From contig CM034546.1 of assembly GCA_020055645.1 (NCBI GenBank), positions 40,858,001 to 40,922,000 on the forward strand: a stretch of DNA of 64,000 nt. The letters are read 5' to 3'. Positions 1 to 64,000 of this stretch are shown here, piece after piece. Origin of the DNA: Tomocerus qinae. Its lineage: Eukaryota > Arthropoda > Collembola > Entomobryomorpha > Tomoceridae. Under the pieces are notes generated by a model. That model was not told where the DNA came from. It saw nothing but the letters and a program-made list of their open reading frames with translations, and did not search any database. How positions within the stretch are numbered: the stretch's first letter is position 1; each line of letters begins with the position of its first letter. The position numbers and the translations under genes were made by a program.

Positions 1-72
1 TTTCTTTTCAAAGCCTCCATCTGCTTTTTTGTCCCAATCTATCCCATCTAGACGGTACGTCATAAATCCTGG

Positions 73-450
73 TCACAACTTTAGGCATGGCGATGCTCTG
101 CTCTTTGTCATAGTAATGTCACCCCAACACTTTTCACACAATTTCAATGTCTGCAGTGCTTTTCGAACCACCAAATTGTAGAATTGGGATGCCATTGGGT
201 CCCCAGACACAAATTCTTTGACGAAGCGAACATCCACGACATATTTAGTTCCATTATTTTCGTTGTTAAGAAGCAGAGGCTCTGGACTTAGAGGTCCGTA
301 AGCAGTGTTGGGAAATTGACCACTTTTTTCCAGTTTTAGGGGGCTGGGTTTTAAAACAGTCAAAATATTATTATAAGTATACATTTTTTGTGGAGAAAGA
401 ATATTTGATAATAAGTTGTTCATGAAAAACATCCAAACGAAATAAAGCAA
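73..450 (-). CDS. Unrecognised open frame, probably part of an element or broken gene
   Basis: A 125-codon open frame on the minus strand. I do not recognise the product. The central part (for example 'KYVVDVRFVKEFVSGD' and 'LKLCEKCWGDIT') has normal amino-acid composition and looks protein-like. The first ~20 codons run into AT-rich spacer that recurs elsewhere in the window (for example near 25.3 kb), so the real coding part probably lies below about position 405. Another minus-strand frame over 1-110 also reads like protein ('VVTRIYDVPSRWDRLGQK'), which suggests a frameshifted continuation running off the left edge. No domain assigned. Confidence 0.25.
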   Translation of the reverse strand: MLYFVWMFFMNNLLSNILSPQKMYTYNNILTVLKPSPLKLEKSGQFPNTAYGPLSPEPLLLNNENNGTKYVVDVRFVKEFVSGDPMASQFYNLVVRKALQTLKLCEKCWGDITMTKSRASPCLKL

Positions 451-992
451 AATTTGTACTTAATAATAAAATTGGGTGCAATAAAAATGATGGTAAATGG
501 TATTTTATATACTGATTCCATATAATAATTTTGGAACACAGAAATGTTCCAGGTTTGGAGGTAATATAAACAGGAATAATTCCGCCTATGTACATGCAGT
601 GGGAGAACCCCAAATTGTCAACACCTTTTTGTCAACCCCCTTTTGTCAACACAATTATTGCCAGATTTTTTTTCAACACCTTTTTGTCAACACGAAACTC
701 CCTTTTTGTCAACAAGTTATAGTATATATAAGATCCTTATAGTGTATGTTTTACAGGAGCTTTAGGAATCGTGGCACACAGACATCTGAGTAGATAGATC
801 GAGTAGAATAGACTGCCTGTGCTCTGATACTCTGTGTAGATTACCATTTTATGCATTATCAGATATGTAAATTTCTGATAATGATAATGAATGGAAGAGG
901 GAAGAGAAGGTAAGGTGTTTGAACTTTATTTGTTCTTGTCCATTTGAGCTGTGCAGAGCAGAGTCCTTTTCTTGCAAGTATTTTTAGGGAAA

Positions 993-1439
993 ATGGCATC
1001 ATATTGTACTTTATTCACTTCAAAAACGAAGAATAAAGTTACACAGCAACTTGCCAGAAACGGTTATGTCTACAGTTTACGGACCCAAAGACCAGATAAA
1101 AGGTACTGGTCTTGTACCGAAAGGGAAATTTGCAGTGCAGTCGTCGTTGAAGAAAATGGACAATTCGGGGAAGGAATCAAAGGCTGGGTAGATGGTAGAC
1201 ATTCTTCCCATGACCCAAATTATAGTCAAGTTGCAAAAAAATTGTGTTTTGGAGAAGCCAAAAAATTAGCAATGGAAAATCCTGAGAAAACAGCTGGACA
1301 AATATACGACCAAGTTACCAAAGAACAAGATTTGGAAACACAAGCAATTCTCCCACCAGAATATTTACTAAAAAAATATATTCTAAGATATAGAGCTAAT
1401 GACTTTTTTTTAAAGATCCTCCTAATGTGTCACAATTGA
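993..1439 (+). pseudogene. MULE transposase, N-terminal FLYWCH-domain fragment
   Basis: Open frame starting at the Met of 'MASYCTLFTSKTKNK'; an upstream in-frame Met at 951 lies in less protein-like sequence. The fragment shows the FLYWCH zinc-finger pattern: 'NGYVYSLRTQRPDKRYWSCT', then Cys-Ser-Ala and a late His pair ('DGRHSSHD'). FLYWCH domains are common DNA-binding modules of arthropod MULE transposases. The tail ('PPEYLLKKYILRY') resembles the linker that normally leads into the catalytic domain, but the frame ends at 1439 and the DDE core is missing. A near-continuous frame resumes after about 1405 ('DPPNVSQLKLSNL'), so at least one frameshift separates it from the C-terminal piece. 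Confidence 0.7.
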
Positions 1440-1469
1440 AATTGTCCAACCTTACAACTTTTAGAGAAC

Positions 1470-1784
1470 GTGTGGATGTGGAACGTCAGGAGTAGGCTCT
1501 TTTCCGATCGTCCACGGACATCCAATCTGGTGGAAGGATGGCACAATAGGTTCCATAGAAAGATGGTCACCTGCCGCCCGGCAATGTTGAAATTCATCAA
1601 CGTGCTACAAAAGGAGCAGCATCGTACTGAAAATACTTTGGCCAGGATCACTATGCAAAACAAATTTCCTAACAAAAAAAATCCTCATGTTGCAAAATTT
1701 ACAGAGTGTTTGAAGACAACAGTTCGCAACAGATCCAATATGGCATTTTCTGAATGGATATATACATTAGCGGGGAAATTGTGA
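1470..1784 (+). pseudogene. MULE transposase, C-terminal fragment
   Basis: Contains 'RPRTSNLVEGWHNRFHRKM', which matches the conserved post-catalytic stretch of MULE transposases (pattern R-T-N-x-x-E-G-W-H). It continues with 'LKFINVLQKEQHRTENTLAR' and stops at 1784. It follows the FLYWCH fragment with only ~30 bp between, where the catalytic core should be. This supports an internal deletion derivative of a once larger element. Confidence 0.7.
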
Positions 1785-2056
1785 TTTATACACGGAATCT
1801 ATTTAACTGATACATTTTTTTATTCTTAATCTTGCTTAATACTTGACATTGCCAGTTGACTGATTAACTTATTTTTTTGCAATAATATTACACACACCTG
1901 AATGCAAACATTTCTAACCTACTGAATAAACATAACAAACATTTTGTTGACAAAAAGAGAATGTTGTGTTGACAAAAAGGAAAACCGTGTCGGTAAAAAG
2001 TTTTTTTTCCTGTTGACATTTATGGGTTGACAATTTGGGGGTGAATCACATGCAGT

Positions 2057-3256
2057 ACGTGTATAGTAAATGGTAACTATTAGTACAAGTTTTATTGGAA
2101 TAATTGAATGTTCAATAATAATAAGTTTAAAGTTTTCCACCAAAAATATTCAAACGAATTAAAGCAAAAATTGTACTTGTTTACTAGTGCAATTGGTGCC
2201 AATAAAACTGTAAGATAGTGTTTAGATAAGATAGAATCCGAATTAGGTCACAAATTGTATAGAATTGTAAATTGTAAGCACCAATAATAATCAATGAGGA
2301 CTTTAAAGCTACTATATATTATTTTAGGTAAGACATTAATTATAGACTTTGATAGATGTAGCAAAAAAATTAACTTACCTATTGCAACCGATTGAATTGA
2401 AAGATTACTTCACTTTCCCGGAATTAATAATTTTCTCTAAATTGTTTACGCCGAAATTAATCTCAATTTAAATTAATTTCAATTATCAGAAGGAAAATGG
2501 CATATATAATAATACATAAAAATTAATTCATCATTAACAATTACAATTTAAGTCCTAGAATGTGGAGTTATTCGTCACTACTTTATGGCAATCACTTTTC
2601 CAGTGATTTTAGGAAAAACATTACCGTTAATGATCACTTACCTTTTATTCAATTCAATATGTTAAAACAGCGTTCCCAAGTTCTAATATTTAAAAAAAAC
2701 ATGAACTAATAAAAATAAAAACCTTAGCACTGAATTTTATACATGGCATCAATTATTTATGGCAAATAGTATTATTATGCACCTTGCCAAAATGCTGAAT
2801 TTTGTACAATTAAATAAGCGATTTGTGAGAAAATTTATAGCAATGGTGTTTTGAATATAAGAAAAATTTGCTTAAATGGGAGTAATACTGAACACGAGCA
2901 TTTAGCTATTTTTGAATATTGTACATCTGATTCTGTAGGGTCTACATGCTTGCTCTGCAGAGTCAAGAAAAGAAATTGTGCATGCAACCTCCGCTTGGCT
3001 AATTTGAATAGCCAATCGCAAAGCAACACGCTTAAAGTTTAAAATGTAAAATTAAACCAAGTATGTAGGGAATGAAAAAACAATAATAAATTGTAAGTTT
3101 AAGTTAACAGCAAATTGCAATGGCATTATAATTAATCACATTTACCTCTTAGATTATTTGCTATTCGCCGTTATTACCGAAACATTGTTTATTCAAAACA
3201 AATATTGTTAATAATTCGTATTCATTAAAGTGTAGAGTTATAATATGCCTACGTCT
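2057..3256. other. Spacer between MULE and CR1, diverged repeat of other spacers
   Basis: No convincing gene. About 2200-2870 resembles the spacers at 33.36-33.81, 43.26-43.66 and 54.24-54.56 kb (shared words such as 'ttctctaaattgtttacg' and 'caaattgtat'). This indicates that receptor genes were duplicated together with flanking DNA. A plus-strand frame at 2851-3042 (63 codons) contains several Cys but no pattern I recognise. Confidence 0.5.
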
Positions 3257-4370
3257 TCAAAATGTTTGAAGTAATTGTACTATCCCAGTGCTTAACGAGA
3301 ATAAGTATGACAATATTTTCTTCCTCTCAACATACTGAAAACCACCCATCATTATTTTGTGTGTTTTTTGAGCATTATGTAACCTTTTCTTGTACAAAAA
3401 TGAGTTCTTGTGGTAGTTGTAAACTGGATTCCAGGATTTGATGCAACTTTTTGATTTATGATAGACTAATGACAGACACCATAGCACAAAAGTCCAAATA
3501 ACCATTACGGTTATAACAACAAATACAAGTCCAACTATAAACCAGGTTTCAAGCTGATGATGTCGTCGGATCAATAAATAGCAGCAGATATAAATACCTC
3601 GCTTTACAAGAAATTGCAATATTACTAAAGGTACTGAACCAATTTCATTGGCCATTTTGGTGAAAATGTTCAACATTTTAAAATATCTGAGGGTATTGCT
3701 TTCTGAGCGGATTTCATTCACAGTTGAATAATATTTTCCCCCGTACCTGTATAGAAAATATTATTTAATTAAAATTCGGTTAATAGTTATATATATATAT
3801 ATAGGTAGTTGGCCCCTTATATCTTGTAACATTAAGTCACATTTTAATTTTGATATTACCTGATTTCAGTTATAATTAATTTGCAATTAGCAATGTATAT
3901 TGCCATCGATACTAAAAGAAAAACTGTCAAAGTAATTTCTGAAAATGCCACCCATGAAGAAAGTAAAAAGTGGATAAGTACAAGAGTACAGTAAACGTAT
4001 GTAAATTCTTCTGTTGTGGGAAGTAAGGAAGTAAAGAATAATGGCCACTGAGGTAATAATATTGCCAAATAAACCCAAATATACATATATGCATAAATAA
4101 AGATTGTGACTTTTTGGTAATTTCAACACATAACTTAATTAAAATAAAAAAGAAGTACAAATGGCTTGATAAAAGGAAAAAAAATAGTTTGACTTTTGCT
4201 ATTTTGCTTTCTGAGGGCTTAAGCTTTCCCCTTCCTATAGCAAATGGTAAGCTACCCAAATAATGTCCATGGTAGACACATTTAATTAATAGTTCCCGAC
4301 AAATTGAAAAGCATAAAGCCGCATTTAGCGATGGAACTTTAATGTGGTTTTTTAAAAATTGAAAATACAT
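3257..4370 (-). pseudogene. CR1: alpha-subfamily chemoreceptor pseudogene with an exon 1/exon 2 deletion fusion
   Basis: Seven-transmembrane receptor of the arthropod gustatory/odorant-receptor type. Exon 3 is 3257-3746 (acceptor acag at 3747-3750; stop at 3257) and reads open, ending in the last membrane segment 'LSYLFSLSTGIVQLLQTF'. The exon 2 donor is at 3860/3859. Exon 1 starts at Met 4370 ('MYFQFLKNHIK') and keeps the 'HGHYLGSLPFAIGR' motif and TM1. After 'FMHICIF', near 4086-4095, the sequence jumps straight into the middle of exon 2 ('LAILLPQWPLFFTSLLPTTE') in another frame. The end of TM2, the intron and the start of exon 2 are missing, a loss of roughly 60 codons compared with CR5. 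Intron 2 contains a short TA microsatellite. A functional product is unlikely. Confidence 0.8.
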
Positions 4371-6067
4371 ATTTATTTGTGAAATAGAAAGTATTTATCT
4401 ATTTTATATGTAGGAATTCTGTAAAGAAACGGTAACCTTATTAATACTAATTATCGTAGTAAGCTAGAGTTATTTGAAACATTTGAAATTTGAAAAGAGT
4501 AGTACTGTTGTAATTCAGTAATCCCGAATTAACAAAGACTAACTACTGTAACGACTGCAATGCAGTTATTGAGTGGAGAAAAATCCGAAAAGGCAGAGAG
4601 ACTGTTATTTACAGACATGTATTGCTTATAAAAATGGAGTGGCATGCATATAAAGTGTACTTTCGTCAGGGTTAGTTATAAAACAGAATTTTGATGGCTT
4701 AATTGTAGACAATTATTGCATAAATTATTACTCGGTATCATGTTTTTCACTTTACACTTCGCTGTCCCAATAAACCAACACCTCTCTGACTTATCACATA
4801 ACATGTACAGGTATATGGAATTTCCAAAGGTTCAGGAAAATAATCATAATAATATATCTTCACCCGATGTTGTAAAGCAGAAGTTGATTTGAATAAAGTA
4901 TACAATGGTATTTAAATACTTTATAATTATTTACCATTTTTGTCAGAAGGAAAGGGAATGGAACACTTAATAATAAGGACAGTGTACACAATATACCATT
5001 TACCAACTGCCAGTGGTTAATGACATTTAGCCGACACAGTGTCCAATGTCTCCTTAATCTGAAATCTTTTGATTAGGAAAAGTTAGGAAAAAATGTAAAA
5101 CCTTTTCGATTTTAGCTCGAACGTTTTATTTTTACTTTTTGTTGCTCCGCACCCTCAACCAACTACATTTTTGAATAAGTAACTATATACTAGTACCTAA
5201 GTAACCTATTTTTGAAAATAAAAAGTTTAGAAAAATATTATTCGAATAGTACTGACTTCTCTTATATGGACATTTATTGCTTATAATAAAAGGTTTGGAG
5301 GGAATTCAAAATAAATAGCTTTTTGATATTGGGGATCTAGATGGATTTGCAGAAGACATTTCGTGTCTTTAAGAATAATTTTGCAAAAGATCCATATTGA
5401 ATGTGGAGACAGTGGGCATTTTATTAGTGAGTTATTATCAAACATTTAACAATGCAGTTATATAATTTTTTGCAAGATTGTGCCTTTGAGTTTGTACATT
5501 TTCCCATTTTATCCCGGGGAAAAATTTGCTAGCAAGTTTTTTTTTGGTGATATGTACTTTATCAAATGACTATATACTATTACCAGTTGATGTAATTTAG
5601 AATTGTGGTTAATACTAGTTCAATGGCAGCTAATAAACCAATTGCATTTACTGAAAAGCTCAAAATAATGGTCCGACTCCGAATTAGGTCCTAAATTGCA
5701 TATAATCAACAAAATACCTGGGTAAGTAAAGAAAACAAGATGTTAAGCTGCCAAAATTTAAATATTTCTGGAAAGACCCGTAACTGTCCTTAAAGTCTAC
5801 ATTTTTATTTGAAAAGCTCAGCTTAAACATTTTTGGCTTAATAGAGTTTAATCATGGTCATGATTTATTCTTCATTACTGTTTAAGATGAACTAAATTTG
5901 TTCCAGACTAATTATAAGTAGTAGTTGAACAGTGCTCTATGTCATAGACGTTGCCACATTTTGCTGAAATGCCCATGCGCGTATACAAGTCATTTAACAT
6001 AAAACAAGAAAGTACAATAATATGAGTGAACATTAGCTTATTATTTAGAAATTAGACATTGTTAATG
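4371..6067. other. Spacer between CR1 and CR2; no gene
   Basis: 4430-5020 is alpha-type upstream sequence that also precedes CR3 and CR5. 5270-5600 resembles the region upstream of CR2 (8320-8640) although no receptor exon lies next to it, so this may be the leftover flank of a lost gene copy. I see no RNA gene or convincing open frame. Confidence 0.5.
4942..5005 (-). promoter_or_regulatory. Conserved upstream block of alpha-subfamily receptor genes (role unproven)
   Basis: A block around the words 'agaaggaaagggaatgg' and 'aacacttaataa' lies ~570 bp upstream of the CR1 start. The same block sits ~570-600 bp upstream of CR5 (19596-19650) and CR3 (13276-13332, once the inserted LTR and MITE are discounted), and at 35676-35740 with no gene attached. 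The even spacing and similarity show common descent; a regulatory role is only a guess. Confidence 0.25.
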
Positions 6068-6490
6068 CAAAGGTATTGAAAAACCAGGTTTTTTAGAAAA
6101 AAGCCCTCGACCTCGGGCTTTTCGGGTTTAAAGGGCTTTTTCGTTTGGTATAACTTTGGCATAAATTGCAAGCCTATACTATACCATAAAAGAAAACAAA
6201 AACTGACAATTATAACAATGCAATCCTGGAACTACTATTATTAACCTTTGTAAAAACAGAAATTAAAGCATAAAATTTTTTATCATGTTTTAATAGCAAA
6301 CGCACTTTTGTGAGTATCTATATTATTATTACTGTTTGATAACAACCGGTGAAATACTGCATTATAATATTGTACTGGTTACATAGACTTTATGAAACCT
6401 CTTACTTCATATCGTTAATGTGGAGAATATGTATGTTAGGTAATTAGAATTGAACATAATTATGTATAAGTGACAATACACAATAATCTC
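6068..6490 (-). mobile_element. Partial copy of the hAT-like element seen intact at 27.85-28.69 kb
   Basis: Begins caaaggtattgaaaaacc, which matches the complement of the right end of the 27848-28690 element (cgataccttg). It continues with the same order of words: 'tttttagaaaaaagccctcg', a gggcttttt run, 'ggcataaattgcaagcctat', 'aatgcaatcctggaact' and 'cttttgtgagtatctatatt'. The opposite G/T-rich end is not present, so this copy is truncated or too decayed to follow past about 6490. Confidence 0.6.
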
Positions 6491-6752
6491 CACAGACGAT
6501 CAAAAAATGCATTAACCAATCCACCCCAAATAATTATATTTTTCTTTTGGGAAAATAGGTGTGATCTTAGAGGTCAGAAATTGTGGTATATACCAGAGCG
6601 TACTCAAGATTTTATAGAGTAGGAAACAATTGTACACTCTGCCTATTATAATTCCACCTAATAAAGGAATTTCAGGAATAATTAAATAATCATTTATTGC
6701 CAATGGGTTATTATGGTTTACTGGGCATGACAGCAAAACCATAAAATTATAT

Positions 6753-8148
6753 TTAAAATGTCTGAAGCAGTTGTACAATGCCGCAGCTTAAAGAGTGTAA
6801 GTATGACATCATTTTTTTCCGTCTGACGACCTGGAAGCCACCAATTAGTATTTTGTGAGTTTGTTGAGCAGCATAATGTAATCTCTTCTTGTATGGAAAT
6901 AATTTGTCCCTTTTGTAACTGTAAACTGGGTTTCAGGATTTAATGCAACTCTTTGATTTGTAGTAGACCACTGATAGACTCCATAATACAAAAATCCATA
7001 TCATTGTCACGGTTACGATTGCAAATAATCGTCCCGTTATAAACAAAATCTGCAGGTGATTATGTTGGCGAATCACTAAATAGCAACAAAGATAAATGCC
7101 TCGTTTCAGTAGAAACTGAAGCATAACTAATACAGTTGTGGCAATTTCGTTGACCATTTTAGTGAAAATATTCAGCATCTTGAAATATTTCAGTGTATTG
7201 CTTTCTGACCGGAGTTCATTTGTTGTTGTATACGATTTCCCACCATATCTACAGCCATAAAATATGTTCATTAGGTATTACAAAATTAATTAATGAATTA
7301 AATTATTGGGACATTCAAAATTAAAATAGATAATCTTAATTTATCCTGCGGACATTACCTTATTTTCACGGATAATTATTTTATATGTGGTAATATATAT
7401 TCCAATTGTTATTAAAAGAAACATAAACAATGTAAACCCTGCATAACATAGCCATGAATAAATTAAAAAATGGATGAAAAGGAAGGTATAGTATAGATAT
7501 GAAAAATCGTCTCTAGTTGGGAGTAGTGAGGTAACAAAAATTGGCCAGTGTGGCTTAAAAATTGGTGCAACAACATAAAATACTGGATATATTCTTGCTA
7601 GATATATCCACATAGAGCTTATTAACGTGGCATGAAATGGTGTCAGTTCATATCTTGATTTCTCCACAACAAATTGATCTAGTCAAAATACAATATAATA
7701 GGAATTACGTCATTAGGTAGACAAAAATAATGTATTTAATAATAAGTATTTTATTATTACCAGCAAAGTCGTCACCCAACTTTAGGACTCCATTAATTGT
7801 CGAAATCATCGTATCACATTTGAGAATCAAACAATACATGGACGATAATCGGAGCCTACACAAATAAATATTTAGAGATGTCGAATTTTTACGACTTCCA
7901 TGGAAAAATACAATCAAAAGATACGCCAAGTAAATATGAAGCATCAAAAATACAAAAAGTTGTTTTGCTTTCACTAATTTGCTAGCCGAATGTTCAACTC
8001 TTCCATTTTTGGTCCAAACTAAAGGAACGATACCAAAGAAATATCCCTGTTTTACAGATTTTTGTAATAGTCCTCGATAAATCGAAGCACATATTTCTGT
8101 ATTCAGTCTCACAGCAGTATCATAGTTTTTAAGGTAATGAAAAATCAT
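6753..8148 (-). pseudogene. CR2: delta-subfamily chemoreceptor pseudogene (nonsense codon, frameshift)
   Basis: Three receptor exons. Exon 1 is 7761-8148 (Met of 'MIFHYLKNYDTAVRLN', donor after 7761). Exon 2 is 7359-7678 ('DQFVVEKSRYELTPFH...'). Exon 3 ends with TAA at 6753-6755. The Trp of the conserved 'SCIKSWNPVY' is changed to TGA at 6933-6935; past this codon the frame stays receptor-like to the normal end. Exon 2 is 320 nt instead of the family's 319, with the extra base near its 3' end ('REN' instead of 'REI'), so splicing would shift frame. TM2 in exon 1 is about seven residues shorter than in CR4. Closest relative here is CR9, which shares the 'GSRxNS' loop after TM1. Confidence 0.8.
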
Positions 8149-9239
8149 TTTTTTGTTTTGTATTTTTAAAATAGAGTTTACTATTGAGCGTTTCGAAATT
8201 TAGACTGTGATGCCAATATATCTAGAATTCGAACTCTGAACAGACGGCACTAGTCATAAAATAATATCAGAAAAATTGTACTCGAATCGAAATGTTGTCA
8301 CTGTAATAGAAATTTATTGCTTATAATGAAAGGTTTGAGGGCAATTTAAAAAATATAGCGTTTTCCTATCAGGTTCTACATCGATTTGTAAGACATTTCG
8401 GCCAAACTATTTTTTTTCTTTAGGAATAATTTTAGGGAAAGGTTGTAGATTGAATAGGGAGACAATGGTAATTTTATTACCAATGTTGGTATGATACACA
8501 CAAGCACGCAATTATACTTTTACAATATTGAAAATTTTTCCCGGGGGTGTTATTATGTTATATAGCAAAAATTCTTGTGGCAAGTAGCAATAAATATGTA
8601 CTTTGGCAAAAGACTTTTTATTACCGGTTTACCTAATTTAGGATGATTGTTATGGAAGAAGAATTATTTTATTACGGTCAGTATTAAAAAAGCAGAATAT
8701 TTAACGAATTTCCAAGGAATTGTGATGTTTGTAGAAATTATATAGTTTTTATCTACTAAAGTTAGCTAGCAGTAAGTTACAAATTTAATGGCCATGGAAA
8801 ACATTTAGACGACTCACATACACAATTAAGACAAAGCCATATTTGTGGTTAATACTAATTCAACGGGTACCTACTGAGTGCTTATTATGCCAAATTGGCA
8901 TATAGTAGCATTGTCATTGCCAATAACATACCATAAATATTATTTCTTGGAAAACATGTACCTGACTCATTTTTTATTAACGTCCACACTTCTAATTAAA
9001 AAGCTCAGTATACCCAAATATCTTCTTTATTGGCGTTGAAAAGTGGATAATAATAATAAGGACTCAGACTACAAGAGTACCTGTTTTATCTTTGCTACCG
9101 CTACCGCAAAGAAATAGTAGAATCAACATTATGGGACCAATTTATATAAAATAATAATGGCTTTAAATTCTTTTTCAGTAATTAATAGTAATTATAAGTG
9201 GAACAAAAATTTGTCCTATTTATAAAGTTCGGGGTCAAA
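8149..9239. other. CR2 upstream region and spacer; no gene
   Basis: 8320-8640 resembles 5270-5600 and, more weakly, the CR9 upstream region (40960-41090): words such as 'gatcgatttgtaa' and 'agacatttcg'. No open frame or RNA gene that I can support. Confidence 0.45.
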
Positions 9240-9657
9240 AAGAAGAAAAATACGTTTGCCAGTAAGGTGTTTGTGTTTATTATAACCGTTTCTGGCTAAT
9301 TGATGTGTTATTTTATTTTAGAAGTAAATAACCTCGAATATAAAGCCATATTGGAAAAAATGGAACTTACAAAGCCAGATTGGCGGTTGAGAATAAGAAC
9401 TAAATTACTGAGTCATCGACTTACGTACATTCTTTCGTATCATCAGTTCATATGAATATCTGATAATGCATAAAATGTTAATGCGAGGTTAGACAGAGAC
9501 AGAGTTGATGTAGAGTTGTGTGCAATTTGCATTGCGTTATAATGCTATATGACAAATTCTTATAAGATATAAACAAATTGTTGACAAAAAAGGATTTCAA
9601 AAAAGCCTGTTGACAAAAAGGTGCTGACAAAAAGGTATTGACAATAAAGGGTTCTTC
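9240..9657 (-). mobile_element. Decayed left end of a second MULE copy, same family as 601-2047
   Basis: Read on the minus strand, it starts ggaagaaccctttattgtca at about 9657. It then has the gttgacaaaaaggt/gctgacaaaaaggt subterminal words, followed by 'ttttatgcattatcagatat' (compare 850-868) and 'agccagaaacggttat' (compare 1050-1066). It ends inside the FLYWCH coding part. The catalytic and right-hand parts are missing. This is an older, truncated relative of the copy at 601-2047. Confidence 0.65.
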
Positions 9658-10107
9658 CTTAAGATAATAGTTTATAGGAAATTCACTTATCCTGAATATT
9701 TGGCACCTTCAGTCTTCCAGGTTGCCCTAAAAGTAAGACTACACCCGCCCCTACTCGGCCTCTCCGAAGTTGATGATTAAAGGAATTTTTAAACCCAATA
9801 GGACGCACAGCCTTAATAAAGGGATGACTGTAGGCGAAACAAATACACAGAAATTGGCCGAGGATGTTATCTTGAAAAATGATGCCGAATTAGTTGTGAT
9901 TTCTGAAAAAAAAAATTATTTTATGTGTGCATTTGATTCTACAAAATAGCCATTAGTAAGATGGCCCGGCATTATCCACCTATAGTCTTAAGTTCTAAGA
10001 ACACATCAAGATATGAAAAAAATCTTTATGTACATTTCCAATTTAATTTAATTATGAACCAGTTTATTCCTTTAGAATAATAGCAGTTCGTAAAAAATAT
10101 TTTTAAA

Positions 10108-10212
10108 ATGTTTGAAGGAGTTGTACACCGCCGCAGCTTAGAGAGTGTAAATATGACATAATTTTTTGTCGTCTGACGACCTGGAACCCACCAACTAATA
10201 TTTTGTGCGTTT
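10108..10212 (-). pseudogene. Isolated 3' end of receptor exon 3
   Basis: About 100 bp matching the last ~33 codons of exon 3: stop, 'LLQTF' region, 'CGGVQLL'-like stretch and the lysine/arginine patch before TM7. The similarity breaks off at 'tttgtgcg' and ordinary spacer follows. A relic of a receptor copy otherwise deleted or never fully duplicated. Confidence 0.55.
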
Positions 10213-10415
10213 TCACATATTTACCATTTTCCCACAATATAGTTTGTAGGTTTAAGCTAACAACAAATTCCCAAATTATAATTAATCACATTTATCTTTT
10301 AGATTATTCGATATTTACCGTTGTTACATTGTTTACTCAAAACAACACACAATTATTCTTTGAAAATTTAATTTTTATTAGTGATGGGTTACTAATATTT
10401 TCCTAAAACATGTCT

Positions 10416-12012
10416 TTAAAATGTTTGAAGTAATTTTACCATACCAGTGCTTAATGAGGATAAGTATGACAATATTTTCTTTCTCCTAACATACTGAAAA
10501 CCACCCATCATTATTTTGTGTGTTTTTTGAGCAGCATGAACCCTCTTCTTATACGGAAACGAATTTTTGTCGTAGTTGTAAACTGGATTCCAGCATTTGA
10601 TACAGTTTTTTGATTTATGATAAACTAAAGAAAGACACCACAAAACAAAAGTCCACAAAATGATTACGGTTGTAACAACAAACATAAGTCCAATTATAAA
10701 CCAACTTTCAAGCTGATGATGTCGTCGGATCAATAAACATCAGTAGATATAAATACATCGTTTTACAAAAAATTGCAATATTACTAAAGGTAATGAACCA
10801 ATTTCATTGGCCATTTTGGTGAAAATGTTCACAATTTTGAAATATTTGAGGGATTGCTTCCTGAACGAATTTCATTCACAGTTAAATAAGATTTTCCACC
10901 GTATCTACATAGAAAATAATATCAATTTAAAATTTGGTCATTGAGTAATTATATTTTATAATATCAATGAAAATTTTTATTCCATTTTGATATTACCTAA
11001 TTTCAGTTATAATTAACTTGTAATTAGCAATGTATATTCCCATCGTTACTAAAAGAAAAAGCTCTAAGGTAATCGTTGCAAATACTGCCCATGAAAAAAA
11101 CCAAGAAGTGGATGAATACAAGGGTACAGTAAGCATATGAAAATTCTTCTGTCGCAGGAAGTAAGGAGGTAAGGAATAATGGCCACTGATGTAATATTAT
11201 TGCTAAACTGGAGAAAAATATTGGAAACATTTTAAAAAAATAAATGCTTGCAACTTGTAGTATTTTGTCATGAAACGGTGTCAGCTTGTGTTTTTCTTTA
11301 TTCGCAAGAAATTTATCTGGAAAGAAATAAAATTCAACGTATTTTAGAAAAACCAATAATTACTATACAAAAAATTATTCCTATATGTCGCAAAATTAAA
11401 TATATATCTGTGCCATGACAATTGCAGCTTTTTGTTGCATGCTCATGTGTGTAAACAATAAATATGTCATAAAACAAGGAAGTCCGATACTGATATAACT
11501 AAACATTAGTTTATTTTGAAACTAAACAATGTTAATACGCCTTCATTTTAAAATTTAGCAAATAGACTTGTGGCCTAGTTGTTAATGAAAATTCAATTTT
11601 TTGCTTACTTATAAAATCTTCATTTAGTTGAAATAATCCATTAATAAACGATATTATGGTATCACCTTTTAAAATAATACCATACATAGCAAATAACGCC
11701 ATAGTCATACAGATTAATTCAAATATACATATATGCATAAATAGAGATTTTTTGTTAATCTCAACAAAAGAATTAATTAAAACAAATACGAAATACACGT
11801 GGCTTATTAAAAGGAGTAAAAATAGTTTGGCTTTTGTTATTTTGCTTCCCGAGGGCTTAAGCTTTCCATCCGGTCCTTAAAGTAAAAGGTATGCTACTCA
11901 AATAATATCTGTGATGGACACATTTTATTAATAGTTCTCGACAAATTGAAAAGCATATTGTCGCGTTCAGCGATACAACTTTAATGTGGTCTTTTAAAAA
12001 CTGAAAATACAT
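10416..12012 (-). pseudogene. CR3: alpha-subfamily chemoreceptor pseudogene, several breaks
   Basis: Exon 1 is 11609-12012, exon 2 is 10997-11316, and exon 3 runs from about 10905 to the stop at 10416. Sequence is very close to CR5 and CR1. Breaks seen: a one-base frame change in exon 1 after 'SIPFTL' (~11875); one extra base in exon 2 (320 nt), changing frame after 'IHFLVF'; a one-base loss in exon 3 near 10856 (compare CR1 gggtattgc); and a TGA at 10740-10742 where CR1 and CR5 have Cys. Splice sites are still recognisable (acceptor ttccag before 11316, donor gtaag after 11609). Last membrane segment and stop are intact. No function expected. Confidence 0.8.
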
Positions 12013-12150
12013 CTTTGTTTGTGATACAGAACGTATTTATCTGTTTTGCACCGAAAATGTATTCAAAGTAATTCGTAACGACAACGGGTATTGATACTAA
12101 TTTTCGTATACTAAGCTAGCTTATTTAAAAATTAGAAATTTGTAGAGTAG

Positions 12151-12655
12151 TGTTAGGCCCTGTTATACGGCCTGCGCATCGTATTAGTCATCGAGTTGTC
12201 GGAGGCAAAGCCAAATATTCAAATATGAACTATGCAGAGGAGAGGAGACTCACAGCCAACGAAGCCAGAACAAGCCAAGGCCAGAAAGACGAATTGAACT
12301 AAGATTTACTTCTGCTCGAGCTACCCGACCGCGATGGTCAAACTAATTGTCTGTTGCTTCGTCTTAATCTTTGAACTTGAATTATTATTTTCTATTTCTC
12401 TTTTAAGTTGAATCTATTGGAATGAAGTTACTATCAATCGAAATAAACTGTTGTGACAATTAAACTGTGTATCGGACTTGGCATACTGATTCTGTGGCAA
12501 TAGTAATTCATCCCCGAGTACATCAATTCTATCTTGGACGTATCGGTCATTTTATATAATATTTAATTTCATATTTTGAGCTAGCCTATTAATCGTGCAT
12601 ATTATACAGTACACGTTAGATAGTAGAGACAATAGTAGATTCGTTCCCATTAACA
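12151..12655. mobile_element. Solo LTR of an LTR retrotransposon (probably Gypsy/Ty3-like)
   Basis: A 505-bp block, absent from the matching upstream regions of CR1 and CR5, begins TGTTA and ends TAACA (inverted termini). It is flanked by the 4-bp direct repeat gtag at 12147-12150 and 12656-12659. An aataaa signal lies in the right half. No internal region or second LTR is present, as expected after LTR-LTR recombination. The preserved target repeat argues against great age; no date can be given from one LTR. Confidence 0.7.
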
Positions 12656-12706
12656 GTAGTACTGTTATAAGACTGCAATCGCAAGTTAACAAAGGGTAAC
12701 TACTGC

Positions 12707-12881
12707 CAAGGACGTATTTAGGGGGGGTGCTAAGGTGCTTAAGCACCCCCTAAATTTTCCAAAAACACACTAGATAATACTCAAAAATTCATAAAAAGTA
12801 GTTTTAGGTATACATAAGAAAAAGAAAAATCTGCTCGTATGTTTAAGCACCCCCTTAATTTGGTTTCTAGATACGCCCTTG
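12707..12881. mobile_element. hAT-type MITE, 175 bp, with 8-bp target duplication
   Basis: Left end caaggacgtatttag and right end complement caagggcgtatctag form imperfect TIRs. The 8-bp repeat actactgc is at 12699-12706 and 12882-12889. Just inside each end lies a stem built from 'gcttaagcaccccct' and 'taagcacccccttaa'. 8-bp duplications are the hAT signature. It sits upstream of CR3, next to the solo LTR. Confidence 0.8.
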
Positions 12882-12889
12882 ACTACTGC

Positions 12890-13939
12890 AATACTGTTAT
12901 AGAGTGGAGAAAAATCAGAAAAGGCAAAGACATGTTATTTATAGACATTTATTGCTTATAATGAGTCATATGAAGTGTGATATTAGACACTTTCCTTAGA
13001 GTCAATTATTAAGACATAAATGTTATAGCTAGATTGTTGACAATTATTGCATAAATATTTACTCGGTATCTTGTTTTTCAGTTTCGCTTTACGTTCCTAT
13101 AATAAACTAACCTATATCCACAGCTTTCTGATATATCACATACATGCCTGTAGGGAATTTCCAAGAATTCAGGAAAATAATTATAATATCTGTGCCTGTT
13201 GTTGTAAAGCAGAAGTTGGTTTTAATGAAGCATACAATTGTCTTATTATATAAATGATATAGAATTTTTTATCTTTTTTGGTCAGAAGGAAAGAGAATGG
13301 AACACTTAATAAGGACAGTTTACAAAATAGCATATTTCACTTACAAGTGGTATTTAGCGGTACTAAATGTAAAAAGGAAAAATTTTACAGTGGGAAATTT
13401 TTTTAAAATTAGCTTTGTTAAATTTCTTACAATTTTTGTAATAAAATATGGTGCTAAATTATGAAATAACTTCGCAGCTGGACATTACCGTCATTAATTG
13501 ACTGCTAAAATTGGTGAATGTTTATTTTTTATTTATCACAGCACTAATTAAAGTGTCATTTTTAACCAAATGAATAATAAGTTTCAATTAAATTGAAATA
13601 TATTTTTTATAAGATGATAGTTGGTTGTAATAAATGCATATTGTCGATAATATTTTAAAGAAAATAGAACATATAAGTTTGTATACGTTTTGTGTACTTT
13701 TATTAATCTATAGTTACAATTTACCTTTTTCCTATATTAGTCACTAAATAAATATATAATATATAATAAATATAATAATATATATAAATTGTAAACACTG
13801 AATAAAATTACATACGCCTTTAACAGAGTGCAAATTAGCATGTTCGATTCCTAACATAGGTTTACACAAACGTAAATATTTTGAGACATTGGATTAATTC
13901 TATTATTAAATACGTAAGCAAAAATGTTAAAATTGCTTT
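12890..13939. other. Spacer between CR3 upstream region and CR4; no gene
   Basis: Homologous to 19.2-20.29 kb (between CR5 and CR6) and in part to 35.66-36.89 kb (below CR8). Contains the alpha upstream block at 13276-13332. Short A/T-only stretches near 13750. No supported gene. Confidence 0.5.
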
Positions 13940-15454
13940 TCAAAATGTCTGTAGGAGTTGTACAATGCCGCAGCTTAGAGAATATAAAAATGACATTATT
14001 TTTTTTCGATTGGCCACTTGGAAGCCACCAATTAATATTTTTTGCGTTCGTTGAGCAGCATGTAGCCTCTTCTTGTATGGAAATATTTTGTCCTTGTAAT
14101 TGTAGACTGGGTTCCAAGATTTAATGCAACTTTTTGATTTATGATAAACTACTGATAGACACCACAATATAAAAATCCATAGTGTTATCGCGGTTATAAT
14201 CATAATTATGAGTATAGTTATAAACCAAATCTGCAGGTTATTATGTTGGCGAATGACTAAATAACAAGCAAGATAAATACTTCGCTTAATTAGAAACTGA
14301 ATGATTAAGAGAAAAATTGAAGCAATTTCGTTGATCATTTTTGTGAAGATATTCAGTATTTTAAAAAATTTTAAGATGTTGTCTTCTGAACGTATTTCAT
14401 TTGTAGTAGTATACGATTTTCCACCGCTTCTAATCTCAGAAAAAGAGGTATAAGTATAATTGGCGTGAAAATTCATATTCCTATGTTATTATAATATATT
14501 GTAAGATATATCATTATAATTAGATTATGCCGAATATTGTCTTAAGTTAATAAGAAGTCACCGAGACACTGTACTAATATATATTTGGATGTCTTTCTTT
14601 GAACACTTAAAACGATATTCACAAAATAGTTAATTATGTAAATATATTACCTGATTTCACGTGTAATTATTTTATAGTTGGTAATGTATGCTGAAATAAT
14701 TATTAGAAGAAACATAAGCAAAGTAATCACGGCATAAGCAGCCCATGAAAAAATTAAGAAGTGGGCAAACACAAGGATGTAGTACAGAAATGCAAAGTCG
14801 TCTGTTGTTGGGAGTAATGAAGTAACAAAAAGTGGCCATTGTGGCTTTAGAATCGACAGAACAGCGAAAAATGTTGGAAATAATTTTGCCAAATACATCC
14901 AAGTAACGCTTATTATGGTATCGTGAAATGGAGTAAGTTCGTATTTGCTCTTTTCCACAACAAATTGATCTAATACACAAATTAAAATTCATTATTTTGA
15001 CATCATTTAACAACTTGTTATATTTCTTATTAAAACGTTGCTCACCAATAAAGTCTTCATTCAACTTAAGGAATCCATTAATTACCATAATTATGGTGTC
15101 ACGTTTTGAAAGTACACAATATGTGGCCAATATTGCCCAGCATACAATGATTAACCCAGACAAGCATAAATGTATGGATAAAGATTTTGAACTTGTGCCC
15201 ATGTTATGGGAACATGCTATCAAAATGAATATAAAATATATGTGAAACATTAAAAATAGTAAGTATTGTTTTGCCTGTACTAATTTGCTAGCTGAGTGTC
15301 TAACTCTTCCTTCACTTGTCCAAACTAAAGGTATACTGCCTAATAAATGTCCCTGCTCCACAGATTTCTTCAACAGTACTCGACACATTGAAACACATAT
15401 TTCTGTATTTAATCCTATTACGCTGCTATAGTTTTTGAAAAACTGAAAAAACAT
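13940..15454 (-). CDS. CR4: intact beta-subfamily seven-transmembrane chemoreceptor, 405 aa
   Basis: Predicted ligand-gated chemoreceptor of the arthropod gustatory/odorant-receptor superfamily, acting in the plasma membrane of sensory cells (role from family, ligand unknown). Exons: 15046-15454 (136 codons + 1 nt), 14651-14969, 13940-14429; total 1218 nt including stop. Introns are 76 and 221 bp with GT-AG ends, phases 1 and 2. Start chosen at Met 15454 ('MFFQFFKNYS'), where all family members align. Intracellular N-terminus with 'GHLLGSIPLVWTSEGR' (35-50); hydrophobic segments about 63-83, 93-114, 158-178, 196-236 (two), 277-300 and 311-337, and a last one at 387-405 ending at the stop. 'SCIKSWNPVYNY' (343-354) is strongly conserved in the array. 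The final segment 'SLSCGIVQLLQTF' occupies the place of the TYxxxxxQF motif of insect gustatory receptors. One of only two fully open copies. Confidence 0.85.
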
Positions 15455-15910
15455 TTTCAGTCTGTAATCTTTCGTTTTCTTTGTGAAATTTATTTCGTTA
15501 ATAAATCAATTTATATGTGAGCTAAAGAAAATTTGCCCACATTAGGATTAAATTGGTAAAATAATATCTGGCGAAGTTCTGGTTTGGATACGAAAGGTTG
15601 AAACTCCGAGATCGAACTAAAAGTAGGAAATGTGTAAACCCAAAGTTTCGTTTATAAATGTTTATAGTTTACTACCTATAGTAATTTGTGTTCCACGCAA
15701 ATTGGCATTCCAGGAACAGATAGCGTTATTGAATCTGCACCACGCAGTGTGCAAAATTTACCAATGTTTATGATGCTTTACTTGGACTATGTTAAAAATG
15801 CATGTAATGGTAAAATTGGATTTTAGTGGCAAATAATGTTCAAAATTCCATGTGAAATTTCACTTAAATTAATTTTTACAATTTTTACCATTTATTTCAT
15901 TCGCCAGTAA
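15455..15910. other. CR4 upstream region plus left part of a dispersed MITE
   Basis: No gene. From about 15745 it matches a MITE family whose left part reads 'cagtgtgcaaaatttacca' and carries 'ggtaaaattggatttt'. The family's other copies are at 24.91-25.17, 35.22-35.45 and 38.71-38.92 kb. This copy is split by the Helitron-like insertion at 15911; its right part resumes at 16863 and ends around 16920. Confidence 0.55.
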
Positions 15911-16862
15911 TCTATATTATAATCGCAGAGTCGAAAAAATTTACGTGTCTATATTTCTATCTATGTATGTACGGTTGGTAGGGTGTTCCGAAAAGCAAAA
16001 TGCGCATGCTCACTTTCCCTAAACCATCGAACAATACATAGGGGCATGTAAAATTTGAATATTGTATCTATCTAATGAAAACTTAAGGAAGAAGTTTGCA
16101 TTTGGGTAATATCCCCAAAATGAGCAATGCGCAACTCCGAATGCTATGCTTTTCTAACATCAGATATCAAAATGCAACTTCTGTGTTAAGATCTGGTGTG
16201 TGATTATTTCAAAACTAACAATATCTTTGATTTTGATTGTGCTTTGTGTTTGTAGTAGATATGCATATTTTGTATTGCTTTTCGGGTATTAAATGTTTGT
16301 TAATCTGTCTGTAGGTAAGTATCATTCTTAACTTAAAAATTGTCGACCTGGATTGTTTTGCGAAACTTGTGAAAGTGAAAAATTGCGAAATTGAATTTAA
16401 GCAACAGGACTAATGCTGCTCAGAAGCAGTTTTTCTTGAAAATGTGTACAAAAAAATTGACTTTAATATTAAATATCTCAGAAAGTAATGGGACTTTTTA
16501 AATAAAACTTGGCAAGTATATTTTAGTAAATATGGGGGACCTTTACTTTCAATATGAATCAATTACTATCAGAGGGGGCAGAGATAGCCCCAGACGGGTG
16601 TTACGAGCTCCCAAAACATTTGACTCGACTCAAAATGGTTTGAAATAACATTTTTACATACTTTTCGACAGACTCAATGGATTTCAGCATTTTGAAAATT
16701 TGGAGCGCTATTATAAAATTCAGGACAGTGTACTATGCCGTAACCATAGTAGGCAACTAAGGCAAATAGCAATGATTTTTTGGGATTGTTTTTATTACTG
16801 GGATGGGTTGCCTATTGAATTTCTCTTGAGTGCTAGGTTCGTCCCTTTGATGGGTTCACTAG
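15911..16862 (+). mobile_element. Helitron-like element, 952 bp, inserted in a MITE
   Basis: The MITE sequence 'ccagtaa|tttacaata' (continuous at ~25106) is here split after 'cagtaa' and resumes with 'tttacaataaata' at 16863. The insert begins TCTATATTATAATCGCAGAG and ends ...TTCACTAG. This gives a 5' TC, a 3' CTAG, insertion between A and T, and no target duplication: the Helitron pattern. The early 'ctatctatgtatgtacg' is also typical of such elements. No Rep/helicase coding is visible, so it would be non-autonomous. I did not find a strong terminal hairpin, which tempers the call. Confidence 0.6.
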
Positions 16863-16909
16863 TTTACAATAAATACCTTCAAAAAGAAATTACCACTGGC
16901 AAGTGGTAA

Positions 16910-17622
16910 CTGGTACTTTGAATCCGGATTCTATGTATAATTATTTTGGAACAAATAAGCTAGAGTAATTGTAATTTCGTCCTTTCCCATGCAGCACGTT
17001 TATAATAATTATAAAGGTACGTAGAAATCTGCTCTATCTGTATAATAGAATGTTTGAAAATAATAAGTTGGAAATTGTCCACAAAAAGTATTCAAACGAA
17101 TTAAAGCAAAAATTATACTTACTAATACAATGGGAGCAAATAAAACTAGCAAATAGTATTTGCAATCAGATATTACTCATATAACCAATTGCCTTGCCAA
17201 TATGTTATTAAGGTTGGTGTTAAGCAATTTTGTACCTTTAATAAACCATAACATTTTGAAACCAGGCAGAAATAGTCGGCATAATAGAAACCAGACAGCA
17301 ACAATTTTTATGACATTTATTTGTCTACAAGTACATGCTTTGCTTACTTTGAAAATTGGTTTACTAGTTATTATAAAAATTGCTATTCAAAATGTTTGAA
17401 GCAGTTCACAGTGAACTGACGTTTGCCTTGTGTGTGTGGGTGTTTGGAAAATTATTTCTCACATATTGACCATTGTCCAATAATATAGCTCATAGGCTTA
17501 AGTTAACAACAAATTAGATTATTCGCCATTTACCGTTGTTACTAAAACATTGCTTATTCAAAACAATGAAAATATTCTTAGAAAATATTAGTAATGAGTT
17601 ACTATGTGTCTAAATTATGTCT
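16910..17622. other. Spacer duplicated at 25.17-25.60 kb; ends in a stub of receptor exon 3
   Basis: 16920-17400 matches 25175-25590 closely (for example 'aatccggattctatgtata' and 'catgcagcacgtttataat'). At 17380-17406 there is a few-codon stub of the exon 3 end ('aaaatgtttgaagcagtt'), broken off at the small palindrome agttcacagtgaact. No functional gene. Confidence 0.5.
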
Positions 17623-18996
17623 TCAAAATGTTTGAAGCATTTGTACTATCCCAGTGCTTAACGAGAATAAGTATGACAATATTTTCTTTCTCCAAACATA
17701 TTGAAAATCACCCATCATTATTTTGTGCGTCTTTTGAGCAGCATGTATCCTCTTCTTATACCGAAACGAATTTTTATTGTGGATGAAAATTGGATTCCAG
17801 GATTTGATACAGCTTTTTGATTTATGATATACTAAAGAAAGAGACCACAAAACAAAAGTCCACAAAATCATTGCGGTTATACCGACAAACATAAGTCCAA
17901 TTATAAACCAAGTTTCAAGCTGATGATGTCGTCGGATCAATAAATAGCAGCAGATATAAATACCTCGTTTTACAAAAAATTGCAATATTACTAAAGGCAA
18001 TGAACCAATTTCATTGGCCATTTTGGTGAAAATGTTCAACATTTTGAAATATTTGAGGGTATTCCTTTCTGAGCGGACTTCATTCACAGTTGAATAAGAT
18101 TTTCCACCGTATCTGCATAGAAAATAATATGAAATTACAATTTGGATAATGGGTACATTATATTTTATAAAATTAACAAATATTTTAGTTTTGATATTAC
18201 CTGATTTCAGTTATAATTAACGTGTAATCAGCAATGTATATTGCTATCGTTACGAAAAGAAAAACCACTAAAGTAATCGTTGCAAATACTGCCCATGAAA
18301 AAATCAAGAAGTGGATAAATATAATAGTACGATAAACATATGGAAATTTTTCTGTTGCAGGAAGTAAGGAAGTAAAGAATATTGGCCACTGAGGTAATAG
18401 TATTGCTAAACTGGAGAAAAATATCGGAATCATTTTTAGAAAATAAATGTTTATAACGTGTTGTATTGTGTCGTGAAAGGGTGTCGGCTTTTGTCTTTCT
18501 TTTTTCGCAACAAATTGATCTGGAAAGAAATAATATTAAACTTACAACAGAAAAACCAATAATTGTTAATAAAAATCCAATTTTTTCACTTACCTATGAA
18601 GTCTTCATTTAGTTGAAGTAATCCATTAATAAACACTATTATGGCATCAGCTTTTAAAATATTACCATCCATAGCAAATAATGCGACACTCATACAGAGT
18701 AAGCCAAATATACATATATGCATAAATTGAGATTTTTTGCTGATTTCAACATAAAACGTAATTAAAACAAAAACATAATACACGTGGATTGATAGAAGGA
18801 GTAAAAATAGTTTGGCTTTTGTTTTTTTGCTTTGTGAGGGCTTAAGCTTTCCATCCCTTCCTAAAGTGAAAGGTATGCTACCCAAATAATGTCCGTGATG
18901 GACACATTTTATTAATAGTTCTCGAAAAATTGAAAAACATATTGCCGCGTTCAGCGATGAAACTTTAATGTGGTCTTTTAAAAACTGAAAATACAT
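17623..18996 (-). CDS. CR5: intact alpha-subfamily seven-transmembrane chemoreceptor, 403 aa
   Basis: Predicted chemosensory receptor, same superfamily and gene structure as CR4. Exons: 18594-18996, 18201-18519, 17623-18112 (403+319+490 nt); introns 74 and 88 bp; donors gtaag/gtaat, acceptors ttccag and tgcag; phases 1 and 2. Start at Met 18996 ('MYFQFLKDHIK'), shared with CR1 and CR3. The N-terminal part carries 'HGHYLGSIPFTLGRDGK' (35-50); TM1 about 62-86, TM2 91-117, TM3 158-178, hydrophobic 195-238, then 273-300 and 307-335, with the last segment 386-403. Exon 3 keeps 'SCIKSWNP' (341-348) and the basic patch 'RYKKRIHAAQKTHK'. It differs from beta genes by a shorter loop after TM1 and by 'RRHHQLETWF' before TM6. 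All three exons are open and the splice sites look good. Confidence 0.85.
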
Positions 18997-20347
18997 CTTA
19001 TTTGGAAATCAAAACGTATTTATCTTTTTTGAGCCGAAAATGTATTCTCTGGGAAACAGTAATTCGTAACGTCAAAGATATTAAAACTAATTTTCGTATA
19101 CTAAGCTAGCCTATTTAAAAATATGAAATTTGAAAGAAGTACTACTGTTTTAAGACGGCTATCTCAAGTTAACAAAGGATAACTACTGCAACTGCAATGC
19201 AGTTGTTGGATGGAGAACATTCAGAAAAGGCAGGGAGACAATCATCTACAGACATTTATTGCTTACTACAATGGAGAGGCATGCATATAAAGTGTGATAT
19301 GAGATACTTTCTTTAGGGTTAGTTATTAAACAGAAATTTGATGACTAAATTGTAGACAATTATTGCATAAATTATTACTCAGTATCATGTTTTTCAGTTT
19401 AAGCTTTACTGTCCCAATAAACCAACATAATATATTTACAGCACTCTGACTTATCAGTTACACAGCATGTATAGGTATGGAATTTCCAAGAAAATAATCA
19501 TACTACAATTAGCACCCGTTGTTGTAAAGCAGAAATTGGTTTTAAAAAAGCATACAATTGTCTTATTATATAAATAATATATAATTATATACCTTTTTTG
19601 GTCAAAAGGAAAGAGAATAGAACACTTAATAAGGACAGTGCACAAAACACCATATTTCACCTACAAGCGGTAAGTGGTATGTAGCGGTATAAAGGTAAAA
19701 TGTAAAAGTGGAAAATGTTACAGTTAGGAAAAATTGTTAAAACTAGTTTTGTGTAATTTCTTACAATATTCGTAATAAAATATGGTGATAAATTATGAAA
19801 TAACTTAGCAGCTGGATGGTGGATAGTGTCGTCACAATTTGACAACTAAAGTTGATGAATGTTTATTTATCAAGTATATATAACTGACTAATAGGTACAT
19901 CTATTGTCATTTTTAACCGAATGAATAATAGGTTTCAATTAAATTGACATATATTTGCAATTAGATGATAGTATTACTACATGCAAAAAAGGTCGACAAT
20001 ATTTTAAAGAAAATGGAGCACAAAAATTTTTTGTACTTTTTGCGTATCATTTTAATCAGTTGCCACAAGTAACCTTTTTGATATATATTAGTGCATTTTT
20101 ACTGCTGTGATGGTAAAAAAACCCTGCAAGAAAGTAGTAATTGGTAAACATTAAATCCGAATTAGGTACGCCTTTAATAGAGTGCAACTTAGCATGTTCA
20201 ATTCCTAGCTTAGGTTTATACAAACTTAAATATTGTGCAGACAGTGGATTAAATTCTAATATTACGTGCATAAGCAAAAATGTCAGACTATATAGTAAAC
20301 AGACTTAAATATATTATATATTATGTACTCAAAAGTCAAAAATAACT
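18997..20347. other. CR5 upstream region and spacer; no gene
   Basis: 19000-19650 is the alpha upstream region shared with CR1 and CR3 (block at 19596-19650). 19660-20290 matches 13330-13920 and 36300-36880. The homology to the CR8 3' flank stops at about 20298 ('atatagtaaaca') and resumes at ~22998, so everything between is inserted. Confidence 0.55.
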
Positions 20348-20428
20348 GAGACTAGAAACCAATCCTACGCCTCATTTTAACATGAAAAGTCAGGCTAAAA
20401 ATTGAGGCGTAGGAGGGTTTCTAGTCTC
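20348..20428. repeat. 81-bp foldback hairpin (short MITE)
   Basis: gagactagaaaccaatccta at the left is answered by the complement of taggagggtttctagtctc at the right, giving arms of about 28 bp around a ~25-bp loop. It lies inside the inserted block below CR6. No clear target duplication. Confidence 0.6.
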
Positions 20429-20439
20429 CATTATAAATG

Positions 20440-22998
20440 AGTGGAAAATAGATAAGCAAATGTATGTTTGTGTGTGTGTGTGTGTTAGTGGGAGAGTATG
20501 ATCAATACTATTGATTAGCAAAGACACACTACCGCTCAAGCCGCGAGGACTTACTTGCAGTTACTCCCTGAACAGCTTTACTGTTCGGAGAAGCCACTTA
20601 TTCGTCCTGCAGACATACAAAATGAAAGCAGAGACGACAAAGGCAACCCCGGTAACTCATCCACATGAATGAGAAAATTGCTCAGGTGTTTGAATCTCAA
20701 CTCGCTCAAAGCTGGGCATTCAGCTGCATGGTGGACCGACGTCTCGACGCTTATTACGCACAGAGGGCATAGCGGAGACGAATGATTCCCCAATTGATTC
20801 TGATGCTTGGCCAAGGAGGAGAATCCTGTAATTAATACAGTGTTGTGCAGTGGTTAAAACCACTAGTGGTCATAATGGTCATAATGGTCAAAATGGCCCG
20901 GTCAAAAAAAATTAAAAAGTGGTCAAAATGGTCAAAATGGACAAAATGCCTGTTTGGGGTTAATTGAGACCCCAAGGTAGCTTTTACTGCAACAGTAAAC
21001 AACAAATACAACTTTCTAAAGATTGCAGTTAAAAATGATAAGAGAGTGTCATTTTGTAGTCTGATGTTAGTAGAATAGTGTTTCATTGGTTTTAATCCAT
21101 ATTTCATTCTCTAAATATTTTTAATTTCATTTGCTAGCCTAAGTAACTGTATACTGATATTTTGACCATTTTAGCCATTTTGACCATTTTGACCATTTTG
21201 ACCAGTGGCCCGGTCAAAATGCAAAAAAGTGGTCAACAGTACAACACAAGTAATTAAATGAGTGAAGACCCTGAGCATTCTTCTACTCAAACTTGTGAAA
21301 TATTTACTTTTCGTAATTGAAGGTGTAGGCAAAAATAATTTATTAGTTTTGCAATCTGTACGTCTTTTCTAATTTTGAATGTTTAATTTATTAAAATATT
21401 TTGAGATGACAGTTTTTACGCATTGTGCAGAAAAAGTCAGTATTGGTTCAGGACCAAAAATTGCCATTTTTGTTGATTTTTTGGGAAGTGAGTTTGCCTC
21501 TTCGTTTCCTATGATCCCAGTGTGACTGGAAACCCATTGAAGGGTAACCGATGCCTTTTCGGAAAGTATATGCAAGGCTCTAAAGCATTCAAGAATCAGG
21601 GCCGAGTCTGTGTAGTTCGCCTCAAGAGCTTTTAAGGTACTTAGAGAATCACTATAGATGATTACCTCGTACCTCCAGTTCAGATCAGTGATTTTTAAAA
21701 TAACCATTAGAATACTAGTCCTACTAGTTCCGCTTGGAACACAGTAGGATACTGTCCTAAACATTGTTGTATCATGATGTGACTATCAATGTTACCAATT
21801 ATTGCAGCACATCCAGCTAAGTTGTCAATTTTTGACCCGTCAGTGTAACAGACCAGTCTTTGGTTTGAAGGTTGAAGAATGACGGGTTTTTCTGTGTCCA
21901 AAACAGTAAAATTCTTACCCATGAGGGCAGTTAAGGGAATTGAATCCATAGGGAATTCTAACTCAGGCAATTGTTTCAGAATATTTGTAATTAGATCAAC
22001 GTGAGTTAATCTTTTAAGGCTTCCTCTCCCGTGCCAGGGAAGCCATTTTCCAGTACAGCGCAGACGATGCGCTGTTGTAATAGCAGTTTTAGTAAGAAAT
22101 AGTTCTATAGGTTCAATACCTACTATACATTCTAATGCTGCAGAGGGTGAACTATGCATAGCACTAGTAGTCATAAGACAGGCCAGTCGTTGAACACTGG
22201 CCAAAGCTGTCATTCTGGATTTGTTGTGAACAGCTGTTAGCCACGAACAAGCTGCATATGATAAAGCGGGTCTAACTACTGCTGTGTAAAGTCACAATGT
22301 GATTTTTGTGGACAGGCCCCATGTTTGGCCAACAGCTCTTTTGCATTGCATAAGAGCTGCTTTTGCCTTAGCACTTTTAACGTTACAGTGGGTAGTCCAA
22401 GTCAGTATATTATCCAAATGGACACCCAGATACCGAACATTATTGACAAATGCAATGTCTTTACCTCTCAATCTAAGAGGTTTCATTTTGGGTTTTTTAT
22501 GCCGTGTATGAAATATAATAATTTCTATTTTGTCAGGGTGGATAGAAAGATCCCGCTGACTGCACCAATTTTCGATGATACTGAGGGCTCTTTGTCCCAG
22601 AGCTCTCATTGTAGCTTCATCTATGCCAACCTAAAGAAGGCCAAGATCATCTGCATATGCTTGTCTGTAAATAGAACTGACGTTGGAGAGCTTCTCCTGT
22701 AGTTCGTGAATGACCAGATTCCATAATAATGGCGACAGCACCCCCCCCCCTTGAGGGCACCCTCGTTCAACTTTTATGCATTGAATGGCGCTACCAACGG
22801 TAACGTTTACGGTACGATCTCTTAGCATTCGTTTTATCCAACGAATAATGGCTACATTTATTCCTTCTCTTTCCAGAGCCAAATGAATCGTTTGGAAGGT
22901 GGCATGGCTAAAAGCCCCCTCGATATCTAAGAAGATACCGAGAGCCATTTGATTACTCTTGAGGGCACATTCAGTGCGAGCAATGTATGTTTGGTCTT
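20440..22998 (-). mobile_element. 5'-truncated LINE (RT plus RNase H), inserted just downstream of CR6
   Basis: Read on the minus strand: reverse transcriptase 22948-22292, with motif A 'LDIEGAFSHATF', motif B 'GCPQGGGVLSPLLWNLV' and motif C 'YADD'. RNase H follows at 22213-21369 ('CYTDGSK', 'FQAELVGL', 'IYSDSLSTLKAL', 'WVSSHTGIIGNEEA'). A Cys/His tail lies at 20814-20578 ('CPLCVISVETSVHHAAECP'). This order is typical of I/Jockey-group LINEs carrying RNase H. The reading is split into several frames. The 5' part (endonuclease, ORF1) is missing: the element starts at ~22998, 27 bp beyond the CR6 stop codon. A 414-bp MITE is inserted at 20836-21249. The 3' limit is uncertain; no clear poly-A or target duplication found. 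Confidence 0.8.
20836..21249. mobile_element. hAT-type MITE inserted in the LINE, 8-bp target duplication
   Basis: gtaattaa stands on both sides (20828-20835 and 21250-21257). Removing the insert and one copy restores the LINE reading '...FTHLITGFSSLAKHQ'. The ends are similar inverted (tacagtgttgtgcagtgg and ttgtgttgtactgttgacc). The interior is dominated by the words ggtcaaaatggtcaaaatgg and their complements, which let large parts pair into a hairpin. Confidence 0.8.
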
Positions 22999-23024
22999 TG
23001 CCAGCAATTTCTATAAATTTCTTT

Positions 23025-24639
23025 TTAAAATGTTTGAAGGAGTTCTACAATGCCGCAGCTTAGAGAATATAAAAATGACATTATTGTTTTACGATTGGCA
23101 ACCTGAAAGCCACCAATTAATATTTTCTGCGTTTGTTGAGCAGCATGTAGCCGCTTCTTGTATCGAAATGTTTTGCTCTTGTTGTAATTGTAAACTGGGT
23201 TCCAAGATTTAATGCAACTTTTTGATTTATGATAGACTACTGATAGACACCACAATAAAAAAATCCATGCTATTATCGCGGTTATAATCATAATTACGAC
23301 TGCTGTTATAAACCAAACCTGCAGGTTTTTATGTTGGCGAATGACTAAATAGCAACCAAGATAAACACTTCGCTTCATAAGAAATTGAAGGATTAGGATA
23401 AAAATTGAAGCAATTTCGTTGATCATTTTGGTGAAAATATTCAACATTTTGAAATGTTTCAGCGTATTGTTTTCTGAGCGGATTTCACTTGTTGCATATG
23501 ATCTCCCATTATATCTGCATTCATTAAGAGAAGTATAAGTATAATTGGCGTGAAAATTCATATTCCTATGTTATTAAAGATATATAACTATAATTAGATT
23601 ATGCCAAATAGTGTCTTAAGTTCATAAGAAGTCACCTTAAGGTAGTTAATTATGTAAATATATTACCTGATTTCACGTGTAATTATTTTATAGTTGGTAA
23701 TGTATGCTGTAGTTGTAATTAGAAGAAACACGAGTAAAGTAGTCAGGGCATAAGCAGCCCATGAAAAGATTAGGAAGTGGGCAAACACAAGGATATAGTA
23801 CAGAAATGCAAAGTCGTCTGTTGTGGGGATTAATGAAGTAAAAAAAGTGGCCATTGTGGCTTTAGAATTGACATAACAGCAAAAAATGTTGGAAATATTA
23901 TTATTATTAAGGGGGGTCCGGGCCCCCCTTAATTATCCAGAAAAAGACAATATTTTTGTCAAAAAAGGTGAAAAAACCAAAAAAATTTCGCGCTTCGCGC
24001 GAATATGACTTCCATTTATCAATATATTTTGGTGGGCCCCCCCTAGGTCAAATTCCTGGATACGTGCTTGATCCATGTAACGCTTATTATGGTATTGTGA
24101 AATGGATTAAGTTCGTATCTGCTCTTTTCCACCACAAATTGATCTAATAAACAAAATAAAATTCATTATTTTGACGTCATTGACATTTAACAACTTAATA
24201 TATTACTTATTACGACGTTTTTTCCAATGAAGTCTTCATTCAACTTAAGGAATCCATTATTTACCATAATTATAGTGTCACGTTTTAAAAATACACAATA
24301 TGTGGTCAATAATGCCCAGCATACAAGGATTAACCCAGCCATGCATAAATGTATGGATAAAGATTTTGAACTTTTGTCCATGTTATGGAAAAATGTAATC
24401 AAAATGAATATAAGATATATGTGAAACAGTAAAAATAGTAAGTATTGTTTAGCCTGTACTAATTTGCTAGCTGAAAGTCTAACTCTTCTTTCACTTGTCC
24501 AAACTAAAGGTATACTACCTAATAAATGTCCCTGCTCCACAGATTTCTTCAACAGTACTCGACACATTGAAACACATATTTCTGTATTTAATCTTATAAC
24601 ACTGCAATAGTTTTTGAGATACTGAAAAGACATTTTCAT
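23025..24639 (-). pseudogene. CR6: beta-subfamily chemoreceptor pseudogene interrupted by a MITE
   Basis: Exon 3 (23025-23514) is fully open and ends 'SLSCGIVELLQTF'. Exon 1 (24235-24639, 'MKMSFQYLKNYCSVIRLN') is open, but its donor is changed: after 'NEDFIG' the intron starts GA instead of GT (cattg|gaaaaa). Exon 2 lies between 23667 and 24143 and is split by an inserted element (about 23900-24069), which also removed the codons around 'YLxKxFP'. A one-base loss in the poly-A stretch near 23840 changes frame before 'TSLIPTTDDF'. The gene is therefore dead in at least three ways, yet much of its sequence remains near-identical to CR4 and CR8. A nearly identical second copy at 59953-61612 is probably an assembly duplicate. 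Confidence 0.8.
23900..24069. mobile_element. MITE insertion inside CR6 exon 2
   Basis: Absent from CR4 and CR8. Contains a GC-rich palindrome (aaggggggtccgggcccccc), the word 'tttcgcgcttcgcgcgaa', and a right end ggatacgtgcttg. The right end resembles that of the hAT MITE at 12707-12881 (gatacgcccttg), so the two may be related. The left end is truncated and no target duplication is visible. Confidence 0.6.
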
Positions 24640-25578
24640 TCTGTAATTTTTTGATTTATAAAACTTATTTCGTTAATAAATCAATATATATGTGAGCCAA
24701 AGAAAATTTGCCAACATTAGAATTAAATTGGTAGAAGGAAAATCTGGTTTGAATACAAAAGGTTGACACCTAGATTTCGAACTAAAAGTAGGAAAAGTGT
24801 AGACCCAAAGTTTCGTTTATAAATGTTTACTACTTATAGTAATTTGTGTGCCAGGCAATTTTTTTAAAATTGGCATTCCATGACAAAATAGTTATTGCAT
24901 CTGCACTACAGTAGTGAGCAAAATATGTCAATGTTTATATTTTACTGGAACAATGGTAAAAATGCATGTAATGGTAAAATTGGATTTAGTGGCGAATATT
25001 ATTGTTCTAGATTCCATGCGAAATTTAAATTAAATTGCTTAATAGATTACTTAATAGATTGCTTAAATTAATTTTTACAATTTTTATCGTTTATTCCATT
25101 CACCAGTAATTTACAATAAATACCTTCAAAAAGCACTTACCACTGGCAAGTGGTAACTAATACTTTGAATCCGGATTCTATGTATAATTATTTTGGAACA
25201 AATAAGTTAGAGTAATTGTAATTTCGTCCTTTTCCATGCAGCACGTTTATAATAATTATAAAGGTACGTAGAAATCTGCTCTATCTGTATAATAGAATGT
25301 TTGATAATAATAAGTTGGAAATTGTCCACTAAAAGTATTCAAACGAATTAAAGCAAAAATCATATTTAATAATACAATGGGAGCAAATAAAACTAGCAAA
25401 TAGTATTCGGAATCAGATATGGTTCATATAACCAATTGCCTTGCCAATATGTTATTAAGGTTGGTGTTAAGCAATTCTGTACCTTAAATAAACCATAATA
25501 TTTTGAAACCAGGCAGAAATATTTGGCATAATAGAGACCAGACAGCAACATGGTTTACTAGTTATTACAAAAATTGCT
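24640..25578. other. CR6 upstream region with a dispersed MITE copy (about 24912-25175)
   Basis: No gene. The MITE carries the words 'atttagtggcgaatatt' and 'taccactggcaagtggtaac', shared with 15.75-16.92 and 38.71-38.92 kb. From 25175 on, the sequence matches 16920-17400. Confidence 0.5.
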
Positions 25579-25850
25579 ATTCAAAATATTTGAAGCAGTT
25601 GCATATAATGCCACAGCTTAGGGAATATAAAAATGACAGTAATTTTTTCCATCTGACGATCTGGAAACCACCAATTAGTATTTTGTGTGTTTGCTGAGCA
25701 GCATGTAACCGCTTCTTATAGGGGAATGTAACACCTTTGTTTTGATTGTAAACTGGATTCCACGATTTAATGCAACTTTTTTATTTGTGGTAGACAACAT
25801 AGAATCACCACAACACAAAAATCCATAAAATTGCTTCGGTTATAACTACC
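25579..25850 (-). pseudogene. Isolated 3' half of receptor exon 3
   Basis: About 270 bp matching the last ~90 codons of exon 3, including a 'SCIKSWNPVYN'-like stretch and the basic patch before the last membrane segment, with several small frame changes. Upstream similarity ends at ~25850 ('aactacctccaag') and unrelated sequence follows. No exons 1 and 2 nearby. Confidence 0.6.
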
Positions 25851-26194
25851 TCCAAGTCCCCAATTCGTCTAGTATTATAAGAGTATCCAAAATAAAATAC
25901 ATCAATGTAAACAATTGCAATAGAAAATTTTAATTGCATTAAAAATTATAAGTGTCGCAGAATTTACATTAAATACGTCATTCGAATTCTTATGACAAAA
26001 TGACATTTAAGCAGTTGTAGTCGGTCGCAGTTCAAAACTCTATGCTGTAAATCATGTATTAATTTTTTTTTAATTTGGAAGTTAGGCTCGATTGAGATTT
26101 GCAATAATTCTATCTCGGATAGAATCAATTACGTTTTCCCAAATCGCTGGTCGAAGTAAGGCAGATGTTGCACAAACAACTGTCAATATAATGT

Positions 26195-26560
26195 CTTATA
26201 TCAACCTAATGACTAGGATCGGATTGGATAGCTTAAATTTTTGAATGATAGCGACTCGGTTCGGATCGCTTAATTTTTTTGCAGGTTCGATTCGGATTGA
26301 TCACATTTTGTAGTAACTTAAGCTCGGATCGCTTAAATTTTTGCATTACAGCGACTCGGATAGGATCGCTCAAAATTTTGAATGACGGCGACTCGGTTCG
26401 GATCGTTAAAATTTTTTTGTTGGTCCGGTTCGGATCGCTAAAATTAATTTGGAGGTTCGGTTCGGAATGATTACATTTTGCATTAGATCTGGATCGGTTC
26501 AGTTCGCTTAAAATTTTGAACGATAGGGACTCGGTTCGGATCGCCGATCAGGAAGTTGCA
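26195..26560 (+). repeat. Degenerate tandem repeat built on 'cgactcggttcggatcgct'
   Basis: Six or seven imperfect units of about 50-60 bp, each with a ggttcggatcg-like core followed by an A/T-rich spacer ('taaaatttt', 'gaatga'). Short open frames on both strands are by-products. The same block recurs at 63225-63580 in the post-gap copy. Confidence 0.65.
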
Positions 26561-27839
26561 TGTGTGCTCAGAACTTAGTTTTTAGATGTGTCATAATATT
26601 ACCTCAATGTCAACTAAGTGCTATGGTATAACATTCTTGCTATTTCCTTATCAATTTATGTCCAATCTAACAAATAGAATCAATATTGTGAATACTTATG
26701 TTTTTTTCAATTATAAGATATTATATGGTAGTAGTATGGGGCACTGCGAAGAAATCGGACCTTGACTTTGTTGACAAGTATCTCAGGCTAGCTTGAAGGT
26801 TTGTATTATGTAAGCAGAAATTTGACTCTGTAAAATGTTGAGTATACTAATGAATTGAAATGCCGTTTTTCATGTAATGTAAACAAGTTTGAATTGTTGA
26901 AACTTGTATACACTATACATACTAATACCTGTCCTCCGTATTTTAATAACTATCTAAATTTTAATGAGTCCAATACATTGTCTACTAGTTCCAATACTTA
27001 TACTAAACGCAAACTATATATACTCTAAATCTAATTCATATGGTCACAGAAGTTTCTCTGAACAAGCACTCTTGTAAAGGTACAATTTACCAATTGAAAT
27101 AAGAACTTCACGCTCATTATTTAAGAAAACTATATCTATTAGATCAATAATTTATGGAATCAGGAATTGTAGATGTAACGGACTATGAATAATAAATTAA
27201 CTTTAGGTCATTTTGCTGTCCTACTTTTCATTAGGACACTTTTTAAAGTAAATAATTGCGATTTGTAATATTTGGCTTGATATTAATCTGGGACCTTCCG
27301 AGGGCGAATGTAAGGACTATAAAAATTTAATAAGTTGGTGAGTGGTACCATCACTTCAATTTAATTTTAGTGTACATATAATTTGAGGTATTAAAAGTCT
27401 TTCGCTTCCATATTTCTACTATGTACTTATCTTCCATCGTTTCTGGCTTAAACCATTTTGTCAGTCTAAACCAATAGTTAACGTATATGGTAGACTTTGA
27501 AATTGCATCCTGTAAACGTTTTCTGTCGGAATTCCGTAGAACTGGGAATGTTTCACCAAAATAAAATAGTTTACGTGGAATCACATATTAGAAATTGTAA
27601 TGCTAAGTATAATTTTTGGCTTAATTTGTGTGAATATTTTTCATGGACAACTTCCAACCTATTATTACCAAACATTCTACAAACATTCTACAACATCAAA
27701 CATTCCACAATACTTTATTATAAAGATAAATCAAGTAATTTTTTTGTTATTATTGGCGTGCTGCATGGGAAAAAACGGAATTATTCTGGTGTATTTCCAC
27801 CTTTATTTTATGAGTTAAACGTTGATGTTTTTCATCCTA
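26561..27839. other. Spacer; no supported gene
   Basis: A 77-codon minus-strand frame at 27351-27584 ('SKSTIYVNYWFRLTKWFKPE') looks mildly protein-like, but I do not recognise it and see no neighbouring exon. Otherwise AT-rich unique sequence. Confidence 0.35.
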
Positions 27840-27847
27840 CTTATTAT

Positions 27848-28690
27848 CAGGGTTGTGGGTCGGGTTTTTTATGGGTTGGGGTTTTTTGGGTTTTTTGGCA
27901 AAAAACCCACCCCGCTTCACTTAAAAAACCCGGGGTTCATTGGGTTTTTTGGGTTTTTTACAAAACATACAATAATGTGCACTAAAGCTCCATCTACATA
28001 AGCAAAACATACTAACTTTGTCATATTTCTATTTGAAAATGTAAAAAAATGCATAATCAGATCGAAACAAAATATTTAGGTTTTATACTTTATATACTTG
28101 CAGTAATTCTGTGAATCCCGTGAATATATTTAGACATCACTATCGTGATGTGATTATTTGTTTTATGTATATTTTAATCGCTGTGAAGATATTGGTTTAA
28201 ATAATTAACTTCTACTTACGAATTGCCAATGAATGCATAATTGGAAACATTAATTATACTGCATTTTAATTAATCACTTACATATTTATTACCGTACTGC
28301 TTTAAGCTCCATATTAACGAAGGAATTTCTTAAAGTCAATGTAATCAGTAATATATAATAATACATAGTTTTTAATTAGTTGTTATTTATCAAATATAGG
28401 TGCTCACGAAAAGTACTGCGTGTTAACTGTGCTAAAACATGTTAAAAAATAAATTTTTATGCCATAATATTTGATTTTATAGACGTAAATAATGGTAGTT
28501 TTAGGATTACATGGTTGTTGTTATTGTCAGCTGTAGTTTCCCTATATATACTATACTATAGGCTTGTATTTATGCCTATAATTATATAAAAAACCCTTAA
28601 ACCCAAAAAACCCAAAAAACCCGGAGTCGAGGGTTTTTTCCTAAAAAACCCGGGTTTTTTCCTAAAAAACCCGGGTTTTTCGATACCTTG
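27848..28690. mobile_element. Non-autonomous hAT element, 843 bp, with 8-bp target duplication
   Basis: cttattat is present at 27840-27847 and 28691-28698. Ends: cagggttgtggg at the left and complement caaggtatcg at the right. Both terminal ~100 bp are stacked copies of gggttttttggg/aaaaaacccggg that can pair with each other. The unique middle has no transposase. A truncated relative lies at 6068-6490 in the opposite orientation. Confidence 0.8.
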
Positions 28691-28698
28691 CTTATTAT

Positions 28699-29096
28699 TA
28701 TCAAGCATTCTATTATACAGAGATAAAACAACTATACTTATAAGCGTAATCCCTCGCTGCTTGGAAAAGGACGGAAATTGTGCGCTAAACCTTATAAACA
28801 TGGCGCAATGTTTTCCAAAAACCAAATTGATGGTACTATCTCTGTATTAAAAGCCATAGCAAACGATTGAATATAGTCAGTAAATATTTATTCAAAGTCA
28901 CGGTCTATACTTTTCTGCCTAAAGTTTTGGATTCCATTATTTGACATTAGTGTCATAGACATTTCCCAATAACTTCCAATTTTAATGCAACTGATTTAGT
29001 ATTCTAATATTGGCAATTTGGTAAAATTAGTTAAATTCTATATAAATTAATTCATTACTCAAAGAATTTTTTTTATTCAAAATATACCGAATAAAA
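28699..29096. other. Spacer upstream of CR7; no gene
   Basis: Presumed upstream region of the only plus-strand receptor. Nothing recognisable besides AT-rich sequence. Confidence 0.4.
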
Positions 29097-30908
29097 TTGC
29101 CTTTTCAATATGTCAAAAATTATTATAATGCTCTACGACCAAATGCAGAAATTTGTGTTTCAATTTGTCAAGAACTTTTGAAAAAGTCTGTGGATCAGGG
29201 ACATTTTTTGGGTAGTATACCTTTAGTTTGGACAAGCGATGGAAGAGTTAAGCATTCGGCTAGCAAATTAGTTAAAGCAAAACAACTTTTACTATTTTTG
29301 TATGTTCACGTATATTTCATATTCATTTTGGTAGCATTTTTCCATGAAATGAACAAGAATTCAAAATCATTATCAACGTATTTTTGCATGACCATGCTAT
29401 TTATTATATGCTGGGCATTGTCTTCCACATATTGTATTTTTTTAAATATGATACCATAATTTTGACAATTAATGGATTGCTAAAGTTGAACGAAGACTTT
29501 ATTGGTAAGAAATCATGTATTAAAAAACCTGATTTTAAAATATTAATGCTGAATTATGATGTTAAAATGTGAATTTTAATTTCTGTATTAGATCAATTTG
29601 TTGTGGAAAAGAGAAGATACGAACTTGCTCCATTTCATGATGTCATAATATGCGTTTCATGGATATGTTTGGGGAGAATATTTCCATTATTATACGGAAT
29701 TGCAGCAATTTTAAAGCCACACTGGCCACAGTTTCCTACTTCATTACTCCCAACTGCAGATGATATTGGATATCTATATTATCTCCTTGTATTTTCTCAC
29801 GCAATACTTTTTTCATGGGTTTCTTATGCGATGATTACTGTGCTTATGTTTCTTCTAATAGCCATGACAGTATACATCACAAACTATAAAACAATTATAC
29901 GTGAAATTAGGTAATATATTAACATAATAAACAGAGTTCAGTTTTAGCCGGCTAAAACTACATTTGCCCGACCTACCCGGGTAAAAGGGGCAATGTGGGT
30001 AGTGGGCAAAATGGGCAAAAGTACCTAATATTCAAAATTTTGCGCCAATTTTTACATCCTTTAGTTACAACAATTAGCCCCATTTTGACTTTTGCCCACT
30101 AGCCACCTATCAATTTACCCGCCCACTGCCACTTTTGCCCCCTAACCACCTAGCCACTACCCACCGGCTAGTTGAACTCTGAAATAAACTATAATATACT
30201 TCTGGTTAGTTAAACTACTAATTTCTAGTTTATGAGCATCGTTCTAAGTTCTGAAGGCTTTTCAAGACATCCAACATACATGTATATCAGTGTTCGGTAA
30301 CTTCTTATTAAGTTAAAACAATGTTCCTCATAACCAAGGTTTACATATTATTGTATTTCTTTAAATGTCGTAGTAGTATAAACTTACATGTCCGTTCTAT
30401 TTATACTTTTTTGAATGCAGATACGGTGGGAAATCATATACTACAACAAATGAAATCCGTTCAGAATACAATACCCTTAAACATTTCAAAATGCTAAATA
30501 TTTTCACAAAAATGATGAACGAAGTTGCCACAACCTTTCTCATAACACTTCAGTTTCTTATGAAGCGAAGTATTTATCTTGATTGCTATTTAGTGATTCG
30601 CCAACATAATCACCTGCAGATTGGGGTTATAATTGTAGTCGTATTTATGGCTACAACCGCCTCAATAGCATGGATTTTTATACTGTGGTGTCTATCAGTG
30701 GTCTACCACAAATCAAAAAGTTGTATTAAATCCTGGAACCCAGTTTACAATTACAACAGAGACAAAACATTTTCATACAAGAAGTTACATGCTGCTCAAC
30801 AAACGCACAAAATATATATTGGTGGGTTTCAGGTTGTCAGACGAAAAAATTATGTCATTTTATCACTCGCTAAGCTGTGGTATTATGCAACTTCTTCAAA
30901 CATTTTGA
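29097..30908 (+). pseudogene. CR7: gamma-subfamily chemoreceptor pseudogene on the plus strand
   Basis: Exons at 29097-29504, 29592-29910 and 30421-30908, with GT-AG junctions and the same phases as CR4. The usual start ATG is TTG here (29097-29099), with no in-frame ATG upstream in the aligned region. Exon 1 is 408 nt (one short), shifting frame in a T-run after 'STYCIF'. Exon 2 is open ('DQFVVEKRRYELAPFHDVII...'). Exon 3 lacks one codon in the basic patch and changes frame in the A-run after 'QVVRRK', 20 codons before the end; the correct tail and stop (30906-30908) remain in another frame. Intron 2 holds a 250-bp MITE. Closest to CR11. Its opposite orientation shows a local inversion or inverted duplication. 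Confidence 0.8.
29932..30181. mobile_element. MITE in CR7 intron 2 with terminal inverted repeats
   Basis: Begins cagagttcagttttagccgg and ends with the complement ccggctagttgaactctg. The body is made of 'gggcaaaatgggcaaaagt'-type words and their complements. Ends starting CAGAG and size fit a hAT MITE, but I could not find a clean 8-bp duplication. Confidence 0.65.
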
Positions 30909-31003
30909 AAGGTATCCAAATAACGTATTTAAATAAATTATTTAGTGTATGGATGCAGTGGAATTTTGTATGTGCAAGGTCATATTTTGTATATTATGCT
31001 TAC

Positions 31004-31255
31004 TTTAGCTAAAATAATTAGACTATTTTTTTGTAGATCGAGTTGACCATATTTAAATTAGTTAGGCCAAGAGTAGGTCAAAAATAATAATAAGCTCCAC
31101 AAAATTATCTAAAATGAAATAAAAAACATCAAACAAACAATGCGAACCCCAATTAGTTGTGTCTCGAATAGTATTTATTTTTGGGTTGCATTCCTCTAGT
31201 TTTCGCCTAACATTTAAACTACAAATTAACTCAAATGGTTCGATACAACAGAATA
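31004..31255 (+). repeat. Dispersed ~250-bp repeat, inverted partner at 55291-55540
   Basis: Shares long words with the complement of 55291-55540, for example 'agctaaaataattagacta', 'ggttgcattcctctagtttt' and 'ttcgcctaacattt'. No coding potential. Family unknown; it could be a short retroposon. Confidence 0.6.
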
Positions 31256-31334
31256 GTTTAAGCAGTACCGAAGACGATGGTAAACTGCAATTACTTTAAA
31301 CTGTCCAACGACATATTTTAGGTATGTAATGGGT

Positions 31335-31400
31335 ATATAACCGTAATTATAAATCCTGTTATAAGCCAAACCTGCAGATGTTTATGTTGGGAAATTAATC
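31335..31400 (-). pseudogene. Tiny relic of receptor exon 3
   Basis: About 60 bp resembling the segment before TM6 of the receptors ('ataagccaaacctgcag' followed by 'tttatgttggg'). Flanked by unrelated sequence and the foldback element. Confidence 0.4.
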
Positions 31401-31705
31401 TGAAAATCCGAATTAGGGCACAAATTGTATATGTTAACGGCAATAAGTAAATTTAGGCATTAAGCTTAATGCCTAGGCAATAAGCTTAATGCCTAAAATT
31501 GCCCGGCATTAAGCTTAAAGCCTAGTGTTTAAGCTTAAAGCCTAGGCATTAAGCTTAATGCCTGAATTTTACTCGGCATTAAGCTTAATGCCTAGTCTTA
31601 TTGCCTGATTTGGTTGGAAATCATTGTAAACAGCAAAAACTTAAGTCTAATACATACCGTCGATGTGGATTTATGTAAAATGCAAATGTACAGGGTTAGG
31701 GTATG

Positions 31706-31918
31706 TCATTTAAAACAATATGGGATTTTTACATGTATTTTAATTTCATAAATTTTACAAATGCTATATGTTACCACCTCCTCCATTCGGATTTTCCAGT
31801 AAGTCGGTGTAATCTTTGCAACCTCGGCGACAATTCGTGCCTTCAGTTCAACAATGTCTTGAGTTGTGGTTTCGTAATAAATGTGTGATTTAAAGTGTCT
31901 CCAAAGGAAAAATATCAA
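31706..31918 (-). pseudogene. Possible C-terminal transposase fragment inside the foldback element
   Basis: The 70-codon frame has 'FFLWRHFKSHIYYETTTQDI' followed by 'ELKARIVAEVAKITPTYW'. This resembles the post-catalytic region of Tc1/mariner-like transposases (pattern FFLWGxLKxxVY...ELKxRI...ITPEML). The catalytic triad is absent. The right arm no longer encodes it clearly. Weak but suggestive. Confidence 0.4.
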
Positions 31919-32406
31919 TTGTCAAATATTGTCATCTTTATACATAGTCAGGCCTGGCCAATGACTTATGAGGAGTGACATCATCATTAGCCCATCGCCA
32001 CTCACGTAATCACCACTATGAAGTCACTAATATTATAATTTACCGCAGTAACTTGGAGTAAAATCGGATCGATTCATATTTCATTTAAATAAACTATAAA
32101 CTTATAGATTTGCCTGTGTCCTAATTCTATCGTTATCTCGTGGAGTCATTTCTTCACATTCCGATAATAAGTCCTGGCAACTCCAATGCAACTCTTTAAC
32201 GCTCGACTTACTGGGAAATCCGTATGGAGGAGGTGTTAACATAGAGCTTTTAGTAAAATTTATGAAATTAATATACATGTAAAAATCCCATATTGTTTTA
32301 AATGACATACCCTAACCCTGTACATTTGCATTTTACATAAATCCACATCGACGGTATGTATAGGCTTAAGTTTTTTCTGTTTACAATGATTTCCAATCAA
32401 ATCAGG

Positions 32407-33176
32407 CAGGCCCGCCCCGAGCTCAACTGTCACCCTGGGCAAAATATAAATGCCGCCCCTCATGAACATTTTGACTATATAATATATTCTCGCTACGAAA
32501 CATCACTTACGCGTTGAGGGCACCCATCCCCGAAATCTAAAAACTTTTTCCCCCAAAAAAACAAAGCTTTTTGCACCCCGCGCAATTATCGATCATGTTT
32601 AGGACATTTTTGACTAACTTTCGTCAAAGAAAGCAGTACCGTATTTAAAAGTCGATTTCGGAGGGGGCAATGATATCATATGGCTATGAGAATATATTAG
32701 GCATAATCGGGCGAAGCGCGAAAAATTTTGGCTTATTTTGTCTAAAATGAGTCAATAATAGCCTAAAAATCACAAAATCGCGCTCCACAAATACATACAC
32801 AAATATACATATTGAGTCCAAATTGAGCTTAAATCGTATAACGTTTCTAGTATATGACTTTTATTTACTTCGAATTCAGGAATACGGCCCTGATCTGCAA
32901 TGACTCAAATACTAATAATATCTAAGTAATATCGGTATGAGTGACCAGCGATTCATTTCACATTTGTTTTGAGAACTATTTTTTGCAATTGATATTTTTA
33001 TTAATTTTTAAACGATTCTCCAAAATAAAAATACAATTCTACAGAGAAAATTTTAACTGTTCTATTTTTGCTAAATTTGCCAAATTATATCTATGCTAAT
33101 TTTGGTATTTTGCCGCCCCCTAAATTTTGCCGCCCCGGGCGGTTGCCCTGCTCGCCCATGCCTCCGGGCGGCCCTG
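32407..33176. mobile_element. hAT-type non-autonomous element nested in the foldback element
   Basis: aaatcagg is duplicated at 32399-32406 and 33177-33184. Ends: caggcccgccccg at the left and complement cagggccgcccggagg at the right. Subterminal 'ccgccccctaaattttgccg' repeats. The interior includes 'gggcgaagcgcgaaaaattt', a word type also found in the MITE inside CR6. No transposase coding. Confidence 0.8.
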
Positions 33177-33346
33177 AAATCAGGCAGTAAGACCAGGCAT
33201 TAAGCTTAATGCCGAGTAGAATTCTATTGCTGCTGTGAAAGCTTAAAGACTAGGCATTAAGCTTAATGCCGGGCAATTTTAGGCATTAAGCTTATTGCCT
33301 AGGCATTAAGCTTAATGCCTGAATTTACTTATTGCCGTTAACATAT

Positions 33347-34755
33347 ACATTTATTGTTAATATGTGTCAGTTTTGAGTGGTAAGCATTAGTAAATATCTA
33401 TTGGACTTTAAAGTTGGTAGTTGTGACCACAATATGGATTTTCTACTTCTACCTAAAATTATTAATTTCTCTAAATTGTTTACGCCAAAATTAATCTTAG
33501 CTAGCTCCACTAATTATCATGAATAGGAAAATGGAGCATAAAATATTGCACCTATAAAGATGAATTTATTAATAATGCTTACAATCTAAGTCCTGGAATA
33601 AGGGATTCACTACTCCATTGCGATCATTTTTCCAAATGAAATAAAAACCTCTAACGTTGAATTATATACATCATCAATAAATTATGGCAAATGGTTTTAT
33701 TATTACGCATCCTTACTGAAATTCTGAATTTTGTCCCCAATACGTAATTTGTTAGAAAAATTATAACAATAGAATTTCGAATAGAATAAAAACTTTCAAT
33801 GGAAGCAATATAATAGTTACCAAATAAAGCAGTGATTAACATTATGAGACCTTAATTCTTTAGAAATTAATAAGTAGTTTCTATTCTATGATTTCCACTA
33901 CATCTGACTGCGAACTATACTCGCTGTAGTAAGTTTTAAAATTGTTGAATTTGTTAACGGAGTGACTACGTCGGCAATCCCTTCCACAGTAACTGAAAAG
34001 TCGAAGTCAGACAGTCGCCCGTAAAGTAAACTTAAAACTAAACTTAAACTTTACCACTGATTTGAGTTACGGGACACTTAATGCTCAATCGGCTACGATG
34101 AAGGCGGGGACTGACTCCATGCAATCAGTGCAAATGTTTAAGTTGAGGAAGGAGAATATGCCGTTTGGTTTTCCAGTCCAAATTGTCAACAGAATTATAT
34201 ATACTCCCAGACCTACCTTGGTACTTTACATGAGCTTGACAATTTTTGAAACTCCCACTCAATTTTCAATACAAAATAATTTTGAAGCCTTCGTCAAGTA
34301 GCGATAAGTTACCACAGCTGTGGTAAGTTTAACAACCAAATTTGCAGACTGTTACCTATACTCGCTGTGCACAGTCTGCAGTCTCTCCTGTACATAAAAG
34401 TTATCGTAAGGCAACAATAATAATGAACGTCTATCTGGATTGGTTTTATTTATGGGCACATTAAAATAGAAAGATGACAAAAATTTTTTTTAAAACGTAG
34501 AGAATTTTTAAAGCTTTTTTTGATAAGGCTAAAGGCCATTTTAGATTCATCCTAATCCAATCATTATTATGCTTGGTGACGTCAATATGACGTCATGTCT
34601 CATTGCAAACAATTTTTGTAGATTGAAAATCAACTGATAATGACACAACCACAAATCTTGATAATAATTAGAATACGAAGTGTGGACCTAACTCATTTTA
34701 TAATGTTTCTCCTATGGTATAAAATCCCCTAGAAGTTCACAACTAATAATTAATT
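33347..34755. other. Spacer; diverged duplicate of 2.2-2.87 kb plus unassigned sequence
   Basis: 33355-33810 resembles 2200-2870. The phrase 'tatactcgctgt' occurs at ~33915 and ~34358, as if bounding something, but the inverted or direct structure is too weak to call. A plus-strand frame at 34062-34301 (79 codons) is unrecognised. Confidence 0.4.
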
Positions 34756-35205
34756 TTGATTTTAAATCATTTGCAACGAACAGCTCTCATTTTGGATCCC
34801 ACTATAAGTTTTGAACTCTCAACTGACCAAGCCATACTTGTTGATGTTGAAAAGAAAAATATTTACACAGACTGTATCCCAGACTTACAACATAAATATT
34901 CTATTGATTATGATTTTGAAGTTATAGGATTGTTTGTAGGTGCCCGTGGTACAATCTCCACTTTTCTAGAATCTTTCTGTAAAAGATTCAATTTACCATT
35001 GGGAACATTGGAGCAAGTTGCTATTGCTGCTGTGAAAGGATCAGCAACTATTCTTCAAAATCATTTGTTTAAAATTAAATGTTAAGTTATTCATTTCTAA
35101 ACATAATAGTTTTAACCTTTTATTTTTGTAAATTCAATTTGAATTATTTTACTGTGTCTTAAAGGCAATCTCATTTTGAGACAGTAATAAAATTATTATT
35201 AATAG
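34756..35205 (+). mobile_element. 3' end of a second LINE family (R2/RTE-like C-terminal domain)
   Basis: The frame 34756-35085 includes 'RTALILDPTISFE', 'DVEKKNIYTDCIPDLQHKY' and 'VIGLFVGARGTI'. I recognise this as the C-terminal part of a LINE polyprotein common in arthropod genomes. It ends 'LQNHLFKIKC' and is followed by a ~100-bp 3' UTR and the tail 'agtaataaaattattatta'. Everything upstream (RT) is missing, so this is a strongly 5'-truncated insertion. Confidence 0.7.
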
Positions 35206-35218
35206 CCATAGCCATGAG

Positions 35219-35445
35219 CAGTGTACACTTACCACTTTTTAACCTTTTTTACCAAAACAGTGGAAAAAATGCACTTAATGGTAAAAATGGTAAATTATAG
35301 TGAAAAATTAGCAGAGATACACAGAAGACATTTTTTACCATTTCTTACCAATTATACCATTTACCACCAGTTTTTAGGTATTGGTAAATAACGTTAAATA
35401 CCATTAAAAACCACTTACCACTGGTAGGTGGTATTTTGTACACTG
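35219..35445. mobile_element. hAT-type MITE, 227 bp, perfect 8-bp target duplication
   Basis: gccatgag at 35211-35218 and 35446-35453. Ends cagtgtacacttaccac and complement cagtgtacaaaataccacc. The interior has repeated 'taccattt/aaatggta' words. It is the best-preserved member of the MITE family also seen at 15.75-16.92, 24.91-25.17 and 38.71-38.92 kb. It sits against the 3' tail of the LINE fragment. Confidence 0.85.
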
Positions 35446-35455
35446 GCCATGAGGC

Positions 35456-35640
35456 AAAATATAAAATCACATTGTCAAGACTCGAAGTCTTTACCGGTTG
35501 TATGAGCGGTGCGCTTACTAATTGGGCTACAGAAAAGTAATTTGTTGACGTGCAGCGGAGCGAATGTTATAACTTTTCTCCTCCTTCGTTCTGCAGCACG
35601 CATTGTGCATGTATGTTACAAACAGGCATCGCGTAAAATT
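35456..35640 (-). repeat. Possible tRNA-derived SINE
   Basis: On the minus strand 'tagcccaattagtaagcgc' resembles a pol III A box with D-arm, and ~30 bp later 'agacttcgagtctt' resembles a B box/T-arm. Between them 'accg' and 'cggt' could form an anticodon-like stem. The region is richer in GC than its surroundings. No clear poly-A tail or target repeat, so this is tentative. Confidence 0.4.
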
Positions 35641-35771
35641 CTGTTAGTAGTATAATATATAATTATATTATACCACTTTTGTTCGGAAGGAAAGAGAATG
35701 GAACACTTAATAAGGACAGTGTACAAAACACCATATTTCACCCACAAGTGCTAAATGATATTTAGCGGTAT

Positions 35772-36287
35772 TGTCAGGAAATAAATTATTTGCTGAGTTT
35801 GTTGAATGTACAGAGTGGGGAGAATAAGGGTATAGTGTAAATAGGGACATGGGACTTATTTTTATTTTAGGATAGCGACTGAATTTAGCGTCAGATTGAA
35901 TTGGTAGGGTAATTTTGAGTTATAAATGAATGTAATTTTTAATGAAGAAATATATTTAATTTTAGTTAAGTTAGGGAAAAGGGGCGTTTCTGTAGAAAAT
36001 CTCTCGGTGCGGACAGCACCGTCGAGATGTAAGTAGAGGCAGAGTCAAGAAGTAAGTGTCGTCCAAAAGGTAAGTTCAGGAGTTCAATAGTAGGAATTGA
36101 ATGATGATTAGCATATTTAGATAAGTTAGGATAGGATAGGTAGGTATGTGATAGCAGTAGTGACAATTGGATACAATTCCAAGAAAGACAAGGTAGGAGT
36201 AGTGGCGACATTCAGATTTGGCCAGATCTAGGTAAATTTGATGGGGCAATGGCTATATAGAATGCGAAGTTAGTTCGCATTCTCTCA
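35772..36287. mobile_element. Probable second solo LTR, 516 bp
   Basis: Inserted into spacer that is continuous at 19.68 kb. Begins TGTCAGG and ends CTCTCA, flanked by the 4-bp repeat gtat (35768-35771 and 36288-36291). No internal region or second LTR. Not obviously the same family as the one at 12151-12655. Age cannot be set from a single LTR. Confidence 0.5.
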
Positions 36288-36291
36288 GTAT

Positions 36292-36927
36292 TGAAGGTAA
36301 AATGTAAAAGTGGAAAATGTTACAGTTAGGATATATTGTAAAAATTACTTTTGTGTAATGTTTTACAATATTTGTAATAAAATATGGTGATAAATTATGA
36401 AATAACTTAGCACGCGAATAGTGTCGTCACAAATTGACAGCTAAAATTTATGAATGTTTATTTATAAGGTATATAACTAATAGGTACAATTATTGTCATT
36501 TTTAACGGAATAAATAATGGGTTTCAATTAAATTGACATATATTGGGAAATAGATGATAGTATTATGATAGTACTACATACAAAAAAGGTCGACAATATT
36601 TAAAAGAAAATGAAGCATAAAAGTTTACAGACCTTATGAGTAATCAATTCGCACAATTAACCTTTTTTGCTATATTAGTGCATTTTTACTAATGTGATGG
36701 TAAAAAACCCTGCATGAAAGTAGTAAGTGGTAAACATTGAATTACAATTAGGTATGCCTTAAATATAGTTCAACTTAGCTTGTTCAATTCCTAGCATAGG
36801 TTTATACAAACGTAAATATTGTGCAGACAGTGGATTAAATTTTATTTTACATACGTAAGCATAAATGTCAGACCATATAGTAAACATTTAATCTTTACTA
36901 ATTGCCAGCAATTTTTTAAATTGCTTT
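36292..36927. other. Spacer below CR8, duplicate of 13.3-13.9 and 19.66-20.29 kb
   Basis: Homologous to the spacers that separate an alpha from a beta receptor gene elsewhere. Here the alpha upstream block survives at 35676-35740, but the alpha gene itself is missing. Confidence 0.55.
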
Positions 36928-38413
36928 TTAAAATGTTTGAAGGAGTTGTACAATGCCGCAGCTTAGAGAATATAAAAATGACAGTATTTTCTTTCGATTG
37001 GCAACTTGGAAACCACCAATTAATATTTTCTGCGTTTGTTGAGCAGCATGTAGCCTTTTCTTGTATCGAAATGTTTTGTCCTTGTTGTAATTGTGGACTG
37101 GGTTCCAGGATTTAATGCAACTTTTTGATTTATGATAGACTACTGATAGACACCACAATAAAAAAATCCATGCTATTATCGCGGTTATAATCATAATTAC
37201 GACTGCTGTTATAAACCAAACCTGCAGGTTTTTATGTTGGCGAATGACTAAATAGCAACCAAGATAAATACTTCGCTTCATAAGAAATTGAATGATTAGT
37301 AGGAAAATTGAAGCAATTTCGTTGACCATTTTGGTGATAATGTTTAGTATTTTAAAATGTTTTAGGATATTGTCTTCTGAACGGATTTCATCTCTGGTAG
37401 AATATGATTTCCTACCATATCTGCATTTATAAAAAGAAGATTCATTCATAAAAGTAGAATTGACGTGTAAATTCATATTCCTACGTTATTGAAAATATAT
37501 CATAATAATTAGATTATGACGACCATTGTCTTCATAACTTATAAGACGATGTTCGTACACAAACATAAGGACTTAAGGAATTATTATCTTTATGTATTAC
37601 CTGATTTCACGTGTAATTATTTTATAGCTGGTAATGTATGATGTCATGGTTATTAAAAGAAACACAAGTAAAGTTATCTCGGCATAAGCAACCCATGAAA
37701 ACATTATAAAGTGAGCAAATACAAGGATGTAGTATAGGTATCCAATTTCATCTGCAGTTGGGAGTAAGGAAGTAAAAAATAGTGGCCATTGTGGCTTTAG
37801 AATTGACATAACACCGAAAAATGTTGGAAATATTTTTCCCAAATACATCCATGTAACGCTTATTATGGTATTGTGAAATGGAGTAAGTTCGTATCTTCTC
37901 TTTTCCACAACAAATTGATCTAATACACAAATTAAAATTCAGTATTTTGACATCATTAATATTTTACAACTTGATATATTTCTTATTAAAACGTTTCTTA
38001 CCAATAAAGTCTTCATTTAACTTAAGGAATCCATTAATTGCCATAATTATGATATCACCTTTTAAAAGCACACAGTATGTGGTCAATAATGTCCAGCATA
38101 CAATGATTAACCCAGACATGCATAAATGTATGGATAAAGATTCTGAGCTTTTGCCCATGTTATGGGAAAATACTATCAAAATGAATATAAAATATATGTG
38201 AAACATTAAAAGCAGTAAAAATTGTTTTGCTTTTGCTATTTTTCTGGCCGAATGCTTAACTCTTCCATCGGTGGTCCAAACTTAAGGTATACTACCCAAT
38301 AAATGTCCCTGCTTCACAAATATCTTCAACAGTACTAGACACATTGAATTACATATTTCTGTATTTAATCCAAAATTACAATAGTTTTTGAGAAACTGAA
38401 AAGACATTTTCAT
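36928..38413 (-). pseudogene. CR8: beta-subfamily chemoreceptor with a single visible nonsense codon
   Basis: Exons: 38002 to 38407 (or the in-frame Met at 38413), 37601-37919 and 36928-37420. Splice sites, phases and lengths (319 and 493 nt) are all normal; exon 3 has one extra codon compared with CR4. Everything reads open except TAA at 38282-38284 in the conserved 'GSIPLVWT' motif, where Leu TTA of the relatives has become TAA. It differs from a functional gene by this one base as far as I can see. Exon 3 is a mosaic: its beginning resembles CR4 ('SEDNILK', 'IFLLIIQFL') and its middle is almost identical to CR6. It could be a young pseudogene, a segregating null allele or a base-call error. 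Confidence 0.8.
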
Positions 38414-39367
38414 TTTATCTTTTTGATTTATAAAAAAAATTTTGGTTAATGAATCAATTTATATATGAGCTAACAAATTTTGCCAATATTATTAGAATTA
38501 CATTAGTTGTAACAAAATATGGTGAAGTTCTGGAATGAACACAAAAGGTTAACACGCTGATGTCGAACTAAATTTAGAAAAAGTGCAGACCCTTGTTAGA
38601 CCCAAGTTGCGTTTATAAATAATTACTACCCATAATAAATTGTGTGCCTTGCAATTTTTTTAAATTGGCATTCCACAAACAGATAGCGCTATTACTTCTA
38701 CACTGCAGTGTACAAAATTTACCACTGTTTATGGTTTTTTATTATGGTAAAAATGCACTTGATGTTAAAATGGGATTTTAATGACGAATTTTGTTCAAAA
38801 TTTTATGCGAAATTTAAATAACATTTTTACATTTCATTCCATTTGCCACTAATTTACAAAAATACCTTTAAAAACCACTTACCAATGGCTTGTGGTAAAT
38901 GGTATTTTGAACACTGATTCCATATACAATTATTTTGGAACAAATAAATTTTCCAGAGATAACCTTTAACTTACACCAGAATAATTCCTTCCTTTTCCAT
39001 GCTGCATGTTTATAAAGTAAAAAGGTACATACGTATTTGTTTTATCTTTATTAAATACAATGCTTGATAATAACAAGTTGGAAGTTGTCCTCGACTAACA
39101 TTCAAAGGAATTGCAGCTAAATTTATATTTAATAATACAATGGGTGCCAATAAAACTAGAAAGTAATACCCGGATATAAGACACACCCATGGCCAATATG
39201 TTATTAAGGTTAGCGCCATGCAATTCTGTACTTATAATAAACTATGATATTTGGAAAAAGGTAGAAATAGTTAATTGCAACAACTTTGTTCATGACATTT
39301 ATTTGTGTACCAGTAATGTTTAGCTTACTTTAAAAATTGTTTTATCAGTTATTATAAAAGTTGCTAT
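38414..39367. other. CR8 upstream region with a MITE copy (about 38706-38925)
   Basis: The MITE starts 'cagtgtacaaaatttacca' and ends 'ggtattttgaacactg', the same family as 35219-35445. 38926-39360 is a diverged duplicate of 16.92-17.4 and 25.18-25.59 kb. No gene. Confidence 0.5.
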
Positions 39368-40753
39368 TCAAAATGTTTGAAGAAGCTGCATAATGCCACA
39401 GCTTAGAGAGTATAAAAATGACATTATTTTCTTTCGTCTGACGATCTGGTAGCCACCAATTAATATTTTGTGCGTTTGTTGAGCAGCATGTAAACGCTTT
39501 TTGTAGGGGAAGGATGTGTCTTTATTGTAATTGTAAACTGGGTTCCAGGATTTAATGCAACTCTTTGATTTGTGATAGACCACTGATAGACACCACAATA
39601 TAAAAATCCACATTATGGTAATGGTTATAACGGTAAATATTAGCCCTGATATAAGCCAAACCTGCTGGTTGTTATGTTGGCGAATCAATAAATACCAGCA
39701 GAGATAAATACTTCGCTTTGCAATAAATTGTATTACTACTAAAGGTTGCGAAACAACTTCGTTGATCACTTTGATAAAGATGTTAAGCACTTTGAAATAT
39801 TTTAGAGCATTATATTCTGAGCGGAGTTCATTTGTCGTTGCATACGATTTCCCTCCGTATCTACAGTCACAAAATATGTTAATCAAATTTGCTGATATTA
39901 TAAATATAAGATAAATTACTGTAAAAAATTAAATAATATAATTTAATCCTGTTGATATAATATTACCTGATTTCGCGGATGTTGTTATTGTTACTAAAAG
40001 AAAATTAATTAAGGTGAACGAAGCATAAAACACCCATGAAATAATTAAGAAGTGGATGAATACAATGATATAATAATGAATTGCAAAGTCGTCTGTTGTT
40101 GGGAGTAATGAAGTAACAAAAATTGGCCACTGTGCTTTAAAATTGCTGCAACAGTGTAAAATGCTGGAAATATTCTTGCTAGGTATATCAAAATGGAACT
40201 TATTAAGGTGTGATGAAACGGTGTAGGCTCGTAACTTGACTTGTTCACAACAAATTGATCTGATAAAATTACAAGATAATTTCCACTATTTCATTAGGTA
40301 AACTAAAGTTTGTTTTTTCTAATTATATACTTTCTTACCAATTAATTCATCATTAAGCTTCAGGAATTCATTTATTGACAAAATAATCGTATCACATTTC
40401 AAAATAAAGCCATATGTGAATAATAATGTATTGCATACACAAATTAAACCAAACGAACATATATACATGGGCAGAGATTCAGAATTTTGACGACTTCCTT
40501 GGAGAAATACATACAACATGTATGCTAAGTAAATGTGCAGAATAAAAAATACAAATAATTGCTTTGCTTTTACTAATTTGCTAGCCGAATTATTAATTCT
40601 TCTATCCCTGGTAAAAACTAAAGGCACGCTACCAAAAAAGTGTCCCTGCTTTACAGCTTTTTTCAACAGTTCTCGACAAATTGAAACCCATATCTCTGCA
40701 TTTGGTCGTATAGCATTATACCTGTAATAGCTTTTGAGATACTGGAATGACAT
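39368..40753 (-). pseudogene. CR9: delta-subfamily chemoreceptor pseudogene broken in exon 2
   Basis: Exon 1 (40339-40753, 'MSFQYLKSYYRYNAIRPNAE') and exon 3 (39368-39860, ending 'SLSCGIMQLLQTF') are open with good splice sites. Exon 2 (39967-40259) is 293 nt instead of 319. A one-base loss near 40131 changes frame within 'AILKPQWP', and about 25 bp are missing near its 3' end, removing part of the last hydrophobic segment of that exon ('YITNYKII' in relatives). A compound loss in one exon with two clean exons suggests recent death. Closest to CR2. Confidence 0.8.
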
Positions 40754-41138
40754 TTTCGTTCTTTTAAAGCAAAATAGAAAAAAATTGTTATTAGAAATTT
40801 TAATAATGTTCGTAATATACCTAAATAGGAAGGATAGAACTCTGAAATGTCTGAACTGACAAGGACATAAAACATTACTGCCCAAAAATAGCAGTAAAAT
40901 TGTACCCAAACCAAATAGATTTGATTTGGATAGACAATTACTGATTGATAATAGGTAGCTTGCAGACAGTAAAAAAAGCTTTTTTTCTGATATCAGTGTT
41001 CCAGATCGATTTGTAAAAGACACTTTCTATAAGCTATATTTACAAAAAAATAATTTGAGAAAACGGCTTGTAAATCGAAAACAATCCAGAGTATTTATAT
41101 CCCGATTTTCCTTGGAATAATGACGTTTAAAATAATTA

Positions 41139-41955
41139 CCGTATTAATCGAATTAATTCTCCGTATTGAAATAGTGCTCCCCTCGGGTAACTATTTCGAT
41201 TATTTTCGTTTTCAAGAGAAAAATATTAGCCTTTGAAATATAATTCTCCGTATCGAAATAATTCACCATCCCAATCTAAGTTTCAGTAGGTAAATTTAAA
41301 TCCTGATGTACTTAAATAGTGAATGTATGAGCTTATACGGCGTAAGATAGAAATGGTAGATTTGATAAGAGTAAGAATGGTCACCAATACAACTGAATTG
41401 CAACTCCAGGGAACGTAGTCCTTTCCTTACCGAAGCGAAAGAGGAAATTCAAGACCACCTCCGTTGACAGCGGTTTGTAATTGGATTTTTGCTAAGCATG
41501 GGACACTACTTCTGATACAAAATCAAAAATACATTTCACTCTTGCGGCATTATGAATCGACATGATTACAGCCTTAAAACCTGGTAAAGACTGTATTGAA
41601 GTTAGGGGAACTTCTGCTAAAAAGCACCTAATTAATATCCAGAAACTGGTATGACAGTAATTGAAGAGAATGACATACTATTGACTATTGCCCTCAGACA
41701 ACGAAGACTGATCACTGAAACCATGGACATTTCTTCAGAAAAAGACTAAACTCAATCAATTGAATTTTTAAACTATTTCTCATTTTTTTAATTTTCAAAA
41801 AGTACTAACTTAATAAAAATTGACGGTTGGAAAATAATTCTCCGTATCGAAATAATTCACCACCTGGTTAACTATTTCGATTTTCATCGTTTTCAGAAGC
41901 TAAAAAAAGGTGAATGAAACAATAACAACCCGGAGAATTAATTCGATTAATACGG
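41139..41955. mobile_element. Pogo/Tigger-like non-autonomous DNA element, TA target
   Basis: Ends ccgtattaatcgaattaatt (left) and its complement (right), each bordered by TA (41137-41138 and 41956-41957). CCGTATT...TCGAAT-type termini and TA duplication resemble pogo-group elements. Subterminal 'gaaataattcaccacctgg' and 'taactatttcgattttc' words repeat on both sides. The middle has no intact transposase frame. It lies ~390 bp upstream of CR9. Confidence 0.65.
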
Positions 41956-42300
41956 TATACAGTTCGTATCTGTCAAAACTCTAGGAGCCAATATATAAAA
42001 TGTCAATTAAGTTTTTTCACCCCAACTTAGGCCTAAATTGTATATAATCAATGTAATTGCTTAAGAATGTAAAATGATAGATAAAACCAATTCATTAAAT
42101 AGTCAATTAAATATCGTTTCTTGGACGACCTGTGCCTGTTTAACTATAGAACGTCCGCGGCAATAAATAAAAATATTTTAGTCTAAATATCCTCTCTAAT
42201 TGATGTTAATCATGGACATGACTGCATGACTTATTGCTCACTATTGTTTATATTATGATATAGTTGACATTTAATTACCATAAGTTTAACTTTAATTATC

Positions 42301-43165
42301 AATTTTAATATGACTACCAATTTAACTTAAATTACCAGTTTTAATATGATTACCAATTTAACTTTAATTACCAATTTAACTTTAATTACCAGTTTTAATA
42401 TGATTACCAATTTAACTTTAATTACCAGTTTTAATATGATTACCAATTTAACTTTAATTACCAATTTTAATATGATTACCAATTTAACTTTAATTACCAG
42501 TTTTAATATGATTACCAATTTAACTTTAATTACCAGTTTTAATATGATTACCAATTTAACTTTAATTACCAATTTTAATATGATTACCAATTTAACTTTA
42601 ATTACCAGTTTTAATATGATTACCAATTTAACTTTAATTACCAGTTTTAATATGATTACCAATTTAACTTTAATTACCAATTTTAATATGATTACCAATT
42701 TAACTTTAATTACCAGTTTTAATATGATTACCAATTTAACTTTAATTACCAGTTTTAATATGATTACCAATTTAACTTTAATTACCAATTTTAATATGAT
42801 TACCAATTTAACTTTAATTACCAGTTTTAATATGATTACCAATTTAACTTTAATTACCAGTTTTAATATGATTACCAATTTAACTTTAATTACCAGTTTT
42901 AATATGATTACCAATTTAACTTTAATTACCAGTTTTAATATGATTACCAATTTAACTTTAATTACCAGTTTTAATATGATTACCAATTTAACTTTAATTA
43001 CCAGTATTAATATGATTACCAATTTAACTTTAATTACCAGTTCTAATAAGATTACCGTTTTACCTTCAATTACCAGTTTTAATATTATTACCAATTTAAC
43101 TTTAATTACCAGTTCTAATAAGATTACCGTTTTACCTTCAATTACCAGTTTTAATAAGACTACCA
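42301..43165 (+). repeat. 36-bp minisatellite, about 24 copies, with a 108-bp higher-order period
   Basis: Unit: ttttaatatgattaccaatt followed by taactttaattaccag (36 bp). One base near the unit end alternates G, G, A over four consecutive triplets in the left half, a 108-bp super-period. The right part is uniform and the last units are diverged ('ttctaataagattaccg'). Because 36 is a multiple of three, both strands show long open frames (42327-43094 minus, 42346-43176 plus). They are repeat artefacts, not proteins. Confidence 0.9.
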
Positions 43166-43640
43166 GTTACCTTTAATTTTTGGCTTCAAATAGCGTTACT
43201 ATTAAAAACCACTTACCACTGCCAAATCGTAAATATTATTTTGTGAACTAATTTTGTATAATTAGATTGGAACAAAGAAATGTTCCTGGCTTAGTGTTAT
43301 CATAGAATAATTCGTTTCTTTCATGCAGCACTTTTATATCAACTATAGCTTTATTTGTATATTAGAATGTTTGATAATAATATTATGCTTGAAATTTTAC
43401 ATAAAGAATATTCAAACGAATTAAAGCCCAAACTATATTGTATAGTACAATAGGTGTCAATAAGACTGTGCAAATAGTGTCATGAATCCTAACATCCTTA
43501 CTAAGAGCCAGACTGTTAAACTTTTATAAATTGATAGCTTTGAGTAAAAAATCAATTTTCCGATTGCAACCGATTAAATTTAACGACAACTTTTGTTTAC
43601 CTGCTAAATTTTACTAAATTCTTTAGGTGTAAAATTTATT

Positions 43641-44126
43641 GATCCTGCATTCCCATGGGGACTATTTTCAAATCGAGGGGGACATGAAAATCGCTTGTCA
43701 TTGGTGGATGAAATCTTTTATTGACCAATCAGAAGGCAGCATTTCATTTCTAAATTTTATATGATTTTCAAAAAGCCCTCCCAAGGGAAATATTTATTGC
43801 AACATTTGACTTCTGAGCAGCCGTGGCGTTAGAATGCGGTAACATGGAAAGACGCCTATTACTTCAGGACACCAGTTACTTTAATACACATAACTTCTTA
43901 TGGTTACTAAGGTATTTTTTCCATGAAAATATCTACCCCCTTACTGTATTAAAGCTGTCAAATGTTGCAATAAATATTTCCCCTGGGAATGCTTTTTGAA
44001 AAGCATATAAAATTTTGAAATAAAATGCTGCGTTCTGATTGGTCAATAAAAAATTTCATCTACCAATGACAAGCGATTTTCATGTCCCCCTCGATTTGAA
44101 AATAGTCCCCATGGGATGACAGGATC
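43641..44126. mobile_element. MITE with ~165-bp terminal inverted repeats
   Basis: Left 'gatcctg' then 'cccatggggactattttcaa' and right complement 'ccccatgggatgacaggatc'. The arms also pair through 'gggggacatgaaaatcgctt' and 'tgcaataaatatttccc'. A ~150-bp unique core. No coding. Target duplication not resolved. Confidence 0.7.
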
Positions 44127-44194
44127 AGTAATTGCATACCTAAAATATATTCGTACCTGAACATTGAAAGTAATGGCACTATATCAGTATTTAC

Positions 44195-44345
44195 AGATTA
44201 TAGTATGATAATACCTTCTGATACACTGAAAATTGCCTACCATTATGTTATGCGTTTGTTGAGCAAACATGTTACCTATTTTTATAAGCAAATGTGTTTT
44301 TATTGTAATTGTAAATTGTATTTCTGGTTTCAATACAACTGCAAA
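44195..44345 (-). pseudogene. Decayed fragment of receptor exon 3
   Basis: Matches the basic patch and pre-TM7 region ('gcgtttgttgagca' and 'attgtaattgtaaa' on the plus strand) with many changes. Older than the other relics. Confidence 0.45.
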
Positions 44346-44493
44346 TATTTCTAACTGATTTCAAAAATCAGTTTGGGTTGGGCACATTTGTACCGACATG
44401 GTTCCAATTATTCAATAAACATGTCATATTCTGAAATTGTACTATAGTAAATGTTATTCCGCTTTTAAAATTCTAAGCAATTTGACAAGTGAT

Positions 44494-44919
44494 GGATGTT
44501 ATGTTATATGGGGTGTACTGTCTCACTACATAGTGATAGTACTGGGCGCAGGCCTCAAATACGGGCCCATTGCCAACTCCCTCAACACTGGTATTGTTGT
44601 TAATTAATACCCGAGAAGCCTAAGGCTGTCATTTACGAGTCACTGTCGTGGGACTGTTATCGGAAGTCTACTAGCCCAACAAAGACAGGTTATCCAAAGC
44701 TACTCTACGTACACTCTCAATATACGAGGTATCAATAGGACGGCCCTTGTAATTGCGGGTTCGTGCTTAACCTTTGTCTTAATTCCACATTAACAACTCA
44801 AACACTCGCCTTTAAACAGCCCTCGGCCATTTCACCCAGCCAAAGTAACGAACTGGCAGTGGAAGCACACATTGATTAGTCAGACGACTGAGTACTCCAC
44901 CAAGCCAACGTGGCTGGGT
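44494..44919 (-). repeat. Retroposon-like insertion (possible SINE) with 14-bp target duplication
   Basis: tgacaagtgatgga flanks the block on both sides (about 44479-44493 and 44920-44934). The insert is GC-richer than its surroundings. On the minus strand it starts with 'cacgttggcttggtggagta', which resembles a pol III A box, with 'cagttcgttac' ~55 bp later as a weak B box. Target repeats this long are typical of LINE-driven retroposition. The family is unknown to me. Confidence 0.45.
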
Positions 44920-45069
44920 GACAAGTGATGGAACTTTTGTAATCATTTTATAAATTCAGCTAAAGGTTACTGGGTATCTACCTTCCTAAATTTAGCCAAA
45001 TTTTGCTGGGAGCTTAGTATATTATATTGGCAGTTGTGAAAAAGTCTGTTGCTGCAATTTGTTCTGGAA

Positions 45070-46406
45070 TTACCATCGAGAGGAGAAAAGCAATAAAGTA
45101 ACTAAGCCGTTTGTCATGGCTTCATAACAGTCGGTAAGATGTTTGTGTTTTACGTTTTTGAGAGTTCCATAGCGAATTCCGAAAGGCAGCAATGCGTTGA
45201 CAATTTTTCGCGTTCTCTTATTTCTTACGCTTGACTCTTTTCAATTTCTGAATGGTGCTTAGGTTGACATCGTAGAATTTCCCTGCCCCTAACATAACCA
45301 TCGTGAGGAGAAAAATATATTGACAACTACAGAAATCAAGAACCCGATTTCTAAATCTGTCAATAATTTGTGGAAACGTAGCATAAGGAAGTTAAATATT
45401 GTGGCTGCAGAAATCATGAGAAATACGAAAGTCGGCAGGTAAATTGTTTCGCAACTGGAATTGTAGGCACTGTTGAGGACCTGTAACTTCTTTTGTATTC
45501 CTTTATTTTGCGTTCCAGGGATAATCCTCTAAAAAAGACATTTTAATTTTGGTCATAAAGTAAAAAAAACACATTTTTGTTAGAAAAAAATGTTTAACGT
45601 AAATTTTAGCTCACCTTAGGAGATTCTGCCAGTGAATACCATATAGGACATAAAGGACATTGTAGAGGACTGTGAAGATATACAACCAGGCCCAAGCCAC
45701 TTTGAGAATATAATCCACAATGGAAAGAATAATGCAGTAAAATGGATTAATAGGCATGTTCTTTTGGAGATAATTTGGTGGCATTTGATTTTGACTGACG
45801 GATATCAATATTAGGAGCATGCATGGCGTGTAAGGAATTAGTGCTTGGAATCCATACGATATTATCTCTTCCAATTTTGGTTTTTTCTCTTCGATGACTG
45901 AAATTAATTTTGGAAATTTGGTATATTTGTTAGGATCAATTAAATTTATTAATATTATAATTTAACATACTTTTTGTGTGTTTATTTAATTTTGACAGTT
46001 GGTTGATGACATACACAATTTCGTGTTTCCGATTGGACAGGGTCCGGCAGACTACGTACATCTCCAAATAAAATGATGCCCAAATTAAGGACCATACAAT
46101 TTCGTATACATTTAATGGAGCATTTCTTACATCCATAACCAAATATAAAACTTGGTAGATGAAGTAAAAGAATGTCAATGAGGTAAAAAGTTTAACTGTG
46201 TAATTCCGAATTGACGAGCTTGGTAATTTTAACGTTTGGTTCAGTTTATCCCATTGAAAGGGAAGAATACCGCAAGCATGAAATAACCTTACATAAACCC
46301 CAAATATTTGTAAATAGGTCTTTTGATCACCCAGAAAACGTATCTGCTTTTTAATTTTATTATGAGTGGTAACTTTTGGAGTTACAACGCAGCATGTATT
46401 GTTCAT
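45070..46406 (-). pseudogene. CR10: divergent chemoreceptor, exons 1-2 open, exon 3 frameshifted
   Basis: Exon 1 45971-46406 starts 'MNNTCCVVTPKVTTHNK' and carries 'ACGILPFQWDK', the counterpart of 'GSIPLVW', then two membrane segments ('FTSLTFFYFIYQVLYLVM' and 'YEIVWSLIWASFYLEMYVV'). Exon 2 45615-45897 is open ('MLLILISVSQ...YIFTVLYNVLYVLYGIHW'). Introns are GT-AG with the same phases (1 and 2) as the array genes. Exon 3 (45070-45528) shows receptor-like pieces in different frames: 'SLERKIKEYK', 'LMISAATIFNFLMLRFHK' and the end 'ALLPFGIRYGTLKNVKHKH' plus 'GLVTLLLF'. About three frameshifts, so probably dead unless the sequence is faulty here. Its divergence marks it as a separate, older branch. 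Confidence 0.7.
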
Positions 46407-48829
46407 GATTATTAAGTAAATGAAAATGTATTCACTATATCTCCTATTTGTATCTATCAATAATAGTGATGTTATGTATACAATTCAACTTTATTTATTC
46501 GGAAAAACTAAGTTCTAAAGAGTGAATAAATATTAAATAATGAAACGCGAAAAGCTTAAATTTTTTATTTAAGTTGTGCCTAAACGAGTGGTCTTGATCA
46601 AGCAAAAATACTTTTGAAAATGTGAATTTGAAATTTTTTGTGATGATGATGTCTGCGTTATATTGTGAATAAGCCTCATGCAATCCAACAAGCCAGTTTT
46701 ATTGCCCTTATATATCCTTTTCCTGGATCAAATACAGTAACCTTCCGTAAAAACTTTGTTTTTCTGGCTTTCGGGCTATATTGAACGAGCCTGAATTGAA
46801 TAATTATTGCAATTGGAAGAAAATGATTTTATCTTACTACCTAAATGCCTTTATTTATTTAATATAATTTGATGTAATATGCAGTATCCCTCAGTCACAT
46901 TTCTCATTTTTGGTTACATAGCATTCTAACATACCATTTTAATTAACTGTTTGTTTATCTCTTAATGGACATTGAATGTTAAACTATGGCTTGTGCAGGA
47001 ATGTCAAGTCAACAAAATATATAATATGGAAAAGTAATCCCATAAATGCAAACACAATTTCCTTCTAGCAAAAACAAATTAATTTTAATCAAGATAATTA
47101 TATTTAAAATAGGTATAATCGTGTCTACCTAAATAAAAAACAGAAAATGACTTTGGCTTGAAAATATTTTTTATTATGATATTTGTTTTATTTCTATTAG
47201 CAAGGAATAACGCATTCACCTTCGTAATTGGGAATCATTATTTTGTTGAACTTTATTCAAAAGGATCAAAGAATAGCGATTTCAAAGATATCGTCCGATA
47301 AGCATGTAAAAATCCTAAATTCACTTCTTGTTTGGCAGTGGAATTAGTCTTACAATACTTTTTTTGCCACAGAAAATAGCCTTTTAGCATTAATACAGTC
47401 ATCTTCAATACTTCAAATGTTGATGCAATGTTTATCAAAATCTATCAAATGTGAAAGGCATACAACACAATGATAACCAATTTTATTTCATTAAAAGGTA
47501 AAATTTTAAACGTCATGCTACATGGGATGCCTTAATGATCAAAGTCTGCAATATAAAGTTAGGAAACCTGAACCCATTACTCATGAGCAATAAGCAAAAA
47601 TTAAAAAATGAGAAATATACTGTCCCAATTTTTACTACGTACGTACGGAGGAAGGTTGCCAATTTAACAATTAAGATAAGTCCCATTTTACTGACACTGA
47701 CTGTGTCTATTTAAAATCAAGTAACTTGTAGTAAAGTTACTCATTGCTGCCTGCTGCACGCTGCTTAGTAAGCGTATAATCAAGACAGTCTTAAGGAGGC
47801 CGTCTGTACAGACTTGCCGCATTATTTTCCAGGTGTCGTATTGTAGATTAACAGTGCAGAGCTCAGAGATTGAACTTCTTCAAGAAGTTTGGAAATCTCT
47901 CGAAATGGCGCATGGGGTCAATGAGTTTGGACTACGGGAGGATCGTAAAAATATAGCTCCTGCCCCGGAGGAAAGTGTGGACTGTTGTGGCCTCGCTCTG
48001 GTCCTCCACCACACCACTCCTCCGTGCGATATCGCGATATGAATACAACAACACAATCTAACCACATTTGATTTGTTTGTATTAGACAAAATGGCAAAGT
48101 GAAGCCATTTCACATACACATAACACGCATCGTATAGCCTCATGTATTAAAACTGCCACCAGTCGAAAATTTTATTCGTTAGGCCATGTCAAGGTCAAAG
48201 GTCATTGGAAAAATTCACTAAAAACGTCATGTAACGTCAGATAATTAGTTCAATTTTTTATGCAATTTCACACCACTTTTTTACATCTATTTGGACATGG
48301 TTTATTATTTCACTAGGACTCCACAGTACTAATTCTGAATTTAAAAATGATTACGCATATTAAGGTTCAGGGGTGGTTCAAAATACGGGGAAATTCAATG
48401 AGGGGCAGGTTCTAGACTTAAATTTTTTTAAATTATTGCAATTAGATTTTTTTAAATGCAACTATATCAAAAATCCAGTAACTCCCTTTTGTCCCTGGAT
48501 AGCCCACGATTCCAAAAATGCAAGTCCTATAAAAATCGGACTAAACCGAAGCAGAAGAGAAATTGAAGCAGATGAAATGATGTTATGATGAATTTTAAAT
48601 GCAATGGAGGTTGACCCTAATTGCTGCTGATGGATAATCCGAGGGCATAAGTCAACGCAATTCCAAAAAACTAGATTCTAGGAAACGGGGAACTGGGGAA
48701 GTGTATTATATTATAAAGATTTCTATACTGACTTATAATAGCATTTCCATCAATGCATTGGCAAATGGCAATAATGTTATTGTTATTACTATTTTTGAAG
48801 TTGGCATCCTTTCTGGTACTCTTCTTGTA
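46407..48829. other. Spacer with unassigned open frames
   Basis: A minus-strand frame at 47253-47438 ('STFEVLKMTVLMLKGYFLWQ') follows an AG acceptor-like site and could be the last exon of an unidentified gene, but no partner exon is visible. A plus-strand frame at 47833-48042 lies in a GC-richer patch. A plus-strand frame at 48373-48588 is also unassigned. None recognised. Confidence 0.3.
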
Positions 48830-49054
48830 CTATGATCGCCAAATAACTTTGGACAATAAGATTGAAGAACAATAAAACCGATAAGAATACATAATAGGCG
48901 AGTTCGCGTTTCAGTGAGCACGAACAAAGGTGCTCGTTGAAGCACGAACTCCTGTATTTTTCATGCTCACTGATGCGCGAACTCGCCTATTATATTTTCT
49001 TATCGGTTTTATTATTCTTCAATCTTATTGTCCAAAGTTATTTGGTGATCATAG
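48830..49054. mobile_element. Tc1/mariner-type MITE, 225-bp near-perfect hairpin, TA target
   Basis: Ends ctatgatcgccaaataactt and complement ctatgatcaccaaataactt, bordered by TA (48828-48829, 49055-49056). The arms of ~100 bp pair almost perfectly through 'gacaataagattgaag', 'ataaaaccgataag' and 'ataataggcgagttcgcg'. A small loop contains 'gtgctcgttgaagcacgaa'. The high arm identity suggests a fairly recent origin. Confidence 0.75.
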
Positions 49055-49056
49055 TA

Positions 49057-51100
49057 ATAGTCACTGACTTGTCCAATTTACTTCCTCCGCCAAACTCGAT
49101 GTCAGATGGTAGACGGTTTGTTTGTGTTTTGTGAGTATTAGGAAACAATAACATACATTCATAATATCGCGCACAATCTGACGTCATTTCTAACGGTCAT
49201 ACCATTGAGGCACCTACGAACGGATGATCGAACTCACAGAGCGAGTTAATTGTACATATTTACATGTAATTATTTTCGAAATTTATTTGCGATGCAGGGC
49301 CAATTCTACATTAGCTAGGGTGTCATGCGAGAGGTCAAAAAAAGATAATCTAATGACTTGGTTACTCAAAGAGGCGGATTTTGGATATCCGTTTTGGGAA
49401 AGCCGTAAAGATAACCTTTGCAAGTGTCCTCACAGTTAGCGATCTAAATAAAATTTTGAAATTTCCCCTTTGAGTAACCCCAAAATGCGATTGGCTTTTT
49501 TTAAAGCTATCATTCGTCTTTGTAGCTAGCGTAGATTTGGAGAATCGTTGCAGAGTATGAGACCTAGTCGAGCATGATTTTAAAACATGAAAAACGGCAC
49601 TCTTAATATGAAAGCCTTTAGTTTCTTCCCCTATTGTATCATTGGCAAATGAGTAATTAATGCTTTTTTATAAAAGAAAATTATAATGTTTTTGTTCTGC
49701 TGGGACTTTTCTGTTTGGTATATAATTATCATGTCGTCCCAAGTACGTTATTAAAATTTAAGGTAGATAAAAATAAGTAGTTTACTATATACCGTCTTAG
49801 GTATTTCCTTTATATGGATGAAATAATTAACTGCAAACAAATTAATTACAATTACAAGACTAAGGAAATTATGAGACAAAAAGAGACAGAGTCAGACCCC
49901 AATTTAAAACCTCGTTATAAAAGATGCATACTGTTAATGGGAAAAAACCATATATTGTAGGATTCTGTATGTAGTTCGAATTGACTTGAAGTATTTTTGA
50001 TATCAGTTTTTAACCATAAAAGACTTTTTCTGGTGTAGTTAGTTTAGGAAAACGTAACGGAAGGATTAATAGATTATAGAAGGATAGTTCTTTATGGATG
50101 CTATTTAATGGGTCAATAAAATAATTTATATCGTCCACGAATAATAATTTAATCGGTAAATGCCAATCATATTCATTAAAGCTTTTAGAACGTCAGTGTA
50201 CTCAATTTTAATAATAAGCAGTTCAAAAAGTCAAATTACTTAATTGATAAATAAATAGGATGCACAAATAAGAACGTATTTTAATTGTCGTAATAGGTTA
50301 CCGTACGAATGGTGACTAAGCTATGTCTATGTTTAGGAAACAAAGAATACCACACGACTACACTGAAATGGTTAATTATACATCATTATATTTATAGAGC
50401 CTTATTCTTTAGTCTGCACTATTTTTTAAATTAAAAAGATTGCCATCTTGCCAAGGTCTGCCTTGGACTTCTCATAATATATTGTTTGCGTGCAGGTAGA
50501 AGAAACGTACCTTTTCGCATTGTATTCCGCTTATTTAATTACATGATTATTGCGGAACAAATGTCCACAACGGGGTTTGTTATAGTTATTAGAACACAGT
50601 AAAAAATTTACATTGTTTTTTTTAGAAAACAGATGCTTAAAATAATAATAGTTTTGTCTGTCTAAAGTTTAAAAACAATAAGATGCAGGTTTGTAATCTA
50701 TGGAAAATATATAAACGAAAAAAAATCATAAATTGAGCTTAATGATTTGATGGTGCAAGGTGCAATGAATGTCAATAAAATACCGGTGTAAAATAATTAG
50801 AGGGAATAAACCGTAAATTATGGCTAATATAATAGTAGTTCATTATAGTTTCACTTTCACATAGTTCATACTAGCCAATAACAACACATACATAGCCAAT
50901 AACAAGATGATTAAAAATTTTAAAAGTTTTCATAAAACTTAAAACTTGTTTTCCGACTCCGATTTAGGCCTACCTAATACCAACCTAAAGGTAGATACCA
51001 AATTTTAAATTTTACATATTTATACAGGATAATCATTTGGATATACAAGTTGTCACTCCTTCATATACCAAATAATTAATACAAGTTGTCAAGATACCTT
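49057..51100. other. Spacer; no supported gene
   Basis: AT-rich sequence. A 71-codon plus-strand frame at 49224-49439 is unrecognised. No RNA gene, clear transposon end or receptor relic seen. Confidence 0.4.
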
Positions 51101-52619
51101 TCAAAATGTGTGAAGGAGTTGCATAATGCCGCAGCTTAAGGAGTATAAAAATGACATAATTTTTTTTCGTCTGACAATCTGGAACCCACCAATATATATT
51201 TTGTGCGTTTGTTGAGCAGCATGTAACCTCTTCTTGTAGGGAAATGTTATGTCTTTATTGTGATGATACACTGGGTTCCAGGATTTAATGCAAACCTTTG
51301 ATTTGCTGTAAATTTCTGATAGGCACCACAGTGTAAAAATCCATATTATAGACGCTGTTATAGCCATTATTAAGACTAGTAGTATAAACCAAATCTGCAG
51401 GTTATGATGCTGGCGAATTATTAGATACCAACCAAGAAAAATACTTCGCTTCATAAGAAACTGTAGTGTTTGAGAAAAATTGTAGCGAATTCGTCGACCA
51501 TTTTGGTGAAAATACATAACATTTTGAAATATTTCAGGGCATTGTATTCTGAGCGGACTTCATTTCTTGTAGTATATGATTTCCCACCATATCTGCATTG
51601 ATAAAAAGAGATAGAAGTAGCACTGACGTGTTAGGTTATATTACTATAAAAAATAATATAAAGGCCTACATTGTTTTTTAAAGTTCATAAGAATTTACCG
51701 AGACACCGCACCGATTAGCGATTTACATTGATTTTGTGAATACCTCTCTAAAAACCTTGTGAACTTAGAACGATTTTCACAAACTAGAGCTTAAGCAGTT
51801 AAATATGTTAATATATTACCTGATTTCACGTATAATTAATTTATAGCTTGTGATGTATACTGTCATGGTTATTAGAAGAAACATCAGCAAAGTAATCCCT
51901 TCATAAGCAACCCATGAAAATATTAAGAAGTGAGCAAATACAAGGATATAGTATAGATTTCCAATATCATCTGCAGTTAGGAGTAATGATGTAGCAAAAT
52001 GTGACCAGTGTGGGTTTAAAATTGCTGCTGTGCCGTATAATAAAGGAAACATTCTCCCGGTGTATATCCATGTGACGCTTATTATGATATCGTGAAATGG
52101 AAAAAGTTCGTATTTGCTCTTTTCCAAAACATATTGATCTAATACACAAAGTAAAATTCATTATTTTCATTACATTAATATTTAAAAATAGGAATTTTAA
52201 TAAATGCTTTCTTACCAACAAAATCTTCATTCAACTTAAGGAATCCATTAATTACCAAAATTATGGTATCACATTTTAAAAACACACAATATGCGGCCGA
52301 TAATGCAAAGAATACAACAAATAACATGGCCATGCACAAATACGTTGATATGGATTTTGAATTGTGGCTCATTTGATAGAAAAATACGGTTGAAATGAAT
52401 ATCAAGTATACATGAAGAAGTAAAAATAATAAGTTTGGTTTTTACTAATTTGCTACCCGAATGCTTAACTCGTCCATCATTTGTCCAAACCAAAGGTATA
52501 CTACCCAAAAAATGTCCCTGGTTCATAGATTTCTTCAACAGTTCTCGACAAATTGAAACACATATTTCTGCGTTTAGTCATGGAATATTATAATAGTTTT
52601 CGATATACTGATAGGGCAT
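51101..52619 (-). pseudogene. CR11: gamma-subfamily chemoreceptor pseudogene
   Basis: Exon 3 51101-51592, exon 2 51820-52138 (fully open, 319 nt, 'DQYVLEKSKYELFPFHDIII...'), exon 1 52216-52619 ('MPYQYIENYYN'). Exon 1 has TGA at 52578-52580 where CR7 has Arg CGA, and loses frame near 52440 after 'SKLVKTK'. Exon 3 is one base short near 51470 (compare CR7 'ctcataacact'), shifting frame before 'QFLMKRSIFLGWYL'. Splice sites remain normal. Closest to CR7 on the other strand. Confidence 0.8.
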
Positions 52620-53091
52620 TTTTATTCTGTACATTTTTTGAATAAGTAAAAAATATATTTGTCAATGAATCAAGTTCATAGAAGTTAACAAATTTTGCTA
52701 ATATTAGAATTGAATCAGTACTATTAAAATCTAAACTGGTTGGAAAAGGTGCGTGTGACACTAACGTCAAATCAGATAATCCAAAACCTAAAGATAAAAA
52801 ATTAGAGAGTGTAATTTTTGAAAAAATGTATACTGACTGTATTGAGTCGTGTGCTATGGCTTTTATATAGAGATTCGTATTCGAGAATCAGTTCGGTATA
52901 ATTATTTCGGAGCAACGAAATGTGGCATTATTATAAGATTTAGCGATCAATTACGTCCTTTTTCATGCAGGGAGTGAGTTGGTGAGTACCTTTATAATAA
53001 GTATACTTGTTTTTATCTTTACAAAATAAAATGTTTTATAATAATACGTTGGAAGTTGTGCATGAAAAACTTCAACGTCTAACTCATATAG
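52620..53091. other. CR11 upstream region; no gene
   Basis: Contains the array-wide spacer words 'tttcatgcag' and 'cttcaacg'. The stretch 52970-53080 and the stretch 54060-54210 look like two diverged copies of the same spacer on either side of the element at 53092-54027. Confidence 0.4.
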
Positions 53092-54027
53092 GTAGGGAGA
53101 GTACTGTCGGTTGTCCGAGAATTTACTTTGGTAATTTTAACAATTAACCTACAACATTTCTCATAATTATGTGTTATACATTTCATTTGTTATGTTCTTG
53201 GGTACAAACATAATAAATTTCACCAACCATGTATTTCTCAAAGGAGGTGAAAATTATTTTTATTCAAAACAACTTTTAGTGCTGTCGGTTGTCCGAGGGG
53301 ATGCTGTCGGATGTCCGAGTTAAAGTTAATAGTCATAAAACAATAAAAATAAATTTTAACTTTGTTAATACTCAATCCTGGTTTCGTCTTCGAGATCATG
53401 TGTCAAAAATTTTAACGATTTCGCAACTTTCTTACGGTTAAAAAGAAAATAATAACGGAAGCATCTAGAAATTCATAAATGAATGCATCTAAGACGATGC
53501 TGTTGGAAATGCAACCGTAAAAACGTTGCGAAATCCCTGACAATGAAATAAAGTAGACATATTATCTTTAACCAAACCATAATTGATTAATCAAGTTAAA
53601 ATTGGTTTTTAAAATTTTTTAATCATAAGATTTAACGCGGAAAGCGGACAACCTGCAGTAGTCGGACAACCGACAGCACTTGCACATTTTACTAATGATC
53701 AATTTCCCCTGTAAGGGGTAAAAGCAAAAATCTACAACTATTATCAAATGTCAATCCCGAATATCTCTACTTTTCGTCAAAAAATTATTACCTTTTAATG
53801 TTAGTCACAGCGGCTGTAAATAAAAATTTTGTTGAGTATGAAAAATTTACTTTGAAGGCTCAAATCCAACATCTATTTTTTGAAGCCACATTTTCCAACG
53901 GATTTCAAAAATATTTTGTGACAATTTCGATTTAAGAAGCTTACATATGTATAAAAAATCCCAGTGCTTATTGATAAGGAATACTTGAGATAATGGCAGT
54001 GGGACAACCGACAGCGCTCTCCCCTAC
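53092..54027. mobile_element. Unclassified TIR element with six copies of a 'tgtcggttgtccga' motif
   Basis: Ends gtagggagagtactgtcgg and complement gtaggggagagcgctgtcgg. Three direct copies of the motif lie in the left ~230 bp (around 53105, 53282, 53304) and three inverted copies in the right ~390 bp (around 53644, 53660, 54002). Repeated subterminal motifs are typical transposase-binding sites of P- or hAT-like elements. No transposase frame and no convincing target duplication. Confidence 0.6.
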
Positions 54028-54648
54028 GTTTAATACACAACCATTATTTCGTTTTTTCCCATGCAGCAAGTTAATAATAAGCATGGGTACTTGATTTAGT
54101 ATCTGCATAATAATTTGTTGTGAAATGTTTGTTGTAGAATTTATTGTAAAATGTTAGTGAATAATAAATTGGAAGTTATCCATTAAAACATTTCAGCGAA
54201 TTAACGTAAAAATTATGCTTAATAGCACAACGGGGGCCAATAAAAATTACAAATAATATTCTGAATCCGGACAGAGACACGAATTGTATGTAATAATTAT
54301 GTGCCAGTCCTTAAATGTAGATTTCATAATTTTTAGCTAAGCTTTTAGACCTTATAGTTTCAAGGGAAAAATTAAACTTAGCCATTGCAACCGATTGAAT
54401 TGAACGGTAATTTCTCTTGCTAAATTTCTCTAAATTGTTTACGACTACATACATCGATACATCTCAACTCCACAAATTGTCGTGAAATGGGAAAATTTAA
54501 TACATATTCATTAGTCACTAGTGGCCACTAGTCACTTCCCATTACATACCTAAAATATGTCGTTGGACAGTTTAAAGTAATTAGCAGCTTACCATTAGCA
54601 TTGATTACCGAGTCAGTGTTTCATGCATTCTGTCGTCATCTCTCTATT

Positions 54649-55271
54649 GATAAATATATCGTCCCTTAAGAATCGAAAAAGCCTGTATCCACTTTCAGAT
54701 TGGTACCGGAATAAGCCTATATCCATTTCTTATTTGGTATTGATACATAGTTAATATGGGCGGCGGAAATATTGAACTTTTATTCTTCCTTCCAGCCAGT
54801 TTAGTTTTATGCAATATCAAAATATGAATTTGTGTCATTAAAAGTTTTGTTTTTGTCTTATTGGGTAATTAGCTAAAATTTTGTAATGCTTAGTACATTC
54901 TAGCATGATATAATTCAAGTATCAACATAAAAATAATAAATACTTCTATTACAAAGAATATTAACTTATACTTCACTTTCAATGATTTGGTTGCAACCAC
55001 CAATGTAACTAACAATAATTTATATTTATTGGAGAAGACCGATCATGCACCTTTCATTCATGACATTCACTGATCAACTGACATTTTTAGAAATAACAAC
55101 TAACAATTTATGACATAGTACGATATGAGTAGACAAACATAATAAAATATTAATGCTCTTTATAGGTAGGCTTATTCGTCCACCAAACAAAAAAATGGAT
55201 TTAGGCTTATTCGTCCACCAATCTGAAAGTGGATACAGGCTTTTTCGATCTTGAAGGGACGATATTTTATC
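54649..55271. mobile_element. MITE with subterminal repeats ('atatcgtccctt' ends)
   Basis: Left 'gataaatatatcgtccctta' pairs with right 'agggacgatattttatc'. Next to each end are repeated modules of 'gaaaaagcctgtatccactt' and 'ggcttattcgtccacca'. Interior without coding. A related partial end lies at about 57140-57290. Confidence 0.6.
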
Positions 55272-55290
55272 GTCTTCTGTACTACTAAAA

Positions 55291-55540
55291 TTATTCTGTT
55301 GTATCGAACCATTTGAGTTAATTTGTAGTTAAAATGTTAGGCGAAAACTAGAGGAATGCAACCCGAAAATAAATACTATTCGTGACACAACTAATTGGGG
55401 GTCGCATTGTTTATTTGATGTTTTTTATTTCATTTTAGATAATTTTGTGGGGCTTATTATTATTTTTGGCCTACTCTTGGCCTGACTAATCTAAATGGTC
55501 AACCCGACCTACAAAAAATAGTCTAATTATTTTAGCTAAA
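55291..55540 (-). repeat. Inverted partner of the 31004-31255 repeat
   Basis: See shared words 'ggttgcattcctctagtttt' (as complement) and 'ttcgcctaacattt'. Directly adjoins the MITE at 54649-55271. Confidence 0.6.
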
Positions 55541-57140
55541 GTTATCGGCATCATTACGGCCTGACCCGAACCGCCTAGCTCTGACAAGTTGTATGATTAG
55601 TAAATATGTTGTGATGTAGATGTGACTTGGAATGTGTGCGTGTTGCAGTCAGTACTTGCGTTCTCCCTACCACACGTACAATATATATATAGACAGGTAA
55701 ATTTATTGCTTTATAAAGTCTACGATTATATATAGAGATACACAGGTAAATGTTCATCCCGGTGGTTTCCAAAATGCTATTCTTCTCTATGCACAGGAGG
55801 AATGGCAATACCCACAAACAACTTTAAGAAAAAAATCAGCGTCTTGAATGCAAAATATCTTTTCAATCCTTGCCTCGACGGATTTTGATGAAAGTTGGTG
55901 TGGAAACTGTTCATAAGTATATTTCAGAATGATTTTTGAAATCCCTTTTTTTATTACATTAAGCTCAGTACACGTAAAAGAGTATCAGAATCGCTTTAAT
56001 CGTAATTAGTCACTCTGGACTGGCTTAATTTCTGGGAAAATATAACCCTTTCCCGCTGATAAAGTTTAGCTTCGCGGCTGCGTAGAATGGAGGATAAAAG
56101 ATATTTGAGACAAAATGGGATTTAATCTTTTTTAATCTACAATGAATGAGTGGTCCTATTGTAGAGATAATATAGTGAAGAGTTGCTAGTTCTTGTTCTA
56201 CGTACTTATCAGCAGATATTACATTTCTACAGCAAACGTAATAAATGGCCATTGACATATTTGTAACATAAAAAATTTTTGAAATACATATCATGAACAC
56301 ATTTTCTAAATATAATTCTAAAGTAGATAAATTGTTTTTCCATTAAATTATCCCAAAATCTTACTTAAAAGTACGGAATTATATAGCCCAAAAGTAATAC
56401 AAAACGTATTGACAGTTTTCTTTTCATTGATGTACAAAAAACTAATTTATGACACACAACGAGTTTCCTTTTGAATTTACATAATCTTCTAAAGCAAGTT
56501 TTTGAAACCATGAGATTTTTCTTTTAAGGTAATAAAACCAATTAGTCTCAAAATTTGTTTCAAGTATAATGTAAAATTCGTCGAGACATTTTTATAATTT
56601 AAAGCTTAATTGACACATGAATAAATAAAGCGCAAAATTCATTTGGTTACTAATAATATAAAAAACAGAATAACAAATGTATAGATAATATATAACTCAA
56701 AACTCATTGACAAATTTAGTATTATACAACTCACAACTCATTGACGACATTAATAATGTAAAAATCGTTGACACATTTTTCTTTTAACAGGGCCGGGAAG
56801 TAGTTTGGCATGATGCCCTGGAAAAAGCTTAGTTTATGGCCCCGTCTTTTAAAAAACTTTAATGTTATTTCAAATTCTAAGAACAGAAAAATTTCTGTGA
56901 CAAAAATGTTGATATTAAAGTAAGGTATTAGAAGAATGTCAACTTTTAAATTAGGACTTATGATACTAATATTATTAGGCTTTTTCAAGCTATGTGCGAT
57001 TAAAAATTCCTTCCAGACTTTCATCAAAATGTGCAATACTAAAAATGTTTTACCATCATGTTTCAATAATTCATTTTAAGTGGGCGCACCCCTCCGTCGA
57101 GGTATTCTAGCGGAATTTATCATGAGCTCAGATGTATGCA
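55541..57140. other. Spacer with unassigned minus-strand open frames
   Basis: Frames at 56731-57066 (111 codons, 'KVWKEFLIAHSLKKPNNISI' and 'KRRGHKLSFFQGIMPNYF') and 56025-56300 (91 codons, 'SADKYVEQELATLHYI') have plausible protein composition and could be pieces of one minus-strand gene. I recognise neither and find no convincing splice pair. Confidence 0.3.
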
Positions 57141-57292
57141 TTCGTGTGGGTAGAGGCTATTTTCACTGCCAAAATCGAAAAGTGGAGGGAGGCTCTTTTT
57201 CACTCGCAAAACGAAAAATGGATTAAGGCTCTTTTCTCACTGACCAACGAAAAGTGGATTAAGGTCTTTTTGCATCCTTAAGGGACGATGTA
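57140..57292. mobile_element. Partial end of the 'cgtccctt' MITE family
   Basis: Repeated 'aaaagtggattaaggct' modules ending in 'catccttaagggacgatg', matching the right end of 54649-55271. The opposite end was not found. Confidence 0.5.
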
Positions 57293-57916
57293 ATCTTTCT
57301 ATTTTATTTATTTCAAATATTTCATTTTTCAAGGAAACAGGGAGTGAAATATTTCGCGAAGTATTTCAAAAATTTCACCCATTTATTTCCAAGAAATATT
57401 TTCAAGTGCGTTGTCTGCTAATCATTAGTTTACAAACCCTAGGAAAATCCTAGGAAATTTTGAATTGAATTGTAACGGCGAATGTGCGCAATCTCTAAAG
57501 CTTTTTCAATATTTAAACTCAAACTTCTTTTAACGAATAGAGCGTATTTCTTGATGTCCTCATTATTTATGTATTTATCGATTTTATAATTAGTTTAGAA
57601 TTTTTTATTACGCGTAAGAACTTAGAGAGTACCGTAACAAAAATGATTAAATATTCTATAATACAATTAAAACATTTTTTGTTATTTTTACTGCCTTTCT
57701 CTCGTGCCATCGCCCTGGTTGCCCACCCACAATCAACCGTCCCCTGTCTTTTTATTTACACTAATGATAAACATTTTCAATTGATCAGCTAAAAATGCTA
57801 ATTTACATTTGTTGTAGGTAAGTGTTTACGCAGGTATTTATTGTGGTCCTTGGAAATTACATTCATTACATATTTTTGCTAGTTTACTAAAAAAGAACTC
57901 CCTTTTAAATTTTATC
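57293..57916. other. Sequence up to the gap; nothing recognised
   Basis: AT-rich, no gene or repeat supported. Confidence 0.4.
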
Positions 57917-58016
57917 NNNNNNNNNNNNNNNNNNNNNNNNNNNNNNNNNNNNNNNNNNNNNNNNNNNNNNNNNNNNNNNNNNNNNNNNNNNNNNNNNNNN
58001 NNNNNNNNNNNNNNNN
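57917..58016. other. Assembly gap of exactly 100 Ns
   Basis: The round number indicates a scaffold join of unknown size rather than a measured gap. Confidence 0.95.
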
Positions 58017-61000
58017 TACTGATATTTTGACCATTTTAGCCATTTTGACCATTTTGACCATTTTGACCAGTGGCCCGGTCATCAAATGCAAAAAGTGGCT
58101 TCAACAGTAGTACAACACAAGTAATTAAATGAGTGAAGACCCTGAAGCATTCTTCTACTCAAACTTGTGAAATATTTTTACTTTTCGTAATTGAAGGTGT
58201 AGGCAAAAATAATTTATTAGTTTTGCAATCTGTACGTCTTTTTCTTAATTTTGAATGTTTAATTTATTAAAATATTTTGAGATGACAGTTTTTACGCATT
58301 GTGCAGAAAAAGTCAGTATTGGTTCAGGACCCAAAAATTGCCATTTTTGTTGATTTTTTGGGAAGTGAGTTTGCCTCTTCGTTTCCTATGATCCCAGTGT
58401 GACTGGAAACCCATTGAAGGGTAACCGATATGCCTTTTTCGGAAAGTATATGCAAGGCTCTAAAGTGCCATTCAAGAATCAGGGCCGAGTCTGTGTAGTT
58501 CGCCTCAAGAGCTTTTAAGGTGCTCTTAGAGAATCACTATAGATGATTACCTCGTACTCTCCAGTTCAGATCAGTGATTTTTAAAATAACCATTAGGACA
58601 TACTAGTCCTACTAGTTCCGCTTGGAACACAGTAGGATACTGTCCTAAACATTGTTGTATCATGATGTGACCACTATCAATGTTACCACCATTACAGCAC
58701 ATCCAGCTAAGTTGTCAATTTTTGACCCGTCAGTGTGGTAACAGACCAGTCTTTGGTTTGAAGGTTGAAGAATACCGGGTTTTTCTGTGTCCAAAACAGT
58801 AAAATTCTTACCCATGAGGGCAGTTAATAATTGAATCCATAGGGAATTCTAACTCAGGCAATTGTTTCAGAATATTTGTAATTAGATCAACGTGAGTTAG
58901 AATCTTTTAAGGCTTCCTCTCCCGTGCCAGTGAAGCCATTTTTCCAGTACAGCGCAGACGATGCGCTGTTGTAATAGCAAAGTTTTAGTAAGAAATAGTC
59001 TCTATAGGTTCAATACCTACTATACATTCTAATGCTGCAGAGGGTGAACTATGCATAGCACTAGTAGTCATAAGACAGGCCAGTCGTTGAACACTGGCCA
59101 AAGCTGTCATTCTGGATTTGTTGTGAACAGCTGTTAGCCACGAACAAGCTGCATAGGTGATAAAGCGGGTCTAACTACTGCTGTGTAAAGTCAGCAATGT
59201 GATTTTTGTAGATGAGGTCCCATGTTTGGCCAACAGCTCTTTTGCATTGCATAAGAGTCTGCTTTATGCCTTAGCACTTTTAACGTTACAGTGGGTAGTC
59301 TAAGTCAAGTATATTATCCAAATGGGACACTCCAGATACCGAAAGACATTATTGACAAATGCAATGTTCTCAATTACCTCTCAATCTAAGAGGTTTCATT
59401 TTGGGTTTTTTATGCCGTGTATGAAATATAATAATTTCCCATATTTTGTCAGGGTGGATAGAAAGATCCCTGCTGACTGCAGCCCAATTTTCAGATGATA
59501 CTGAGGGCTCTTTGTCCCAGAAGCTCTCTCATTGTAGCTTCATCTATGCCAACCTAAAGAAGGCCAAGATCATCTGCATATGCTTGTCTGTATATAGAAC
59601 TGACGTTGGAGAGCTTCTCCTGTAGTTCGTGAATGACCAGATTCCATAATAATGGCGACAGCACCCCCCCCTTGAGGGCACCCTCGTTCAACTTTTTATG
59701 CATTGAATGGCGCTACCAACGGTAACGTTTACGGTACGATCTCTTAGCATTCGTTTTATCCAACAGATAATGGCTACATTTTCTATTCCCTTCTCTTTCC
59801 AGAGCCAAATGAATCGTTTGGAAGGTGGCATGGCCTAAAAGCCCCCTCGATATCTAAGAAGATACCGAGAGCCATTTGATTACTCTTGAGGGCAACATTC
59901 AGTGCGAGCAATGTATGTTTGGTCTTTGCCAGCAATTTCTATAAATTTCTTTTTAAAATGTTTGAAGGAGTTCTACAATGCCGCAGCAGCTTAGAGAATA
60001 TAAAAATGACATTATTGTTTTACGATTGGCAACCTGAAAGCCACCAATTAATATTTTCTGCGTTTGTTGAGCAGCATGTAGCCGCTTCTTGTATCGAAAT
60101 GTTTCAAGCTCTTGTTGTAATTGTAAACTGGGTTCCAAGATTTAATGCAACTCTTTTGATTTATGATAGACTACTTGATAGACACCACAATAAAAAAATC
60201 CATGCTATTATCGGCGGTTATAATCATAATTACGATCACTGCTGTTATAAACCAAACCTGCAGGTTTTTATGTTGGCGAATGACTAAATAGCAACCAAGA
60301 TAAACACTTCGCTTCATAGAGAAATTGAAGGATTAGGATAAAAATTGAAGCAATTTCGTTGATCATTTTGGTGAAAAGCTATTCAAACATTTTGAAAATG
60401 TTTCAGCGTATTGTTTTCTGAGCGGATTTTCACTTGTTGCATATGATCTCCCATTATATCTGCATTCATTAAAGAGAAGTATAAGTATAATTGGCGTGAA
60501 AATTCATATTCCTATGTTATTAAAGATATATAACTATAATTAGATTATGCCAAATAGTGTCTTAAGTTCATAAGAAGTCACCTTAAGGTAGTTAATTATG
60601 TAAATATATTACCTGGATTTTCACGTGTAATTATTTTATAGTTGGTAATGTATGCTGTAGTTGTAATTAGAAGAAACACGAGTAAAAGTAGTCAGGGCAT
60701 AAGCAGCCCATGAAAAGATTAGGAAGTGGGCAAACACAAGGATATAGTACAGAAATGCAAAGTCGTCTGTTGTGGGGATTAATTGGGTTAAAAAGTGGCC
60801 ATTGTGGCTTTAGAATTGACATAACAGCAAAAAATGTTGGAAATATTATTATTATTAAGGGGTCCGGGCCCCCTTAATTATTCGGAAAAAGTGTGCACAA
60901 TATTTTTGTCAAAAAAGGTGAAAAAACCAAAAAAATTTCGCGCTTCGCCATGCTGAATATGACTTACATTTATCAATATATTTTGGTGGGCCCCCCTAGG

Positions 61001-64000
61001 AGTCAAATTCCTGGATACGTGCTTGATCCATGTAACGCTTATTATGGTATTGTGAAATGGATTAAGTTCGTATCTGCTCTTTTCCACCACAAATTGATCT
61101 AATTAAAACAAAATAAAATTCATTATTTTGACGTCATTGACATTTAACAACTTAATATATTACTTATTACGACGTTTTTTTCCAATGAAGTCTTCATTCA
61201 ACTTAAGGAATCCATTATTTTACCATAATTATAAGGGTGTCACGTTTTAAAAATACACAATATGTGGTCAATAATGCCCAGCATACAAGGATTAACCCAG
61301 CCATGCATAAATGTATGGATAAAGATTTTGAACTTTTGTCCATGTTATGGAAAAATGTAATCAAAATGAATATAAGATATATGTGAAACAGTAAAAATAG
61401 TAAGTATTGTTTTAGCCTTGTACTAATTTGCTAGCTGAAAGTCTAATCTCTTCTTTCACTTGTCCAAACTAAAAGGTATACTTCTACCTAATAAATGTCC
61501 CTGCTCCACCAGATTTCTTCAACAGTACTCGACACATTTGAAACACATATTTCTGTATTTAATCTTATAACACTGCAATAGTTTTCTTGAGATACTGAAA
61601 AGACATTTTCATTCTGTAATTTTTTGATTTATAAAACTTATTTCGTTAATAAATCAATATATATGTGAGCTTAAAAGAAAATTTTGCCCAACATTAGAAT
61701 TAAATTGGTAGAAGGAAAATCTGGTTTGAATCACAAAAGTGTTGACACCTAGATTTCGAACTAAAAGTAGGAAAAGTGTAGACCCAAAGTTTCGTTTATA
61801 AATGTTTACTACTTATAGTAATTTGTGTGCCGAAGGCAATTTTTTTTAAAATTGGCATTCCATGACAAAATAGTTATTGCATCTGCACTACAGTAGTAGA
61901 GCAAAATATGTCAATGTTTATATTTTACTGGAAACAATGGTAAAAATGCATGTAATGGTAAAATTGGACTTTAGTGGCGAATATTATTGTTCTAGATTCC
62001 GTTTGCGAAATTTAAATTAAATTTGCTTAATAGATTACTTAAATAGATTGCTTAAATTAATTTTTAAGTAATTTTTATCGTTTATTCCATTCACCAGTAA
62101 TTTACAAATAAATACCTTCAAAAAGCACTTACCACTGGCAAGTGGTAACTAATACTTTGAATCCGGATTCTATGTATAATTATTTTGGAACAAATAAGTT
62201 AGAGTAATTGTAATTTCGATCCTTTCCATGCAGCACGTTTATAATAATTATAAAGGTACGTAGAAATCTGCTCTATCTGTATAATAGAATGTTTGATAAT
62301 AATAAGTTGGAAATTGTCCACTAAAAGTATTCAAACGAATTAAAGCAAAAATCATATTTAATAATACAATGGGAGCAAATAAAACTAGCAAATAGTATTC
62401 GGAATCAGATATGGTTCATATAACCAATTGCCTTGCCAATATGTTATTAAGGTTGGTGTTAAGCAATTCTGTACCTTAAATAAACCATAATATTTTGAAA
62501 CCAGGCAGAAAATATTTGGCATAATAGAGACCAGACAGCAACATGGTTTACTAGTTATTACAAAAATTGCTATTCAAAATATTTGAAGCAGTTGCATATA
62601 ATGCCACAGCGAGGGAATATAAAAAATGACAGTAATTTTTTCCATCTGACGATCTGGAAACCACCAATTAGTATTTTGTGTGTTTGCTGAGCAGCATGTA
62701 ACCGCTTCTTATAGGGAATGTAACACCTTTTGTTTTACGATTGTAAACTGGATTCCACGATTTAATGCAACTTTTTTATTTGTGGTAGATTAAACATAGA
62801 ATCACCACAACACAAAAATCCATATAAAAATTGCTTCTTCGGTTATAACTACCTCCAAGTCCCCAAATTCGTCTAGTATTATAAGAGTATCCAAAATAAA
62901 ATACATCAATGTAAACAATTGCAATAGAAAGGTGTATTTTAATTGCATTAAAAATTATAAGTGTCGCAGAATTTACATTAAATACGTCATTCGAATTCTT
63001 ATGACAAAATGACATTTAAGCAGATTGTAGCTTCGGTCGCAGTTCAAAACTCTATGCTGTAAATCATGTATTAATTTTCTTTAATTTGGAAGTTAGGCTC
63101 GATTGAGATTTGCAATAATTCTATCTCGGATAGAATCAATTACGTTTTCCCAAATCGCTGGTCGAAGTAAGGCAGATGTTGCACAAACAACTGTCAATAT
63201 AATGTCTTATATCCAACCTAATGACTAGGATCGGATTGGATAGCTTAAATTTTTGAATGATAGCGACTCTCCGGTTCGGATCGGCTTAATTTTTTTGCAG
63301 GTTCGATTCGGATTGATCACATTTTGTAGTAATCTTAAGCTCGGATCGCTTAAACTTTTTTGCATTACAGCGACTCGGATGCGAGGATCGCTCAAAATTT
63401 TGAATGACGGCGACTCGCTGGTTCGGATCGTTAAAATTTTTTTGTTGGTCCGGTTCGGATCGCTAAAATTAATTTGGAGGTTCGGTTCGGAATGATTACA
63501 TTTTGGCATTAGATCTGGATCGGTTCAGTTCGCTTAAAGATTTTGAACGATAGGGACTCGGTTCGGATCGCCGATCAGGAAGTTGCATGTGTGCTCAGAA
63601 CTTAGTTTTTAGATGTGTCATGAACTATTACCTCAATGTCAACTTAAGTGCTATGGTATAACATTCTTGCTATTTCCTTATCAATTTATGTCCAATCTAA
63701 CAAATAGAATCCTAATATTGTGAATACTTATGTTTTTTTCAATTATAAGATATTATATGGTAGTAGTATGGGGCACCTGCGAAGAAATCGGACCTTGACT
63801 TTGTTGACAAGTATCTCAGGCCTAGCTTTGAAGTTGGTTTGTATTATGTAAGCAGAAATTTGACTCCTGTAAAATGTTGAGTATACTAATGAATTGAAAT
63901 GCCGTTTTTCATGCTAGTATGTAAACAAGAAGTTTGAATTGTTGAAACTTGTATACACTATACATACTAATACCTGTCCTCCCGTATTTTAATAATCTAT
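58017..64000. other. Second copy of 21152-26953, probably an unpolished assembly duplicate
   Basis: Collinear with 21152-26953 from the first base after the gap to the window end. It contains the right part of the LINE's MITE, the LINE (to ~59925), CR6, the upstream MITE, the exon 3 fragment (62570-62860) and the tandem repeat (63225-63580). Differences are almost all 1-4 base indels, mostly extra bases in this copy (5984 versus about 5802 bp), scattered evenly through coding and noncoding parts. That is the pattern of raw long-read error, not of evolution. It begins abruptly in the middle of a MITE. Confidence 0.8.
59953..61612 (-). pseudogene. CR6 duplicate after the gap
   Basis: Same structure and same lesions as CR6 at 23025-24639: MITE in exon 2, altered exon 1 donor, same stop. 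It also has many extra small indels. Probably not a separate locus; do not count it as a further receptor. Confidence 0.7.

Follow-up and report, generated by a model that had tools for sequence, protein, structure and literature searches.

The sequence that follows the 100-N gap in this window is very probably the overlapping end of the next contig, which was left unmerged, so that ~37 kb of the assembly are falsely duplicated. We base this conclusion on the exact dovetail of the two contig ends at the gap, the indel-rich tips of both contigs, the core of the overlap, which is identical in substitution terms, and the occurrence of each flank at one full-length place in the assembly. By the window we mean the whole 64-kb stretch of DNA that was analysed (C1:40858001-40922000). 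It was read together with 10 kb of upstream and 60 kb of downstream sequence, 134 kb in total, and coordinates above 64000 are extended window coordinates. The assembly comprises 334 Mb in 115 contigs. An earlier sequence-only reading of the window had proposed a false duplication at the scaffold gap. The proposal is supported by the dovetail, tips, core and flanks, but the overlap measures ~37 kb rather than ~6 kb.

The gap is the single run of N both in the window and in the 134 kb read; it separates contig A, on the left, from contig B, on the right (Table 1). Contig B opens with the bases found at 21152 and after, and contig A closes with bases that match those leading up to 95154 (C1:40953154), the point to which copy 2 extends past the window. 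Thus, 21152-57916 is colinear with 58017-95154 (36,765 and 37,138 b, respectively), and the edges of the repeat are, to the base, the contig edges on either side of the gap. Beyond 95154, contig B continues as other sequence. Similarity of the outer flanks to the gap-proximal sequence did not exceed that of shuffled controls: the 500 b to the left of 21152 compared with the 500 b before the gap gave a local score of 24 (maximum of 100 shuffles, 26), and the 500 b to the right of 95154 compared with the 500 b after the gap gave a score of 16 (maximum of 100 shuffles, 23). The geometry is that of a dovetail of two overlapping contig ends. In the 134 kb read there is no sequenced junction between the copies, which are joined by the gap alone. 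Such geometry, taken alone, is also expected if a genuine tandem duplication has lost its junction in the gap.

Table 1. Coordinates of the gap, the two copies, stretches of the overlap (copy 1 coordinates, with numbers of extra-base events and substitutions) and open frames discussed in the text.
Feature	Position	Strand	Extra in copy 2	Extra in copy 1	Substitutions	Remarks
Scaffold gap of 100 N, contig A (left)/contig B (right)	57917..58016	.				N-run scan
Copy 1, right end of contig A overlapping contig B	21152..57916	+				Alignment; reaches the last base before the gap
Copy 2, left end of contig B	58017..64000 in the window	+				Begins directly after the gap
Stretch facing the tip of contig B	21152..29010	+	181	19	20	
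Stretch	29011-32165		3	0	0	
Short substitution cluster	32166-33239		6	5	15	
Core of the overlap	33240..50566	+	17	11	0	
Substitution tract	50567..55161	+	4	1	27	
Stretch	55162-56419		1	0	1	
Error-rich tip of contig A	56424..57916	+	2	40	3	Tallied from 56420
Two-exon receptor-like locus	23025..24672	-				C-terminal exon 23025-23570, N-terminal exon 24187-24672
LINE-like open frame, copy 1	21707..22291	-				194 aa; longest open stretch in its copy (58593-59190), 62 aa

Inside the window, 58017-64000 matches 21152-26953 end to end with 95.9% identity in BLAST, with 38 mismatches and 128 gap openings that comprise 210 gap bases. A gap-friendlier global alignment of the same two blocks contained 19 substitutions, and in it bases were extra in the later copy in 128 events (203 b) and missing from it in 15 (21 b). 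Both sets of figures shift with the scoring used, and the excess of indels holds under both. The later block is longer by 182 b. Hence the description of this block as a collinear, indel-dominated repeat of 21152-26953 with an excess of ~180 bp was correct, and the tabulation of substitutions against indels that the same reading had proposed bears it out. Since the two blocks align along their full length, features of the kind that reading had labelled MITE and CR6 are necessarily common to both. Further matches of the block within the window were shorter and mostly more diverged (73.8% identity over 1,887 columns and 83.3% over 1,024); among those of some length, the highest identity was 94.0%, over 450 columns. 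For this reason, neither chance nor the local gene family explains the repeat.

The number of insertions per 500 b within 58017-64000 ranges from 3 to 17 and is fairly even over these 6 kb. The statement that the differences are evenly spread therefore stands for the visible block but fails for the whole overlap, where they are gathered in tips and tracts. The window showed about one sixth of the length of the repeat, and solely the part that differs evenly. The entire overlap contains 66 substitutions versus 290 indel events, namely 214 events of extra bases in copy 2 (475 b) and 76 in copy 1 (102 b). The borders of the stretches listed in Table 1 were set by eye, after a table of differences per 1 kb had been viewed. 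As can be seen, extra bases pile up in the first ~8 kb of contig B and in the last 1.5 kb of contig A, at 25-28 indel events per kb. The last densely placed insertion lies ~8.1 kb into contig B, and 58017-64000 is located entirely inside the error-rich tip of this contig.

The middle of the overlap is mostly near clean. The core has no substitutions in 17,327 b and 28 indel events, 27 of them of one base and 23 located in homopolymer runs of three or more. Insertions at the tips fall into such runs in 51 of 181 cases for contig B and in 19 of 40 cases for contig A. Early PacBio reads, unlike nanopore reads, typically leave residual errors that are mainly insertions. No paper dealing with insertion errors at the ends of contigs came up in a literature search.

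Substitutions are concentrated in two places. The tract at 50567-55161 carries 0.59% substitutions (18 of 27 are transitions) and few short indels, and the copies are separated there by indels of 20 b and 116 b. Ten of its 27 substitutions lie inside a dispersed repeat at 53095-54015 and 17 lie outside it. Judging by its sequence, this tract is probably allelic. In the 1.1-kb cluster at 32166-33239, 4 of 15 substitutions are transitions, and its interpretation as an allelic difference is less clear. The presence of the two substitution tracts, at 32.2-33.2 kb and 50.6-55.2 kb, suggests that contigs A and B represent different alleles in part of their overlap. The 15 substitutions in 1.1 kb and 27 in 4.6 kb, together with the 20-b and 116-b indels, count against a pure overlap of the same sequence. 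The earlier claim that both copies represent the same locus is in agreement with the substitution-free core; at 50.6-55.2 kb the difference looks like a real allelic one, so errors in one and the same sequence do not account for the whole overlap.

One can also suppose that the false duplication is of the heterotype kind throughout, i.e., that the end of contig A and the start of contig B derive from different haplotypes. We consider this rather unlikely, and it would be a variant of the preferred explanation, not an exclusive alternative to it. The composition of the 4.6-kb tract, with its prevalence of transitions, few short indels and two longer indels, looks allelic and speaks for such an origin, while the 17.3-kb core without substitutions speaks against it. 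If the 43 substitutions in the 27.4 kb between the tips were distributed uniformly, a core this long would be empty with a chance of ~2e-19, a value that rejects uniformity only, since the substitutions are clustered. A run of homozygosity could still yield an empty core. Because of this, a mixture of homotype and heterotype duplication is likely, and we have folded it into the best explanation: in all likelihood, the duplication is a well-described type of assembly artefact, in which neighbouring contig ends overlap in 'homotype' fashion and part of the overlap is 'heterotype'.

Which of the copies holds the extra bases was analyzed using a retrotransposon-like stretch of ~1.7 kb (21256-22972 in copy 1) and its relatives in the genome. 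It had at least 43 matches, two of them being the copies themselves; of eight loci retrieved, the six other than the copies (L003-L008) were used for comparison, four of them (L003, L005, L006 and L007) lying in the opposite orientation. Relative to each of the six, copy 2 had 41-42 extra-base events and copy 1 had 3-4. Single events were then looked up among the relatives together with 6 flanking bases. For insertions, the copy 1 form alone was present among the relatives in 28 of 42 cases and neither form in 14; for substitutions, the corresponding numbers were 5 of 8 and 3. Out of five deletions, three were present in the copy 1 form alone, one in neither form and one in the copy 2 form alone. 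Thus, where the relatives allow a test, the extra bases at the tip of contig B are private to copy 2. This polarity is drawn from sequence, not reads, and covers ~1.7 kb of the tip. This does not make copy 1 the better one throughout, as the final 1.5 kb of copy 1 are probably rich in errors themselves.

The relatives also bear on the possibility that the repeat is an older paralogous block produced by ordinary gene-family duplication. Paralogous blocks abound in the surrounding array, so such an origin would fit the location. However, substitutions would be expected to dominate between old paralogues, as they do in the two pairs of LINE relatives that were compared with each other (47 substitutions and 1 indel; 82 and 0), whereas indels dominate here and the core has no substitutions at all. 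The substitution/indel ratio and the identical core rule this explanation out, leaving it a negligible probability, in line with the rejection of an older paralogue by the sequence-only reading.

A real tandem segmental duplication that arose very recently, spans 36.8 kb or more, lies in the receptor-like array and has its junction inside the gap is harder to dismiss on geometry, which is compatible with a young event, and the array does hold many paralogous blocks. We nevertheless find it very improbable. Zero substitutions in 17.3 kb, for which the rule of three sets an upper bound of ~3/17,327, would require a very young event; the other blocks of the array (alignments of at least 1 kb other than the copy pair) are far more diverged, with identities of 66-86%; and noisy long reads could hardly have separated two such copies. 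The indel-rich tips would be left unexplained, the extra bases of contig B being private to copy 2 where this could be tested. Substitutions are not dominant over the whole overlap either, though a very young event could have too few of them. On this very improbable reading, a duplication of at least 37 kb, young enough for 17 kb of its core to be free of substitutions, would have doubled five loci of the otherwise old array in this individual, and the assembler would have broken at that place, with the gap standing where the junction should be.

The number of places occupied by the overlap and its flanks in the 334-Mb assembly was determined by searches that score the best candidates (40 for the left flank, the core, 52700-55160 and the terminal 955 b of the overlap; all 5 for the right flank), so the counts are minimal ones. 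The left flank (19000-21151) had one full-length place among the best 40 candidates, with partial matches elsewhere, and the right flank (95155-97655) had one full-length place among all 5 candidates, with an 86% match of ~2 kb elsewhere. Conversely, two full-length places were retrieved with each piece of the overlap: the core piece 45500-48500 (both copies, plus dispersed repeat fragments, among the matches listed), the piece 52700-55160 and the last 955 b (best 40 candidates each). A third copy elsewhere was not present among the best candidates: the next best match of the LINE part was 93%, and the core piece retrieved repeat fragments alone.

The following sequence of events would account for an unmerged overlap of contig ends. 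Two contigs of an assembly apparently made from noisy long reads would have had ends overlapping by ~37 kb and would have been laid side by side by the scaffolder with a gap of 100 N, contig A ending at 57916 and contig B starting, at 58017, with the sequence of contig A position 21152. The outermost stretch of each contig, probably supported by few reads, would have been poorly corrected, giving rise to insertion-rich tips; the tip of contig A is likely in error as well. Between the tips, the copies would represent the same locus, with one tract where the alleles presumably differ, and this allelic difference between the contigs may explain why the assembler failed to merge them.

Five two-exon receptor-like loci are doubled in the assembly. 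They were located with exon profiles built from 8 members for the C-terminal exon and from five of the six members of A2 for the N-terminal exon, a distant sixth being left out. In copy 1, the C-terminal profile found five loci (at 23028, 30377, 36931, 39371 and 51104), a larger fragment at 25580 and small matches at 31321 and 44275; the N-terminal profile found five loci (at 24190, 29046, 37967, 40322 and 52178). Every one of these matches was found again in copy 2. In our grouping, with fragments excluded, the 134 kb contain 17 C-terminal exon loci, or 12 with the overlap taken only once. The label 'receptor-like' was chosen from the presence of several hydrophobic helices and the layout of the array. 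None of the exons tried matched a Pfam family at the cut-off (lowest E-value 0.018). A search with one C-terminal exon against PDB sequences gave no match, the profile gave one match with an E-value of 0.97, and a fold predicted with low confidence (mean pLDDT 58.4) had no PDB match. At least 46 7tm_7 matches were listed in the genome, and none of those lies in this stretch.

The effect of the tip on open frames is evident from the locus at 23025-24672, which is disrupted by tip indels in copy 2 (59953-61645), and from the 194-aa frame at 21707-22291, which we call LINE-like in keeping with the sequence-only reading, and which matched no Pfam family. Out of ten frames compared, the four that face the tip of contig B are all shorter in copy 2 (62, 62, 71 and 141 aa instead of 194, 181, 161 and 163 aa). 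Of the six located farther in, four are identical and two differ (211 and 177 aa; 235 and 224 aa in copies 1 and 2, respectively). The locus at 30377 has a better profile score in copy 2 (5e-97 versus 9e-91), which means that copy 1 also contains errors there or that the copies are alleles.

These observations concern users of the assembly rather than biology; their general interest is low and their practical value is real. With ~37 kb and five two-exon loci counted twice, gene counts are inflated, as the sequence-only reading had warned, and the result would mimic a recent expansion of a gene family. Open frames in the copy 2 tip look broken owing to the tip indels. In addition, the overlap provides an internal replicate, in which two versions of one locus differ by 28 indel events and no substitutions in 17.3 kb. 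This suggests ~0.8 indel errors per kb per copy, provided that all the events are errors and are equally shared, a rate sufficient to break reading frames. Short-read polishing performs poorly in duplicated sequence, and so other parts of the assembly may have a lower rate.

Similar cases have been described. In the account of homotype duplications given by the Vertebrate Genomes Project, sequences overlapping at contig boundaries become, upon scaffolding, gapped tandem copies that differ in consensus quality (PMC8081667). The case described here resembles this type in its dovetailing ends, gapped tandem arrangement and differing consensus quality. At 36.8 kb, however, it may be long for the overlap of corrected-read size described there, and it partly contains substitutions. 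Mixtures of heterotype and homotype duplications are described by the same project as well (PMC8081667, PMC9516828), and a combined case appears in the legend of Extended Data Fig. 6c of the former paper; the likeness, as judged from sequence, lies in an overlap at a contig boundary, one part of which looks allelic while the other looks like the same sequence. In the Aedes aegypti assembly, undercollapsed overlapping contigs, as portrayed for the stage before the Hi-C merge step, were attributed to heterozygosity and merged (PMC6421076). As in that case, overlapping long-read contigs lie in one scaffold here; unlike it, the overlap was left in and has no substitutions over much of its length. 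Finally, false gene gains in receptor families are exemplified by platypus V1R, with 43 of 267 annotated genes (PMC9516828). The animal and the gene family are different and a single locus was analysed here, but in both cases the copy number of a receptor family is inflated by assembly duplication.

The array consists of a family of two-exon, multi-helix genes, termed receptor-like from their hydrophobic helices and array layout, and continues past the window (in extended coordinates, which carry the same numbering beyond 64000). Approximately 12 distinct loci of the C-terminal exon, as grouped by us from the hits, were found in the 134 kb (the window with 60 kb downstream and 10 kb upstream). 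No Pfam family reached its cut-off for the receptor-like exons searched, and no good match to the family was found among solved structures.

Features of the window and its extension
Feature	Position	Strand or form
Receptor-like array loci	3257-52800, extended to 122852	mostly minus; one locus inverted
Inverted receptor-like exon	copy 1, 30377-31012; copy 2, 67440-68036 (extended)	
20-b indel between copies	53278	longer in copy 2
116-b indel between copies	55161	longer in copy 2
Open frame, 163 aa	948-1439	FLYWCH zinc-finger match

The inverted exon scored higher in copy 2, to the right of the assembly gap, than in copy 1, to its left. Since the copies differ at this exon by small indels, what looks like a lesion in copy 1 may reflect either an error in the consensus or an allelic variant. 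The 20-b indel matches, by eye, the reverse complement of the adjoining bases at 19 of 20 positions, a pattern like that at the end of an inverted-repeat element.

A tandem repeat with a spacing of ca. 72 b occupies positions 42285-43178, and both of its strands are open for ca. 280 codons. The zinc-finger match was obtained with an E value of 7.5e-06 and 26.4 bits, the cut-off for FLYWCH being 23.6.
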